The notes below the pieces were generated by a model that saw only the letters and a list, made by a program, of their open reading frames with translations, was not told the DNA's origin and searched no databases. The position numbers and the translations under genes were made by a program. Positions 1 through 64,000 of a DNA stretch of 64,000 bases are shown in pieces. The DNA comes from Ceratodon purpureus. Its lineage: Eukaryota; Streptophyta; Bryopsida; Pseudoditrichales; Ditrichaceae. Numbering within the stretch: position 1 is the stretch's first letter; each line of letters starts with the position of its first letter. The stretch is from NCBI GenBank assembly GCA_014871385.1, contig CM026421.1, forward strand, positions 22,434,865-22,498,864, read 5' to 3'.

Positions 1-1299
1 AAGGAGATGATGACTCAGTAGATGGCGGCACAAGTGGTAGTTCTCGGTCAAAAGTTGCAGCTGAAAGTGGAATTAGGAAATCCAACAAGGGGCCGCGTCT
101 CTTCTCGGAAGTTTTTGCGCTCGGCAGTTCAATTGCCTTTCGGTGGGCACAGGTAAAATTTTATATGCAAGTATACTCACATTCATAATTGCATCGGATT
201 TGTTTTGCCTTCTATGAGCCTTGTAGGTTGGAAAGGGCTGCTGCTGATTAGCACTAATTGAGAACTGACCTAATTGTTGTTGTGAATGACTGCACAGACA
301 GACAGTAAAGTAGTAGCCGAGCAAGTGGAATCAGAGCTTTTAGCTGTTTTCGATTACGCCTGGAATAAAGGTAGCAATGGCAACCGCCGTTCTCGTGACA
401 TTCTTGCCAAACTTTTTATGGCATGGCCTACAAATGACGCTTTCTGTAACCCTGGTAGATTTTCAGGCAAGAAATGGCTCTTTTGTGGCACAAACGCGGT
501 CGGTATTAAGGTAGCCTTGCGAAAACCTCAAGACATAGCTCCGCCAAAAGTGAGCAAAAAACTATGCCATCTCTTGACAGCACCACCACCCAAGCTCCCA
601 GTAGCTGTCCGCACCCCAGTAAAGGTGGCCTCTCTGGAGCTTAGATGCGGTGTAATGACAGACAAAGGTTTACCCTGTAATGCTCCTCCTGTGAGAGGCC
701 GTAAACGTTGCCTGCTGCATAAAGGAATGCGAGTGAGAGGGGTTTTGACTGCAGGACACCCTCCCCTTTTAGTATCCCATGAAAGCTCTATAGACCGTAT
801 CAACACTAGTAGCGTGAAACGGGAATCAGTGAAAGTAGGTGGAGGGTCGAGGTGCTTACCAAAAGTTCTAATGGGACGTCAATCCTTTTTCCAAACCAAG
901 ACTAAAACAGATCAATCCACGGCCGATTACAAGACAGATTGCAAGATAGATCAATACAAGACAGTCTGCAATATAGACCAATACAAGACAGATTGCAAGA
1001 TAGATCACTGCAAGATAGAACCTAAAACAGAGTGCAAGGAAGAGTCGGAAGTGAGACGGCGCCCACTTAGTCTTTCTTTCAATACTTGGATGAAAATGGA
1101 GAATGAAAGATTCCACGACAGCTTAGATCCTGCTTGGAGTGATTCTGCAGAGAATGAACTCGAGCTCTCGTTTCACATGGCTATTAAACAAGAGCAAGGG
1201 CATGCTTCAGGAATGAGTGAGATTATTTCGAAACGGAGAGTTCGACAGATCGGTTCCAAGTATACTTCCGTGCCTGGCGACGACAGCAAAAGGAGGTAA
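1..1299 (+). CDS. ET: EFFECTOR OF TRANSCRIPTION (ET/HRT-like) protein, 5'-truncated by window edge
   Basis: Two exons are visible: 3-152 (50 codons, open to the window edge) and 298-1299, joined by GT (153) and AG (297) in phase 0. The joined product has an FRWAQ/TDSKVVAEQVE stretch followed by LLAVFDYAWNKGSNG, which is the GIY-YIG-type region of plant ET proteins. An ET zinc motif follows at about nt 645-735, with C-x9-C-x10-C-x2-H spacing and a GRKRC-LHKGMR signature. ET proteins are plant nuclear factors that act on gibberellin-related and developmental transcription; some have a DNA single-strand cutting domain. Only one ET repeat is seen, whereas family members often have several. A Cys/Lys-rich stretch at about nt 925-1035 has a roughly 9-residue internal repeat (YKTDCKIDQ type). 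The stop at 1297 overlaps a good donor-like site (GGAG/GTAAGAG), so a further 3' exon cannot be excluded. Family assignment is confident; the ends are not. Confidence 0.82.
928..1020 (+). repeat. 27-30 bp coding tandem repeat in the ET-like gene
   Basis: Three to four imperfect copies of a unit encoding YKTDCKIDQ lie in the linker C-terminal to the ET zinc motif. The repeat keeps the reading frame and adds paired cysteines and lysines. It looks like a local in-frame expansion rather than a conserved domain. Confidence 0.6.
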
Positions 1300-3280
1300 G
1301 AGTACTTGAAGCTGAACTGCAGCATAAGTCCCAGAAAGGTTAGCTTCCTTGGTGTAAATTTTGTAGGAATGTTTTAGACGTTTTGTGCAGATAGGTTACA
1401 GGATTTAGCTTTTACTTTTGAGTTAGGTTAGCTTTCTTAACTCTCCAGGTACTTGAGAGCTCAAAGGTGGGTTCTCTCTAGAACCCACCTTATATGGTGA
1501 TGAAACCATGCAGTTTGAAAAGTAACTCGTCAGTATGGTATATTATTCTTAGGTATTATCTAGACGTTCGTAGGTTGTAATGCACGAGCAAAGCCTCGTC
1601 GATACGACACAGAATACAGTAGACTAGATTTGAGGTCTTTAGTCATAGCCAAGTTACAGAGTTGTAGGTTGCTTTTGGTAACGCTCCACATTGTCGACAA
1701 GGCCTGCCCTTGGAGGTGATATCTGTATCTTCAACATTCTTGTGCTATGAGATGCCGCGCATGGTATTTTCTTCGCACTTTTTTTGTACTTCATCTTCTA
1801 GAATGGAAATCAAACATTTCGATTCTGAGTCACTGGTCAGCGAAAGGTTGTGATACATTGGTGAAAATTATGGGAATATTTTCACATGAGTGAAAAAAGA
1901 TTGTTTTGTTCAACATTTCGCATTGGCTGGAATGGAACAGCAAGGAATTAAAAATTTACTACGCTGCTATATCATGACGGGCCTAATTGGTTGCTGAGGC
2001 AAATCACAGGTTGATTAACCCGTAAGTGTCTGGACCTATGTTTGTGAATTCAAACTTCAGTTGTGTTCATTTGAGTATTTCATATTGGCATTGAGTGACA
2101 TTATTTATCATTTGTTTTTCCACATGAGTGAATTTCACACCTAGGACCTTGTATAGAAGCAGAAAATAGTTCAAAAATCATTGAAACTTGAACCACTTGT
2201 TTATAAATTGATTCCCTATTTACACATAAGATATTTTATAAAAATATTGTGTTTTGTATGCACACCGGCTAGGTTTGACACTGGAGCAACCACTTTCTGG
2301 TCGCCCAGGACGTAAGGATCTGATAGATTTCATCTTTTAATGCCTTGCAACAAACGTGATGCTCTGCTTCCGTTCTATAGTTCGAACTGTTCAAATACCG
2401 CAAATATACTCAAGCGCAGCAAAAGTGAAAAATCCATTTTAATAAACCGGTCTGTCCTGGGCTGTTCATCATAAATGACGTTGCTAGAATGACACAGAAT
2501 GAGACACGGTGCGTGAATCGTCTCACGTTCCTCAAGTTTTCGCAAGCTACATGTGGGGAATTTTTTGGAGCCACTTTCAGGTGTAGACTGTATCCTATAT
2601 TGTCCTGTTGTGAATAAAATCACTCCGACAGAGATCTGATGGCAAGCTAGCTGTTGTAGTATCTACCGTATCTAAACCACCGTAGGCACAATGTGACAAC
2701 GCTAGAAGAAATGAGAGAAAGGAAGTCCGACAGGATGATGAGAGCCTAATAGACTTCTAATAAATTCTATAAAAGCTTTGATAATTTAAAAGCCACCCAC
2801 CTAGACGACTTATGTAGCATTTACGGCCCACTCACATATACCAATAGCATATAGAGAAGCCAAGAGACTGAATCGACAAAACAGGACTTCTCAAGAGAAT
2901 TACTTGCAAGTTGCAAATATTGTAAGCAGAGTGGAGAAATTTGCAGGAATGGACTTGAGCATAATTAAATGTTGAATAAGAGCTTTTATTGCTACTCAAA
3001 AATGCGATCACAATATATCACATGGCTGACTGCATCAGTATGTAAAGATCGGGGCGTACTTTGCCAAGGCTACATATTCACCGGCAGCTGAAGTGTGTCT
3101 CAACCGGTGAATTACATTGCACCTCGGCATGGACACAATGAATACTGGTGGTTTGTTCTAGGACCTAACTTACATCAAATCAGCAATGTAACCCCACAAA
3201 TCATGAACAGCTCAGTATGTTACTGTCCTTAATCCAACAGCCTGCTCTTCACGCACATTTACCAGCTCCAAGCACTTGTA
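1300..3280. other. intergenic, no supported gene
   Basis: AT-rich sequence with only short unsupported open frames. No tRNA, rRNA or transposon ends were recognised. Confidence 0.5.
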
Positions 3281-3282
3281 TT

Positions 3283-3450
3283 CTGCAAGTCAAGAAAAGA
3301 AAAAATTAAACACATGAGATTATACACCACTATGTTCCACATTCAGTAGTCGGTAATACTAAATTCATTACATTAAATCTAAAACCGATGCATTGAATTC
3401 ATATCGATCTGTGAAGAGTACTAAAATTGTGAAAATATTGACAGACTTAC
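3283..3450 (-). other. 3' UTR intron of the short proline-rich gene
   Basis: On the minus strand the sequence reads CTGA/GTAAGTCTG at 3450 and TTGACTTGCAG/AATAC at 3283, a 168-bp intron starting 30 nt beyond the stop codon. The paralogue at 5784 has a matching intron, which supports both. Confidence 0.6.
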
Positions 3451-3480
3451 TCAGAGAAACGATTGAAGAGCATGCTCTAG

Positions 3481-3762
3481 CTAGTATCCTCCGGCAGGTG
3501 GTCCAGAGTAAGTTGGAGGAGAATACACAGGAGAAGGCTCCGAGGGAGTGATAGGAGTGGGAGTGTAAGTATCAGGAGTAGTTGGAGTGTAAGGTGTGTC
3601 CACTGGAGCTGGAGGAGGAGAGCACCCAGGGAACTTGGGCATCAAGCTCTTAAAATTCTTCTGAGAGCCATGAATCGCCCTTGCTGCCTCGGAAGGCATG
3701 ACCACGCAGCCTAACAGAGCTGCAAGTATGAGCACCACAGCTATGGGTTGAACAGACCTCAT
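3481..3762 (-). CDS. secreted proline/tyrosine-rich protein, short paralogue
   Basis: A 93-residue protein. Residues 1 to about 27 form a signal peptide (basic start, hydrophobic ILAALLGCVV core, cleavage near SEAARA). The mature part has PGCSPPPAPVDTPYTP followed by PTxPTPxTP and PSPVYSPPTYSG stretches, and it ends PPAGGY. This composition fits an apoplastic, extensin-like or proline-rich cell wall protein; the Tyr-Pro motifs would suit cross-linking. It is a clear paralogue of the gene at 5784-6278, with the same signal peptide style, the same GCSPPPAPVDTPYTP block and the same C-terminus. A TATA box lies about 100 bp upstream. An intron with a GTAAGT donor begins 31 nt after the stop (minus-strand donor at 3450, acceptor at 3283), so the 3' UTR is spliced. 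Confidence 0.8.
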   Translation of the reverse strand: MRSVQPIAVVLILAALLGCVVMPSEAARAIHGSQKNFKSLMPKFPGCSPPPAPVDTPYTPTTPDTYTPTPITPSEPSPVYSPPTYSGPPAGGY

Positions 3763-3861
3763 GATGGAGCTAATTCCTTGCTAGAGTCTCAAACTTAGGC
3801 TGTAACTGGGGTAATAGACTACTGCTATGAAGATGGTGAGTATAGCAAGGGACTAGGGGTT

Positions 3862-3869
3862 ATTATATA
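3862..3869 (-). promoter_or_regulatory. TATA box of the short proline-rich gene
   Basis: TATATAAT on the minus strand, about 100 bp upstream of the start codon at 3762. It is well placed for a 5' UTR of some 70 nt. Confidence 0.5.
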
Positions 3870-3879
3870 TGGTTGAGTG

Positions 3880-5500
3880 CAGGGAGAACCTGGAACACCT
3901 GGTCCAGCAGAAACACCGGTGTCATGATCAGCCCAGTTAGTGTGTACAGTGCCCGGTACAGTGTTTGGCATTAAGTAGCATGGACAAACTCTGGGGGTAG
4001 CCTCACATGAAGTGCCCAGAGTGGGCTGGAGGTGATGGGACCATGCAGGTGTTCACATGGACAGGAGAGAGGAGGGTGCCAAAGTCCAAGCAGAATGAGT
4101 GCCGAAGTTTGTAGTTTGTACATGGCGGCCCTGCCAGTGACCCACGTTGGGAGGAGTGGGGTAGTAAAGGCTCTGCCCAGATCTCTCTCTGCCATTGCTC
4201 CAGAGAGGGTTGATTTCTTGTTCCTGCGAAGGCACTCCCTTTGTCACGGAACCCACACATCACTTACAGGCTGGGATTTGCACGTTCATCGTGACTCTAG
4301 AGCCTGTCTGTCTACGGTTCACTTAAATGGGTGAACACAGAATACTATATTATTCTTCTCTTTTACCCTTTACTTGTGTAACATGCACATAATCATTTAG
4401 TATTACATTAGATAATTGATAATCAATGATTTTCTATGGCATACCCTCCATAATTGCGGTTAGATTGCTAATGCTCTAAGCTGGAATCAACATGTCAGTA
4501 GCAAAGTCGTTTAAGACGATCGTATGGATCACTACTGAGATCTATGTGTCTTTCTTTTTTTGGTTATTAATGGCTTAAACTTTTAAAGGCAGAATTCACG
4601 ACTGATTAAGGTATTGAATTTGCATCTGGAAATGAAGTTGGTGAAGATTTCACATGGAGACTGGTTACACCAAATCTTGAAGTTTGGTACTTGATACCTA
4701 ACGGCCCCAACCGGAATTTTTGAAGGAATGCATGTGATTAGTTAACCTGAGATGATGAGTGAGTGATGCACTTGTAAAGCACTAAGTTGATAGAAGCTTA
4801 TGTAAATAATGACAGTAGAAAAGATGCCTGTGAGCACAATTGTGATTCATACTTGCGAGTTTTAGTCTATTTTAAGGAAACTATGCCTTTTTAAAATTTA
4901 GATATTGCAGTCGTTCAAAGCATCCTTTGATCCTGAATCGTGATCGCCATGTTCAAAACAGAGGCCAGCGGAGATTGTTGCTTCTGCAAAGAGATGTGTT
5001 CATTTAGCTTTTCTGTAACAACATATTCGAGGATATAAGTCATTAAGTCCTCCGTTCATTCAGTCAACAATGCTGATTTGGCACCAAATTCTCAATTATC
5101 TCATTAACTGAAGTGCTATAGAAATGTATAGAAATGCTGCCAATATGTGTTGATGATCATGAGTTATGAGCAGGTTATAAGCTTCCAGCATTGGCGTGAT
5201 CTGTGCAACTCGCTCAACCCAACCTCAAGACGAATGCTGTCCAGAAATATAAATGATCCAGAAACATACACTCTTTATTACCACCCAACTACTAATTCTC
5301 ACAATGTACGCATATCAATTTGATTTCAACTGCGTTCTGTCTGTGATGAGGGTGATGTATATTTCAAGGGCATCTAGGCACAAACAAATTGCTGCACCTT
5401 CAAAATCATCTCACAAAGCAACTTCAAGCCACTACGGCGCAATGAAGCCTTGTAATTACTAAATCAGACCTACATCAATAATTCTCCAAACACGCAACTG
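3880..5500. other. intergenic, no supported gene
   Basis: Several overlapping short frames at 3970-4330 occur on both strands, with no domain, splice context or homologous partner in the window. Nothing else was recognised. Confidence 0.45.
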
Positions 5501-5521
5501 CGTCCTGGGCCAATTCACAAG

Positions 5522-5742
5522 CTGAAACATAACACAGCAGCCTGATTTTTCATACTCAAAAACTATCGCTGTGCTAAATACGACTACAACCTGCAACTCA
5601 CAACAAAGCTTGTTTAGTAAGGTTTACAAGACGGTTCATCGTAACCATAAAATTCACATAAATCCTTAAGTACTCAAAACCAAAACCCCGCCTGAACCTC
5701 AAAGTCGCTCCCAGAATCAATTACAAACACCGGAGCACTTAC
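5522..5742 (-). other. 3' UTR intron of the long proline-rich gene
   Basis: The minus strand reads TTCTCA/GTAAGTGC at 5742 and TTATGTTTCAG/CTTG at 5522, a 221-bp intron. Its position relative to the stop matches the paralogue. The donor lies within about 50 nt of the stop, so nonsense-mediated decay need not be triggered. Confidence 0.6.
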
Positions 5743-5783
5743 TGAGAATTTAATTCCTTGATTTAGCTCCACCTCGGCTTTGT

Positions 5784-6278
5784 CTAGTAGCCACCTGCAG
5801 GGGGGCTGTAAACTGGGGGTGATTCATACACTGGAGAAGGAGAGTACGTCGGAGGTGACTGATAAACTGGGGAAGGTGAGTAAGTTGGCGGTGATTGATA
5901 AACAGGAGAAGGTGAGTAAGTTGGTGGAGACTCATAAACTGGAGAAGGTGAGTTAGTTGGCGGTGACTGATAAACAGGAGAAGGTGAGTAAGTTGGAGAA
6001 GATGGTGTCGATGGAGAGTAAGGTGGCGACTCATACACTGGAGAGGGAGACACATACGGTGGTGAATCCGGAGTATACACAGGTGGAGAGTAATCGGGGG
6101 TGGGAGTGTAAGGAGTATCAACAGGAGCTGGAGGAGGAGAGCACCCGGGCAAGCTAGGCAGCAAGCTCGCCAAATCCTTCTGGACGCCGATTGCCCTTGC
6201 TGCCTCCGAAGGCAGCAACAGGGAGCTCAGAAGAGCTGCAACAAGGAGCACCATAGCCATGGCTTGAGCTGACTTCAT
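5784..6278 (-). CDS. secreted proline/tyrosine-rich (extensin-like) protein, long paralogue
   Basis: A 164-residue protein with a signal peptide (about residues 1-27, hydrophobic MVLLVAALLSSLLL, cleavage near SEAARA) and the same GCSPPPAPVDTPYTP block as the 3481 gene. It then has at least seven repeats of the type YSPSPVYQSPPT / YSPSPVYESPPT and ends VYSPPAGGY. SPSP and VY motifs alternate regularly, as in wall glycoproteins that are cross-linked through tyrosine, but canonical SPPPP extensin blocks are missing. The longer length relative to the paralogue comes from expansion of the 12-residue repeat. A TATA box lies about 115 bp upstream. A 3' UTR intron starts 42 nt after the stop (donor 5742, acceptor 5522, minus strand). 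Confidence 0.82.
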   Translation of the reverse strand: MKSAQAMAMVLLVAALLSSLLLPSEAARAIGVQKDLASLLPSLPGCSPPPAPVDTPYTPTPDYSPPVYTPDSPPYVSPSPVYESPPYSPSTPSSPTYSPSPVYQSPPTNSPSPVYESPPTYSPSPVYQSPPTYSPSPVYQSPPTYSPSPVYESPPVYSPPAGGY

Positions 6279-6394
6279 GATGCAATGGACAACAGTCAGA
6301 AGTTCTCTAAAACTTCTGTACTGTGTTCAGCTAGAAGGTCTTGCAGCAAGGTTAGCTTGGAGACTGAGGATGAGAATTGGAGAGCAAGTGGGGA

Positions 6395-6402
6395 TTAATA
6401 TA
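6395..6402 (-). promoter_or_regulatory. TATA box of the long proline-rich gene
   Basis: TATATTAA on the minus strand, about 117 bp upstream of the start at 6278. Confidence 0.5.
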
Positions 6403-6409
6403 GTGGTTT

Positions 6410-7940
6410 GGGTACTATGCTAAGTAATGACAGTCTCATGGAGTTTGGTATGTACTGAGTAGGCTCATAAATCTCAGCAGTCAGGATACACATTGGCCAT
6501 TATGATAAGTGAACATGGCTTCAGAGTCCAAACAATGGACAGGCGAGGGATTGCAACCTGCTTGCAAATTGCTTGCAAATTGTCGGCTTCAGTGAAGGGA
6601 GTTTGGTTGGAAATAGCTGTCAGAAATATTGGGCTCAAGGAGAGATGTCGAATCATACATTGATTATATGGCTCATTGGTTGGATATTGATGTTATTTGT
6701 CACTGGATGAACACGTCTTTGGAGTTTGGATTGATAAGTGTATCAGCTATGGTACCTCCAGTGAATTGGGTGCAAGTGAATTTATTTTATGCGGTCGAGT
6801 ATGCATCATTTGTGGTGATTTCTAGTTATACAGAAGGATCTGATGGTCATGAGTGGTGAATGGAACCGATTTCGATGCATTATTGTGCACAAGGGTGAGA
6901 CAAGTGTGGATGAACTAGGGTACACAATACAGCAGTGAATTTGGTTTGGTAATATCACATATGACAACTGTGGAATCTGGCAAATTATAACTTTCGAAGT
7001 ACTGGTGTTGCCATTAGTAAAACTGTAAATGTTGTGGTACAAAGTTGCTCAACATATAAATACGTGATACATAGGGTACTACTGTCCCACAGCATCTACT
7101 TGAGAGAATGCAAACTCTTCACCACTTTGTAAGTGGCTTTTCGATTGTAATATACAGCAGTCCTGTTGGGTCAATATTTTAGGCCAATTTAGACCAACTG
7201 AATGAAAATAAAACAATCATGAATGTGCTGTATCTAGGTTTTTGGACAAGATACTACAGTACTCTGTTCTACAACAAACAGTTCAACTGGAAAGGTTTGG
7301 GACAACAAGCACAAACAGTCACCTTCACTTTAGGCTCCTTGCTGTGGCATACAGAAAACATTACATAACTATGGATGATTCACGAAGTTGGTTTGAGTTG
7401 TGTGCTGTATTGTTTGTAGAAGTGCCTTTGTCACTGTAAAATTATTCCACATGGGTTTGATCACAATTATGGGCAAGATGGGCTGCCCAATTATTACCAC
7501 ACTCTGCTACATGACATAATTACCATTTTCGTGATAGTGTTCAAAGACGTCTTCCTCAAATACCACCACTTTCTCACTAGCCCAACAACCACCTGTGGGA
7601 TCCGAGAAACTCAGAATAAACCGGAAGAGCCCCATCCGGAGTTAGAATTTCATTAATTTTTCATTTTTTTGGTTAATTAGGTAAAAACTGGCTAGACACT
7701 AGTCGCATTAGGAGTTAACACAAATCGGATGCTCCACGAACCTTAAAACAGTTAACGCAGGAAGTATTCTCGGAACCTTGATCCCGGAACTCGGAAGAGG
7801 AAACTCGGAACGGGTTGACGATCCGAGAACTGACCGTTACTGTAACTGCGTCTAGGATCCGAAACGATGCGGAAGTCATCATGACTCGGATAATGACCGA
7901 GCTTGGTACGGTGGCGGCTGCAATTACGCGCCACCACAGC
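6410..7940. other. intergenic, no supported gene
   Basis: Only short open frames without recognisable domains. From about 7590 the sequence becomes rich in CGGAA/CCGAG words and resembles the composition of the gag-like gene that follows. Confidence 0.45.
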
Positions 7941-7957
7941 GTTTATGGTGCCCTGAG

Positions 7958-7965
7958 TATATAAG
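7958..7965 (+). promoter_or_regulatory. TATA box upstream of the gag-like gene
   Basis: TATATAAG in a GC-richer context, followed about 30 bp later by a likely start of transcription. It lies about 220 bp upstream of the open frame at 8181. Confidence 0.45.
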
Positions 7966-8180
7966 CGGGAGTGTTAGGGTTTGGAGTTCCTTTTTGCGGA
8001 CTGGGAGTAGAGAGTGAAAGAGCGGTGAGGTGTTTTGTCTTTTCCGATTCACTGGCAGTTGGATTGCCGGGTTTCTTGTTGTCAGATCGTAAAGGGAGAG
8101 AAGTAAGGCGTAGCAATGTCACACGTTCAGTGTAGAGTTCTTAGCCCCGCCACTCCGGAGAGAGAGTCGGCGATGATTCG

Positions 8181-8484
8181 ATGAACGAGTTGATAGACGA
8201 TCTCACCCGGATGAGGTGCGAGGGTTTATTGTCGCGACCCTGGTTGCTGAAGGATGAGGCGATGGTGACGGAAATCCTGGACGGACCGGATAATAGGTGG
8301 GACAACACGATCCGGGGCAAGCCCACGCTGTGGAGTGCGGAACGGTGGGCGGAAACTTACGACTTCGAGCAGAACGGACTCCTTTAGGCAACCCGGACGG
8401 ATAGATACGTACAGGATAGGTTCCACGGGAAGATCCATAAGAACAACGGTTACGTAATAGATGCCTGCAAGGATAGGAGACAGA
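8181..8484 (+). pseudogene. gag-like gene, 5' half, cut by element Y
   Basis: The frame beginning at 8181 encodes NELIDDLTRMRCEGLL and WSAERWAETYDFEQNGLL. It meets a TAG at 8385-8387, then continues in the same frame with RYVQDRFHGKIHKNNGYVI and KDRRQ to the target-site duplication at 8476-8484. The W-x-AERW-x-x-YDF pattern resembles the N-terminal region of plant retroelement gag-like proteins. The continuation lies 50.6 kb away at 59087, where the same frame resumes with QVLAFLVPILYPLKPEQ. The gene is doubly broken, by the nonsense codon and by the insertion. The gag assignment rests on general resemblance and the later coiled coil, so a host gene of unknown role remains possible. Confidence 0.55.
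8476..8484 (+). repeat. target-site duplication of element Y, left copy
   Basis: The 9-bp sequence GGAGACAGA is repeated at 59078-59086 immediately outside the opposite terminus. Nine base pairs is the characteristic Mutator-like duplication length. Removing one copy plus the element restores the open frame of the interrupted gene. Confidence 0.85.
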
Positions 8485-8560
8485 GGGACGTCACTATAGT
8501 GCGAGCCTTGAGCGGTGAGCGGAGAGCGGTGAGCGGTAACTTTGCGGATATTTTGATGTT
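8485..8560 (+). repeat. left terminal inverted repeat of element Y
   Basis: The outer ~22 bp diverge somewhat from the right end. The inner part, from GCGAGCCTTGAGCGG through the GAGCGG/TGAGCGG/AGAGCGG iterations to TTTGCGGATATTTTGATG, matches the right end at 59077-59005 in inverted orientation. The iterated hexamer-heptamer GC-rich words look like subterminal transposase-binding sites. Confidence 0.75.
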
Positions 8561-8790
8561 TTTGGGAATTTAGAGCGATATGGTTATGGTATTTTATGGA
8601 TTAACAATTTTTTGGGTTTTGAGATTTCTAAATTTAGTTCGTAATGGGACCTATTACCGTGGACAGTCTCAGCAAAATTAATACTTGGCCTGATCTATGG
8701 CCGTGGAAATTATTGTATTACGATTTTCGGGTGCGTTAGTGGCCTCCACTCGTGGATTCCTGTTATAGAGACTGGTCAGCCGGGTCTTTT

Positions 8791-8796
8791 TATAAG
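8791..8796 (+). promoter_or_regulatory. TATA-like box just inside the left end of Y
   Basis: TATAAG about 300 bp inside the terminus. It is followed by a short frame encoding SNPSKRRKLED, which resembles the NPKRVRFED tail of the small protein at 13873-14325 in element X. This may be the remnant of the equivalent gene; no convincing ATG-led frame survives. Confidence 0.3.
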
Positions 8797-9387
8797 GACA
8801 GGCCGTGAGGTAACACTGTAGCGCTGAATTTCTCTTCAGTGTGTCGTGAGCCACGGAGGTAGGGGATGAACGTCAGCCAACAGCCACTGCCGATGATTCC
8901 AACCCAAGCAAGCGTCGAAAACTGGAGGACAATGAATTCTGACTTTGCGCACGAACAAAAAGATTAGACCATACATGTGCAACATATCATACAAAAGTAT
9001 GCACGTTCTGCAAAGTACAAGAGAACAAGTGGTAGTTTATCCCATTCATGGACCTATGACAAAGGTGGGTCAGTAGTACACCTCCCCTTCACTAAGAGTT
9101 CTCTCGGTTTAGGGAGTCTGGAAAAGGATTGTTCGGGCCTAAGCACACATATGTGACTTCCTCCCAGACCCTTTTACATGGACCTCTTCAGGAATTACAC
9201 AGTTCTTTAAATGACTTGCAAAATGGTTCTTAACAGCGCTTAAGAAAAATAAGGGCGTGATTCACAAGAATGGGAACAACGGTTTACAGTGCAAGTGCAA
9301 ATTTTTGGTAGTGGCCCTTTTAGTCTCACTACTTCGTCATCCAGATGAATTCAGGCGATACATGTGTGAATAACGAATCAGATATCA

Positions 9388-12300
9388 CTACTTCTCCAGG
9401 TGCTTCAAAAGGCCACTCTCTAGGACTCGCTTGACTTCGTTGAAGCTAAAACTAGCTGCATGAATGAATGTATCCGACTCCGAATCAAGACCGCAAACTA
9501 CACTGAGAAGGTAGTACAAATGCTTACAATTAGCCCATTGACCCCGCTTCCCAAGTGCCGTCATTGCCATCTCCTTGAAATTTGGGCAAGTGCAGGCAGG
9601 GTGCTGCGAAATGGTCAGGTAGTATTGTTGTACCTTTGGAAGCTTCCCAGAATCCAATGTGACAATGCATCCCAGGGCTGGGGCAGGCAGCATGCAAAGC
9701 TTGCTGACCTTCGCGTTCAACGATAAGGTAGAGGCACAATTATTGCTATGCTTGGTCGACGGGGCCTTCTTGTTCCGTCGGATGAGCTTCCCTGATCGCC
9801 GGGTAGGGAACTCATCCGGGTATGCCGGCGTAGGGTAGGCGGAGAAGTCCACTGCCGCGGCCCGGTCTTGGAAGAGTCTTCTTGGTGACATCTCCTTCTG
9901 TTGAGGGAGTCTGAAGCCGGCATTCTCTAGAGAGAGGATCTCTTTCTTCGTCAACTTCGTCCCAATCTTCACAGGCCACACCTCAGGTACCTTTGGCACC
10001 AATAGTACCCACTTCCGCTTGCTACCCTTGACGCACCTGTCAATGTCGTCATTGCAGAAAAAGAACTGATGAGTCTCTATTCTGTCCTTCTGGTAGTTCT
10101 TCATGGGGCCTGTGTATGTCGGCGCAGCCGTGCTCTTCCTGTGCTGCACAATCCGTGCCACGCATTTCTTCTTAGTCACAGCGTGTTGGGCGAAGCAAGC
10201 CTTAGCGGACGTCTTAGGAAGTCGTGCAATGTGCCACTCGGAAGGGTTGCAGGCGGTCTCTTCAACTGAAGTGACGTGATGGTACTCGACTGGAGGTGGA
10301 CAGTGCTCAGGGTGGAGGTCGGCTTTGTCCGCTTCAGTGCTTCTAGGAGAGTCTGCTATTACCACCGTCGGAGGGTAGTCGCTCTCCAGACGTGCAGCTC
10401 TAGTCTGGACACGAGGTCTTGACACGGTGATCTTGTCTGGCCTATGAGACTCTCGTTCATCTCCGAAGGCAACATCAGGTTTTCGTTTTAGTGAGACACA
10501 GACCTCCTCCCCTTCGAGATGCGGGTCCCTTGTGCACCACTCGCCCGCTCCTGGCATGTTCATAATCGCTTCATGTAGGACCTTCGGGTTCCCTGTCCTC
10601 GCTGCAGATCTCTGTGCACGTCGGAGGCTGAGCTCTTCTTTTGACGGACCTTTCCCGGGACGCTCCCCCTTCAAGAACTGGAAGTAGGCAACGCATTGCA
10701 TGAACGCCCTTACAAAGTCGTCGACAGCTGCAACGTACAAGTCGCTGCCCCGATCTCCAGACTGCTGCTTCCACCTGTTGTGAATTGATTCAGCAAGATT
10801 GCACGACGGCATTTCCGCCAGCTCTTCCTCAGTGTGATTCTGCGCACATTAGGGGTTAGGTTAGGGTTTAGGGTCCAATTACTGACTGCGAAGCAAACAC
10901 AGTGCCACCAGCAAGAGTCCTCGTCACCGAGGCCAATTGCCAAGGGCTGCAAGGCTGCTGCATTGGGCGCTTACTCAAGGCATGGAGCATCATGAAAGAC
11001 CAGACTGAGTACCCCGACCAAGAGTGCTCGGCCCCGAGGGAACTTGCCAAGGGCTGCAAGGCTGCTGGATTCGGCGGTAGGTCATGCCTCGGAGGATCAG
11101 AAATGAGCAGATTCTGTACTCCCACCTGGAGTACTCGGCACCGAGGGCTGAAAGGGTGCTGCACTGGACGCTAGGGCATCGCACGGAGCATCACGAGAGA
11201 GCAGATTCTTTACCTTCACCAAGTTACCTAAGATGCGATAGACACCTGAAAGGCCGAGAGATAGCTTACCAGTTCCATGAAGCCTCCCCACTGGCGATAG
11301 CGATGGTGCCAGAACGAGAGCCACGTCTCCATGTTGGAGAGCCCTTTTCCAGTTGCAGCGCCGGATGACATCCACCATGCTCGGATTGCCAAGAATTTTG
11401 TTTCAGCTTCGGCCAGTGTCGTCGCATTCTTGTACTGTTGGCAGAGTTTGATGTGTTGAGCTCGGAGGTCCTGTCGAATGTTAGCGTTTGTATGTTGCTC
11501 CAAAGACTGCCTCCAATGGAATAGGCATGTCCTCTCCCTGTCAACCATCCTCTCGGAGGCGTTACCGCTCCCATAGATAATTCAAACTGCGTTCCAATTC
11601 GCTTGGGCACCGTCTGCCATGAAGCCCTTAAAGTTAACTCTCGCGACCCCGTGAGTCTCCATGATGGCATTCAAATTCTTCCAGAGCACGGACTGGGCTG
11701 CCGTATCCTCCGACTGCATGTCGCACGCAGCGATTGTCATTATCCGACAGTAAGTGGGGTCGTAGACGTGGCAGGCCATCGTTACCCAGTTCCTTACTCG
11801 CCTCACGTGGTCAAACATGATCCACGCATCCTCCAAGTCACCGCCTGTCTGCATACGCTTAACTAGATCGACTCCAGAACCCGGCCCTACCTCAGACATC
11901 TTGAAGACATACACCTTCGCCGCATCATCGCCTTGCCCCGGGAACATGTTATTCTGGATAAACTTCCAGTTGCTGAAGCCTCGCAGCATCCTGATGCCAT
12001 CCATAGTCCCAAAGCGCCTAACATTCTTGAACGATGTAATGCAATTTCGGATGTTTGGGGAAGAGAGGTGCTTACAGCGGTCGAATATTGGTTCGAGCTC
12101 CTCCAATTCCAGAATCTTCTGCGGTTCACCTTCCTTGGCCAGAAGTAACGGGCCCAGCAGCTCCTTCCCAGTTTCGAGGACGATTGCGGAGGGTGTGGCG
12201 GAGGAAGTGCGCTCCACCTGCTCCCTGATCAAATTCTCCGTGTGTTCGACGAAGTCACGGTTCTCGCCGGACTTCATTGGATGATTGTGAGTTCTGAAGT

Positions 12301-12867
12301 GAACGCACGCTCTCGTCATGTGAGGTCCTCCAGTGACATAGTAAATCTTTGCAGGGAAAAGTGCAACGCAGGTCGGCGGTGTACTGCAAGATTTACAGAC
12401 CACGGTGGAACTCTGCGGCGGCTTCGACCCAACTTCAAACAGTTTCTCAGATTTCCCATCCCATTCAGTCTCGTTCAGTACCAAAGTCCTATTATCACGT
12501 GTAAGATACTCACATTTGACATTGTCACAGCGCAGATGGCCAAGGCACGACGAAGAACGGAATGTCAGCTTGAGGTCGTTCTGAATATTCGAAGTCGCTG
12601 TTCGAGTCCAAGGGTGTCCGTCGTATTTCCTATCCATTCCCTGTAACTGCTTTGCGGCGGAGTGATGGCCGTGAGCACCTAGGGGTGGGAACTCAAAAAT
12701 GACATCGCCATTGTACTGAGGAGGAAGGTACTCAACTTCCTGCATTCTAATTGCATCAAAATTGATGCGAGACAGAACACTCTTTGACCTTTTACGAGCG
12801 CTAAGCTTCATGAGGCACTGGACGACACTGTTTGAAGGGGAGACTGCCGGGATAGACGGAGGGGAGA
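9388..12867 (-). pseudogene. Mutator-like transposase with SWIM finger, C-terminal part, element Y
   Basis: Minus strand. Exon 1 continues from 12867 to 11270, an intron spans 11269-10840, and exon 2 runs 10839-9388. DDE-type residues can be assigned as D in IMFDH, D in GFMADGAQANWNAV and E in CNLAESIHNRW (just after the intron). The C-terminus carries a SWIM zinc finger (CTCPNF ... CKHLYYLL), typical of Mutator transposases. The N-terminal third is missing here because element X is inserted at 12868-12877; it lies at 29402-29954. A TGA at 11582-11584 interrupts the frame where the X homologue has CGA (Arg), as expected for a C-to-T change at CpG. Family assignment is strong. The gene is inactive as it stands. 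Confidence 0.85.
10840..11269 (-). repeat. transposase intron with three degenerate minisatellite units
   Basis: The donor (ACTG/GTAAGC at 11269) and acceptor (GCGCAG/AATC at 10840) match the intron position in the X transposase, which is only 106 bp. The extra length is about three ~108-bp units of the CCTCGGTGCCGAGG family in the sense orientation of the minus-strand gene (about 10890-11200). A telomere-like run (GGGGTTAGGTTAGGGTTTAG) lies at 10852-10871. Confidence 0.65.
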
Positions 12868-12877
12868 CTGCCGGGGT
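12868..12877 (+). repeat. target-site duplication of element X, left copy
   Basis: CTGCCGGGGT is found here and at 29402-29411. It is 9 or 10 bp depending on where the terminal repeat is taken to begin. Deleting X with one copy rejoins the Y transposase in frame (…TPA|VSPPSIPAV…). Confidence 0.8.
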
Positions 12878-12960
12878 GAGGGAAGCTTGTACGTGAGCGG
12901 AGAGCGCAGAGCGGAGAGCGGTGAGCGCAGATTTGGAGAGCGGAGAGCACAGAATGGGGG
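12878..12960 (+). repeat. left terminal inverted repeat of element X
   Basis: It contains GTACGTGAGCGGAGAGCG followed by further GAGCGG, AGAGCGG and TGAGCGC words. It matches the right terminus at 29335-29401 inverted, and the left terminus of Z at 60910. Confidence 0.75.
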
Positions 12961-13596
12961 ACAGAACCTAAAAATAGCACTTTTTTTACTAAAAATAAAT
13001 TATAAAATTAGAAGATTCGAATATTCTTAGTGTATTTTTGGAAATAAACTAATTTTAGTAATTTAATTTACCCTATAACCGTGGACTAATTACAGTATTT
13101 TCATTGAATTTGTAGTTGATATTCTCTTTTCTTGGTGATTAATTTTTTATCGTGCACCAGTTACTATGCTCTAGCTCCTTCTAACTAGTTCAGGCGTACA
13201 GTAATTCCCCTTATCTCCTTAAATTTATATGCAAATTACTACTTAAAATGTATTGGTATTGAACCTCTGAACAGGGATCAAGTAACATTTAATTTCGTAA
13301 TATTTTCTTAACATTGCTAGAATTCATCCACCATAGTCTACATGCCTTTCGCCTTTTTTTTTATTTTTTTTTAATTTTTTTGATATTTGTCTTGTATTTT
13401 TTATCAAATTCTCTTTATTCTATCTATCTTGTTAGAGGGGTCAAAAGCCTCCTTTCATTTAATTTTCTCCTTCATTTTATTTTCACAATCATTTTATTTT
13501 CACATTCAATTTGTTGATCTCCTTTATATTATTTTCAACCTTCATTTTAAATATTGCTATTCTTTTCTTTAATCTTTTTAATTTCAATAAATATAT

Positions 13597-13598
13597 AT

Positions 13599-13641
<43 letters not shown>

Positions 13642-13642
13642 C
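13597..13642 (+). repeat. poly(T) tract
   Basis: A run of about 42 T within a broader T-rich stretch (13340-13660). It could be the poly(A) end of a minus-strand retroposed copy or simple slippage expansion; no associated body was recognised. Confidence 0.6.
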
Positions 13643-13872
13643 TTCATTCTTTAATTTTAAGAAAAAAATTTAAATGCTAAATGACCTCTGCTAAACCTTC
13701 ATCTTTTTCCATTCGGTTTAGGAGGATGACAACTTTCAAATGAATGAATAGCCGATTTTCAAGGGCGCCAAGCATCTTCTTCAGGGATATTTAAGATAAG
13801 AGTAGAGAATGTCTCTGCCTCTTTTGTGTTGGTGTTTTGTAAAGCTCTTTTCCGTAGTGCGGGACAGCAGCT

Positions 13873-14325
13873 ATGGAAGACGTCAGAGATATTGTTGTTT
13901 CACTTGCTGACGATGTTTGTCCATTTCAACCATATGTTGAGGTGGAAGACGACGAAGAGGTGATGGCCAACAGCCAAGGGCGTCCTTCGACAACGGATGT
14001 TGACGTACAACCGGATGTAAGAGCTGACCCCCCACGTTCAGAAAATTCGGATGATATCAGAATGCTGGAGAAGGACGCAGATGTGCCTTTGCAACCACAT
14101 GCATACTCGAAGGTTGGAAAGATCCCAAGGGGAACCTATTCCAGGGAATCAGTGAATCGGAGGCGGGGAGGTGGGGCATTGCTGAAACGTTCATACCAAG
14201 GACACTTGCCAAGTGTGGGACCGAAAGTGAACGCGAATGTAGTTTGTCCTGTAGTACAGTCAGTGGGTGGCAGTCCTGCTGATAGTGTAGTGGGCAACCC
14301 TAAACGTGTTAGGTTCGAAGATTAG
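13873..14325 (+). CDS. small acidic accessory protein of element X (HAY-KVG motif family)
   Basis: A 150-residue protein that is acidic at the N-terminus (VEVEDDEEVM) and more basic toward the C-terminus (NRRRGGGALLKRS), ending GNPKRVRFED. The segment HAYSKVGKIPRGTYSR is shared with the product of 30316-30771 in element Y (HAYAKVGNIKPGTYSR), so the ORF is conserved between the elements and probably functional. A TATA-like ATATTTAA lies about 85 bp upstream (near 13787). It converges on the 3' end of the transposase gene. No known domain was recognised. A nuclear role in transposition or silencing control is speculation. Confidence 0.6.
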   Translation: MEDVRDIVVSLADDVCPFQPYVEVEDDEEVMANSQGRPSTTDVDVQPDVRADPPRSENSDDIRMLEKDADVPLQPHAYSKVGKIPRGTYSRESVNRRRGGGALLKRSYQGHLPSVGPKVNANVVCPVVQSVGGSPADSVVGNPKRVRFED

Positions 14326-14580
14326 GACATCTAATAACAAGTATATGTTTGCCGTAACAAATGGTACATGTCAGGGGATACGAGGTATATATTACACTTC
14401 TTCAAGATAGAATTGTATTGAAATAGAGTGCAATCAATGCGAACGACAAAGCCTTTAATATAATGAAAAAGTCAATACAGCTTCTGAATAGCTGACTTAG
14501 TACATGGTATATTACTAAAATCATTCACTACGTGACAAATGGCCAATGTGGAAATGGCAGTTCTAAAGTAGGAGGGCTAC

Positions 14581-17500
14581 CTACTTCTTCGCCAAGGGGT
14601 GACGCAAGATTCCACTCTCTAAGAGTAGCTTGACCTCGTTGAAGCTGAAGGTAGGCGCATGGATGAAAAGCTCGGCTTCGGGATCACGGTTGCAGACCTT
14701 CAAGAGTATGTAGTATAGGTGCTTACAATACGTGAATTGAGTCTTGCCACGGAACGTAGTCATCGTCTTCTTGAATGCTGGGCAAGTGCAACCAGGGTAA
14801 GAACTGATGGTAATCTGGTACCGCGTGATGTGTGGAGTGACGCCCGAATCCAGTCCAATGATGCAACCGTGGCCCGGCTCAGGTATCATGGTGACGGAAC
14901 GGAGGCGCGCTTTAAGAGACTCGGAGGAGCCCATGGAGAGTCGCTGCGCTTGATTGGGACGAGTGGCAGTGCGCTTCACCATCTTCCCGTCTCTCTTGCC
15001 TGGGTAGTGGTCAGCGTCTGCAGGGACTGGCACCGTGCTGAGATTTGCAGGGGGCGGGGCAGACGAGAACAGGCGTCTTGGGGAGACCGGTTTCTTCGGC
15101 GGAAGTTGAAAGCCCGCTGCTTCAAGGGCAAGAATCTCAGTAAGTTTTAGGTTAGTACCTAGTTTCACTGGCCACACCTCTGGAATGGAGGGGAATTCCT
15201 GGTCCTTTGAGTAGTGTGCTACCCACTTGCGCTTAGAGCCTTTCACGCAACGCTCGATATCGTCGGAGCAGAAGAAGAACTCAGTCTTCTCCACTACGTT
15301 CCTGCGATAGTTAGTCCAGAGCCCAGTGTAGGTCGGTGCAGCTGTGCAATGGGGCCCCCTGACGATTCTCTCAGTGCACTTCTTCTTCGTTTCAGCTCTT
15401 TGGGCCCAGCAGCACTTCGCAGAAAGTTTGTGAAGTCTCGAAATGTGCCACTCCTTCACGTCCACCTTGGTTTCTTCAACCGCGTTGACATGGCGAATGC
15501 CGCCCTTGTTCACAGGTGAAGGTAAAGGGGAATCAACTTCCTGGGAAGGAGGTTGGGTACATTGTACCTCGGTGTCGTGTTCGGAGTCGTCTTCCACAAT
15601 GACGGGCATCTGCATAGGGCGAGCTCTGACGGCACGTCTTGGGCCTCTTGGGCGTGAGAAGTTGGTCTTATCCGGGCGATGAGACTCTTCGTCAGCTCCG
15701 ATAAGGACGTCGGCTTTTCGCTTCTGTGAACCGAAGACTTCCGCTCCTGGCATGATAGGCTGACGGGTGCAGAACTCATCCGCGCCTGGCATATCGAGCA
15801 TGGGCTTGTCGAGTAGTGTAGGATTTCCCCATTTCTTCGCGTTGCGTTCCGCCATCCGAAGCCTGAGTTCCTTCTTGGATGGTCCTGTTCCGCCGACGTC
15901 ACCTTTGAGGAACTGGTAGTAGTTGACAACCTGTAGAAATGCCCGAACGAAATCGTCCACGGTAGCAACGTAGAGGTCGTTCCCATTGTTTCCTGAAGCT
16001 TGGAGCCACTTGTTGTGAACTGTTTCGGCGAGGTTACAGGTGGGCATCTCTGTGAGTTCTTCTTTCGTGAATTTCTGCAGATTTGACAGTAGGTGACGTT
16101 AGATTCAAGGATTAGAGTTCTGTAGGTTAGGGCTAGGAAACCAGTATCAAAAACATCAAAACAGAGTGCAGAGATCATACCTCGGTCATGAATCCCCCCC
16201 ACTGGCGGAAGCGGTGGTGCCAGAATGACAGCCACTGATCGAGTTTGATGAGCCCGCTCTCGCCAACGACCCCGGTGGATGCCCACCATGCTCGCAACGC
16301 GTGGTACAGAGTTTCCGCCTCTGCCATGCTGGTCGCATTCTTGTACTGAGTGCACATCTTCTTGTGCTGTTCCCAGAGTTCTTCGGGGAAGTGCTTCTGC
16401 GTATACCCCACCATATTCTGAGTCCAGTGGAACAAGCACGACCTCTCCCGGTCCTCCATTGGGTCTTCCTTGTTGCCATTGCCGTAAAGGATTCGCACTG
16501 CATTCCAATTGGCCTGTGCGTTATCCGCCATGAACCCCTTGAAGTTCGGCGCTGCAACGCCATTGATCTCCATGACCAGGTTCAGGTTTTTCCAGAAGAC
16601 GAGCTGGGCCTCCGTGTCTTCGGACTGCATGTCGCAAGTGGCGATTGTCATCACGCGGCAGTAGGTGGCGTCGTACACATGGCACGCCATGGTCGACCAA
16701 TCTTTGACGCGTTTTACATGGTCGAACATGATGCATGCGTTCTCCAAATCGCCACCAGCTTGCATACGGCTGACCAAGTCGACACCACTGCCCGGCCCGA
16801 CCTCCGACATCTTGAAGACAAAGACTTTGTCACGCATGGATCCCTGACCAGGAAACCTATTCTCCTGGACATACGCCTAGAGACTGTTACCACGGAGCTT
16901 GGTGATACCGTCCATGATTCCGTACCTTACGAATTTTTTGAAGGTGGCGACTTTGTTGCGGATGTTGGGCGACGCCATGTCTTTGCATCGATCCAGAACA
17001 GGAACCAGCTCCTCCATCGTCAGTTTCCTCGGTGGTGCATCCTCGGGCTGTAGAAGGTAGCTCCCGATGAGGAGTTTGCTCGCCTCCAGGACAACGGCGC
17101 TCTTTGTTGCTTTGTTGTTCATCTCTACCTGCTCTTCTATTAAGCTACTAATCTCTGCTTTAGAGTCTCTGTAGTCTCCAACTTTCACTGGATGATCATG
17201 TGTTCCTATGTGAATACAAGCTCTAGTCTGATTCGGTTTGCCCACAACATAATAAATCTTAGCCTCGCATGTAGCTACACATGATGGAGGTTCTTTACAT
17301 ACCTTGCACACTAGCGTGGAGTCAGACGGAGGAGGCTGGTCCATGACAAAAGCTTGCAGGGTACAGCCTTCGAATTCAGTCTCGTTTACCTCGAAGATCT
17401 TGGGAACACGCTTCAGCAAGTCACACTCCTTGTTGCTGCAGCGGAGCCATCCGACGCAGGTGGAACTTCGAAAAGAGAGTCCGAAGTCGTTTTTGATGTT

Positions 17501-18346
17501 TGTTGTGATGGTCTTGGTCCACAAGTGTCCGTCGTATCGTTTGTCCATTCCCTGCATTGACTTGGCCGCGAGCTTAGAGGATCCTGCAGCAGCTGGGGGC
17601 AACTCAAAAAGAACCGGACCATCGAACTTCGCAGGCAAGTACTCAACTCTCTCGTGTCTAATAGTGGAATAGTCTAACTTGTTCAAAATGTTTTTTGACC
17701 CACGTGTCTTAGCAAGCTGTTGAAGGAGGGGGACAATGCTAACTGTGACCTGGGACAATGGAGGAGAGACATTGGAAGGAGGAGCATCTGCGTCGACCTT
17801 AGGCACGAACTTGACGGGACTGACTTCGTCATCAGAAGAGAGAGATATGACGGTCGGAGGAGGTTTCTCTACATCTGAAGTCTCGGTACCAGGCTTGACT
17901 TTGACTTTGACATCGCGAGGTAAGGGAGTCTGAATTGTGCAAGTAGAAGAGCGACGGGGGGTGAGGATCTCAGTAGATGCAGCCATCAGAGAATCAGTAA
18001 GACCATAGACTCTATATGATCCAGGGAGGAGTCTCCACTGCAACATATTGTTTTCATCTCTCACTGAAGGTTGCCCAAGGGTGTGGGTAACCTCCATAGT
18101 AACGTCATCAAAGATTTCCTCCTCTATACTGATCGAATCCTCACGGAAATGGAATCTGAGACTCAGGCGAAGAGAGGAAACTGTAGCTAGACCATCGTCA
18201 TCTACGCGAAACCTAAGAGGGATGCCCATGCCTTGGGCGTACAGACAGACCATCTCCATGATCGAAGGTAACTGAGGCAAGAAGGGAGAAGTGTGACTGT
18301 ACCGGCGAAGCAATATTTCGAGAGCAAAGTGAGAGGAATAATGCAT
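14581..18346 (-). pseudogene. Mutator-like transposase with SWIM finger, element X (one nonsense codon)
   Basis: Minus strand. Exon 1 runs 18346-16181, the intron 16180-16075 (GTATG...CAG) and exon 2 16074-14581, about 1,200 codons. The N-terminal region (RFHFREDSISIEEEIFDD, PGSYRVYGLTDS) is shared with the separated Y N-terminus. It is followed by a basic/serine-rich linker, a Cys-bearing DNA-binding-like region, DDE residues (IMFDH, FMADNAQANW, CNLAETVHNKW) and a C-terminal SWIM finger (CTCPAF...CKHLYYILL). A single in-frame TAG at 16877-16879 stands where Y has TGG (Trp). The rest is open. It could be read through, represent a sequencing error, or make X dependent on another copy. Divergent from the + strand exon at 18887. 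Confidence 0.82.
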
Positions 18347-18815
18347 CGCTGTTGATCATTATATTCAGGTCGGAATGTCCATGTGAACAGGTGGAGAATG
18401 ATTCATTCTGTTACGTAACGAATGTACGATTTAAGAGGGACGGCTCTAACTATTTGGAATGTGACTTTTTGCTGGCCGAAGTATAGCAGGTAAGATATTA
18501 ATAACTCTACTTTAATAATTTCAATCGTGGCGTAGATTCTATTAGTTATGAAGTTTGGTAAGATTGGATTGAGCCTTCTTTAAAATTCTACATTTAAATC
18601 AATGAATATAAAAAGGAGCATGCTTTCAAGTGCTTGATTCTAATCTTTTAATTTATAGTGTGCTTGGATTTCGACTATATATTTAAAGGTTAATATTTTA
18701 AACTACACTTCAGAATAGAACTGTTATGGATACTCTTAATATAAAGAGTGTATTAAATGTGTATAGTGTTAAGGGGCCATATGAATTTAGGGTTGTATCC
18801 AAATAGTTGTTCCTT

Positions 18816-18824
18816 ATAGGTATT
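18816..18824 (+). promoter_or_regulatory. TATA-like box before the basic exon
   Basis: TATTTAAG about 65 bp upstream of the ATG at 18887, within the 530-bp divergent region shared with the transposase gene. Confidence 0.35.
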
Positions 18825-18886
18825 TAAGCGGGTAGGAGTTCTTCAGAGAGTCTTTTTGTGAGAGAGTCAGTCCTTTGGTAAGACAC

Positions 18887-19333
18887 ATGAAGCAGAGTGG
18901 AGGGCCATCCCCCTCCACTTATGTCACTCCTAAACCTAGACGAAAACGAGGTGTTACAGATTTTACGGATAGAAGAGCGAGGAAGAGGAGAGAGTCACGT
19001 AAGAAGGTAGAATTTCCACCAGACCATGTGAGTGCTCCTGTGAAAACGAGAGGATCAGGTTTGCCTGTAGCTTTAAAGTTCTGTAGCATTCGTAAACTCA
19101 TTCTAGAGTCTATTGTGGAGGAGGAAGAAGAGAGTATAGAGAATACCGCCGTTGAGAATCAGGAGCAGGGACAGCAGATAATCTTAAGTGGAGTTCAAAG
19201 TGAGGCCATGACGGAAGAATTAGTTTTTAATTGTAGTCAAAGAGTAGAGTCCCCGCAACCTTCTATTAAATTCAATGAATTTTCGACAGGGGAGCGGGAT
19301 TCTCAATCCGATATATATTTCAACTCCGAGCAG
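18887..19333 (+). CDS. basic N-terminal exon, possibly exon 1 of the ParB-methyltransferase gene of X
   Basis: The frame starts MKQSGGPSPSTYVTPKP, then a strongly basic stretch (RRKRG...RRARKRRESRKK) consistent with nuclear localisation, then a Glu-rich part (EEEEESIEN). It runs into a clear splice donor, GAGCAG/GTAAGC, at 19333. Element Y has an analogous + strand exon (31299-31577, also basic and ending at a donor) at the same place between transposase and ParB-methyltransferase. Both are therefore candidates for the first exon of that gene. Direct connection to the downstream exons is not provable from sequence alone. Confidence 0.5.
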
Positions 19334-19399
19334 GTAAGCTTTTCTACACCGTCTTCACTGCTGTGCATTCTTAAAAATTAATTAAATGTTCTAAAGAGT

Positions 19400-21440
19400 A
19401 GAAGCATTACTATTTACAAAATGTATATTACTTCTGGAAAAAAACCAAATGAATTGCTTAACGTAAATGTCGCGGAACTGAAATGGTTGTAATATGCGTA
19501 GAGGAACCCAAGGATAAGGTTAGCCGGATTTTCGAGTAGGGACACTCCTCAAGAAGAGGGTCGTGAACTCGACCATTTCTGTGCCATCGCGAGGAGAGCA
19601 AGGTTTTCGATACTGGGAGCAGGTGAAGGAGGAGCGATGGCAGCGAATGCGGAGCAGGTGAGGGCAGGCTTTGGGGCGGAGTTCGGTGCAGAGGCCGCGG
19701 AGCAGCCTCCTGTGGACATGGCCGCGCAGGAGCTGGGAGCAGGGGAGGAGCAGCTCAGGCTGCCTGGGGACGCGACCGAGGAGCAGGAGACGACGGATGG
19801 GGACTGTAGCACGACGTGGTATCCGTATTCCTCCGGAAGGCACTTATTTGACACTAAACACCTTCCAAAGTGAACCACTCCGTGTTCGTTCCCACGAAGA
19901 CCTATAGTTTTCCCTCTATTAGACAATAAGCTACCTTTCCTCGTCCGGCACCTAGCCAACCGGATTCCCTACCGGATGGACTTCCGGATTGTCACCCTCT
20001 AGATCCGGATCCGTCCGGATACCGGCTCCCAGACGGTTACCATCCGTCCACTCTAGTTACCGTCCGTCCCAAATCCCTTACCGGATGGTACTTGGACGGA
20101 CGTCTATTACAGTTTACTGGACAAACTTCCGGATTTTTAGACTAGTGGCCAGTTCCCACTGATCCGTCTATGCTTTAAAGTGGCTGGATTCTCCACCGTC
20201 CCGTGACTTAAAGTGGCTGGACACCCACTGCCCTGTAACTTAAAGTGGCTAGACACCCACTGGTCCTATTCTAACAACCGGATGGTATGATTTCCGTATG
20301 TCTACTCTACCGGGCCGGATGGCTACTCAGTACCGGATACAGGGACGGAATCCTATACTACAATGACATTCCGGTCCGGCTGCAAGTACTGTTTCTACAC
20401 TGTTACTCCTTCCGGACGGTTTCCGGTTGGCTAGTCAGGCTTTTGTCCCTGTCACCAGGCTCCTTCCGGACGTTGGAAACCGTCAACACTCGGCGCTTGA
20501 CACCCTTCCAATCTCTCCGGGCGCTCTCCTGATTCACTCAACCCGAAAACACACTTCCGGAATCCTACCGGCAACAATGGTACTTCCAACCGGAACCACA
20601 ATGGACCTGCTATGCAACCGTCACTCGCTCAAACTCCAACAGTTTCTCAAAACATATTCTGAATTTCACAAGCTAATGGAATACAAAAACAAGGTGCAAG
20701 CCTTGTGAAAACTTCTGGCTTAAGTACTATCTCCTACCCGGAGTTCTCGCAGCCTAGTGGCCCACTAGATCCTAGAATTCTGGATCTGAGATCTAGATCT
20801 GAGATCCGGAATTTAGATCTGAGATCCGGTTTCTAGATCTGAGATCCGGTTTCTGGATCTGAGACTTCCGGATTGTGGATCTGAAACTTCCGGATCTCAA
20901 CAACAACAAATCACTATATCTAACTCCCTGTTAATAGCCGGGTGCAATTGAGCCCCATCGTTAGTCGCTATTAAGAGTCGGGAGATTTCTAACTACCTAT
21001 TTCTACTTCTTACCTGATCCGGAATTATAGAAGAGCCAGACTTCCGGCATCTTGGACATCTACCTACCGGCTTTGAGGTTCCGGTCAGTGTGGGAGCTAG
21101 CCCCATCTACTATTCTTGGGTTCCGGTATTCGTCCAACAGTTTCTGGATTCCGGATTTCCAAACTTCCGGAATCCAGATTTCCGGATTTCCGGATTTCCG
21201 GATTTCCGGATTTCCGGATTCTGGAAACTTGCAGTCCGACCGGAACCGTCCGGCTAGCCGATATCAAAGACTTGTGCCACCATGTCTGGTTATGGCTTCT
21301 AGTTTCTCCCAACCGTCTTATTAGCTAAAACTATCATATTTATAATATTCCTATCTAGCTAGTATTCTAGAAACACTATAATTTCCGGTTTAGCCGGAAA
21401 TTTATGCTTACTTCCGGAAACATGTGGGAACGTCTTCCCA
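19400..21440 (+). repeat. intron-like region rich in CCGGA/TCCGG words, with a short ORF
   Basis: Dense TTCCGG, CCGGAT and GGATCTGAGATC words run from about 19950 to 21420, including a TTCCGGA octamer-like microsatellite at 21160-21230 and GGATCTGAGATCCGG repeats at 20790-20890. A Glu/Ala-rich frame (19637-19873, MAANAEQVRAGFGAEFG) precedes it. Word composition resembles the gag-like gene at 59-60.9 kb, so this may be a decayed insertion of a related retroelement in an intron of the X cargo gene. That relation was not shown by alignment. Confidence 0.4.
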
Positions 21441-21443
21441 CAG

Positions 21444-21480
21444 GGACGATGGGGAGGAAGACCGCGAAGACCTTGACCAG
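21444..21480 (+). CDS. candidate short acidic exon
   Basis: A 37-nt stretch bounded by CTTCCCACAG and GTACGG; one frame encodes DDGEEDREDLDQ. It resembles the short acidic exon proposed for Y at 40191-40290. Low confidence without transcript data. Confidence 0.25.
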
Positions 21481-21769
21481 GTACGGAACTTTTCTTTGAA
21501 TGATTAGGGTAATAGGGTTTGAACGAGTGAACGAGTGTACGGACTCATAGGGTTTGACTTGGACGTCATCATTGTTGATGTGATGGAGGAATGAAGATTC
21601 GGGGGTTTAGCATTTGAAGAAGTTGCAGGTGATGGATTGTGGGTGATGGGTTGTGGTGGGTTGCGGGTGATGGGTTGCGGGTGGAGGGTTTGGGGGTGAT
21701 GGGATGCGGATTGTTGGGTACTTGTTGGGTGGTTGGGGATTGTTCAAGAGTGTTGGGGATTGCCTGGTG

Positions 21770-22090
21770 CTCGAGTGCTTGCTGCTCGATTGCGTGCTGC
21801 TCGGGGCTTGATTCCGAATGCTTGAATCCGAATTATTGCTGTTTAAATCCGAATGCTTGCTGCTTGAAACCGAATGCTTGCTGCTTGAAACCGAATGCTT
21901 GCAATGAGATTGCTTGAATCCGAATGCTTGAATCGGAATGATTGCTGTTTAAATCCGAATGCTTGAAACCGAATGCTTGCTGCTTGAAACCGAATGCTTG
22001 CTGCTTGAAACCGAATGCTTGCTGCTTGAAACCGAAAGCTTGCTGCGCGATTGCTTGAATCCGAAAGCTTGTTGCGCGATTGCTCGAATA
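21770..22090 (+). repeat. imperfect tandem repeat of a GCTTGCTGCTTGAAACCGAAT unit
   Basis: About a dozen copies of a 20-23 bp unit containing CTTGAAACCGAATGCTTGC and variants (CTTGAATCCGAATGC). Non-coding, intron-like context. Confidence 0.65.
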
Positions 22091-22920
22091 TTTAATTTTT
22101 TTTTTTTTCTTGTTGACATTGTGTGATAATGAAATGCATTATGTGCTCACAAATTGTAAATTAAAACGCAATATTTTATAGAATTTTTAAATTTTCTTTT
22201 TATTTTCTTTTTAATTTGAATATTTGAAAAACCCCAAGCCTACTGTCGTCAACGACAGTAGGCCGGGGGCACACCAATGAGTTTGGGGATTTTGGATTTT
22301 TTTTTTTTTTTTTTTTTTTCTTGTTGACATTGTGTGATAATAGAATGCATTATGTGCTCACAATTTGTACATTAAAATGTGAATATTTTATAGAATTTTT
22401 GTATTCTCTTTTTATTTTCTTTTTCATTTGAATTTTTAAAAACCCCAAGCCTACTGTCGTCAACGACAGTAGGCCGGGGGCACACCAATGAGTTTGGGGA
22501 TTTTGGATTTTTTTATTTTTATTTTTTTTCTTGTGCGGATTTTTTTTATTTTTTTATTTTCTTTGAATTTATGTGGAAATTCGGATGCGAATACAGTCAA
22601 TGTCTGAATTGAAAATCTGAATTTCTGGGTTAAAGTATACGGATTTTAATGGTTTTTTTTTGGATATTTAAGAAAATAAAAATACCCAAGCCTACTGTCG
22701 TCAACGACAGTAGGCCGGGGCCGTGGGGGCAATTTTGGGGATTTTGCGGATTTTTTTTATTTTTTTATTTTCTTTGAATGTGTGTGTTGTGTGAATTCGA
22801 TTACAGTCACAAAGTCTTAATGAAAATCTGAATTTCAGTGTTTTATTATACATATTTTAATGGTTTTTTTTGAGATTTAAGAAAATAAAAATACCCCAAG
22901 CCTACTGTCGTTAATGGTTT
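22090..22920 (+). repeat. four ~210-240 bp units each with a perfect 11-bp-stem hairpin
   Basis: Copies at about 22233, 22447, 22690 and 22900 contain GCCTACTGTCG TCAA CGACAGTAGGC (an 11-bp stem with a 4-nt loop). They are followed by a purine-rich GGGGGCA segment and preceded by T-rich tracts. The fourth copy is truncated within the stem. The array lies in the presumed first introns of the X ParB-methyltransferase gene. Confidence 0.75.
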
Positions 22921-23017
22921 TTTTATGAGTCTTTAAGATTTTATTGGGAGCCGTTTCTAGGTTGAGGTTTAATCCTTCATAGTTGCAATGTTTTCTAATA
23001 ATTATCAATTTGCTTAG

Positions 23018-26000
23018 GACTCTGATGGTGATCATCTGGGGAGCGAACGTCAAGACCCTTCGCCAGCAGAAACTGAGGTATTTCATTCAATTTACAATTT
23101 ATATTCTTTTCTTATGTTTATGAATTTGAGTTCTATATGCCCTCTACTCTTTTAAATATGGAAGTTAATCCTCACTTCATTTCTGCTACTCTAGGTATCA
23201 TCCGATGCTCCTGAGATGTCTGCTACTTCCCCCATTTCTGTGATCAATGTTTCCGATCTTTCGGATTCATTTGATCAGCCTTATTGTACCTGTGATGTAG
23301 CCAACCCTGTAGGTGTGGAAAGTGGACCTCTCGAGGTCCACTCTCCTCAATACATGCCTACCTCGCCAGTGTACATGCCTACCTCTCCAGTGTACATGCC
23401 TACATCTCCGGTGTATGAGCCAACCTCCCCGGGCTATATGCCCACGTCTCCTCCACAGGGCTCCCCGCCGATGTCTCCACCCTCTCCTTCGTCGCCGATT
23501 AGAGTCAGGAGGCCAGCCCATGTCGTCTTTGCTCTGCCGGCTATTTTGCCGTGCCCTGTCCAACAGACCAGGCGATTTTGGAGGAGGCGCCGTCACTGGA
23601 ACTGTAGACAGTCTAAGGAGTACTATAGTCGATCCTCACGTAAATAGTTTTATCAATCACAGATGATGATTGAGTTGTTAAAAGAGAGGTTACAGTATGA
23701 AGATATATTGTTACTTTCTTTTACATAATTGTCTACTTTGCATGACTTTCTTCGATTGTGCTTGTTCTCCTAATTTGCGCACCTTCTCGCAGGTTACGCA
23801 AACACAAGATGTGTTGGTGAAACCATCTTGTCCGTTAAACTTGAAGACTGCCACAGAAGGGGAATTGGAACATCAAACCAAATACAAGGTGAACACCAAC
23901 GCCGTCATCAACAAGCTCAGGATCAAGCCATCGCAGAAGTCCCGAATGTCGGTGCCTCTGTGCAGGATGATCCCAATGGCAAAGGTCAGACCAGTGGGCG
24001 AAGTGGGTGTGCAGCATTTGGAGCGGGAGTTCGTCAAGGGGTATAGAGATGGCGACCGCGTCATGTACATCTCCATGTACAACAACGAAGAGCAGACACG
24101 AGATGTTACGGATGAGGTCATGGCTAAATGGAGCCCATTATGGAGGCACGCGAATGATACATTTGAATCTGAGCTTCAAAGTGACGAGGACTGGTCGCAA
24201 TTCTCGGGGAAGATGTTTTTTGTCTGGGAAGGTAACCATCGCCTCTCAGCATGGCTTCGGCATATCAACAAGCATCATGCAGACGACCCGTCATGGCACA
24301 TATCAGTGAACTGCATAGTACTCGATCCCCGTGGCCATGTTGGCAATCTTCTTCACGCAATGCATGACATCAACTGGTAAGTACTTGTTTCGTTTCTCCT
24401 GTTTTTCATTTGTTACTTAATCTCATCTCTTTTATTCAACGTACGTATTTTGGTTTCTTTTCAGGTCGACTGAGAATGACCACGTCAAGAGTAATCTCCC
24501 TGCAAAACTATTTCGAATCCGCTCTTTTGGAATGATGAAGCTTGAGGAATTCAAAGACCTCCTAAGTCCTGAAGAGTATGACGCATGTTTGAAGAACAAG
24601 CCACCTAATCCCTCCTGGTTTCCGTTGACAACTAAAGTTTTCATCGCATTTCTGTACCGAGTAAGTCCTACCTCCTCTCTCTATTTGCTTCTTATTCTTC
24701 AATACTCATGGAATTTCCTAAGCCTGAATTATCTATCTACAGCGGGAACTTGCTGCGGCCTCCGATGAAGCAGCAAGTGCCTACCGCATGAAGACACCCG
24801 AGGATGAGCAGTCTGCAAGTGCAGTTTGGGATGTCATGAATGAGGCATCAGAGAGAATGGTCGAAGCCATCAAGAAGAAGGACTTTACCAAGTACTTGGC
24901 CATTGCAAATCCCAAGAATGGTGACGACTTCCTCAATGAGGTGACTCACTGATCATTGTTCAATTCACAATTTCGTACGACTTCATTGATTTCTGTATTT
25001 ATCTTTTTCAAACTTCCTTGCTTCTTGCAGATTAATCGCCATTTCAGTCTCAACAATAAGCCTGAGATGTCAGTCGATAAGCTTCAGAAGGTTGTTCCAG
25101 CGGCCGTTGAGGCCAAATACAAGGCTCGTTGGTTGAAGTGGTGGAACTCATCCCCGAGTGCTCGAACGTCTTACAGATTTCTGCCATCTGAATTCAAAGA
25201 CACCGAATTCGACCCATGGTTGAACAAAGCTTCATTCTGGGCTGGGGTAATTTTCATTAAAAATTTCTTTCGATTTCCTTGTTCCTTTATTTTTTTACTG
25301 TATTTCTTCTTCGCTGCTACTTATATGATTTTTTTATTACAGTTGGAGGAAGCCGTCATCCACGAAGTCGAGGACATATTCAAGTCTGAGAACCTCGATA
25401 TCAATTGGATGGCATTTCCTGATGTCCAACAGCCGGGCGATTTTGTCGAGAGTTCACGTATTCTATTATGGGACAAGGCCTTCCCTACGTTCATTGGAAA
25501 AAAAGCTGAGAAGCACTTCGACAAGAAGTCCAACTTCGCTAAATTCCCTGGAACCGCTCAAGTTGTCAAGCGGGTTACTTACCGGTACATTACCAAACTT
25601 AATCGCATTTCCATTTCATAGTTCTCATTGTAATTGTTTCTTATACTTACCTCCTTCGTGTCTTCCCATAGGTACTTCAAGCGAGAGCTTCTATTGAAGG
25701 AGGCCATCAGCATTCAGCAACTCCCCATGTACTTCAAGCTTTGGACGCAGACAACCTCGGACCAGTGTATCTATTCTCCCCAGCAGATAAAACGGTACAA
25801 AGCTGCTCACCTGGACGCTGGATGCTGGTATCTTGATTGTATTGGTGGTTTCACTATTGACTCCGAGGCGGAAGTCAAGATGCTGCACGATGGAGGTGCG
25901 GTTGTCGTGGAGGACTCCGTGGATGATGCAGAACGTCCTGAAGGAGAGCAGGATCAGTCTTCTGCTCCTCCACCGAAGAGAGGGAGAGGAAGGCGACTGA

Positions 26001-27745
26001 AATCTCTGGGTTCTCGGTCAGAGGCATCACAGCAAACTGGTGCGGAGTCTTCCGCGCCACCTGAGAAGGCACCACAGCCCTCTCCGGGTATTATCGTTAC
26101 GAACCCTTCTCCAGCTTCTTCACCGGCTCCTTCCTCGATCAGTGCTTCGGAGATCACCAGAGGTCTCCTTCAGCAGAGGAAGGCCAAACTATATCCTCAA
26201 ACAACTTCTTCCGCTGGAGCTTCGATTTCCACACATGTCTCCGTCTTCAACTCATCTGTAGATTCCATGTTACGGCGAAATAGGAGACAGGAGAGAAAAG
26301 GTGGCGACCCGGATTGGATCAAGACTCAAGACTTCATTCGCAAGGTTTGTTCCTATATTTTGACATTTACTGGATTCTGCCACCTCTACTCGCTATGTAG
26401 TTACTAACTCTGCTTTCTTGTTTCCTCAAGTTTGGAGCAGGCCGCGAAAACATAGTTGGGGACCGGTGCAAACAAGAGGACCATCTGGGAGTCGACTTGA
26501 TCATTGCCGACATCCCTGAGAATCTTCCCGTCCCATCCGTTTCCGTTCCCCCCACGAGTATTCCGCCTTGGAACTCTCGCTACAAGGATTATTTGTACGA
26601 CATCTTCCATTTTGCAGATGATTTCCTGCAGAAAGATGGTGCCATCTGCCTCATCTACAACACTGATCAGAAGCTGGCTAAGGATATCGAGGAAGAAGCT
26701 GCTGGTGGTGGATACGTGCTGTTCAAGGACTGGTGGGGTGTCAATGTACTCGGCCTGACTTCTCCTACGAACCCCGAGAACTTGGTACTTTTCCTAAACA
26801 TGCCCTTCTCTTCGCTTACTGATAACCCTTCCGCTTAATTTTACTCACTAGTTCTGCTTGACTGCAGACTATGCGGTTCTGGATTCGCGTCTACGTTCGT
26901 AGTGGCAGTACTTTCTCCTTCCAGACGAAGAAGGAAGACCTGATACATGGGCTCCTCAACATTACCGAGAGTGATGCCATTTTCAACTTCACCGATGCCG
27001 AATCTCAGCTCATGAATGGGGAGGTGCCGTGGAGAGGCCCAAGGGAGAAATCCCCTGAGATGATGCAGAACATCATTGAGGAGCTGTCCAAGCCCGGCGA
27101 CATAGTTGTTGACTGGAATGCTGGGACATGTATCTCTCTTACATATCTCTGCTTCATTTTTCCTCTCGTTCTTTCCAAAGTTTCTCATTTCTTTGTTTCT
27201 CTTCGAGTTTCAGGGGCCTCCATCAAGGCCGCCCAGGCTGTTGGTCGTCACATTCTCGCTTTTGAGGAGGACGAAGCCATATTCAACGCCCTTCTCAAAC
27301 CATCCGCCATGGGCCCTCCTAAACATCCAAGGCCGGCAGCAACAGGCGAAGCGCCTCCAAAGAGAGCAAGACCTGACAAGTGGTGTACGTCTTCTATTCT
27401 ACGTTCAATTATCCAATCATTACTTCTCTTTCCACCTCTACGTACAAGATCTAACCACAATCGGTTCTGTATTGCAGAGTAGTTTCTGCATCACCGCCAC
27501 GTGTGCCAAGAGCAGTGTCCACTCCATCGTGGCGTCTTCATTCCAGCCCGATTCAGCCTTTCATACTTCCGGACTACGCAGAGGGCTTAGCACAGGCGTT
27601 TCAATCTGGAGCCCTTACATATGTTCCTAGTCGGCCAAGTACTTTTGATCCCAGGGCCCTTCAATTCGTCGATGACGAGGCGGTAGAAGGAGATACGGAG
27701 TCATCTAGTTCTGAGAGTGAAAGTAGCGACTGTAGCATGTTGTGA
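23018..27745 (+). CDS. ParB-like domain + class-beta amino-methyltransferase-like protein, element X
   Basis: A spliced gene. Ten well-supported exons are 23793-24376, 24465-24660, 24743-24940, 25031-25246, 25343-25584, 25672-26344, 26431-26784, 26868-27129, 27214-27384 and 27483-27745. They total 3,159 nt (1,053 codons) and stay in frame across every GT-AG junction. Exons 23018-23077 and 23195 to about 23640 probably precede them; the junction before 23793 is unresolved. Domains: a Tyr-Pro-Thr-Ser-Pro heptad run, a ParB-like N-domain (VPLCRMIPMAKVRPVGE, then FFVWEGNHRLSAWLRHI), a helical middle region, a charged low-complexity linker, then methyltransferase motifs in class-beta order (IIADIPEN; RGPREKSPEMM; VVDWNAGTWAS; RHILAFEEDEAIF). 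Bacteria and phages have ParB-methylase fusions. Catalytic DPPY is DIPE here and the SAM loop has Trp for Gly, so activity is doubtful. Confidence 0.75.
23351..23455 (+). other. five heptads resembling the RNA polymerase II C-terminal repeat
   Basis: Five consecutive seven-codon units: YMPTSPV three times, then YEPTSPG and YMPTSPP. They follow the YSPTSPS consensus at positions 1, 3, 4, 5 and 6. Serine-proline and proline-rich sequence follows (PPMSPPSPSSP). The frame is continuous with the preceding exon. No counterpart was seen in Y. Confidence 0.75.
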
Positions 27746-28258
27746 GGTTGAAGGAGGCTTCGGTCTATTGTTGTTTTCATTTGATTTGATTTGATTTAAT
27801 TGGAGTTCATTGGGTAATCCTTCGTCTACTCTACTTCCCTGAACCTAAACTTGTTATAATTCTCATGTCCAATTTGTCTCCGTGTTTGTAAAGGATGAAA
27901 TGTCACAACTGTAATGCTCAAAATATAATATGAAGAATGAAATGTTACAAAAGAAAGGCTCAAATGTAATATTGTGCTGTTATTTATATTTTACTCATTC
28001 AAAATCCCACATTTGCATAGCCATGTTACCTATTCTTCACTTGGTGTACATCTTGGTTTCGGCTACTCCATTATTGTACACGAACTCTGAAATATTCCAC
28101 GGACTTTTAAGACCATTTCTTTTAGTTGGTTTTTCTTTTCTTATTTCTAGAATCATCTATATTATCTAAAACCATCATGCTCGAATACTCGTATCTAGAT
28201 CCAATGAATGACCAAATCTTAAGAATTGTATTCGAACACCCCACTAGACTTCACTGTA

Positions 28259-28630
28259 CTAATCCTTCGAAGGATATACAGTCCAACTCTTGTCCATATC
28301 AAACCAGCAAGTTTCGCCATCCGATATGATCACTTCGGGCAGCTGAACAACTGGATTCTCATCGACGTTCGATAGCAAGGGATACGGGATTAGGGATAAC
28401 TCCATAATACGGAGAAGCTCATTGGTACAAAGCACTGTCCAACGCCATTCACCTTCACCAACATGGAGGCTTCCGATGTGCCTAAACGGTGGCAGGTCCA
28501 TGCCTCGATCCCTGGCGCGCTCCACCTCCAGCAGCCACGGCCGCAGCTCCTCATAACTCGCCGGTGCCTTTGGGGGCAAACCTACAGCCGCTCTCGTCCT
28601 CCTGGATCTCGCATTACACACCTTCGGCAT
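28259..28630 (-). CDS. small conserved terminal ORF of element X
   Basis: 123 codons from MPKVCNARSRRTR to the stop; an upstream in-frame extension to 28858 is not conserved in Z, which has a stop there. The N-terminus is basic, followed by PKAPASYEELRPWLLEVERA, DLPPFRHIG, EGEWRWTVLCTNELLRIME and a C-terminal ETCWFDMDKSWTV. It is nearly identical to the Z copy at 61680-62051, with only a few conservative changes, and sits in the same place next to the terminus. No known domain was recognised. Its conservation suggests an element function such as terminus recognition or regulation, but this is inference. Confidence 0.6.
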   Translation of the reverse strand: MPKVCNARSRRTRAAVGLPPKAPASYEELRPWLLEVERARDRGMDLPPFRHIGSLHVGEGEWRWTVLCTNELLRIMELSLIPYPLLSNVDENPVVQLPEVIISDGETCWFDMDKSWTVYPSKD

Positions 28631-29334
28631 CGCGCAACACACTGAATTCTTGTAGTCTTCAAACGTTCCAGGCAAGCTTGCAGATTGACATCCCCGAACT
28701 CCTACGCTACCTTCGCATACAGCACAGCATGCCAAGGACTGTGTCACTATCCAAATACGCCATCTAGAGACAAGCTCAAGAAACCAAGAGTGACCTCCTT
28801 CTCTGGAACCCAGCTTACCAAGTGTTGTTTGATGATGAAAATCTCCTACTTGTATCACTCAAATGAAGATGCTTTGCTGCCTACGAAGAGAGAGTACTCT
28901 TCGATGAAGACAAGGACTCTAACAAGGTATATCTTGGTTTCAGCAGTTAAGATATTATACACGAATTTTGAAATATTCCAGGAAGTTTTCAAACCTTGCC
29001 TCCTTTACGTTCTTTCAAATTTGTTTTTTTCCTTGTGCATTTAGATAATCCTATGAAAGAATTATTTGTTTGATCTAAAACTTAACGCCTGATCATTATA
29101 TCTTGCCTAAATCCATGAGAAATATAACAAAATATATGCATGACGTCATCATGACATCAGCCCTAATTTGTATCTTAGAGAACAAACGTAATAAATTCTT
29201 ACCAGAGATAATCTCTAATTTCCACGGTAATATACTCTTTTTCTAAAAAAAGTGTCAAAATTTAGCCTTAATTTAGTAATTTTCCACGGTTATAGGGTCT
29301 ACTTTGCTTTTGAAAATTTTCCTAATTCTCAATT

Positions 29335-29401
29335 CTGTGCTCTCCATTCTGCGCTCACCGCTCTCCGCTCTACGCTCTCCGCTCACGTACGAACTTTCCC
29401 C
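29335..29401 (-). repeat. right terminal inverted repeat of element X
   Basis: The reverse complement reads GGGGAAAGTTCGTACGTGAG, then GCGG, AGAGCG, TAGAGCGG, AGAGCGG and TGAGCGC words. It matches 12878-12960 inverted and the Z terminus at 60910-60975 almost exactly. Confidence 0.8.
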
Positions 29402-29411
29402 CTGCCGGGGT
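29402..29411 (+). repeat. target-site duplication of element X, right copy
   Basis: CTGCCGGGGT, identical to 12868-12877. Confidence 0.8.
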
Positions 29412-29954
29412 ACATGGAACGGATGACTTCAGGGAGGTTACTACTTCCGCAGGAATCTCAACTGCTGTTGGCAATGTCGTGTCCTTCACCTCAGGGAGTA
29501 CTGTCGTCTCAAGTACGTTTTCACTATCAGAATCACTCAACTCAAAGATGGTTTGAAGTCCTGGCTCGGTCTTCACTTTCCTCAACGGCGGATCAGAATT
29601 GATGCATACTGTTGTAGACGATCGGGGGGTAAGCAATTCAGTAGAAGCACCTAAGACAGACTCCGTAATTCCGTAGACTCTGTACTTCCCTGGTTTAAGC
29701 AACCAAAACGTCCCAAACTCCTTCTGGGTAGATAACTGACCCACTGCATGCGAGAGTTCGCCACTGATGTCGTCAAATATCTCCTCCTCTACATGAAGTG
29801 ATTCCTCTCTGTACTGGAAGCGAAGACTCAGAGTGGTAGAACTGATCATAGCACACCCATCTACACCCAAAGGAAACGTAATCGGAACAGAATGCGAATC
29901 TGCACGAAGGTAAGCCATACTGTGAACACGAAGAGCGAGATGTGAAAAAAGCAA
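29402..29954 (-). pseudogene. Mutator-like transposase N-terminal part of element Y, separated by X
   Basis: The minus-strand frame starts at 29954 and encodes about 184 residues homologous to the N-terminus of the X transposase (RFQYREESLHVEEEIFDD; KPGKYRVYGITES; STELLTPRSSTT). It runs into the X target-site duplication. The remaining two thirds lie at 12867-9388. The two parts join in the same frame when X is ignored, so the gene was intact at the moment of insertion with respect to this site. Confidence 0.85.
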
Positions 29955-30315
29955 ACACGGCGGAGGAGATGATCACAGAATATTACGTACCCTTCTCGCT
30001 GCGACATTCTTCTAAACTCACACAAGAGTACATGATTCAGGAGACGGTTAACATTAAGACGTATAGTTAGGATAATTTCTGGAGCGAATAACCTTACATG
30101 AACTAATTAATCATGGATTAGTACAAGTCCGGAGAACATGCCCGCCCTAATATTCATTGTCATATAGGCTGGGATATTACAGACATGAGTGGTAGATGAC
30201 GGCCACTTTTAGTACTAATAGATTTTTTATTACAATGAAACGCTTTCATTACAATAGAACCATTCCGATCACATTCAGGTACACGTACTCCAAGGTCTTT
30301 AATCCCACTACTCTG

Positions 30316-30771
30316 TTAAACTCGACGAATGTGTTTTCTGGATGGCTCCCTCGCATCGTAGTCTTTGATACTGTCTTCAAGAAGCCCATGAGTGCTAATT
30401 GCAGTCCAGCAGCCTCTACTTTGTAGCCTACGTCCTTTCGGAGGAGGGGTGCTTCTTAAAAGACATCTGGAGTAGGTCCCCGGTTTGATGTTTCCAACTT
30501 TGGCGTACGCATGGGCTGCACTAATAACGTCGCACACAGCCCGTTCTCCTTCTACCGTGGTTGGGGTGGCCGACTGGACACAGCCCTCGGCGTCCACAAT
30601 CATGACATGAACGGAAGCAACTTGGGTGGGTGGCTCCTTGGAGTCTGGCAAGCTGCAATCTGGAACTGGATCAAAGGGACCCTGAAAATCGTCTAAGGAC
30701 ACCTCATATTCTCCCACTACCTGTGAATCTAGAAGTATACGAGAAGGGGACATGAGCGGTTCTGCCTCCAT
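30316..30771 (-). CDS. small accessory protein of element Y (HAY-KVG motif family)
   Basis: The start is taken at MEAEPLMSPS (30771), because a TATA box at 30844-30851 lies between it and the more upstream ATG. 151 residues: an acidic Asp/Pro-rich N-terminal half (DDFQGPFDPVPDCSLPD), then HAYAKVGNIKPGTYSRC, which matches the X protein at 13873-14325, then a basic tail (KGRRLQSRG). In Y it lies upstream of the transposase and in the same direction, whereas in X it lies beyond the transposase 3' end, so the module moves or inverts. Function unknown. Confidence 0.6.
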   Translation of the reverse strand: MEAEPLMSPSRILLDSQVVGEYEVSLDDFQGPFDPVPDCSLPDSKEPPTQVASVHVMIVDAEGCVQSATPTTVEGERAVCDVISAAHAYAKVGNIKPGTYSRCLLRSTPPPKGRRLQSRGCWTAISTHGLLEDSIKDYDAREPSRKHIRRV

Positions 30772-30843
30772 CTCCAGTGAAGCCTCTACTAAGATTATCT
30801 CAATCTGGAAATGCGTCTGGAAATGGAGGAGCCAGTGACATTT

Positions 30844-30851
30844 CTTATATA
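30844..30851 (-). promoter_or_regulatory. TATA box of the small accessory gene of Y
   Basis: TATATAAG on the minus strand, about 75 bp upstream of the ATG at 30771. Confidence 0.5.
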
Positions 30852-31298
30852 GGAGTATGTACAATGAACGCAGCCTCGGCTCATGTTAAAACACGTGTCT
30901 AGGAGGGCTATATTAATGCAAAGAATGAATCAGGGACGGCGCAGTCTTCGCATGGTTGTTCACATGCAGTTAATACGTGACAGTATGAAAGGTGAACTAA
31001 CTTGTGCTGCAGAACAAATGCTACGCCATGGTGAGTAGATATTGGAATCTTATCAGGTAACTAATTTCATGCATTCCACGTACAGCCAACGGCGGCTCAT
31101 TCATTAAGACAACTATTAGCGTCCAAATATCTTATGGAGGGCCCAAATGTCAGTGAGACATATAAATCGCGGTCTAGCTCATAATGACACGCTTTAAGAC
31201 ATTTTAAAGAATGAACATATTATGGGGTTCATAGATCCCTCGTCAGCTATTTTTTCAAGCCATTACGTAATGCTTCGAATGGCCCATTAGAATCAGAG

Positions 31299-31577
31299 AT
31301 GATCACACGGTCTGCTTCGAAGGCGCAGGCAGAGTTATCCAGGTCTGTACAGAAACGGAGGCGTCTTCGGAGGAAGAGGAGGTTAGCGGCTCTGGAGGTC
31401 ACTGAATCCCCGTACAATTTGCGTTCAGCGATGGGGAAGAAGGGAGGGAATTCTAGTCAGGCCGTCGGAGGACAAACTAGACGGCCTGGCGCTTCGATTG
31501 GACGAGACGATGTTTCACCGCGAACTCTGAACTATGTGGATGAGGACGGAACGCCCATCCAGAATCCTCGCAGTAAG
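31299..31577 (+). CDS. basic N-terminal exon of element Y, possibly exon 1 of its ParB-methyltransferase gene
   Basis: The frame begins MITRSASKAQAELSRSVQKR and continues with RRLRRKRRLAALE, a strong nuclear localisation type cluster. It runs through SPYNLRSAMGKKGG to a donor, CGCAGTAAG/GTATGC, at 31577. It occupies the same position and strand as 18887-19333 in X. The two share composition and architecture rather than obvious residue identity. If it is exon 1 of the downstream gene, its first intron would be 8.6 kb and contain the minus-strand genes at 33-39.5 kb. Confidence 0.45.
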
Positions 31578-31639
31578 GTATGCTCCAATGCAATGGGAAC
31601 CATGCATACGCTTGTCAACTTCGTTCTCTGGTAGACAGT

Positions 31640-32680
31640 AAAAATCACTGACCTCATGAGTATAGGTTACTTCATAGTTGTCAAGTACATAGTCATTGAG
31701 TAGGCTGTAGTTTAGGAATTGAGGGTTTAGTGAGGGACGTTTCCTGCGGACGATAAGGCCTATTACTCATGTGTTTAAAATGGTCACAGATTGAACGATG
31801 TTTGAGCCGTATGAATTCATTTTTTGCGTTCTTGTCATATTCTTTACATGCTGAGAAATTGCAAAGAGCAAGTCCTTAATAATAGTTCGTTGGCGGTAAT
31901 ATCGGGCTCGGCACCGACTGAGCCAGGTTCTCGTTGCCATAGCCTAGGGGGCCGATTCAGACCGCAGCATATACGAGGGACGGGTCTAGGCTAAGAGAGA
32001 GGGGGCGCATGCAGCCTCGCAACGACATCCTACATAGTATTCTCTCGGGGGATTCACTTAATGTTAAATTCTACAACCAGCTGCGACCAGCAGGTATTTT
32101 ATGGAGGGGTATTATTTTTCAGGGGTCGAATTTTATGGTATGTTGAATTAGATAATACCCCTGTTTTGCTCAATTGATTGTACTGTTCATTTTATTATAA
32201 ATTTTCTGAACTGGTTTTGAGTGGATGCTAAGTTAGTTTAAAAAATTTGTTTTAGACGGTTTTGGGGTCGGACCTAATGCAGAATGTAAAAAATGCTGAA
32301 AAAATCGAATAACATGCTGAACATCTACGAAATTGAACCAAATTCCAAGAACATGCTCAAACGCATACATTCCACGCCTAACTAAACATTCCACAGAATA
32401 ATCTGCAGTACACTGTTCATTCAAGCATGCATCAAGATGTACGGTGGAACATGCGCTGTGACATCCGACCCCGGTAACAAGTACATATTATCTCTTCATT
32501 CTCTCGTAAAGCCACAATCATCAAGAAGTCACAGGTGCAGAATGAAAGACGAGGCATAACTCCAGCAAATTCTGCAAAGTACCCCACCTCCGACTGCATG
32601 TGTCTATGAACACAGGTGCAAAACTTTTGTATCGTCTGTGCACAAGGGTTTGGTATGCATCAACTACCTATCCTCAAATA
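31640..32680. other. no supported gene
   Basis: No recognisable coding region. A short segment near 31890-31960 (GGGCTCGGCACCGACTGAGCC) faintly resembles the minisatellite core. Confidence 0.4.
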
Positions 32681-32689
32681 ATTCCTAAT

Positions 32690-32833
32690 TTAAATGATAC
32701 AAGCATCGTCTCGAAACAACGCAAAAATGAAGAACAACGGAATTATAGAGGTAACAGCCAACAAAAAGCCGTTACACTCCTGAAGCTGTCGCAAAAATTC
32801 AGAAAACTGAGCATTCAACCTCCCGAGCGCCAT
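32690..32833 (-). CDS. possible small single-pass membrane protein exon
   Basis: 47 codons starting MALGRLNAQFSEFLRQLQ, followed by one hydrophobic segment (FLLAVTSIIPLFFIFALF). An acceptor-like TTTGAATGCAG lies just upstream on the minus strand. Not assigned to a family; it may be part of a captured host gene fragment. Confidence 0.25.
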   Translation of the reverse strand: MALGRLNAQFSEFLRQLQECNGFLLAVTSIIPLFFIFALFRDDACII

Positions 32834-33239
32834 CTTCAGACCTGCATTCAAAGAAAAAGCACCCGAAGTCAGTACTCCGGGCACCCGCAACCTCCCAAGT
32901 ACTTCTCCGATCAGGGCACCGAATTAAGATCCTGAATAAGGTGTGCTTAATAGGTTTAGGGAAATCGTTTAGATTGAATGAAATTGAACTCGCAGAATCA
33001 CATGGAACTTGGTGCTATCTAATCCAGTCGACTACCGAAACAGAAGCATCAAAATCTGACAGTTTACCCAGCAACGCGTACATCATGAAGAAGAAAAACC
33101 CCTACCACCCGTTTCACTCCTACAACACCGAGAGTTTGAGAGAAAACAGTAGGGAAACTAACAACGACCGTAGACATAAGTAACAGCAGAGAGCAGGAAG
33201 GAACTCACCTCGGTGGCTGCGAAGGAGAAAACGACCTGA

Positions 33240-33623
33240 TCAGAGTTCCATCTTCTTGTCCTCGACCTTCGTTCGCACCGTGGCCAGGTCCTCAATCTTC
33301 ATTTTCCGGAGCTCCTCTGCGTCTACCTCGGTGGGTGCGAACGCTGCGAAATTTCTGGACCAGGCGCTGCGGACAAAGGAGACCTTCTCCACCCAGCCAG
33401 GTTCGGCGATGAGAAAGTATTCCCACATCGCCAGGCGTAATGCTTGGAACTCCTTCGTCGACTGAAGAAAGTCCCGGGACTCCTTGCAAATGTGGGAGTA
33501 CGTCCACATCATCTCCAGGTCCTCCCAAAGCGGATTCACGCATCCCCAATCCTCCCACGAAGACACCAACCTCAGGCGCACAAAGACGGGCGAGAAGATG
33601 GCGCTCATCAGAGCCGGCTCCAT
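33240..33623 (-). CDS. uncharacterised ORF, 127 codons
   Basis: The protein is Trp/Glu-rich (SWEDWGCVNPLWEDLEMMW; RLAMWEYFLIAEPGWVEK) with a charged C-terminal helix (AEELRKMKIEDL). The composition looks protein-like rather than random, and it lies on the same strand as the channel exon and the 1,493-codon ORF. No homologue in the window and no recognised domain. It may be a captured fragment or part of a nested element. Confidence 0.35.
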   Translation of the reverse strand: MEPALMSAIFSPVFVRLRLVSSWEDWGCVNPLWEDLEMMWTYSHICKESRDFLQSTKEFQALRLAMWEYFLIAEPGWVEKVSFVRSAWSRNFAAFAPTEVDAEELRKMKIEDLATVRTKVEDKKMEL

Positions 33624-34575
33624 CGTAGGTGCGGCGGATCACAGACTTCCTGGACGACGGTGCAGCAAGGTGAGATCGCGGAAAATTGAGCGCAGAGACA
33701 AAGTGCAAATAACAAGGGAGTTTGGAAGCAAAATGCAGGAACGTCTTCTGAGCGAAGGGGTACTGGGAATGCAAAAATGGCTGAGAAGACTGCGCCGACA
33801 GCAAGGGTAGGGACATCATGAGAGTTTCATCGGTTTTAGATCTACCAGGCCTACGTTTTAGGGTACCTGATGATGACGGAAATGGGCTGCACTCAAATCC
33901 CAGATCGTGGGAATGTCTGCGTGTCCCATCTCCAAAACGCAATTATTATTCCACGAACCTGGGGTACAATCGAGCTTGTCAAAACATACTCTTTTCTCAT
34001 CATGAACAGAGTACTTAACCCACGTACTTGGAGGGACTGATTTGAAAGGAAATGATTTGAAAGGAACTGATTAAACCTGAACCCACTTGACGTAAGAAGA
34101 GAACCAGATTTATCCTTTTCATTAAAAAAATAGAAATAAAACTAATAAATAAAAATTAAAAATTAAAGAAACACTTACTATTACTAAGCGGGAGATTCAT
34201 TACATTCAGCAGCCTAATGAGAAGAGGCCTGCTACGACCAAGGTTCTAACAGACAAAGATTTATAACCAGAGCTTTTAAAAAAAAAAAAACGCACCTCTT
34301 AAGGGGTACTTAAAGGCGCACCTCACGGAACACCTTGAAGGGAATAAAAATAACCTGGGAAGGAAATAAAAAACCAATCAGAGATTAATCTTGAACAGTT
34401 CATTCGACCTGATACAAGCCAATATTATATCCAGCAACTGCATCATTGCGATGAAATCCAGAAACATAGCTCTTCAGTAAGAACAGAATCCGATGGTTAC
34501 AAAAACTAAGCAAAATACCATATAATTTTAAGCAAAGAAATTCATATCAGAGTTTCAAAAAATTATATATCATAC

Positions 34576-34740
34576 CATAATTGAGGGCATGAAAACGCCT
34601 CCCGGAGTAGCAACACCGTATGCAAGATTGAACAGAACAGAAAACGACATTGAGAGCAGGATGAGACTCCGTGTGCTGAAATAGGTGTCCAGTTCGCTAC
34701 CCATCGCAAACAACTGCTTCACTGTCTGCTCTCCCAAAAG
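34576..34740 (-). pseudogene. captured chloride-channel (CLC) exon fragment
   Basis: Minus-strand frame of about 55 codons ending at a donor (CCTCAATTATG/GTATGATA). It encodes EQTVKQLFAMGSELDTYF, a hydrophobic helix LILLSMSFSVLFNLAYG, and then VATPGGVFMPSIM. This corresponds to the conserved CLC region with a GIATPSGLF-P-I signature lining the anion pathway. Family members have about 700-800 residues; only this exon is recognisable. It therefore looks like a fragment captured by the element, as Pack-MULEs do. No flanking CLC exons were identified with confidence. Confidence 0.5.
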
Positions 34741-35004
34741 GTCAACCACTTAGGTAAGGAATAACGATGCATAAGAAGTTAACGAACATAATAAAAAGAT
34801 CCATGAGAATCAACCATCATCGGAGTAATCTGTAAGTCATCGTCTTAAAATAGAGTGCGGAATCAAACAATGATATCAGTAAATATCATACCTCCTGAGG
34901 AACTGTATGCATCCAAAATAAAAAATAGAAAACAAGTAGGTGTTCCACGAATGAGGGCGGATAATAAACTTACTGAAAACTAAAAAATCCGCATGAACTC
35001 CATA

Positions 35005-38000
35005 TCATTGTTTGGAGACAAAGTCATCTAACACCTGTTTGTCTTCCTCTGCGAGACAATAAACATTGTGTCTACTGTCGAAGGTAAGAGCAATACTAGA
35101 AATGATACAATCTACATCTATCCATTGAGTGTCGGTGACATCGTATTTAAATTTATTGCGGCCTGTTCCTTTTGAAAACCAATTGAACATAACTTGAACA
35201 GTTGGAGAACCACTTACCTTCTTACCTGTAGTGGTGGCGCGGTTGAGCAAGTCGATGGGGTTACGTGAAGGGCCCCATTTGGTGCCGTAAGACCTCCTGA
35301 TTTTTTGAACTCTCCCAATCCACCATGACCCCTTATCTGACCCCGTCGTTACAGCCACGGGTGATCCTCTCTTTTGCTGGCTCTGTCTGCTGCGTCTTTG
35401 AGCGGCTCTGCAGGTAGATGGTGCGGAGAGTGTTTCGTCTTCTTCGAAGTAGACTCCACAATCTGTCCCCAACCCGACAAGACATGTGCTACTAGAAGTA
35501 GAAGCAGATAAGTAGTCCTCGGCATTGTTAAAATAAACAGAGTTTTTTATTCTAGTTAGGCGATCTTTGGACAAAAATGGATTACCATTAAGTTCCGAAA
35601 CCAACGTGGATTTGTATATCACCTTGCTACAATACGAAACCACAGGTGAGATGCGTGGGGCTGCTATGTCGTTGCAGGGCAAGTCTTCCCCTGTACTCAG
35701 AATTTCCCGAATGGCGTGTCGGCACTCATCTTGGGCAACTTCGACTGGATCCAAGTCATCTTCAATCAGAGGTTCCACGCCAGGTTCCATCTCAGGGCAC
35801 TCTTCCAAGGGATGCTCAGACACTGCTTCCGTCAACATCGACTCACGCAGAACCTCGCCATCACCATCCTCTCCCCGCACGGGCGTCACTGTCGGCACGT
35901 AGCTCCAGTGCTTTGAGTCCAGAGCCTCCACGACCCAGGGCTCCAGAAACCATCTCTTTTCCCGAGCAACATTTGAAGGTGCCATATTGAGAGTTCGAAG
36001 CATGCTCTGGGCCGATTTAAGTCCTTCTTTCAGGCACTGTACAATATCATCGTCACATTGGAGCCCAGAGAAGTCACTCAGGTCTGCAGCCCTTTCGCCC
36101 TCCCCCAACGGATGAAGCTTTGCCCAAATGTTTCTCTGCTTATTATGAACCCTGTCAAACCGTAAGCCATTTTCTCCGTACTCGATTGCAGCAAGGTGGT
36201 TGACTGTGTTCGCACACCCCAGGAGTTCGTGGAAGTCATACGACCTCTCCATGCCCTGCATTCCACCTACCTTGCTGAAAAAAATCTCACACGAATCTGA
36301 CCCGGTCAAATGCAAGGGGACAGCCAAGTCTGAGTGGAATTCTCGGAAGTACTTAATCAGTAGCACTACGAAGTGGCAACTTAATTGAATGTCTAGGTAA
36401 CACTGATTAGATACGAAACACTCCTGCACTGACAATGTCTTAGTGTTACCGCCAACACTATGATCTCCAAACCTGAACCAGAGTTTCCATAATCGGAAAA
36501 AGAATGAAACCTTGGCTGCGAGGACCACTCTCTCTTTCAACGTGAGAGACAATGAGAGAAAAATATCAACATAATCAGACACAATCTGCAAGTACATTTG
36601 AGTACCAAGGGTTCGTTCCTGATGAGCGTCCCGATCAACTTGAAGTTTTTTGAGACTGTCCCGGACCTTCACAGAGCAGAGTCGCTGGGCACTCGCCCAA
36701 TTCTGGCGATCCGCCCTTTGAACATCCTCCAATCTCAAGCCATGATCATCGTATGTAAACTTGTTGTATACCTGACCAATGTGTTCAAGTAAACATATAT
36801 CTGCTCCTAGCTGTAGACTCTTAACAGCTGAATCTAAAGGATTAATTAATTTCTTCCCATTATGGACATAATCTTGATCGTGTAAGCCAACAACCCGTCC
36901 TGAATCCAGAATTGAACCAGACAACTTCCATCCCAACCACCCCACATTAAACCTGACCCCGGATACCTCTGTGAAGTCCTGTAACATTAGCTGCCGTCGT
37001 CGCGAATCTCCATCAGAGGCGTGTCCGATAATGGGGCCGACAACTTCCTCACAGTGTTCCTGCCACAATCCATCAATTACCGACCACTGTTCCCGAACCC
37101 AAGCACTATTGAAGCAATTACAGGTGACATTCACAACCAGCACAAGCCTCGGCAGCCTATCATGGAGTGGATTAACCATTATAACCCTCGCAAAACTACC
37201 GATGCGATTTAACTTAAAGGCCTCAACAACATTATTGTAACCATCCTCTCCAGACCCTACAACAGGCCTGAAATGGGAGTCACATCGGTGATCAGTTTTT
37301 GAACCACAAAAACCGACAAGAACATCATTACGAGAGTCCCAAGAAATTCTACTTTTAACTTTAGTCTCGTCCTCCGCCAACATAACTGGTACTGCCCCTG
37401 TAATTCCGTAGGCAGCCTTAGATTCCCGATAGATATCTGCAACACATTTAAATATGGAAGCATGTTCTCCTGCGATGAACTGCACCCCTTTCTTATTTTC
37501 CCTTTTAGTACTCGAGTAAGAAGGTCCAACAAAATTCAGCGCAAACAAATCAACCATCCGACGCCCACCGTATATCTTCATAGCTTGTGAGAATGACTTG
37601 GTATTTTTTGAGTACCTAAATCCTCCCTTGGCACGATTCAGATTAGTGGCGACATCCCTGAGGAAGTCCCACAGTGCTGGCTTTCCCCCGAACGCATTGG
37701 TTCTGTGAGCAGCCAGTATATTGTTACAGAAAGTTAAGACATCCTTTCTGTTAAAACTCTCGACAGCGCTAAGTTTGAGACCCTTCGAACATAGTTTTAG
37801 TTGCGCCACCTTAGCTTTCATAAGCCAATGCAACGTTTTTTCTTCTTTGAATTTCTTGGCGAGGACTCTGCTACGACCAGCCAGTTCCCTTATGGACAGA
37901 TAATCAACCCTACGGCCAGGGCAGTGATCTCGGAAGCCTCTTTTAACCAAAGCATGGTTTTCACGAACCACCCTAAGTCGAAAGTCATTCTCACGTGGTA

Positions 38001-39486
38001 TTTCAACACATTCAGAGCAAGTGTAATTCTGGAATGGTTCATTATTTAAACTGAGACGCTTGCACCTAGCATGACGAAAACACCCATCCACAGTGACAAT
38101 CTCTCCTCGACCCATGAACTCCGCAGAGGTGGCTGGTTCAGGAACCCACATCCTCCCTGGTTTCGGGTCATGCAGAAGAGGGAGTATCTCGTGTTGGAAA
38201 CCCCCATATGACACAGACTGACTCCTCAATCCCCAACAGAGTAGACTTAGCGGGTCGAAATACTCACCAGCTTCCGAAGAGGAGCAGTTCCCGACTGAAT
38301 GCTTCTCGGAGGCCTTAAACCAAGCATGCAGATCATGTTGGTTTCCAACAGTAGACCGTGACGAAGAAGACGGCCTACCTCTTCGACCGGTGTATATTGC
38401 ATTCGAGGAGGTCCTTTCTCCCGCGCTCAAATCTTGCAAAGCCTTGCTGTGCTTCAAGCCATGCAAGTGATTTTGCAAATTTGCCTTGAGATTTTTCCTT
38501 GCGGGACATAGCTGAAACATTTCTCCATCGACCTTGCATCGGACCTTATACCAAAAACTCTTGAGTTGTGTCAAATCTTGATCACCGACAACGACAAAAG
38601 GACCCTGCCCTGAGTCAACCTCGCCATTCACCTCCTCCAATATGGCCAATCCTTCTTCGACAAAACGCCTGTGATCAGCAGCCGTGATGATGATGGCTTT
38701 CCCCTTCGGCGCTTGAGACTGCGGATGGTTACAATATTCCACGCCCTTTCTTCGACACCAAGATCTGATGTGCAAAGAACTCTGCAGGTGCGATTTCTTG
38801 AAGTTGGCGAAGAGGTTATGAATGGCAGATTTTGAATGATCTCCAGTGGTGCCTCCAAAGTCTTTCCCGCATTCCTCGCAATGCAGCTTCACCACCCCAA
38901 CCTCGTTTAGGTCGTAGGATTTCAGATGCCACAAATGATCATCGAAATCGATCTGCCCCAACTCTTTTTGCAACTTCATAACCTGCGCTTTATACTTCTC
39001 CATCACCTCCTCGCCGACCAGAGTAGATAGCAAATAGATCGCGGAGTACGGTTCACAGGCATCCGGTACTGCTGCACATGGGGTCGTAGGAGTCGGAGGA
39101 GGGGGGTCTCCAAAAACATCTTCTTCGCTTGGAAACTCCACAACCTCCACCGGGACCGACAGTTCTCCTTCGCCATCTGCTTCAAGTCGTCTCCTCTTCG
39201 CTGGTCCTTCGTCACCCACCTCGCAGTCCGGAATAACGTAGACCTTCTCTCCCACCAGGTTCATCCCCTCGAAGGTGCGCTTAATCCTGCATTTTTCTTC
39301 CACATCCCAGAACACGAATGGCCACTCTACGCAACCTCCTGCCTCCAATTTCGCTCTCAAGTCCCTGCAGGACTCGTTTTCACGACAAACAAGCGGGCTG
39401 ATAAGTTCGGGATTGGACTCTTCGTCCACCAAACTGTATAGTTTCACCTTGCATGTAGACATCTCCGATCCCACAAGCCGCAACAC
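35005..39486 (-). CDS. large transposase-like protein with C-terminal chromatin-reader-like region
   Basis: A single uninterrupted frame of 1,493 codons. An N-terminal region of unknown type (FVFWDVEEKCRIKRTFEGM) is followed by KRRRLE and an acidic proline-rich linker, then two Cys/His-rich zinc-finger-like blocks (LHCEECGKDF...; SWCRRKGVEYC). A further Cys block (YTCSECVEIP) precedes a central domain with AEDETKVKSRISWD and GHASDGDSRRR, which could supply acidic residues of an RNase H-like transposase. The C-terminus (WWIGRVQKIRRSYGTKWG ... VQVMFNWFSK ... YDVTDTQWIDVDCI) resembles a BAH or Tudor type module. It lies inside Y, antisense to the cargo gene and probably in an intron. An open frame this long suggests recent activity. 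The exact transposon superfamily is not recognised. Confidence 0.5.
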   Translation of the reverse strand: MLRLVGSEMSTCKVKLYSLVDEESNPELISPLVCRENESCRDLRAKLEAGGCVEWPFVFWDVEEKCRIKRTFEGMNLVGEKVYVIPDCEVGDEGPAKRRRLEADGEGELSVPVEVVEFPSEEDVFGDPPPPTPTTPCAAVPDACEPYSAIYLLSTLVGEEVMEKYKAQVMKLQKELGQIDFDDHLWHLKSYDLNEVGVVKLHCEECGKDFGGTTGDHSKSAIHNLFANFKKSHLQSSLHIRSWCRRKGVEYCNHPQSQAPKGKAIIITAADHRRFVEEGLAILEEVNGEVDSGQGPFVVVGDQDLTQLKSFWYKVRCKVDGEMFQLCPARKNLKANLQNHLHGLKHSKALQDLSAGERTSSNAIYTGRRGRPSSSSRSTVGNQHDLHAWFKASEKHSVGNCSSSEAGEYFDPLSLLCWGLRSQSVSYGGFQHEILPLLHDPKPGRMWVPEPATSAEFMGRGEIVTVDGCFRHARCKRLSLNNEPFQNYTCSECVEIPRENDFRLRVVRENHALVKRGFRDHCPGRRVDYLSIRELAGRSRVLAKKFKEEKTLHWLMKAKVAQLKLCSKGLKLSAVESFNRKDVLTFCNNILAAHRTNAFGGKPALWDFLRDVATNLNRAKGGFRYSKNTKSFSQAMKIYGGRRMVDLFALNFVGPSYSSTKRENKKGVQFIAGEHASIFKCVADIYRESKAAYGITGAVPVMLAEDETKVKSRISWDSRNDVLVGFCGSKTDHRCDSHFRPVVGSGEDGYNNVVEAFKLNRIGSFARVIMVNPLHDRLPRLVLVVNVTCNCFNSAWVREQWSVIDGLWQEHCEEVVGPIIGHASDGDSRRRQLMLQDFTEVSGVRFNVGWLGWKLSGSILDSGRVVGLHDQDYVHNGKKLINPLDSAVKSLQLGADICLLEHIGQVYNKFTYDDHGLRLEDVQRADRQNWASAQRLCSVKVRDSLKKLQVDRDAHQERTLGTQMYLQIVSDYVDIFLSLSLTLKERVVLAAKVSFFFRLWKLWFRFGDHSVGGNTKTLSVQECFVSNQCYLDIQLSCHFVVLLIKYFREFHSDLAVPLHLTGSDSCEIFFSKVGGMQGMERSYDFHELLGCANTVNHLAAIEYGENGLRFDRVHNKQRNIWAKLHPLGEGERAADLSDFSGLQCDDDIVQCLKEGLKSAQSMLRTLNMAPSNVAREKRWFLEPWVVEALDSKHWSYVPTVTPVRGEDGDGEVLRESMLTEAVSEHPLEECPEMEPGVEPLIEDDLDPVEVAQDECRHAIREILSTGEDLPCNDIAAPRISPVVSYCSKVIYKSTLVSELNGNPFLSKDRLTRIKNSVYFNNAEDYLSASTSSSTCLVGLGTDCGVYFEEDETLSAPSTCRAAQRRSRQSQQKRGSPVAVTTGSDKGSWWIGRVQKIRRSYGTKWGPSRNPIDLLNRATTTGKKVSGSPTVQVMFNWFSKGTGRNKFKYDVTDTQWIDVDCIISSIALTFDSRHNVYCLAEEDKQVLDDFVSKQ

Positions 39487-39489
39487 CCT

Positions 39490-40180
39490 AAACCCACAAC
39501 CCTAATTGCAAAACAAAACAACTACAAAATGAACCAGAAATCCGAAGGACAGACTCTGGACACCACAAACGGTATTCCAACGTACCCTCGAGAGCATCAT
39601 CCGACCCTAAGCCACACACAAGCTTCGCGCCCAGCGGAAGAAACGGATCTGACACACAAGTGCTTTTCCACGCGCTGTGACTGCTCTTCCACGCGCATAC
39701 TCACAGAATCCTAAAGGACCCGCCCATTTTCTCCCGCCTAGATCCTCCAATCTCAGCCATCTGTCCTAAAATCTCCCAATCCAACGGTTTAGGTAATACC
39801 CTAGACCCTAATTGAATACCCTAGAAAACCTAAACCTAGGTCCCTACATTAAATCCAGCCACTGATTACAGGTTTAGATCCCATAAATTAATATACAGCA
39901 TAGTACATTAATTAAAAAAAAAAACAAATACAAACCATTAACATGTACTCTATATTACTTACAATTAATTTGCACTATTTATTAGAAGCCTATATTTCAA
40001 ATAACATTCTTATAATTTTTAGGCAAATGTTATAAAACCCACCGTATATTTGTTCTCTCCTAGTTTCTACAGTTTTTATTAAGTGAATCCCCCGAGAGTA
40101 TTCTGCGTTCCTTGTGATTTTGGTGTCCCTTCTGTTCGTCTTCCATTCCCCTACACTGCAAACCTCATTGAGCATTTAGT
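39490..40180. other. no supported gene; telo-box-like words
   Basis: AT-rich with several CCCTAA/AAACCCTAA-like words (39488-39510, 39790-39840), common in plant promoters. It may be the upstream region of the minus-strand 1,493-codon gene. Confidence 0.35.
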
Positions 40181-40619
40181 AAATACTGCAGCTCCTGGAG
40201 CAGATCGAAGTCGAGGACGACATGGAGGAAGAATCAGTCGACCGGAGTATGCGAGCACCAGTAAAGCTCAAGCCCAGCAACCATATTCAGGTGACGACTT
40301 CATGTGATATTCTGTTCTGCATTATATACGTCTTCCTTTAGCTTGTTGATGCCATCCATTTTGAGAATTTGGAGCTTCTGGTAAGTACGCATTAGGTCTC
40401 GCGAGGATACCTAATTTCCAGGGTTTTCTGAGAGAATACAAATTTCGATGTCGCAGCCTCAAACCGGTGCGGGAAGCAGTACCAGCGACAGCGGTGGTCC
40501 TTTCATCGCGACCAGAGGAGGCAACGTCATGATCGCAACACCCTCAAACAATCAGGTATGAGCTAATGCTTGGGCTCCAACTCCGATCAGCTCATGTCGT
40601 AATATCACTCTATTCTACA

Positions 40620-43600
40620 GCCCTTTCAAGTAGCGTCGCAGCCCTCGGCATAATGCCTCGGTTTAGGGTACACCCGCTGCGGCTCCCACTCTGGTCATTT
40701 TATGTTGATTTGTAAGTTGTATTGTGTGCCCCTCTCGCATCCCCGCAGCCCTCGGCATACTGCCTCGGTGCCCAGCACTTGTGCCGGAGGCTCCAACTCT
40801 AGGCTTCTTCTGTTGATTTGTAAGTTGCATTGTGTGCCCCTCTACAATCCTTGCAGCCCTCGGCATACTGCCTCGGTGCCGAGGTCTTCTGCTGGGGGCT
40901 CCTCCTCTGGTCTTTTTATGTTGATTCTTAAGTTGCATTGTGTGCGCCTTGAGCAGCCACGCAGCCCTTGGCATCAAGCCTCGGTGCCGAGGACTCGCGC
41001 TGGGGGATGCAATTTTGGTCTGTTTATGATGTTTTATGAGTTGCATTGTGTGCCCCTTGAGCAGCCTCGCAGCCCTTGGCATCAAGCCTCGGTGCCGAGG
41101 ACTTATGCTGGGGGCTCCTACTCTGGTCTTGTTATGTTCATTTTTAAGTTGCATTGTGTGCCCTCCTAGCAGCCGCGCAGCCTTTGGCTTCATGCCTCGG
41201 TGCCGAGGACTTATGCTGGGGGCTCCTACTCTGGTCTCTTTATGTTCATTTTAAAGTTGCATTGTGTGCCCCTTAAGCACCCTCGCAGCCCTTGGCATCA
41301 AGCCTCGGTGCCGAGGACTTATGCTGGGGGCTCCAATTTTGGTCTGTTTATGATGTTTTTTAAGTTGCATTGTGTGCCCCTCAAGCAGCCTCGCAGCCCT
41401 TGGCATAATGCCTCGGTGCCGAGGACTCGCGCTGGCGGCTCCAATTTTGGTCTTCTTATGTTGATTTGTAAGTTGCATTGTGTGCCCCTTGAGCAGCCTC
41501 GCAGCCCTTGGCTTCATGCCTCGGTGCCGAGGACTTACGCTGGGGCCTCCAGCTCTGGTCTTTTTATGTTAATTTGTAAGTAGCATTGTGTGCCCCTTAA
41601 GCAGCCTCGCAGCCCTTGGCTTTATGCCTCGGTGCCGAGGACTTATGCTGGGGGCTCCCACTCTGGACTTCTTATGTTGATTTGTAAGTTGCATTGTGTG
41701 CCCCTTGAGCAGCCTCGCAGCCCTTGGCTTCATGCCTCGGTGCCGAGGACTTATGCTGGGGGCTCCAATTTTGGTCCTTTTATGATGTTTTATGAGTTGC
41801 ATTGTGTGCCCCTTAAGCAGCCTCGCAGCCCTTGGCTTCATGCCTCGGAGCCGAGGACTTATGCTGGGGGCTCCCACTCTGGTCTTCTTATGTTGATTTG
41901 TAAGTTGCATTGTGTGCCCCTTGAGCAACCTCGCAGCCCTTGGCTTCATGCCTGGGTGCCGAGGACTTATGCTGGGGGCTCCAATTTTGGTCCTTTTATG
42001 ATGTTTTATGAGTTGCATTGTGTGCCCCTTGAGCAGCCTCGCAGCCCTTGGCGTATTGCCTCCGTGCCTTGGACTCCCGCTGGGGGCTCCAATTTTGGTC
42101 CTTTTATGATGTTTTATGAGTTGCATAGTGTGCCCCTTAAGCAGCCTCGCAGCCCTTGGCATCAAGCCTCGGTGCCGAGGACTTATGCTGGGGGCTCCAA
42201 TTTTGGTCTGTTTATGATGTTTTTTAAGTTGCATTGTGTGCCCCTCAAGCAGCCTTGCAGCCCTTGGCTTCATGCCTCGGTGCCGAGGACTTATGCTGGG
42301 GGCTCCAATTTTGGTCCTTTTATGTTCATTTTAAAGTTGCATTGTGTGCCCCTTAAGCAGCCTCGCAGCCCTTGGCATGAAGCCTCGGTGCCGAGGACTT
42401 ATGCTGGGGGCTCTAATTTTGGTCCTTTTATGATGTATTATGAGTTGCATTATGTGCCCCTTAAGCAGCCTCGCAGCCCTTGGCATCAAGCCTCGGTGCC
42501 GAGGACTTATGCTGAGGGCTCCTGCTCTGGTCTTTTTATGTTGATTTTAAAGTTGCATTGTGTGCCCCCCTAGCAGCCTCGCAGCCCTTGGCATGAAGCC
42601 TCGGTGCCGAGGACTTATGTTGGGGGCTCCAATTTTGGTCCTTTTTTGTTCATTTTAAAGTTGCATTGAGTGCCCCTCTAGCAGCCTCGCAGCCCTTGGC
42701 ATGAAGCCTCGGTGCCGAGGACTTATGCTGGGGCCTCCAGCTCTGGTCTTTTTATGTTAATTTGTAAGTAGCATTGTGTGCCCCTTAAGCAGCCTCGCAG
42801 CCCTTGGCTTCATGCCTCGGTGCCGAGGACTTATGCTGGGGCTCCAACTGTGGTCTTCTTATGTTGATTTGTAAGTTGCATTGTGTGCGCCTTGAGCAGC
42901 CACGCAGCCCTTGGCGTACTGCCTCCGTGCCTTGGACTCCCGCTGGGGGCTCCAATTTTGGTCCTTTTATGATGTTTTATGAGTTGCATTGTGTGCCCCT
43001 TAAGCAGCCTCGCAGCCTTTGGCTTCAAGCCTCGGTGCCGAGGACTTATGCTGGGGGCTCCTGCTCTGGTCTTTTTATGTTGATTTTAAAGTTGCATTGT
43101 GTGCCCCCTTAGCAGCCTCGCAGCCCTTGGCTTCATGCCTCGGTGCCGAGGACTTATACTGGGGGCTCCAATTTTGGTCCTTTTATGTTCATTTTAAAGT
43201 TGCATTGTGTGCCCTTAAGCAGCCTCGCAGCCCTTGGCATGAAGCCTCGATGCCGAGGACTTATGCTGGGGGCTCCAATTTTGGTCCTTTTTTGTTCATT
43301 TTAAAGTTGCATTGTGTGCCCCTCTAGCAGCCTCGCAGCCCTTGGCATCAAGCCTCGGTGCCGAGGACTTATGCTGAGGCCTTCAGCTCTGGTCTTTTTA
43401 TGTTCATTTTAAAGTTGCATTGTGTGCCCCCTTAGCAGCCTCGCAGCCCTTGGCTTCATGCCTCGGTGCCGAGGACTTATGCTGGGGGCTCCAATTTTGG
43501 TCCTTTTTTGTTCATTTTAAAGTTGCATTGTGTGCCCCTCTAGCAGCCTCGCAGCCCTTGGCATCAAGCCTCGGTGCCGAGGACTTATGCTGAGGCCTTC

Positions 43601-46200
43601 AGCTCTGGTCTTTTTATGTTCATTTTAAAGTTGCATTGTGTGCCCCCTTAGCAGCCTCGCAGCCCTTGGCTTCATGCCTCGGTGCCGAGGACTTATGCTG
43701 GGGGCTCCAATTTTGGTCCTTTTATGATGTTTTATGAGTTGCATTGTGTGCCCCTTAAGCAGCCTCGCAGCCCTTGGCTTCATGCCTCGGAGCCGAGGAC
43801 TTATGCTGGGGGCTCCCACTCTGGTCTTCTTATGTTGATTTGTAAGTTGCATTGTGTGCCCCTTGAGCAACCTCGCAGCCCTTGGCTTCATGCCTGGGTG
43901 CCGAGGACTTATACTGGGGGCTCCAATTTTGGTCCTTTTATGTTCATTTTAAAGTTGCATTGTGTGCCCTTAAGCAGCCTCGCAGCCCTTGGCGTACTGC
44001 CTCCGTGCCTTGGACTCCCGCTGGGGGCTCCAATTTTGGTCCTTTTATGATGTTTTATGAGTTGCATAGTGTGCCCCTTAAGCAGCCTCGCAGCCCTTGG
44101 CATCAAGCCTCGGTGCCGAGGACTTATGCTGGGGGCTCCAATTTTGGTCTGTTTATGATGTTTTTTAAGTTGCATTGTGTGCCCCTCAAGCAGCCTCGCA
44201 GCCCTTGGCTTCATGCCTCGGTGCCGAGGACTTATGCTGGGGGCTCCAATTTTGGTCCTTTTATGTTCATTTTAAAGTTGCATTGTGTGCCCCTTAAGCA
44301 GCCTCGCAGCCCTTGGCATGAAGCCTCGGTGCCGAGGACTTATGCTGGGGGCTCCAATTTTGGTCCTTTTATGATGTATTATGAGTTGCATTATGTGCCC
44401 CTTAAGCAGCCTCGCAGCCCTTGGCATCAAGCCTCGGTGCCGAGGACTTATGCTGGGGGCTCCTGCTCTGGTCTTTTTATGTTGATTTTAAAGTTGCATT
44501 GTGTGCCCCCCTAGCAGCCTCGCAGCCCTTGGCATGAAGCCTCGGTGCCGAGGACTTATGTTGGGGGCTCCAATTTTGGTCCTTTTTTGTTCATTTTAAA
44601 GTTGCATTGAGTGCCCCTCTAGCAGCCTCGCAGCCCTTGGCATCAAGCCTCGGTGCCGAGGACTTATGCTGGGGGCTCCAATTTTGGTCTGTTTATGATG
44701 TTTTTTAAGTTGCATTGTGTGCCCCTCAAGCAGCCTCGCAGCCCTTGGCATAATGCCTCGGTGCCGAGGACTTATGCTGGGGGCTCCTGCTCTGGTCTTG
44801 TTATGTTCATTTTAAAGTTGCATTGTGTGCCCCCCTAGCAGCCTCGCAGCCGTTGGCATGAAGCCTCGGTGCCGAGGACTTATGCTGGGGCCTCCAGCTC
44901 TGGTCTTTTTATGTTAATTTGTAAGTAGCATTGTGTGCCCCTTAAGCAGCCTCGCAGCCCTTGGCTTCATGCCTCGGTGCCGAGGACTTATGCTGGGGCT
45001 CCAACTCTGGTCTTCTTATGTTGATTTGTAAGTTGCATTGTGTGCGCCTTGAGCAGCCACGCAGCCCTTGGCGTACTGCCTCCGTGCCTTGGACTCCCGC
45101 TGGGGGCTCCAATTTTGGTCCTTTTATGATGTTTTATGAGTTGCATTGTGTGCCCCTTAAGCAGCCTCGCAGCCTTTGGCTTCAAGCCTCGGTGCCGAGG
45201 ACTTATGCTGGGGGCTTCTGCTCTGGTCTTTTTATGTTGATTTTAAAGTTGCATTGTGTGCCCCCTTAGCAGCCTCGCAGCCCTTGGCTTCATGCCTCGG
45301 TGCCGAGGACTTATACTGGGGGCTCCAATTTTGGTCCTTTTATGTTCATTTTAAAGTTGCATTGTGTGCCCTTAAGCAGCCTCGCAGCCCTTGGCATGAA
45401 GCCTCGGTGCCGAGGACTTATGCTGGGGGCTCCAATTTTGGTCCTTTTTTGTTCATTTTAAAGTTGCATTGTGTGCCCCTCTAGCAGCCTCGCAGCCCTT
45501 GGCATCAAGCCTCGGTGCCGAGGACTTATGCTGAGGCCTTCAGCTCTGGTCTTTTTATGTTCATTTTAAAGTTGCATTGTGTGCCCCCTTAGCAGCCTCG
45601 CAGCCCTTGGCTTCATGCCTCGGTGCCGAGGACTTATGCTGGGGGCTCCAATTTTGGTCCTTTTTTGTTCATTTTAAAGTTGCATTGTGTGCCCCTCTAG
45701 CAGCCTCGCAGCCCTTGGCATCAAGCCTCGGTGCCGAGGACTTATGCTGGGGGCTCCAATTTTGGTCCTTTTATGATGTATTATGAGTTGCACTGTGTGC
45801 CCTTAAGCAGCCTCGCAGCCCTTGGCATCAAGCCTCGGTGCCGAGGACTTATGCTGGGGGCTCCTGCTCTGGTCTTTTTATGTTGATTTTAAAGTTGCAA
45901 TGTGTGCCCCCCTAGCAGCCTCGCAGCCCTTGGCGTAATGCCTCGGTGCCGAGGACTCCCGCTGGGGGCTCCAGTTTTGGTCCTTTTATGTTCATTTTAA
46001 AGTTGCATTGTGTGCCCCCCTAGCAGCCTCGCAGCCCTTGGCGTAATGCCTCGGTGCCGAGGACTCGCGCTGGGGGCTCCAGTTTTGGTCCTTTTATGAT
46101 GTTTTATGAGTTGCATTGTGTGCCCTTGAGCACCCTCGCAGCCCTTCGCATCAAGCCTCGGTGCCGAGGACTTGTGCTGGGGGCTCCAACTTTTGTCTTT
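40620..46200 (+). repeat. 108-bp minisatellite array (~51 units) in the first large intron of the Y gene
   Basis: Units of 108 bp contain CCTCGCAGCCCTTGGC, then ATGCCTCGGTGCCGAGGACT, TATGCTGGGGGCTCC, a T-rich stretch with TTTATGATGTTTT, and GTTGCATTGTGTGCCCC. The CCTCGG-TG-CCGAGG core is a near-palindrome. Because 108 is a multiple of three, long false reading frames stay open on both strands. Two blocks are duplicated at offsets of 1,941 and 2,157 bp (about 18 and 20 units), indicating higher-order amplification. Confidence 0.92.
42804..45484 (+). repeat. higher-order duplication within the large array
   Basis: Landmark unit variants at 42804, 42831 and 43019 recur at 44961, 44988 and 45176, an exact 2,157-bp offset. 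The variant block ending at 42573 recurs ending at 44514, an offset of 1,941 bp. Confidence 0.8.
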
Positions 46201-47224
46201 TTCTGTTGACATCGTCTCCCACTCTGGTCTGACTGTGTACATCGTCTCCATTTTCCAGGTTGATGGCGGGATGGATGCTCCCTAGTTTGAAGAGGACACG
46301 CCAGGAAACACCGAAAAGGACGATGACTCGGTTGATGATGACGACGCTTTCACTGGAGATCTAGACGAGATTCGATCTCGCCAGAAGCTTAACTCTGTCA
46401 CTACTATTTCGAGTCTGAGAGTGAAGCCTTTTGCTTATTCACGTATAGACATTCCTCTGTGTAGAATGCAGCCAATGCCTATTGTGCGCCCGATGATGGA
46501 GTGCGACCTGTCGAAACTGGAAGAGGAGTTCTCGCACGGGTACCGGGAGGGGGCATCGGTGTTTTACGTGTCAATTACAGATGAAGGAGGTAGGACTAGG
46601 GAAGTTTCGGCTGCTGATAAGGCCTGATGGGGCCCTATCTGGAACAAGAAGAACGATCAGTTTAATGATTTCTTGCTATCGATCCCGGAGCTTGAAGGAT
46701 ATGCAGATCTAATGTTCTTTGTTTGTGACGGTAATCATCGTTGTCAAGCATGGTTAAACCATATTGAGCGCCTTCACAAGACCGATGAATCGTGGCATTA
46801 CCTTGTGGACTCTATCCTTCTGGACACAAAGGGTAGAATCGGGTTAGTCATGCAGGTCATGCACAACATCAACAAGTAAGTTTCGTAAAGTTTTAATCGT
46901 GGTTATCTTTCCATTATTACGATTCCTTCTGTATTTCATGTTAGTACATTAAATCTGGTTCTGTTGTACCTGTGCCAGGCATACCGAGGATAGTCATGTG
47001 AAGACGAACGATGTTCACACCCTTTTCAGAGTTCAAAAGTACGGCCTCATGCCCTTCGAGCAATTTAAGGAACTGTTGTCCCCCTCGGATGTAAAGAGAT
47101 GCAGGAAAACTAAGCACGGAACGTGGTACACATTACCTGTGAATGTATTCACTAGTTTCATTTACCAGGTACACCATGAGATTCAACATCTCTAATTCTT
47201 TTTTAGATTTCCCTCCGTATGTGC

Positions 47225-48065
47225 TCTTTGATGCAACCTCGCAGCCCTTGGTTTAATGCCTCGGTGCCGAGGAGCAATGCTGGGGGCTCCAACTGTGGTC
47301 ACTGCATGTCGTTATTTTTTTTCAGTGTTAGAGCCCTGTGAAGCAGCCTCGCAGCCCTTGGCCTAATGCCTCGGTGCCGAGGAGCAATGCTGGGGGCTCC
47401 AACTGTGGTCACTGCATGTCGTTATTTTTCTCACTGTTAGAGCCCTGTGAAGCAGCCTCGCAGCCCTTGGCCTAATGCCTCGGTGCCGACGAGCAATGCT
47501 GGGGGCTCCAACTGTGGTCACTGCATGTCGTTATTTTTCTCAGTGTTAGAGCCCTGTGAAGCAGCCTCGCAGCCCTTGGCTTAATGCCTCGGTGCCGACG
47601 AGCAATGCTGGGGGCTCCAACTGTGGTCACTGCATGTCGTTATTTTTCTCACTGTTAGAGCCCTGTGAAGCAGCCTCGCAGCCCTTGGCCTAATGCCTCG
47701 GTGCCGACGAGCAATGCTGGGGGCTCCAACTGTGGTCACTGCATGTCGTTATTATTCTCAGTGATAGAGCCATGTGAAGCAGCCTCGCAGCCCTTGGCCT
47801 AATGCCTCGGTGCCGTGGACTAATGCTAGGGGCACCAACTCTGCTCAGTGCATGTCTTCTGTCTTCTCAGTACTCGAGCCCTTTGAAGCAACCTCGCGGC
47901 CCTTGGCTTAATGCCTCGGTGCCGAGGTCCAATGCTGGGGGCTCCAATGCTGGTCACTGCATGTATGTCGTTTTCTCAGTTCTAGAGCCCTTGGCTTCAT
48001 GCCTCGCAGCCCTTGGCATCATGCGTTGTTGCCGAGGACTAATGCTTGGGGCACCACCTCTGATT
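47225..48065 (+). repeat. minisatellite array (~8 units) in the second intron of the Y gene
   Basis: Same core and period (about 108-113 bp) as the large array, but with its own spacer (CACTGCATGTCGTTATTTTT...AGAGCCCTGTGAAGCAG). The spacer shows local homogenisation within this intron. Confidence 0.9.
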
Positions 48066-49069
48066 ACTGCATTCCGTTTTTTTTTGTGAGTATTGTCAAA
48101 TCCCTACTTCTCGCAATGATTCGTTCTATCATAATTTGACAAGTTTCTCGCTTGGTGCAGCATGAGATCAGCAGAGCAGCAGACGAGGGGCTACGTGCTT
48201 ACCTCGAGAATGCTGAGGGTGACGTCGCCGAGAAAGATAAAGCAGCTGCAATGAAGTTGGCGGCTGCAAAGAAGACCGAGAACTTGATAAAGAAAATGAA
48301 CAAGTTAACAGCGGTCGCTAACCCGGACCTAACACCAGGTTTCTTGAAAGAGGTATCGTTTCCATTTCTCCGGACTACCATAGATTATGCTCCACCGATC
48401 TTTCGAATAAGAACACCACTGATTATGCCATACTGATCTTGGTTCGGGGTCTGCCAATTCAGATTGAGCGGCACTACTCGTTGAACGGCTCCACGGGCGC
48501 CGAGTTGAATCTTGAAAAGCTGCAACTGATAGCAACGGCGAAGGCTTCTTCAACCGCCAAGATCAGATGGCTCGAGTTATTCAACTCCTCTATAGCCACA
48601 AGAGAGGCCCGGTGCCTACCACCTAAACCATGCAACGAGCAGAGGCTCACCCATTGGCTAGGAAGGGCATGCTTCTGGGCAGCAGTGAGTCATACCTCTC
48701 CAGTATAATGTAATGCTATGCTGTATTTCTGTTTCGATCCTATTGTTAACTTCTGCGTACTTCATTAAATTACGTATGCCTGGTCAATCTTTCAGTTGAG
48801 TGAGGAAGCATCCACTTCTTTGGACGACATTCTCCGCTCAGACCGACCTCCAATCAACATGAACGTCTCAACAGAGCCCATGGGTTTGGAGACCTACGTA
48901 GAGGATTGCAGAATGAAGCTATTTGACCATGCCTTCTTGTCGTACTTCAAAGGTACTGACGCCTTCACCAAGTCCAACGACTTCAAGGATTTCAAGGGGT
49001 CCGACTTAGTGGTTCGAAGAGTCCTTTACAGGTAATTCTCTTATCTTCACTTACTTTACTATGAGCATC

Positions 49070-50310
49070 CTCTTGAAGCAACCTCGCAGCCCCTGGCATA
49101 ATGCCTCGGTGCCGAGGACCCATGCTGAGGTCTTCAGCTCGGGTCACTGCATGTAGTTCTTCTTGTTTGTTCTAGAGCCCTTTGAAGCAACCTCGCAGCC
49201 CCTGGCATAATGCCTCGGTGCCGAGGACACCTGCTGAGGGCTCCAACCGTGATGAGTGCATCATGTTTTTCTTGCTGCTCTGGAGCCCATTGAAGCAACC
49301 TCGCAGCCCCTGGCATAATGCCTCGGTGCCGAGGACCGTTGCTGAGGGCTCCAGCTCTGGTCAGTGCATGTAGTTCTTCATGTTTGTTCTAGAGCCCTTT
49401 GAAGCAACCTCGCAGCCCCTGGCATAATGCCTCGGTGCCGAGGGCTCCAACCGTGATGAGTGCATCATGTTTTTCTTGCTGCTCTGGAGCCCATTGAAGC
49501 AACCTCGCAGCCCTTGGCATAATGCCTCGGTACCGAGGACCGTTGCTGAGGGCTCCAGCTCTGGTCAGTGCATGTAGTTCTTCATGTTTGTTCTAGAGCC
49601 CTGTGAAGCAACCTCGCAGCCCCTGGCATAATGCCTCGGTGCCGAGGACTCCTGCTGAGGGCTCCTACTGTGATGAGTGCGTAATGTTTTTCTTGCTGCT
49701 CTGGAGCCCATTGAAGCAACCTCGCAGCCCTTGGCATAATGCCTCGGTGCCGAGGACCGTTGCTGAGGGCTCCAGCTCTGGTCAGTGCATGTAGCTCTTC
49801 ATGTTTGTTCTAGAGCCCTTTGAAGCAACCTCGCAGCCCCGGGCATAATGCCTCGGTGCCGAGGACTCCTGCTGAGGGCTCCAACTGTGATGAGTGCGTA
49901 ATGTTTTTCTTGCTGCTCTGGAGCCCATTGAAGCAACCTCGCAGCCCTTGGCATAATGCCTCGGTGCCGAGGACCGTTGCTGAGGGCTCCAGCTCTAGTC
50001 AGTGCATGTAGCTCTTCATGTTTGTTCTAGAGCCCTTTGAAGCAACCTCGCAGCCCCGGGCATAATGCCTCGGTGCCGAGGACTCCTGCTGAGGGCTCCA
50101 ACTGTGATGAGTGCGTAATGTTTTTCTTGCTGCTCCGGAGCCCATTGAAGCAACCTCGCAGCCCTTGGCATAATGCCTCGGTGCCGAGGACCCATGCTCA
50201 GGGCACTAGCTCTTGTCAGTGCATGTAGTTCTTCTTGTTTGTTCTAGAGCGCTTTCAAGCTACCTCGCTGCCCTAGGTACAATGCCTCGGTGCCAATGAC
50301 TACTGCTGGT
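49070..50310 (+). repeat. minisatellite array (~11-12 units) in a third intron of the Y gene
   Basis: Units alternate between two subtypes (spacer with GTTCTTCATGTTTGTTCTAG, and spacer with TTTTTCTTGCTGCTCTGGAG), giving a 217-bp dimer. One unit (near 49430) is shortened by internal deletion. Confidence 0.9.
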
Positions 50311-51584
50311 TCAGGCTGTAACTTACATGTTGGTCGTACGTAATGCAGGTACTTCAAGTACGAGCTACTGGCGAAAGGGGCCATCTCAAAGGATGATCTT
50401 CCGATTTTTCTTCAGGCTTGGGTTGATCGCTCCAGTCTTAGTTGCATGTTTTCTGCTGCTCAGCAACGAACCAGGACCACATCGCATCTTAGCGCCGGTG
50501 CATGGTACCTAGATTGCCTCTCTAGCTTCACCCCATCGTTTGAAGTTGAGCTCAGGAAGTCGAGAGACTCCGTAGGTGAATCTGGGGCTGAGATGCAAGA
50601 TCTTCTCGGGATCGAAGACGAGGCCGAGAGAGCAAAGGCCTTGAAGCGCTGCGTTGAGGAGGATCGCAGGAAGGCACAGAAGATCAAGGAAGCCGAGGAG
50701 AAGGCGCTTCAGAGGGAGGAGGAGAAGCAGCAGAAGGCCGCGGAGAAGAGTTCGAAGAAAGGCAAGAGGAAAGTGAAGTCTCCCGGCGGGGATGTTGGGA
50801 AAAGTCCTATAAGCAATTCGGGATCACAGGCACCTCCGAAATCGAGGGGCACAAAGCGCAATGTGGACTCTACGTACGAAGAAGCTCTCACTCAGGTCCC
50901 TAACATTAACGTAGGTGACGAGGAGGGGAGCAACAACCGCGAGCTCATCATCAATTCCTCACTGAAGGATGTCCTGGCGGGGTCCTCTAATAACTTCACC
51001 CAAGCCTACCTCGACATCAAGAGCTTCTTGCTCAAGGTACTTTCTAATGTGCAATTGATTTCATCCAGGACACTGTAACCGTGCGCATGAAAATGTGGCC
51101 ACGGGGTGCTATTTCGATGTAGTCGTAAGTTAGAGTGATTTCGGCTTTGACTCCTTATTGAGGAGTACTTTGCTTGATATTGTGCAGCAGTCGGAAGGGA
51201 GATCCCTGCGCTTCAGGGGCGAGCCGAGGGTGCATCCGTTTGTTGACCTCATCATTGCCGACATTCCTGAGACTGCCGGTCCCTGGAGTTTCCGATCCTC
51301 CCACATCCATCCCCTCATGGAATATTGACACCGATAACTGCTTGCAGCCCATTTTCGATTTCGCCGACAACCATTTACATGATGATGGGGCCGTCATATT
51401 ATTCCACCCCTTTCGTGCCTCAACAAGGGGTGAGATCTTCGGGTACTGCGACGCCTTTGAGTTTGAAGTTCGGAAAGAGTGGTGGAGGACGAATAAGCTT
51501 CACCTCACATCTCCCATCAATCCTACACTGACGGTAAGCTCACTTCTGGGTCACCCCCTAGTACACTTTGTCATTGGTATTTCT

Positions 51585-52590
51585 CCAGCCCTTTGAAGCA
51601 ACCTCGCACCCCTTGGCATAATGCCTCGGTGCCGAGGACTCCTGCTGAGGGCTCTAACTGTGACGAGTGCATAATGTTTTTCTTGCTGCTCTGGAGCCCA
51701 TTGAAGCAACCTCGCAGCCCCTAGCATAATGCCACGGTGCCGAGGACCCATGCTGAGGGCTCCAGCTCGGGTCACTGCATGTAGTTCTCCTTGTTTGTTC
51801 TAGAGCCCTTTGAAGCAACCTCGCAGCCCCTGGCATAATGCCTCGGTGCCGAGGACACCTGCTGAGGGCTCCAACTGTGATGAGTGCATAGTGTTTTTCT
51901 TGCTGCTCTGGAGCCCATTGAAGCAACCTCGCAGCCCTTGGCATAATGCCTCGGTGCCGAGGACCGTTGCTGAGGGCTCCAGCTCTGGTCAGTGCATGTA
52001 GTTCTTCATGTTTGTTCTAGAGCCCTGTGAAGCAACCTCGCAGCCCCTGGCATAATGCCTCGGTGCCGAGGGCTCCTGCTGAGGGCTCCAACTGTGATGA
52101 GTGCATCATGTTTTTTTTGCTGCTCTGGAGCCCATTGAAGCAACCTCGCAGCCCTTGGCATAATGCTTCGGTGCCGAGGACCGTTGCTGAGGGCTCCAGC
52201 TCTGGTCAGTGCATGTAGTTCTTCATGTTTGTTCTAGAGCCCTGTGAAGCAACCTCGCAGACCCTGGCATAATGCCTCGGTGCCGAGGGACACATGTGGG
52301 GGCTCCAACTGTGATGATTGCATGATGTTTTTCTTGTTACTCTGGAGCCCATTGAAGCAACCTCGCAGCCCTTGGCGTAATGCCTCGGTGCCGAGGACTC
52401 ATACTGGGGGCTCTAACTGTGATGATTGCATGATGTTCTTCTTATTACTCTGGAGCCCATTCATTGAACCTCGCACCCTATGGCATAATGTCTTAGTGCG
52501 GGGGTCACTTGTTGGGAGCTCCGACTCTGGTCTGTACATGTCGTTTTTTCTGTTAGTTCTCGAGCCCTTCGAGGCATCCTCGCTTCATTT
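51585..52590 (+). repeat. minisatellite array (~9 units) in a fourth intron of the Y gene
   Basis: The same alternating dimer as the 49-50.3 kb array, which indicates copying between introns of the same gene. The 3' units are increasingly degenerate. Confidence 0.88.
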
Positions 52591-53879
52591 GTGGTCCACA
52601 ATGGTTATGTTCTGAGGTGGATATGTTTTACAGACAATGAAGTTCGGGATTCTACTGGCTGTGAGGAGCTTCAAAATTGGCGGCCGCAAATCCCGGTTCT
52701 CATTTCGCGAGGTGCCTGCACTGGAGCGCCTTGGATACGATGTTGGTCGGGATGATGTCCTGCAGAACCACGTTTCCCGTGGCACCCAGCTCATGAATGC
52801 CTCAAGGCCCTGGCGCGGCCCTCGCGAGAAGTCCGTTCCTCTTCTGCAGATGCTGATCGAGGCCACGACCGACCCTGGAAGTGTGGTTCTTGACTGCACG
52901 ACCTCGAGTGGTAAGCTACAGTCCTCTTCGTTGTAGTTTTCAGTTTCCATTTTCCAGGTATCCTCAGTAACGACCTTGCTCTCCCTCTCAGGTTCCTCAA
53001 TTCATGCATGCCGACATGCTGATCGGCATATTGTTGGTTTGGAGGCCGACCACGAGATCTTCGCAGGTGTATTGAAACCTCTCATTCGAACTACTGCTGC
53101 CCCGAACGTTACTACCGCAAGACTGGTCACTAGTGAGGATCCCGATGGAGAAGTCAATGTGACAAAGGTTGCGAAGAGGTCCCGGTTCACTACGTGAGTT
53201 TAGAAACTTGTTTTCTAATGTTACATACTCTTTATAATATGATTTGCTCTGGACTGGATTTATGAACATTGTGCCATTTATATTTGCAGATGCGGCATTC
53301 TGAGCACTTCAATGAATCTTCCTATTTTTTGTCATCCACATTTTTTCCCAAGCCCCCCAAAGTCATGGCATCTTCCCAGTTACGCGAACGATGCAGCTAT
53401 TCAACTAGCTCGTGGCAACCACCGTACCTTTCAGTCCAGAAACCCCCCTAGTAGGACTCTGGAATTTATCGATAGCGAAGCTCTTGAGTCCGATGGTGAG
53501 GCTGTTTCTGATGGTGGAGCTTCCTTCAGTAGTTCCTCGAGTATCACCTCCTCCTCATCCGAGCATACAGACTCGAGCATCACTTTGTTCAGTACAGATC
53601 CTAGCGACTCCAATCATCTAATGTAGGAACCCAGTCACGTGATTAGCCTTCTCTTGAGTTAGTCTACACGGTATTTGTATTTGCTTTCCAAGTAATGAAC
53701 ATTCACGAATATATATTTATACAATACGGTGGCCCATAAGCAACTACGCTGCAAAGGGCCCTAGCACAGGGCAAAGCAGATGATAAAATCACCACATGAT
53801 AAAATTAGCACTTTCTAAAATGACTGTGATGGAGTGCTTCACGGTCGCTTCAATTCGCTCCATTACGAACGACAAACAT

Positions 53880-54065
53880 ACATCCGTTGACCAGACTGTG
53901 AGCCCCTGAAAGGAGAGTTTCGCACCGAGGCATTGCCATGTGAGCCACGGTTGCTTCATTGGGCTCCAGTAACAACTGTAACAAATCATGAATTGACCAG
54001 AGTCACGGACCCCATGAAGTCTGCTCGGGGCCGAGGCATTGTGCCAAGGGCTGCGAGGTTGATCT
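53880..54065 (-). repeat. two degenerate inverted minisatellite units downstream of the Y cargo gene
   Basis: Reverse-strand versions of the core (GCACCGAGGCATTGCCA and GGGCCGAGGCATTGTGCCAA) lie between the convergent cargo gene and the minus-strand ORF at 54337. Confidence 0.65.
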
Positions 54066-54336
54066 AGAGGGCCCTAGCGAAGGGATAAAATTAAAAACAA
54101 TGACCATAATGAGATGGCATAAGGGATTCTGATTTCAGTGGAGGAGATGGCATAAGGGGTTACATATGGATGTTAAGTTCAGGTTACACGATGCGAATAT
54201 GACCCGTAAATTATCACCTTTTATTGACTTCCTTGGTAATACTTCAGAAACTTACAGATATCCTTCAGGAATAACATTACCCTATTCGACTCCAAACAGT
54301 GCAACCACTCAATATTCCTAGCTCAAGTGAGCCTAA

Positions 54337-54990
54337 CTAGCCTAGATTTACGAGGGTCAACCCTGAGTATTGCGATAAAGCCCCTGTGATTGAGTTAGTG
54401 GATACCCAAGACAGACCCGCTCTGCTCCAATTCGTCACTGTTCTACTCATGTTGTTAGGTCCAATGAGGGAGTCTACGACTGAGAAAACCATAAGGTTTG
54501 CGTAGTCATCGTGGAGGTACTTTTCTTTCCAGAAATCTGCACGCAAAAATGTTGGACCATGAGGCATACTCGGCTGCGTAAATGCCAGGACAATAGAATT
54601 CTGGTCAGGGACGGTTCCTCCGCGTCCTAAACCGAGCACTTGCGCCGCTCCGGGGTCTTGTGCCTCCGGAATAAGTATTCCTCCTGTCATCGCCTCCTTG
54701 AATCCAAGCCCGTACTCCCAAACCATAAGCATCATGCATTTCATGTTCGGAGGGAGATTACTACTTTTATCACTATCTAAAGCACAAAGAACCAACGACG
54801 AGAAGATCTTCAGCAGCCATGTCTTATGATACTGGTACCACTGTTCCGGAGACTTGTATGGATAGTACCGGATGTTGGAATCCGCCCGCCTTCTACGTAT
54901 AACTATATCTCCAACCTGCGGTTCAAGCATGGTCCCAAGGTTGAGCAAGAACTGTGTTCCAGAGTGGAGGCTAAACATGAGAGGAGACAT
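54337..54990 (-). CDS. uncharacterised ORF near the right part of element Y
   Basis: 217 codons. Notable parts are VGDIVIRRRRADSNIRYYPY, PEQWYQYHKTWLLKIFSSL, a Gly-rich segment (AAQVLGLGRGGTVPDQNS) and FWKEKYLHDDYANLMVF. It has the place and strand (convergent on the cargo gene) of the small conserved ORF in X and Z, but no convincing residue similarity to it. No domain recognised and no known function. Confidence 0.45.
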   Translation of the reverse strand: MSPLMFSLHSGTQFLLNLGTMLEPQVGDIVIRRRRADSNIRYYPYKSPEQWYQYHKTWLLKIFSSLVLCALDSDKSSNLPPNMKCMMLMVWEYGLGFKEAMTGGILIPEAQDPGAAQVLGLGRGGTVPDQNSIVLAFTQPSMPHGPTFLRADFWKEKYLHDDYANLMVFSVVDSLIGPNNMSRTVTNWSRAGLSWVSTNSITGALSQYSGLTLVNLG

Positions 54991-55083
54991 AGTTAGGAGG
55001 CAGAAAATGATGATATACTATCCGCCTTAGAATGAAATGAGCATTCAGGTCTTTTGAGTCAAGCATGTTCTTCTCGCACCTGA

Positions 55084-55091
55084 TATATAAA
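55084..55091 (+). promoter_or_regulatory. possible TATA box
   Basis: TATATAAA about 140 bp upstream of a 60-codon + strand frame (55230-55412) of unknown nature. Weak support. Confidence 0.25.
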
Positions 55092-55539
55092 GCACTCTGC
55101 CGTCAACGTCACGCCTCGGCGTCGCCGGCATTTCCTTGATATTCACGTTTCTCTATCCAGGTTTCTGACTGTAATTCCTCATTCCTTAATGATACACAGC
55201 CTCCAAGTCTAGTCTCCGGCGGGCAGATTGTGGGTGGTCCGGTGCATTATTCGATACACATGATATGGCGTCGGCGCCAGCACGGCAGATTTAAGTTTCA
55301 CACGAAAATGTCAGTTCTTGATACTCCAGCACGAAACAGTACAGTTCAGATGGCCTTTGACAGGGGCAAGCCCGGAATTATCTTTGTTTTGATTTTGCCC
55401 ATCTATGGTTAGGATTGTAAGCGAATAGTTAATGAAAGACCTATGAGCTCAAATAGCACAGTCTACGCTGATTCGTTAACATTAAAAAAATGGAATTCAC
55501 AGAGACTTAGAAAATCATGAATACAATTGATTAACTCGA

Positions 55540-58270
55540 TTATTATATTAAGAGTACCCTAAACCGTATTACGCATCTTCTGCTATGTTACATTTTAACT
55601 GAAGCCACATAATCATTTAATTTATTATATTCTTTTCTTTCTTTCATGCTTATTGTTTTTCCCCTTCTTCGTAAATGTTATTAAACTTATTCCATTTCTT
55701 TCTGAAATTGTTTTTCTCGTCATGCTTATTTGATTTATATTTTAATTCCCTTTCTTTTTTATTTTAAATGGTATACGACTTATTTGTTGTTTTTTTTTTG
55801 GGAGACGAAACCCACTAAGCCATATCCTAAGTTCGAATCACAGAATCTCCATTCTCACAGGCCTGCCCTTTAATTTAAGTTCGTTCTCTAAGATGAAGTT
55901 GCTCAATTATATCCAAGCAGTCTTGACACCGTATTACGCATCTTGTGCTATGTTACATTTTAACTGAAGTCACATAATCATTTAATTTATTACATTCTTT
56001 TCTTTCTTTCATGCTTATTCTTTTTCCCCTTCTTCGTACATGTTATTAAACTTATTCCATTTCTTTCTGAAATTGTTTTTCTCTTCATGCTTATTTGATT
56101 TTTATTTTAATTCTTTTTTATTTTAAATGGTATACGACTTATCTGTTTCTTTTTTTTTGGGGGAGACGAAACCCACTAAGCCATATCCTAAATTCGAATC
56201 ACAAAATCTCCATTCTCACAGGCCTGGTCTATAATTTAAGTTCGTTCTTTAAGATGAAGTTGCTTAATTATATCCAAGCAGTCTTGACATCAAGTAATCT
56301 TATTTGCAAGCACAGTAATTTTTTAAATTTTTAACCCATGCAGTCACACTAATTAATGCAATCACAGTAATTTCTGCTTCAAGTACTCAGCACTTATCCG
56401 GCTGTCGAGACCGCAGCACTTCAAACTGTTTTGACGGAAATAATAACCACATTATCAACTCCCAAACCACATTATCAACTCGCAAAGCAAAGCACATTAT
56501 CCCATAAGCATTGAAATCACTGGATTTCACTTCGATATAACCAATGCAACGTAAAACATAATATAAAAGGACCAGAGTTCGAGCCCCCAGCGGGAGTCCT
56601 CGGCACCGAGGCCTTATGCCAAGGGCTGCGAGGTTGCTTACAAATCAACATAAAAAGACCAGAGTTCGAGCCCCTAGTGGGAGTCCTCGGCACCGAGGCA
56701 TGATGCCAAGGGCTGCGAGGCTTGCTAGAGGGGCACACAATGCAACTTACAAATCAATGCAGCGAGTATGCTTCAAAGGGCTCTGGTTCGAATCCCATTA
56801 ACAACATACATTGAGCACTTTGATACCCCCCAGTAGGGGTCCTCGGCACCGAGGCACTGATCCAATACCCAATAAAACCTGCAGTTGCTTCGCAGTCTTT
56901 TTCTCTCTCTTTTCGCCTAGACCCTAGAAATGTTGTTTTACCTCCTGAATCTATGTATCCAGTGGTCCACATTACCTATTTTCTACTATGTTATGTTTTA
57001 ACTCAAGTCACCTACTGATTTACTTTATTATATTAAGAATACCTTTAAGCAACCATTTTGTTGCTAAAATGGAAGATTAGAGCGAGATTGTTTATAGAGA
57101 CTGTGGTTCTTATAGGAGCCCCTTTCTAGAGACTTATCACTTATCAATTCGTAAATTACAAAAGCCGCTTTGTAGAGACTTATCAGTTATCAATTCGTAA
57201 ATGTAAGAAGTAACTAATTAAAATGTAATCTATCCTGTGTTCCTCTTGAACTGAGAAGAACAACGTCATGCACTGACCAGAGTTGGAGCCCCCAGCATTG
57301 GTCCCCGGCACCGAGGCATTATGTGAAGGGCAGCGAGGTTGCTTCAAAGGGCTCTGGTTCGAATCCCATTAACAACACACACTGAGCAGTTTGATATCCC
57401 CCACCAGGGGTCCCTACCAAAAAAACCTGCACTTGCTTCGCAATCTTTTTCTCTCTCTTTTCGCGTAGACCCTAAGAATGTTGTTTTACTTCCTAAATCT
57501 ATGTATCGACTGCAAGATATTACCTATCTTCTTCTATGTTACATTCTAACTTAAGGTACATAATCACTTCGATTATTATATTAAGAGTACCCTAAACCGT
57601 ATTACGCATCTTGTGCTATGTTACATTTTAACTGAAGCCACATAATCATTTAATTTATTATATGCTTTTCTTTCTTTCATGCTTATTCTTTTTCCCCTTC
57701 TTCGTACATGTTATTAAACTTATTCCATTTCTTTCTGAAATTGTTTTTCTCTTCATGCTTATTTGATTTTTATTTTAATTCCCTTTCTTTTTTATTTTGA
57801 ATGGTATACGTCTTATCTGCTTTTTTTTTTTTTTTGGGAGACGAAACCCACTAAGCCATATCCTAAGTTCGAATCACAAAATCTCCATTCTCACAGGCCT
57901 GGTCTATAATTTAAGTTCGTTCTTTAAGATGAAGTTGCTTAATTATATCCAAGCAGTCTTGACATCAAGTAATCTTATTTGCAAGCACAGTAATTTTTTA
58001 AATTTTTAACCCATGCAGTCACACTAACTAATGCAGTCAGAGTAATTATTTATATTTTTAACCCATGCAGTCACACTAATTAATGCAATCACAGTAATTT
58101 CTGCTTCAAGTACTCAGCACTTATCCGGCTGTCGAGACCGCAGCACTTCAAACTGTTTTGACGGAATTATTAACCACATTATCAACTCCCAAACCACATT
58201 TTCAACTCGCAAAGCAAAGCACATTATCCCATAAGCATTGAAATCACTGGATTTCACTTGGATATAACTG
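55540..58270. repeat. repeated AT-rich segments in the right flank of Y
   Basis: A segment beginning ACCGTATTACGCATCTT and running through GAGACGAAACCCACTAAGCC to a GTTCGAATCAC B-box-like word occurs three times (about 55560-55920, 55925-56290 and 57590-57960). The following block (GACATCAAGTAATCTTATTTG to CAAACTGTTTTGACGG) occurs at 56283-56440 and 57960-58165. The arrangement suggests a roughly 1.66-kb duplication plus a smaller tandem copy. Confidence 0.75.
56575..57345 (-). repeat. scattered inverted minisatellite units with B-box-like words
   Basis: Units at about 56580-56650, 56660-56745, 56830-56860 and 57275-57350 are in reverse orientation relative to the main arrays. Adjacent words GGTTCGAATCCC (56786 and 57356) and AGTTCGAGCCCC (56575, 56661) resemble the tRNA-type RNA polymerase III B box. 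Confidence 0.6.
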
Positions 58271-58499
58271 AACCTGCAACATTATAATTTCGTCACTTGG
58301 GCAGTGGCTTCGGTGTGTTATACTTCCCGAGAGAAAACAATGGACATCTTACCTCGCAAAGGATAATCGCCGGGGCCATTCCCAAACTGACATAAACAAA
58401 TTCAAATCGGATAAAACAAAAAATCTGAAAAAAGAAAATCTGCAGTTGCTGAGCAGTCTTTTTATCTCTCTTTCTACCTAGACCTTATAATAATAATAG

Positions 58500-58800
58500 A
58501 CTCAACGACTAAATTAAAATCCATTCTATTAATGGAGACAATTCCAAGTAGTCTAATAGTGATCAAGAATTTATCCTTTGTCTCTCTTACTTGGCTATAC
58601 TTTATATTGATATTAAACTTACTTTATATTGATAATAGACTTAGATACTGGACTCAGCAACTAAATTAAAATCCATTGTGGACCGGAAAAAATTCCAAGT
58701 AGTCTAATAGTGATCAAGAATTTATCCTTTGTCTCTCTTACATGGCTATACTTTATATTGATATTAGACTTACTTTATATTGATAATAGACTTAGATACT
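58500..58800. repeat. two tandem ~165-bp copies
   Basis: The block from AACTAAATTAAAATCCATT through AATTCCAAGTAGTCTAATAG to TTGATAATAGACTTAGATAC is repeated twice with few differences. Confidence 0.7.
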
Positions 58801-59004
58801 AAGCAAAGGATAAGACTGTATTCATAAAAAATTCCTGAATAATCTGATAGTCTTCATTACCTAAATCTGTATCCATGCATGCACGGGAATAGGCACGCAC
58901 GGTGATAGGTGTTTTTAAGGTCATACTTTTTGAAAATAAAAATAAAAATAAAACCAACATGCTGCAGTTATAGAGTGTGAGAAACTTCACCAAAAACTGT
59001 AAAA

Positions 59005-59077
59005 CATCAAAATATCCGCAAAGTTACCGCTCACCGTTCTCCGCTCACCGCTCAAGGCTCGCAGAATAGCATTTCCC
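59005..59077 (-). repeat. right terminal inverted repeat of element Y
   Basis: The reverse complement reads GGGAAATGCTATTCTGCGAG followed by CCTTGAGCGG, TGAGCGG, AGAACGG and TGAGCGG words and TAACTTTGCGGATATTTTG. It matches the left end from the GCGAGCC core inward. Confidence 0.8.
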
Positions 59078-59086
59078 GGAGACAGA
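59078..59086 (+). repeat. target-site duplication of element Y, right copy
   Basis: GGAGACAGA, identical to 8476-8484. Confidence 0.85.
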
Positions 59087-60909
59087 GACAGGTCCTAGCC
59101 TTCCTCGTTCCGATCCTGTATCCGTTGAAACCAGAACAGGTCACCATCACGGTCGGGAATACCATCTTCGGAGCGTACACGGGGGAGCGTCCGGTGAATT
59201 GGGCCGCGCTCATAGCGGAAACTGTGCAGAAGATGGTACCCTCGATCGGAATGAAGCCGACCCCGATCACCCCTTTTCTGTACCATCTCTATCAGGCCAA
59301 TAGTTTGCTGATGGATTAGGAGGAGGAGAGTTATCTAGTTGCAAAGAACCTCCTCTGCTTTCAAGACGTTCCGCCCGGTTTTGATGTCGTACCTCACGGC
59401 GAAACCTCGGATACAGCGTCCACGGAAGGGGAGGATGATACGGTGATCGTTCCGAATCCCAGCGCTACGAAGGCCCACTCCAAGTCGCGATCGGAACGCA
59501 CTACATCGCAGCACGCGGAGCCCTCCACGGCCCGAGGAGAAGCGGAACGGAAGAGGTCAGTTCCGAGCGAGGATTTCCGGTTGACCTGTTCCGGGCACTC
59601 AGGGAAGAAACTCACCGCCGGCACAGGCCTCTTACGATCGGATCGAGACGCTGTTCCGGAGAGTCTGCACGTCGCTCGGGGGCTGTTTACCGGAGGAGGT
59701 GATCCGAGAGGTGGAGCTTTTGAAGGACGCCCCGAAGCTGCGGAGCGAGAAGAAGCAGTTGGAATTTCAGCTGCAGGAGCTTACCTCGGAACTGGCGACA
59801 AAGAGCGAGGAAATCCGGAAGTTCCATGCGCAGCAGGAGGAGACTTTGGGTGAGCTCCGGAAGTTGGTAGGAGTTCCGGGTGACATAGTCAACAAGGCCA
59901 GGTTGTTCGACGAGAATGTGCTGCAGCCGGCGGATTTGGAGAATAAGCAGAGGATCATCACGATCCTTTCCAAATGCGAGCACTCGATGAACCAGATTCT
60001 GAAGAAGGTTCGGCAGTCTCTCAATCCGGGAGTCGGAAGTCCCAGTGTCGGAATCAGACTTCCCGGATCTCCTTCTCGGATCTCCTTCTCGGACCATGGT
60101 AGGGGAATCTCGCGGTGTAGGGTTCAGGACCCCATTGGAGCGCAACCTCCGGCTTGAGGAGCAGATGGCGGTTGACTCAGATATCTTCAAACCGGCTCGG
60201 ACAATCGCGGATATGATCCGGGAAGTTCAGGCCCAGGTGGCGTCACCCGGAGCCAGTACGGCTCAGCAAGGCTGCGCGATTCCCACCGGACAAGCAGAGG
60301 TCACGGGGACTACAGTCACTGTCCGGCGATCTGAGGAGCGAACGGTTACGGAAGAGGTAACCCGGCCCGTGCAACCGATTGTTCCCCAACACTCGGATCA
60401 TCAGTGATTATTCTGGTTCACCAAGGGGAGGTAGCTGGAGCGGAATGGAGGAGGTCCATTTCACCTACCGAACGTAACCGAGTGACTCAGGAGGGAGCAC
60501 TCACCCCTTCACCCACAGCCCGGACCGGGACTATGACCCCTACACCAACCGAAAACGCCCGTGGTGGACTCCCCCGCTGACAGTTCCGGTGCTCGGATGG
60601 TTTTGAGGAAGAGGAAGGAACCGGCGGAGAAGGGGCCAATTACGATTTCCGGGTCCGACTCGGAAACTCACACGAGCTCTTCGGTTGGGACAGCCGGAAC
60701 TGAGACTCGGACCCCGACATCCGGAACCCCTCCTTCGCGGATGTTGCCCAAGTCTCCCAAGTCTCCGAAGACTCGGGTCATTATCCGGCTTTCCTTGGAG
60801 ACCAAATCAAAGGAGTCGAAGGAGGAGCGGAGTGTCAGGCGTCAAGCGGAGCGGGCAGCGAAGGCAGGAGGATCCGAGCCCCGGATGACCCGGTCGAAGG
60901 AGAAGGACC
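59087..60909 (+). pseudogene. gag-like gene, 3' half, between elements Y and Z
   Basis: It resumes the 8181 frame with QVLAFLVPILYPLKPEQ, then IFGAYTGERPVNWAALIAE and TPFLYHLYQANSLLMD, and a TAG at 59317. A low-complexity Ser/Thr/Arg-rich segment follows. A frameshift to a second frame gives YDRIETLFRRVC and a long coiled coil (REVELLKDAPKLRSEKKQL ... LQELTSELATKSEEI), then VPGDIVNKARLFDENVLQP. Further frame changes occur near 60045. The final frame (60561-60909) is Ser/Pro/Thr-rich (KSPKSPKTRVIIRLSLE) and runs directly into the terminus of element Z. The domain order (conserved head, coiled coil, disordered basic tail) resembles retroelement gag-like proteins. No zinc knuckle or polymerase was seen. 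Confidence 0.55.
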
Positions 60910-60985
60910 GGGGAAAGTTCGTACGTGAGCGGAGAGCGTAGAGCGGAGAGCGGTGAGCGCAGAATGGAGAGCACAGAATTGAGAA
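60910..60985 (+). repeat. terminal inverted repeat of element Z
   Basis: Almost identical to the right terminus of X (29335-29401, inverted), including the outermost GGGGAAAGTTCGTACG. Beyond this point the two loci diverge completely, which fixes the boundary. Confidence 0.8.
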
Positions 60986-61679
60986 TTAGGAAAATTTCCA
61001 AAAGCAAAGTAGACCCTATAACCGTGGAAAATTACTAAATTTATGCTTAATTTTGATACTTTTTTTAGAAAAAGAGTATATTACCGTGAAAATTAGGGTT
61101 ATCTCTGGTAAGAATTTATTACGTTTGTTCTCTAAGATACAAATTAGGGCTGATGTCATGATGACGTCATGCATACATTCCTTTAGATTTGTCATGGGTT
61201 TAGGCAAGATACAATGATCAGGCGTTAGGTTTTAGATCAAACACATAATTCTTTCATAGGATTATGTAAATGCACAAGGAAAAAAACAAATATCACAGAA
61301 CATAGAGGAGGCAAGGTTTGAAAACTTCCTAGAATATTTCAAAATTCGTGTATAATATCTTGACTGCTGAAACCAAGATATACCTTGTCAGAGTCCTTGT
61401 CTTCATCGAAGATTACTCTCTCTTCCTAGGCAGCGAAGCATCTGAATTTGAGTGATAGAAGTAGGAGATTTTCATCATGAAACAACACTTGGTAAGCTGG
61501 GTTCCAGAGAAGGAGGTCACTCTTGGTTTCATGAGCTTGTCTCTAGGTGGCGTATTTGGATAGTGACACAGTCCTTGGCATGTTGTGCTGTATGCGAAGG
61601 TAGCGTATGAGTTCGGGGATGTCAATATGCAAGCTTGAGTGTAACGTTTGAAGACTACAAGAATTCAGTGTGTTGCGCG

Positions 61680-62051
61680 ATGCCGAAGGTGTGTAATGCG
61701 AGATCCAGGAGGACGAGAGCGGCTGTAGGTTTGCCCCCAAAGGCACCGGCGAGTTATGAGGAGCTGCGGCCGTGGCTGCTGGAGGTGGAGCGCGCCAGGG
61801 AACGAGGCATGGACCTGCCACCGTTTAGGCACATCGGAAACCTCCATGTTGGTGAAGGTGAATGGCGTTGGACAGTGCTTTGTACCAATGAGCTTCTCCG
61901 TATTATGGAGTTGTCCCTAATCCCGTATCCCTTGCTATCGAACGTCGATGAGAATCCAGTTGTTCAGCTGCCCGAAGTGATCATATCGGATGGCGAAACT
62001 TGCTGGTTTGATATGGACAAGAGTTGGACTGTATATCATTCGAAGGATTAG
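61680..62051 (+). CDS. small conserved terminal ORF of element Z
   Basis: 123 codons from MPKVCNARSRRTR to WFDMDKSWTVYHSKD, nearly identical to 28259-28630 in X (visible changes include D to E, S to N and P to H). An in-frame extension upstream to 61635 exists but ends at a stop in the region that is open in X, which supports the MPKV start. It is transcribed from the terminus inward and converges on the methyltransferase gene. Confidence 0.62.
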   Translation: MPKVCNARSRRTRAAVGLPPKAPASYEELRPWLLEVERARERGMDLPPFRHIGNLHVGEGEWRWTVLCTNELLRIMELSLIPYPLLSNVDENPVVQLPEVIISDGETCWFDMDKSWTVYHSKD

Positions 62052-62546
62052 TACTGTGAAGTCTAGTGGGGTGTTCGAATACAATCCTTAAGATTTGGTC
62101 TTTTATTGGATCTAGATACGAGTATTCCAGCATGATGGTTTTAGATAATAAGAGAACTGGAAACCAACTAAAACAAAGGCTCTTAAAAGTTCGTGGAATA
62201 TTTTAGAGTTCGTGTACAATACTGGAGTAGCAGAAACCAAGATAAACACCAAGTCAAGAATAGGTAACATGGCTTTGTAAATCTGGGATTTTGAATGAGT
62301 AAAATATAAGTTACAGCGCAATTTAAATTTGAGCATTTCTTTTGTAACATTTCATTCTTCATATTATATTTTGAGCATTACGGTTGTGACATTTCATCCT
62401 CTACATAGGAGGAGACGATTTGGAAATGAGATTCGTAACAAGTACAGATTCAGGGTAGTAGAGTAGACGAAGAATTACGCAATGAACTCCAATTAAATCA
62501 AATCAAATCCAATGAAAACAATGAAAGACCGAAGCCTCCTTCAAAC

Positions 62547-64000
62547 TCAGAAAATGCTACCATCGCTACTTCCACTCTCAGAACTAGATGACTCTGAATC
62601 TCCTTCTACCGCCTCGTCATCGACGAATAGAAGGGCCCTGGGATCAAAAGTAGTTGGCCGACTAGGAACATATGTTAGGGCTCCAGATTGAAACGCCTGT
62701 GCTAAGTCCTCTGCGTAGTCCGGAAGTATGAAAGGCTGAATCGGGCTGCAATGAAGACGCCACGATGGAGTGGACACTGCTCTTGGCCCACGTGGCGGTG
62801 TTGTTGAAACTACTCTGCAATAGAGAACCGATTGTGGTTAGATAGAGTACGTAGAGCTGGAAAGAGAAGTAATGATTGGATAATTTGAACAAAGAATAGA
62901 AGACTTACACCACTTGGAAGGTCTTGCTCTCTTAGGAGGCGCTTTGCCTGCTGCTGCCGGCCTTGGATGTTTAGGAGGACCCATGGCTGATGGTTTGAGA
63001 AGGGCGTTGAATATGGCTTCGTCCTCCTCAAAAGCGAGAATGTGACGACCAACAGCCTGGGCGGCCTTGATGGAGGCCCCTGAAACTCGAAGAGAAACAA
63101 AGAAATGAGAAACTTTGGAAAAAACGAGAGGAAAAATGAAGCAGAGATATGTAAGAAGAGTTACCTGTCCCAGCATTCCAGTCAACAACTATGTCGCCGG
63201 GCTTGGACAGCTCCTCAATGATGCTCTGCATCATCTCAGGGGATTTCTCCCTTGGGCCTCTCCACGGCACCTCCCCATTCATGAGCTGAGATTCCGCATC
63301 GGTGAAGTTGAAAATGGCATCACTCTTGGTAATGTTGAGGAGCCCATGTATCAGGTCTTCCTTCTTCGTCTGGAAGGAGAAAGTACTGCCACTACGAACG
63401 TAGACGCGAATCCAGAATCGCATAGTCTGCAGTCAAGCACAAGTAGTGAGTAAAATGAAGCGGAAGGGTTATCAGTAAGCGAAGAGAAGGGCATGTTTAG
63501 GAAAAGTACCAAGTTCTCGGGGTTCGTAGGAGAAGTCAAGCCGAGGACATTGACACCCCACCAGTCCTTGAACAGCACGTATCCACCAGCAGCAGCTTCT
63601 TCCTCGATATCCTTAGCCAGCTTCTGATCAGTGTTGTAGATGAGGCAGATGGCACCATCTTTCTGCAGGAATTCATCTGCAAAATGGAAGATGTCGTACA
63701 AATAATCCCTGTAGCGAGAGTTCCAAGGCGGAATACTCGTGGGAGGAACGGAAACGGATGGTACGGGAAGATTCTCAGGAATGTCGGCAATGATCAAGTC
63801 GACTCCCAGATGGTTCTCTTCTTTGCACCGGTCCGGAACTTCGTTTTCGCGGCCTGCTCCAAACTTGAGCAAACAAGAAAGGAGAGTTAGTAACTACATA
63901 GTGAGTAGAGGTGGCAGAATCCATTAAATGTCGAAATATAGGAACAAACCTTGCGAATGAAGTCTTGAGTCTTGATCCAATCCGGGTCGCCACCTTTGCT
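62547..64000 (-). CDS. ParB-methyltransferase-like gene, element Z, 3' part
   Basis: Minus-strand exons: (beyond the window)-63950, 63863-63510, 63426-63165, 63079-62909 and 62809-62547. Each corresponds to an exon of the X gene with the same phase. They encode FGAGRENEVPDRCKEENHLG, IIADIPENLPVPSVSV, a helix pair, MNGEVPWRGPREKSPEMM, then VVDWNAGTGASIKAAQ and RHILAFEEDEAIFNALLKP. The Ser/Glu-rich end is EGDSESSSSESGSSDGSIF. The SAM loop is intact as NAGTG here, where X has NAGTW, so Z is the better candidate for cofactor binding. The catalytic motif is still DIPE rather than DPPY. No break was found in the visible part. The ParB-like part lies outside the window. Confidence 0.75.

Follow-up and report, generated by a model that had tools for sequence, protein, structure and literature searches.

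The gene under study has long belonged, as an accessory gene, to a Mutator-type transposon family of the moss Ceratodon purpureus, and the tandem palindrome arrays of this family are the best clue to its function. In the reading that we favour, with a probability of about 0.45 and thus tentatively, the gene encodes an array-binding anti-silencing or activator protein of the element. The product would bind as a dimer to dyad sites arrayed in the introns and the upstream DNA of the element, and the bound protein would keep the element expressed against silencing by the host, possibly assisted by an acidic N-terminus and by heptads resembling the RNA polymerase II CTD. The mode of action would be that of VANC of the Arabidopsis VANDAL elements, exerted by a different protein, and the methylase domain of the studied clade would act as a probably non-catalytic module binding DNA or AdoMet.

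The features located in the 64,000-nucleotide stretch of DNA that was analysed (the window) are listed in Table 1. The gene is cargo of a Mutator-type element (Y), as the preliminary description had stated, and is flanked by terminal inverted repeats and 10-bp target-site duplications. The termini of the Y element read GGGGAAAGTTCGTACGTGAGCGGAGAGCG / GAGGGAAGCTTGTACGTGAGCGGAGAGCG, and its right end corresponds to window positions 29399-29403 in eight of ten other copies. The Y transposase has a SWIM-type CxC...CxH motif near its C-terminal end and a DDE-like context, both recognised by eye; since the Pfam scan of the transposase gave no MULE or SWIM match, its name is based on the motif read by eye, the duplication length and the termini. 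The Y element is nested in the transposase gene of a larger element (X) with inverted termini of 69 bp that are 95.7% alike (8494-8562 and 59001-59069) and with the 10-bp duplication GGAGACAGAG (8476-8485 and 59078-59087). Both elements thus combine terminal inverted repeats with target duplications in the range of 8-11 bp given for MULEs (PMC6446971, consulted sections).

Three copies of the gene are present in the window, namely the gene under study (23018-27745), the X gene, which is about 43% identical to it in the first exons, and a 3' part of the same type as the gene under study (62607-64000, minus strand). Genome searches with the two ParB-like exons yielded at least 150 and at least 152 matches. 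Accordingly, the gene was found to be present in related elements when its absence from them was looked for, and its inheritance together with the element is borne out by two separate elements in the window and many relatives genome-wide. A description of such a transposon-borne fusion was not found in the literature searched, which agrees with the novelty claimed for it. The ten copies used for comparison were chosen from the upper part of the at least 150 matches and not at random; the copy c10 (truncated at 26561) was left out of the gene alignment and the copy c6a (frameshift) out of the pN/pS calculation.

The 1,053-codon product was reproduced (965 plus 88 codons) when the last exon was taken to begin at 27480, and the protein of more than 1,000 amino acids is specified by 12 modelled exons in the window. 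The conserved exon positions reported for the three copies were recovered as exon borders that agree in ten aligned copies, apart from single-copy changes such as the loss of the AG before 26868 in c5a. The first exon E0 runs on to GGAGA(C/G)CAG/GT in five other copies, and this end has been replaced in the window copy. A candidate junction between E2 and E3, assigned by hand, would preserve the frame by joining a donor that follows 23639 to an acceptor that precedes 23809. The frame of the last exon is preserved in all ten aligned copies, although in c7b an additional stop precedes the end by four codons. All exons read in frame have a pN/pS ratio below 1, and the exon with methylase motif IV is the least constrained one, with 0.67 versus 0.09-0.20 for E2, the ParB-like exon and the four that follow it. 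The window copy itself is probably defective, judging from its broken first exon and from a Trp in place of the motif-I Gly: the T at 27129 creates this Trp and removes the glycine of AdoMet motif I, the corresponding base for which is present in nine of nine other aligned copies.

Table 1. Positions of transposon, gene and array features in the window.
Feature	Position	Strand	Details	pN/pS
X element	8486-59077		50.6 kb; Y element nested in its transposase gene	
Y element, left target-site duplication	12868-12877		CTGCCGGGGT, 10 bp, from sequence	
Y element	12878-29401		Mutator-type, 16,524 bp (~16.5 kb); hosts gene under study	
Y element, left terminal inverted repeat	12880-12955	+	83% match to reversed 29332-29399	
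Y element, transposase gene	14581-18355	-	Frames of 505, 233 and 492 codons, from ORFs	
E0, first-exon remnant	19637-19804	+	Alignment with 5 copies; start read off alignment	
Y tandem repeat array, about 211 bp	22091-22914		3 perfect dyads: 22238-22263, 22449-22474, 22690-22715	
Exon E1	23018-23077	+	Splice sites in 10 aligned copies	0.29
Exon E2	23195-23639	+	Five CTD-like heptads, basic end	0.09
Exon E3	23793-24376	+	ParB-like segment, GNHR at 24231	0.20
Middle exons	24465-24660, 24743-24940, 25031-25246, 25343-25584, 25672-26344	+		0.15 over first four; 0.33-0.47 in last
Motif IV exon	26431-26784	+	Methylase motif IV, DIPE at 26509	0.67
Motif X exon	26868-27129	+	Motif X and start of motif I	0.35
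Motif I exon	27214-27384	+	End of motif I	0.44
Last exon	27480-27745	+	Acidic tail, stop	0.37
Y element, right terminal inverted repeat	29332-29399	-		
Y element, right target-site duplication	29402-29411		CTGCCGGGGT, 10 bp, from sequence	
X array, 108-bp units	40620-46209		52 units CCTCGG-NN-CCGAGG (at most 3 mismatches), directly upstream of X gene	
X gene, relative of studied gene	46346-53080	+	Partly decayed (stop, frameshift); DIPE at 51260	
X dyad units in X-gene introns	47171-48150, 49036-50340, 51531-52630		8, 14 and 9 units	
Third copy, 3' part of another Y-type element	60910-64000	-	Cut by window end	

The Y dyad CCTACTGTCGT-NN-ACGACAGTAGG is arrayed in all 11 Y-type copies examined, i.e. 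the window copy and ten fetched ones, and the array is located within the predicted intron 1 in five of the ten fetched copies, which are those with an aligned first exon. Genome-wide, 1802 perfect sites were detected, whereas the reversed control gave 0. The 50 of them that were listed fall into five clusters, each adjoining a gene copy, and for one Y copy on C1 (353464) the list contains no perfect site. An alignment of 142 dyad units from 11 elements revealed a conservation of 94-100% in the arms, 64-68% in the centre pair, about 51-71% in the flanks and about 51% in the far flanks. By its sequence pattern, the palindrome looks like a protein-binding site and suggests a self-recognition or anti-silencing system. 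Neither the arrays nor the CTD-like heptads appeared in the preliminary description. It is highly improbable that the palindromes have no binding protein and owe their similarity to hairpin-driven conversion of satellite-like repeats; the copy number of the tandem arrays does vary between elements, but homogenisation of whole units is disfavoured since the arms are conserved while the flanks and the two centre bases diverge.

The X element contains arrays of a dyad that differs from the Y dyad, and 83 of its 86 units are located outside exons. Searches for oriented X dyad sites yielded 974 and 807 hits genome-wide and 0 in the control. Among further subfamilies, tandem arrays with a conserved motif adjoin the exon in six of eight: the motif of L029 is X-like, and the subfamilies L030-L034 have CCGA(G/T)CAGA in common. 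L036 carries a different GC-rich repeat, and in q194 a 274-bp unit is present in 1.9 copies only. The DNA sampled upstream of L035, q195 and q196 showed no array. Family-specific tandem motifs, as in VANDAL elements, are present in the non-coding DNA of the moss elements as well. The arrays might instead serve the transposase as binding sites, enhancers or promoters, with the cargo gene having a function unrelated to them. This would fit the location of the Y arrays between the two divergent genes of the element and the three one-mismatch X dyads between X transposase exons (10919-11146), but three cargo-gene introns and the DNA directly upstream of the gene hold the X arrays, and the element termini, which are the usual targets of transposases, carry other repeats; we thus regard this explanation as unlikely. 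Further X dyads with 0 or 1 mismatch are found at 54023-57316, and the transposase could bind the arrays. A DNA-binding domain was not identified in the cargo protein. We infer that the cargo protein, rather than the transposase, would bind the arrays, and that this binding would oppose silencing.

The assignment of the methylase part of the protein to the class-beta amino-methyltransferases with the motif order IV - X - I was confirmed by several comparisons. The Pfam model PF01555 matched above its cut-off (E=2.1e-6, 28.3 versus 26.7 bits), with the best stretch in the X-I part, and the phrog_6952 profile matched the moss domain with E=1.3e-8. Alignments with two phage methylase families by hhalign scored 71.7 and 105.3 over 183 and 193 columns that include motifs IV, X and I, compared with maxima of 22.6 and 22.3 among 40 column shuffles. 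The best hit of the methylase part in a PDB sequence search was CcrM (E=0.021), and a Pfam scan of the 965-amino-acid core returned only N6_N4_Mtase and a weak DUF6568. On these alignments, the domain is a relative of the class-beta amino-methyltransferases of phages. Motif IV is present in the expected permuted order but reads DIPE instead of DPPY. Nine of ten Y copies, read in frame, contain ADIPEN with Glu for Tyr, and the tenth (c6a) has a frameshift upstream of a motif IV exon that still encodes ADIPEN; the X copy has ADIPE and the moss clade L195 DVPE. The clades L190-L194 and L196, in turn, carry DQPF or DQPY and keep the aromatic residue. Accordingly, these clades match the catalytic pattern (D/N/S)-x-P-(Y/F/W), from which DIPE and DVPE depart.

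DNA methylation by the studied protein is doubtful, since DIPE or DVPE replaces the catalytic aromatic residue and the motif IV exon is the least constrained one, and the domain of this clade is probably non-catalytic. An active amino-methylase that marks element DNA with 4mC or 6mA for recognition by the machinery of the element or the host is accordingly an improbable alternative, against which both the Glu residue and the pN/pS value of this exon count. It would be consistent with the whole class-beta domain including motifs IV, X and I, with the aromatic residue in the DQPF and DQPY clades and with the nearest phage set by profile, in which 96 ORFs comprise 47 ADIPYN, 16 TDPPYN and 4 other DPPYN matches; the 47 ADIPYN matches imply that Ile is tolerated at the second position of motif IV in this set. 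Moreover, in bdelloid rotifers a 4mC enzyme captured from bacteria is used at transposons (PMC8885841, consulted sections). The DQPF and DQPY clades represent concrete candidate amino-methylases in a moss, in which non-5mC marks can be tested directly.

Ahead of the ParB-like exon, five YxPTSPx heptads resembling the RNA polymerase II CTD are encoded in E2 (about 23351-23451), with a PF05001 score of 19.5 bits versus a cut-off of 20.3. Five heptads occur in most Y copies and three in clade L036, and no P(T/S)SP was found within 40501-53500 of the X element. The ParB assignment of the following segment was not confirmed: every profile test failed and the short GNHR motif is its sole support. 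The segment contains FF(V/Y)x(W/C)(D/E)GNHR, arranged in a ParB/sulfiredoxin-like order, and GNHR (phosphate motif GxxR) is present in 15 of 15 moss sequences, although a four-residue motif proves little. The Pfam model ParB_N had no match in the moss genome versus matches in 11 of 14 control genomes. Comparison by hhalign with 71 ParB_N domains from viral contigs plus a plasmid seed gave a probability of at most 1.1 of 100, with 9 of 60 shuffles scoring equally; including more divergent moss rows resulted in a score of 15.7 versus a shuffle maximum of 16.3, and removing an insertion from the moss segment left the outcome unchanged. When 12 real and 600 shuffled sequences were searched for ParB by hmmsearch, the top 25 were all shuffled. 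Scans of the segment with Pfam and NCBIfam returned only weak, unrelated names, the single hint being that the X copy weakly matched DUF1015 (E=0.16), and the best PDB hit with the alignment was unrelated (E=0.23). Pattern searches for relatives provided 49 viral and 34 prokaryote stretches, none of which was confirmed; plasmids gave two matches at E of at least 4 and phages none. A prokaryote or phage origin of the whole protein was considered and is unsupported, since kinship was found for the methylase part alone and the ParB-like segment lacks confirmed relatives among these sources.

These results also bear on a system of the parB/parS type, in which the protein would load at the dyads and spread or clamp along the element DNA for segregation, clustering or copy marking. 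The palindromic arrays adjoining the gene, the GNHR motif in ParB-like order and the ParB-N6_N4 methylase fusions of phages (PMC12704722, consulted sections) would fit such a system, which is nevertheless very unlikely given the failed profile tests, the lack of need for partition in chromosomally integrated elements and the absence of any ParA-like gene noticed by eye in the ORF lists. A self-recognition system built on a ParB-like/phage-methylase fusion, which would load on the family-specific intronic arrays, spread over the element and hold the transcription machinery by its CTD mimic while protein and arrays diversify together across subfamilies, appears quite unlikely.

Among known systems, the phage ParB-N6_N4_Mtase fusions likewise place a ParB segment (putative in the moss) before a class-beta methylase, but they comprise 313-521 amino acids among 40 of 72 frames listed, in contrast to more than 1,000 in the moss. 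Their 72 frames yielded 68 DPPY, 2 SPPY, 2 DPPW and 1 DIPE matches, whereas the moss proteins have DIPE, DVPE, DQPF or DQPY, and the plasmid seed matches ParB_N, unlike the moss protein. The phage ADIPYN class-beta methylases are the best profile match (score 105.3), with ADIPYN versus ADIPEN in the moss; their 271-amino-acid seed lacks a ParB-like segment and keeps the catalytic Tyr. The bdelloid N4CMT and the DIRS adenine methylases are also prokaryote-type amino-methylase domains in eukaryotes, the latter inside a transposon, but N4CMT is a host gene working in silencing (PMC8885841), the DIRS enzymes are Dam-like and belong to retrotransposons, and palindrome arrays are not mentioned for either in the consulted parts of the sources. 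VirB, a protein of the ParB superfamily, acts as an anti-silencer from a palindromic site (PMC10653881, consulted sections), so that this activity is within reach of the ParB fold; as a bacterial plasmid regulator, it is compared with the moss protein by proposed function. The closest parallel is provided by VANDAL/VANC of Arabidopsis, a Mutator-type system with an accessory gene beside the transposase and tandem target motifs that differ between families; VANC targets tandemly repeated sequences of introns and upstream DNA, which vary from one related element to another (PMC5735166, PMC10398659, consulted sections). The moss system differs in its host, in having long dyad-symmetric sites and terminal inverted repeats, and in its modules of methylase and CTD-like type, and no common protein domain was seen in the Pfam scan of the moss protein core. 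If the favoured reading is true, Mutator-type elements have invented sequence-specific self-recognition a second time, independently, far from Arabidopsis and with prokaryotic parts, and one genome, with its hundreds of copies and with several subfamilies that differ in array motif, provides a natural series in which the co-evolution of protein and site can be tested.

Element Y, which carries the gene under study, is nested within element X, which carries a relative of about 43% identity, and both elements share a layout of leftward transposase, tandem arrays and rightward cargo gene. The window was compared with ten other copies of Y, chosen from the upper part of 150 matches and not at random, and the right end was located at 29399-29403 in eight of these ten. 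Both elements were placed among the Mutator-type elements on account of duplication length, termini, a SWIM-like CxC...CxH pattern read by eye, and context; target duplications in this group are given as 8-11 bp (PMC6446971). A Pfam scan recognised neither the X nor the Y transposase.

Elements and further features of the window (window coordinates)
Feature	Position	Size	Description
Y element	12878-29401	16,524 bp	inverted-repeat termini; flanking 10-bp direct repeat CTGCCGGGGT
X element	8486-59077		69-bp inverted termini, 95.7% alike; 10-bp repeat GGAGACAGAG
GIY-YIG frame	286-1296 (+)	337 codons	domain match to Pfam PF19239, E=1.9e-10
Proline-rich frame	5784-6326 (-)		YSPSPVYxSPP-type repeats, cell-wall-protein-like; no Pfam match
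E2 palindrome	23321-23342		AGTGGACCTCTCGAGGTCCACT, within coding E2
Open frame inside X	35005-39501 (-)	1,498 codons	no Pfam family over cut-off
Inverted repeat	32036-32062 / 40077-40103	27 bp	may delimit another nested element around the 1,498-codon frame

Genome-wide counts were taken over the 362-Mb genome (151 contigs). The ParB-like exon of Y has at least 150 matches of 86-100% identity (150 of 1881 candidates scored), and 142 of the 150 are free of stops across its 144-codon stretch. The corresponding exon of X yielded at least 152 matches (150 of 1872 candidates scored), with 46-100% identity among those listed. Since Y and X are only about 40% identical over this exon, the two match lists should hardly overlap.

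The structure of the Y gene was deduced from an alignment of ten copies, the window and nine others, a tenth, shortened copy being left out. Splice sites are common to all ten except for single-copy changes, such as an acceptor AG lost in one copy, and the joined exons form a 965-codon core that is stop-free in seven. The last exon, from 27480, adds 88 codons with the frame kept in all ten copies, one of which has an extra stop near the end; the 1,053-codon product and the conserved exon positions of the preliminary description were thus recovered. Third-position excess and pN/pS show that E1 and E2, further upstream, are coding as well, and the preceding exon E0 was aligned in five copies; a further copy has an E0 match elsewhere, which was not used. 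The window copy is damaged: the end of E0 is replaced, and base 27129 turns the motif I glycine codon into tryptophan, with G present in the nine other aligned copies. Most Y copies carry five YxPTSPx heptads in exon E2, clade L036 carries three, and the Pfam model of the RNA polymerase II CTD scored 0.8 bits below its cut-off on these repeats; no CTD-like repeats were found in the X gene. The E2 palindrome is complete in 10 of 11 Y copies, is reduced to its 18 central bases in the other, and is identical in the distant clade L036.

The methylase domain matches PF01555 with 28.3 bits (cut-off 26.7) and phrog_6952 with E=1.3e-8, and NCBIfam adenine-methylase models gave weak matches well below their cut-offs. 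In profile-profile comparisons the entire domain aligns with phage families, scoring 71.7 against the methylase half of phage ParB-methylase fusions (maximum of 40 shuffles, 22.6) and 105.3 against a phage family retrieved with L039 (maximum of 40 shuffles, 22.3), so that the proposed class-beta assignment holds. Motif IV is most commonly ADIPYN in the latter family (47 matches, 96 frames), ADIPEN in frame in nine of ten Y copies (the tenth, frameshifted upstream, retains an ADIPEN exon) and ADIPE in the X gene. Seven further loci read DQPF (L190-L194), DQPY (L196) or DVPE (L195), and the three with upstream DNA fetched (L194, L195 and L196) have the same ParB-like and middle parts upstream of the methylase. 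At L195 (G000:C1:5957000-5959400) a single 567-codon frame comprises part of the middle region and motifs IV and X, so some introns differ between clades. L196 (G000:C8:9595400-9597100) scores higher against PF01555 than any other genomic match, with 35.5 bits across almost the full domain, and has one internal stop.

Values of pN/pS, from pairwise comparisons of nine Y copies added together and uncorrected for multiple hits, were 0.29 for E1, 0.09 for E2, 0.20 for the ParB-like exon, 0.15 for the four exons after it, 0.33-0.47 for the fifth, 0.67 for the motif IV exon, 0.35 for the motif X/I exon, 0.44 for the exon after and 0.37 for the last exon. The AdoMet half is therefore better preserved than the catalytic half. 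From the sequences we infer that catalysis was probably lost in the DIPE/DVPE clades, and the DQPF/DQPY clades may have methylase activity.

The invariant features of the ParB-like segment are the motifs (V/I)PLCR(M/L) and VR(P/E), a stretch resembling a helix, strands of FYVS type, and GNHR; all 15 moss sequences have GNHR. Its motif order resembles that of ParB/sulfiredoxin. The ParB-like module proposed earlier gained no support from profile tests: Pfam ParB_N had no match genome-wide, the same search being positive in 11 of 14 control genomes; hhalign against ParB_N gave a probability of at most 1.1 of 100, 9 of 60 shuffles doing as well, and with more divergent moss rows a score of 15.7, below the shuffle maximum of 16.3; and in hmmsearch decoys scored as well. 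A weak DUF1015 hint in the X copy (E=0.16) spans the GNHR region.

Upstream of E1, the dyad CCTACTGTCGT-NN-ACGACAGTAGG occurs in all 11 Y-type copies examined, and in the five for which E0 was aligned the array is part of predicted intron 1, with E0 before it and E1 after it. Among 142 units, gathered with up to three mismatches across the inner 14 positions, conservation is 94-100% in the arms, including the outermost four positions per arm outside the selection criterion, 64-68% at the two centre bases, 64-71% in the near flanks and 51% in the far flanks; certain units extend the symmetry by matching bases on either side. Perfect Y dyads number 1802 genome-wide and the pattern read backwards none. 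On C1, the 50 sites listed group into five clusters, each adjoining a Y exon; a sixth Y copy of this stretch (353464) has none among them. The X dyad, CCTCGG-NN-CCGAGG, is organised in 108-bp arrays, with 86 units in 40500-53500 (52 upstream of the gene, 31 in three introns and 3 in exons), three one-mismatch units between transposase exons, and 974 + 807 oriented sites genome-wide (control, 0). Eight other subfamilies were sampled over 2.6 kb upstream: L029 has an X-like motif, L030-L034 share CCGA(G/T)CAGA in differing arrays, L035 has no array in this interval, and L036 has a different, GC-rich 171-bp repeat. In the upstream DNA fetched, q194 has a 274-bp unit in 1.9 copies, and q195 and q196 have no array. 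By eye, a core TCGK-NN-MCGA is common to the Y, X, L029 and L032 sites.

Phages are reported to encode ParB-CTPase folds fused to N6_N4 methylases (PMC12704722, the main text of which lacks the words plant, moss and Mutator), and a Wolbachia prophage methylase is reported to carry a ParB-like domain (PMC3089641). Eukaryotic amino-methylases include N4CMT of bdelloids (PMC8885841) and those of DIRS elements (PMC5890265). Consistent with the gene having been called undescribed, papers on ParB in combination with methyltransferases, transposons or mosses, or on Mutator-like elements with methylases in moss, contained no description of it in their titles or abstract openings, the literature covered including few subscription journals.

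The arrays show the pattern of binding sites, here predicted, for an element-encoded protein, because the arms are conserved, the centre and flanks are free, and the site differs from family to family and lies in introns and upstream DNA that belong to the element itself. This pattern, along with two precedents, leads us to favour a product acting as an array-bound anti-silencer or activator. The cargo protein would bind the element's own arrays and there counter silencing or activate, its N-terminus being acidic and CTD-like and its methylase module mostly non-catalytic. The precedents are VirB, a ParB-superfamily protein that can be an anti-silencer from a palindromic site (PMC10653881), and the VANC proteins and their tandem targets in Arabidopsis (PMC5735166, PMC10398659), which show the same pattern as the moss arrays.
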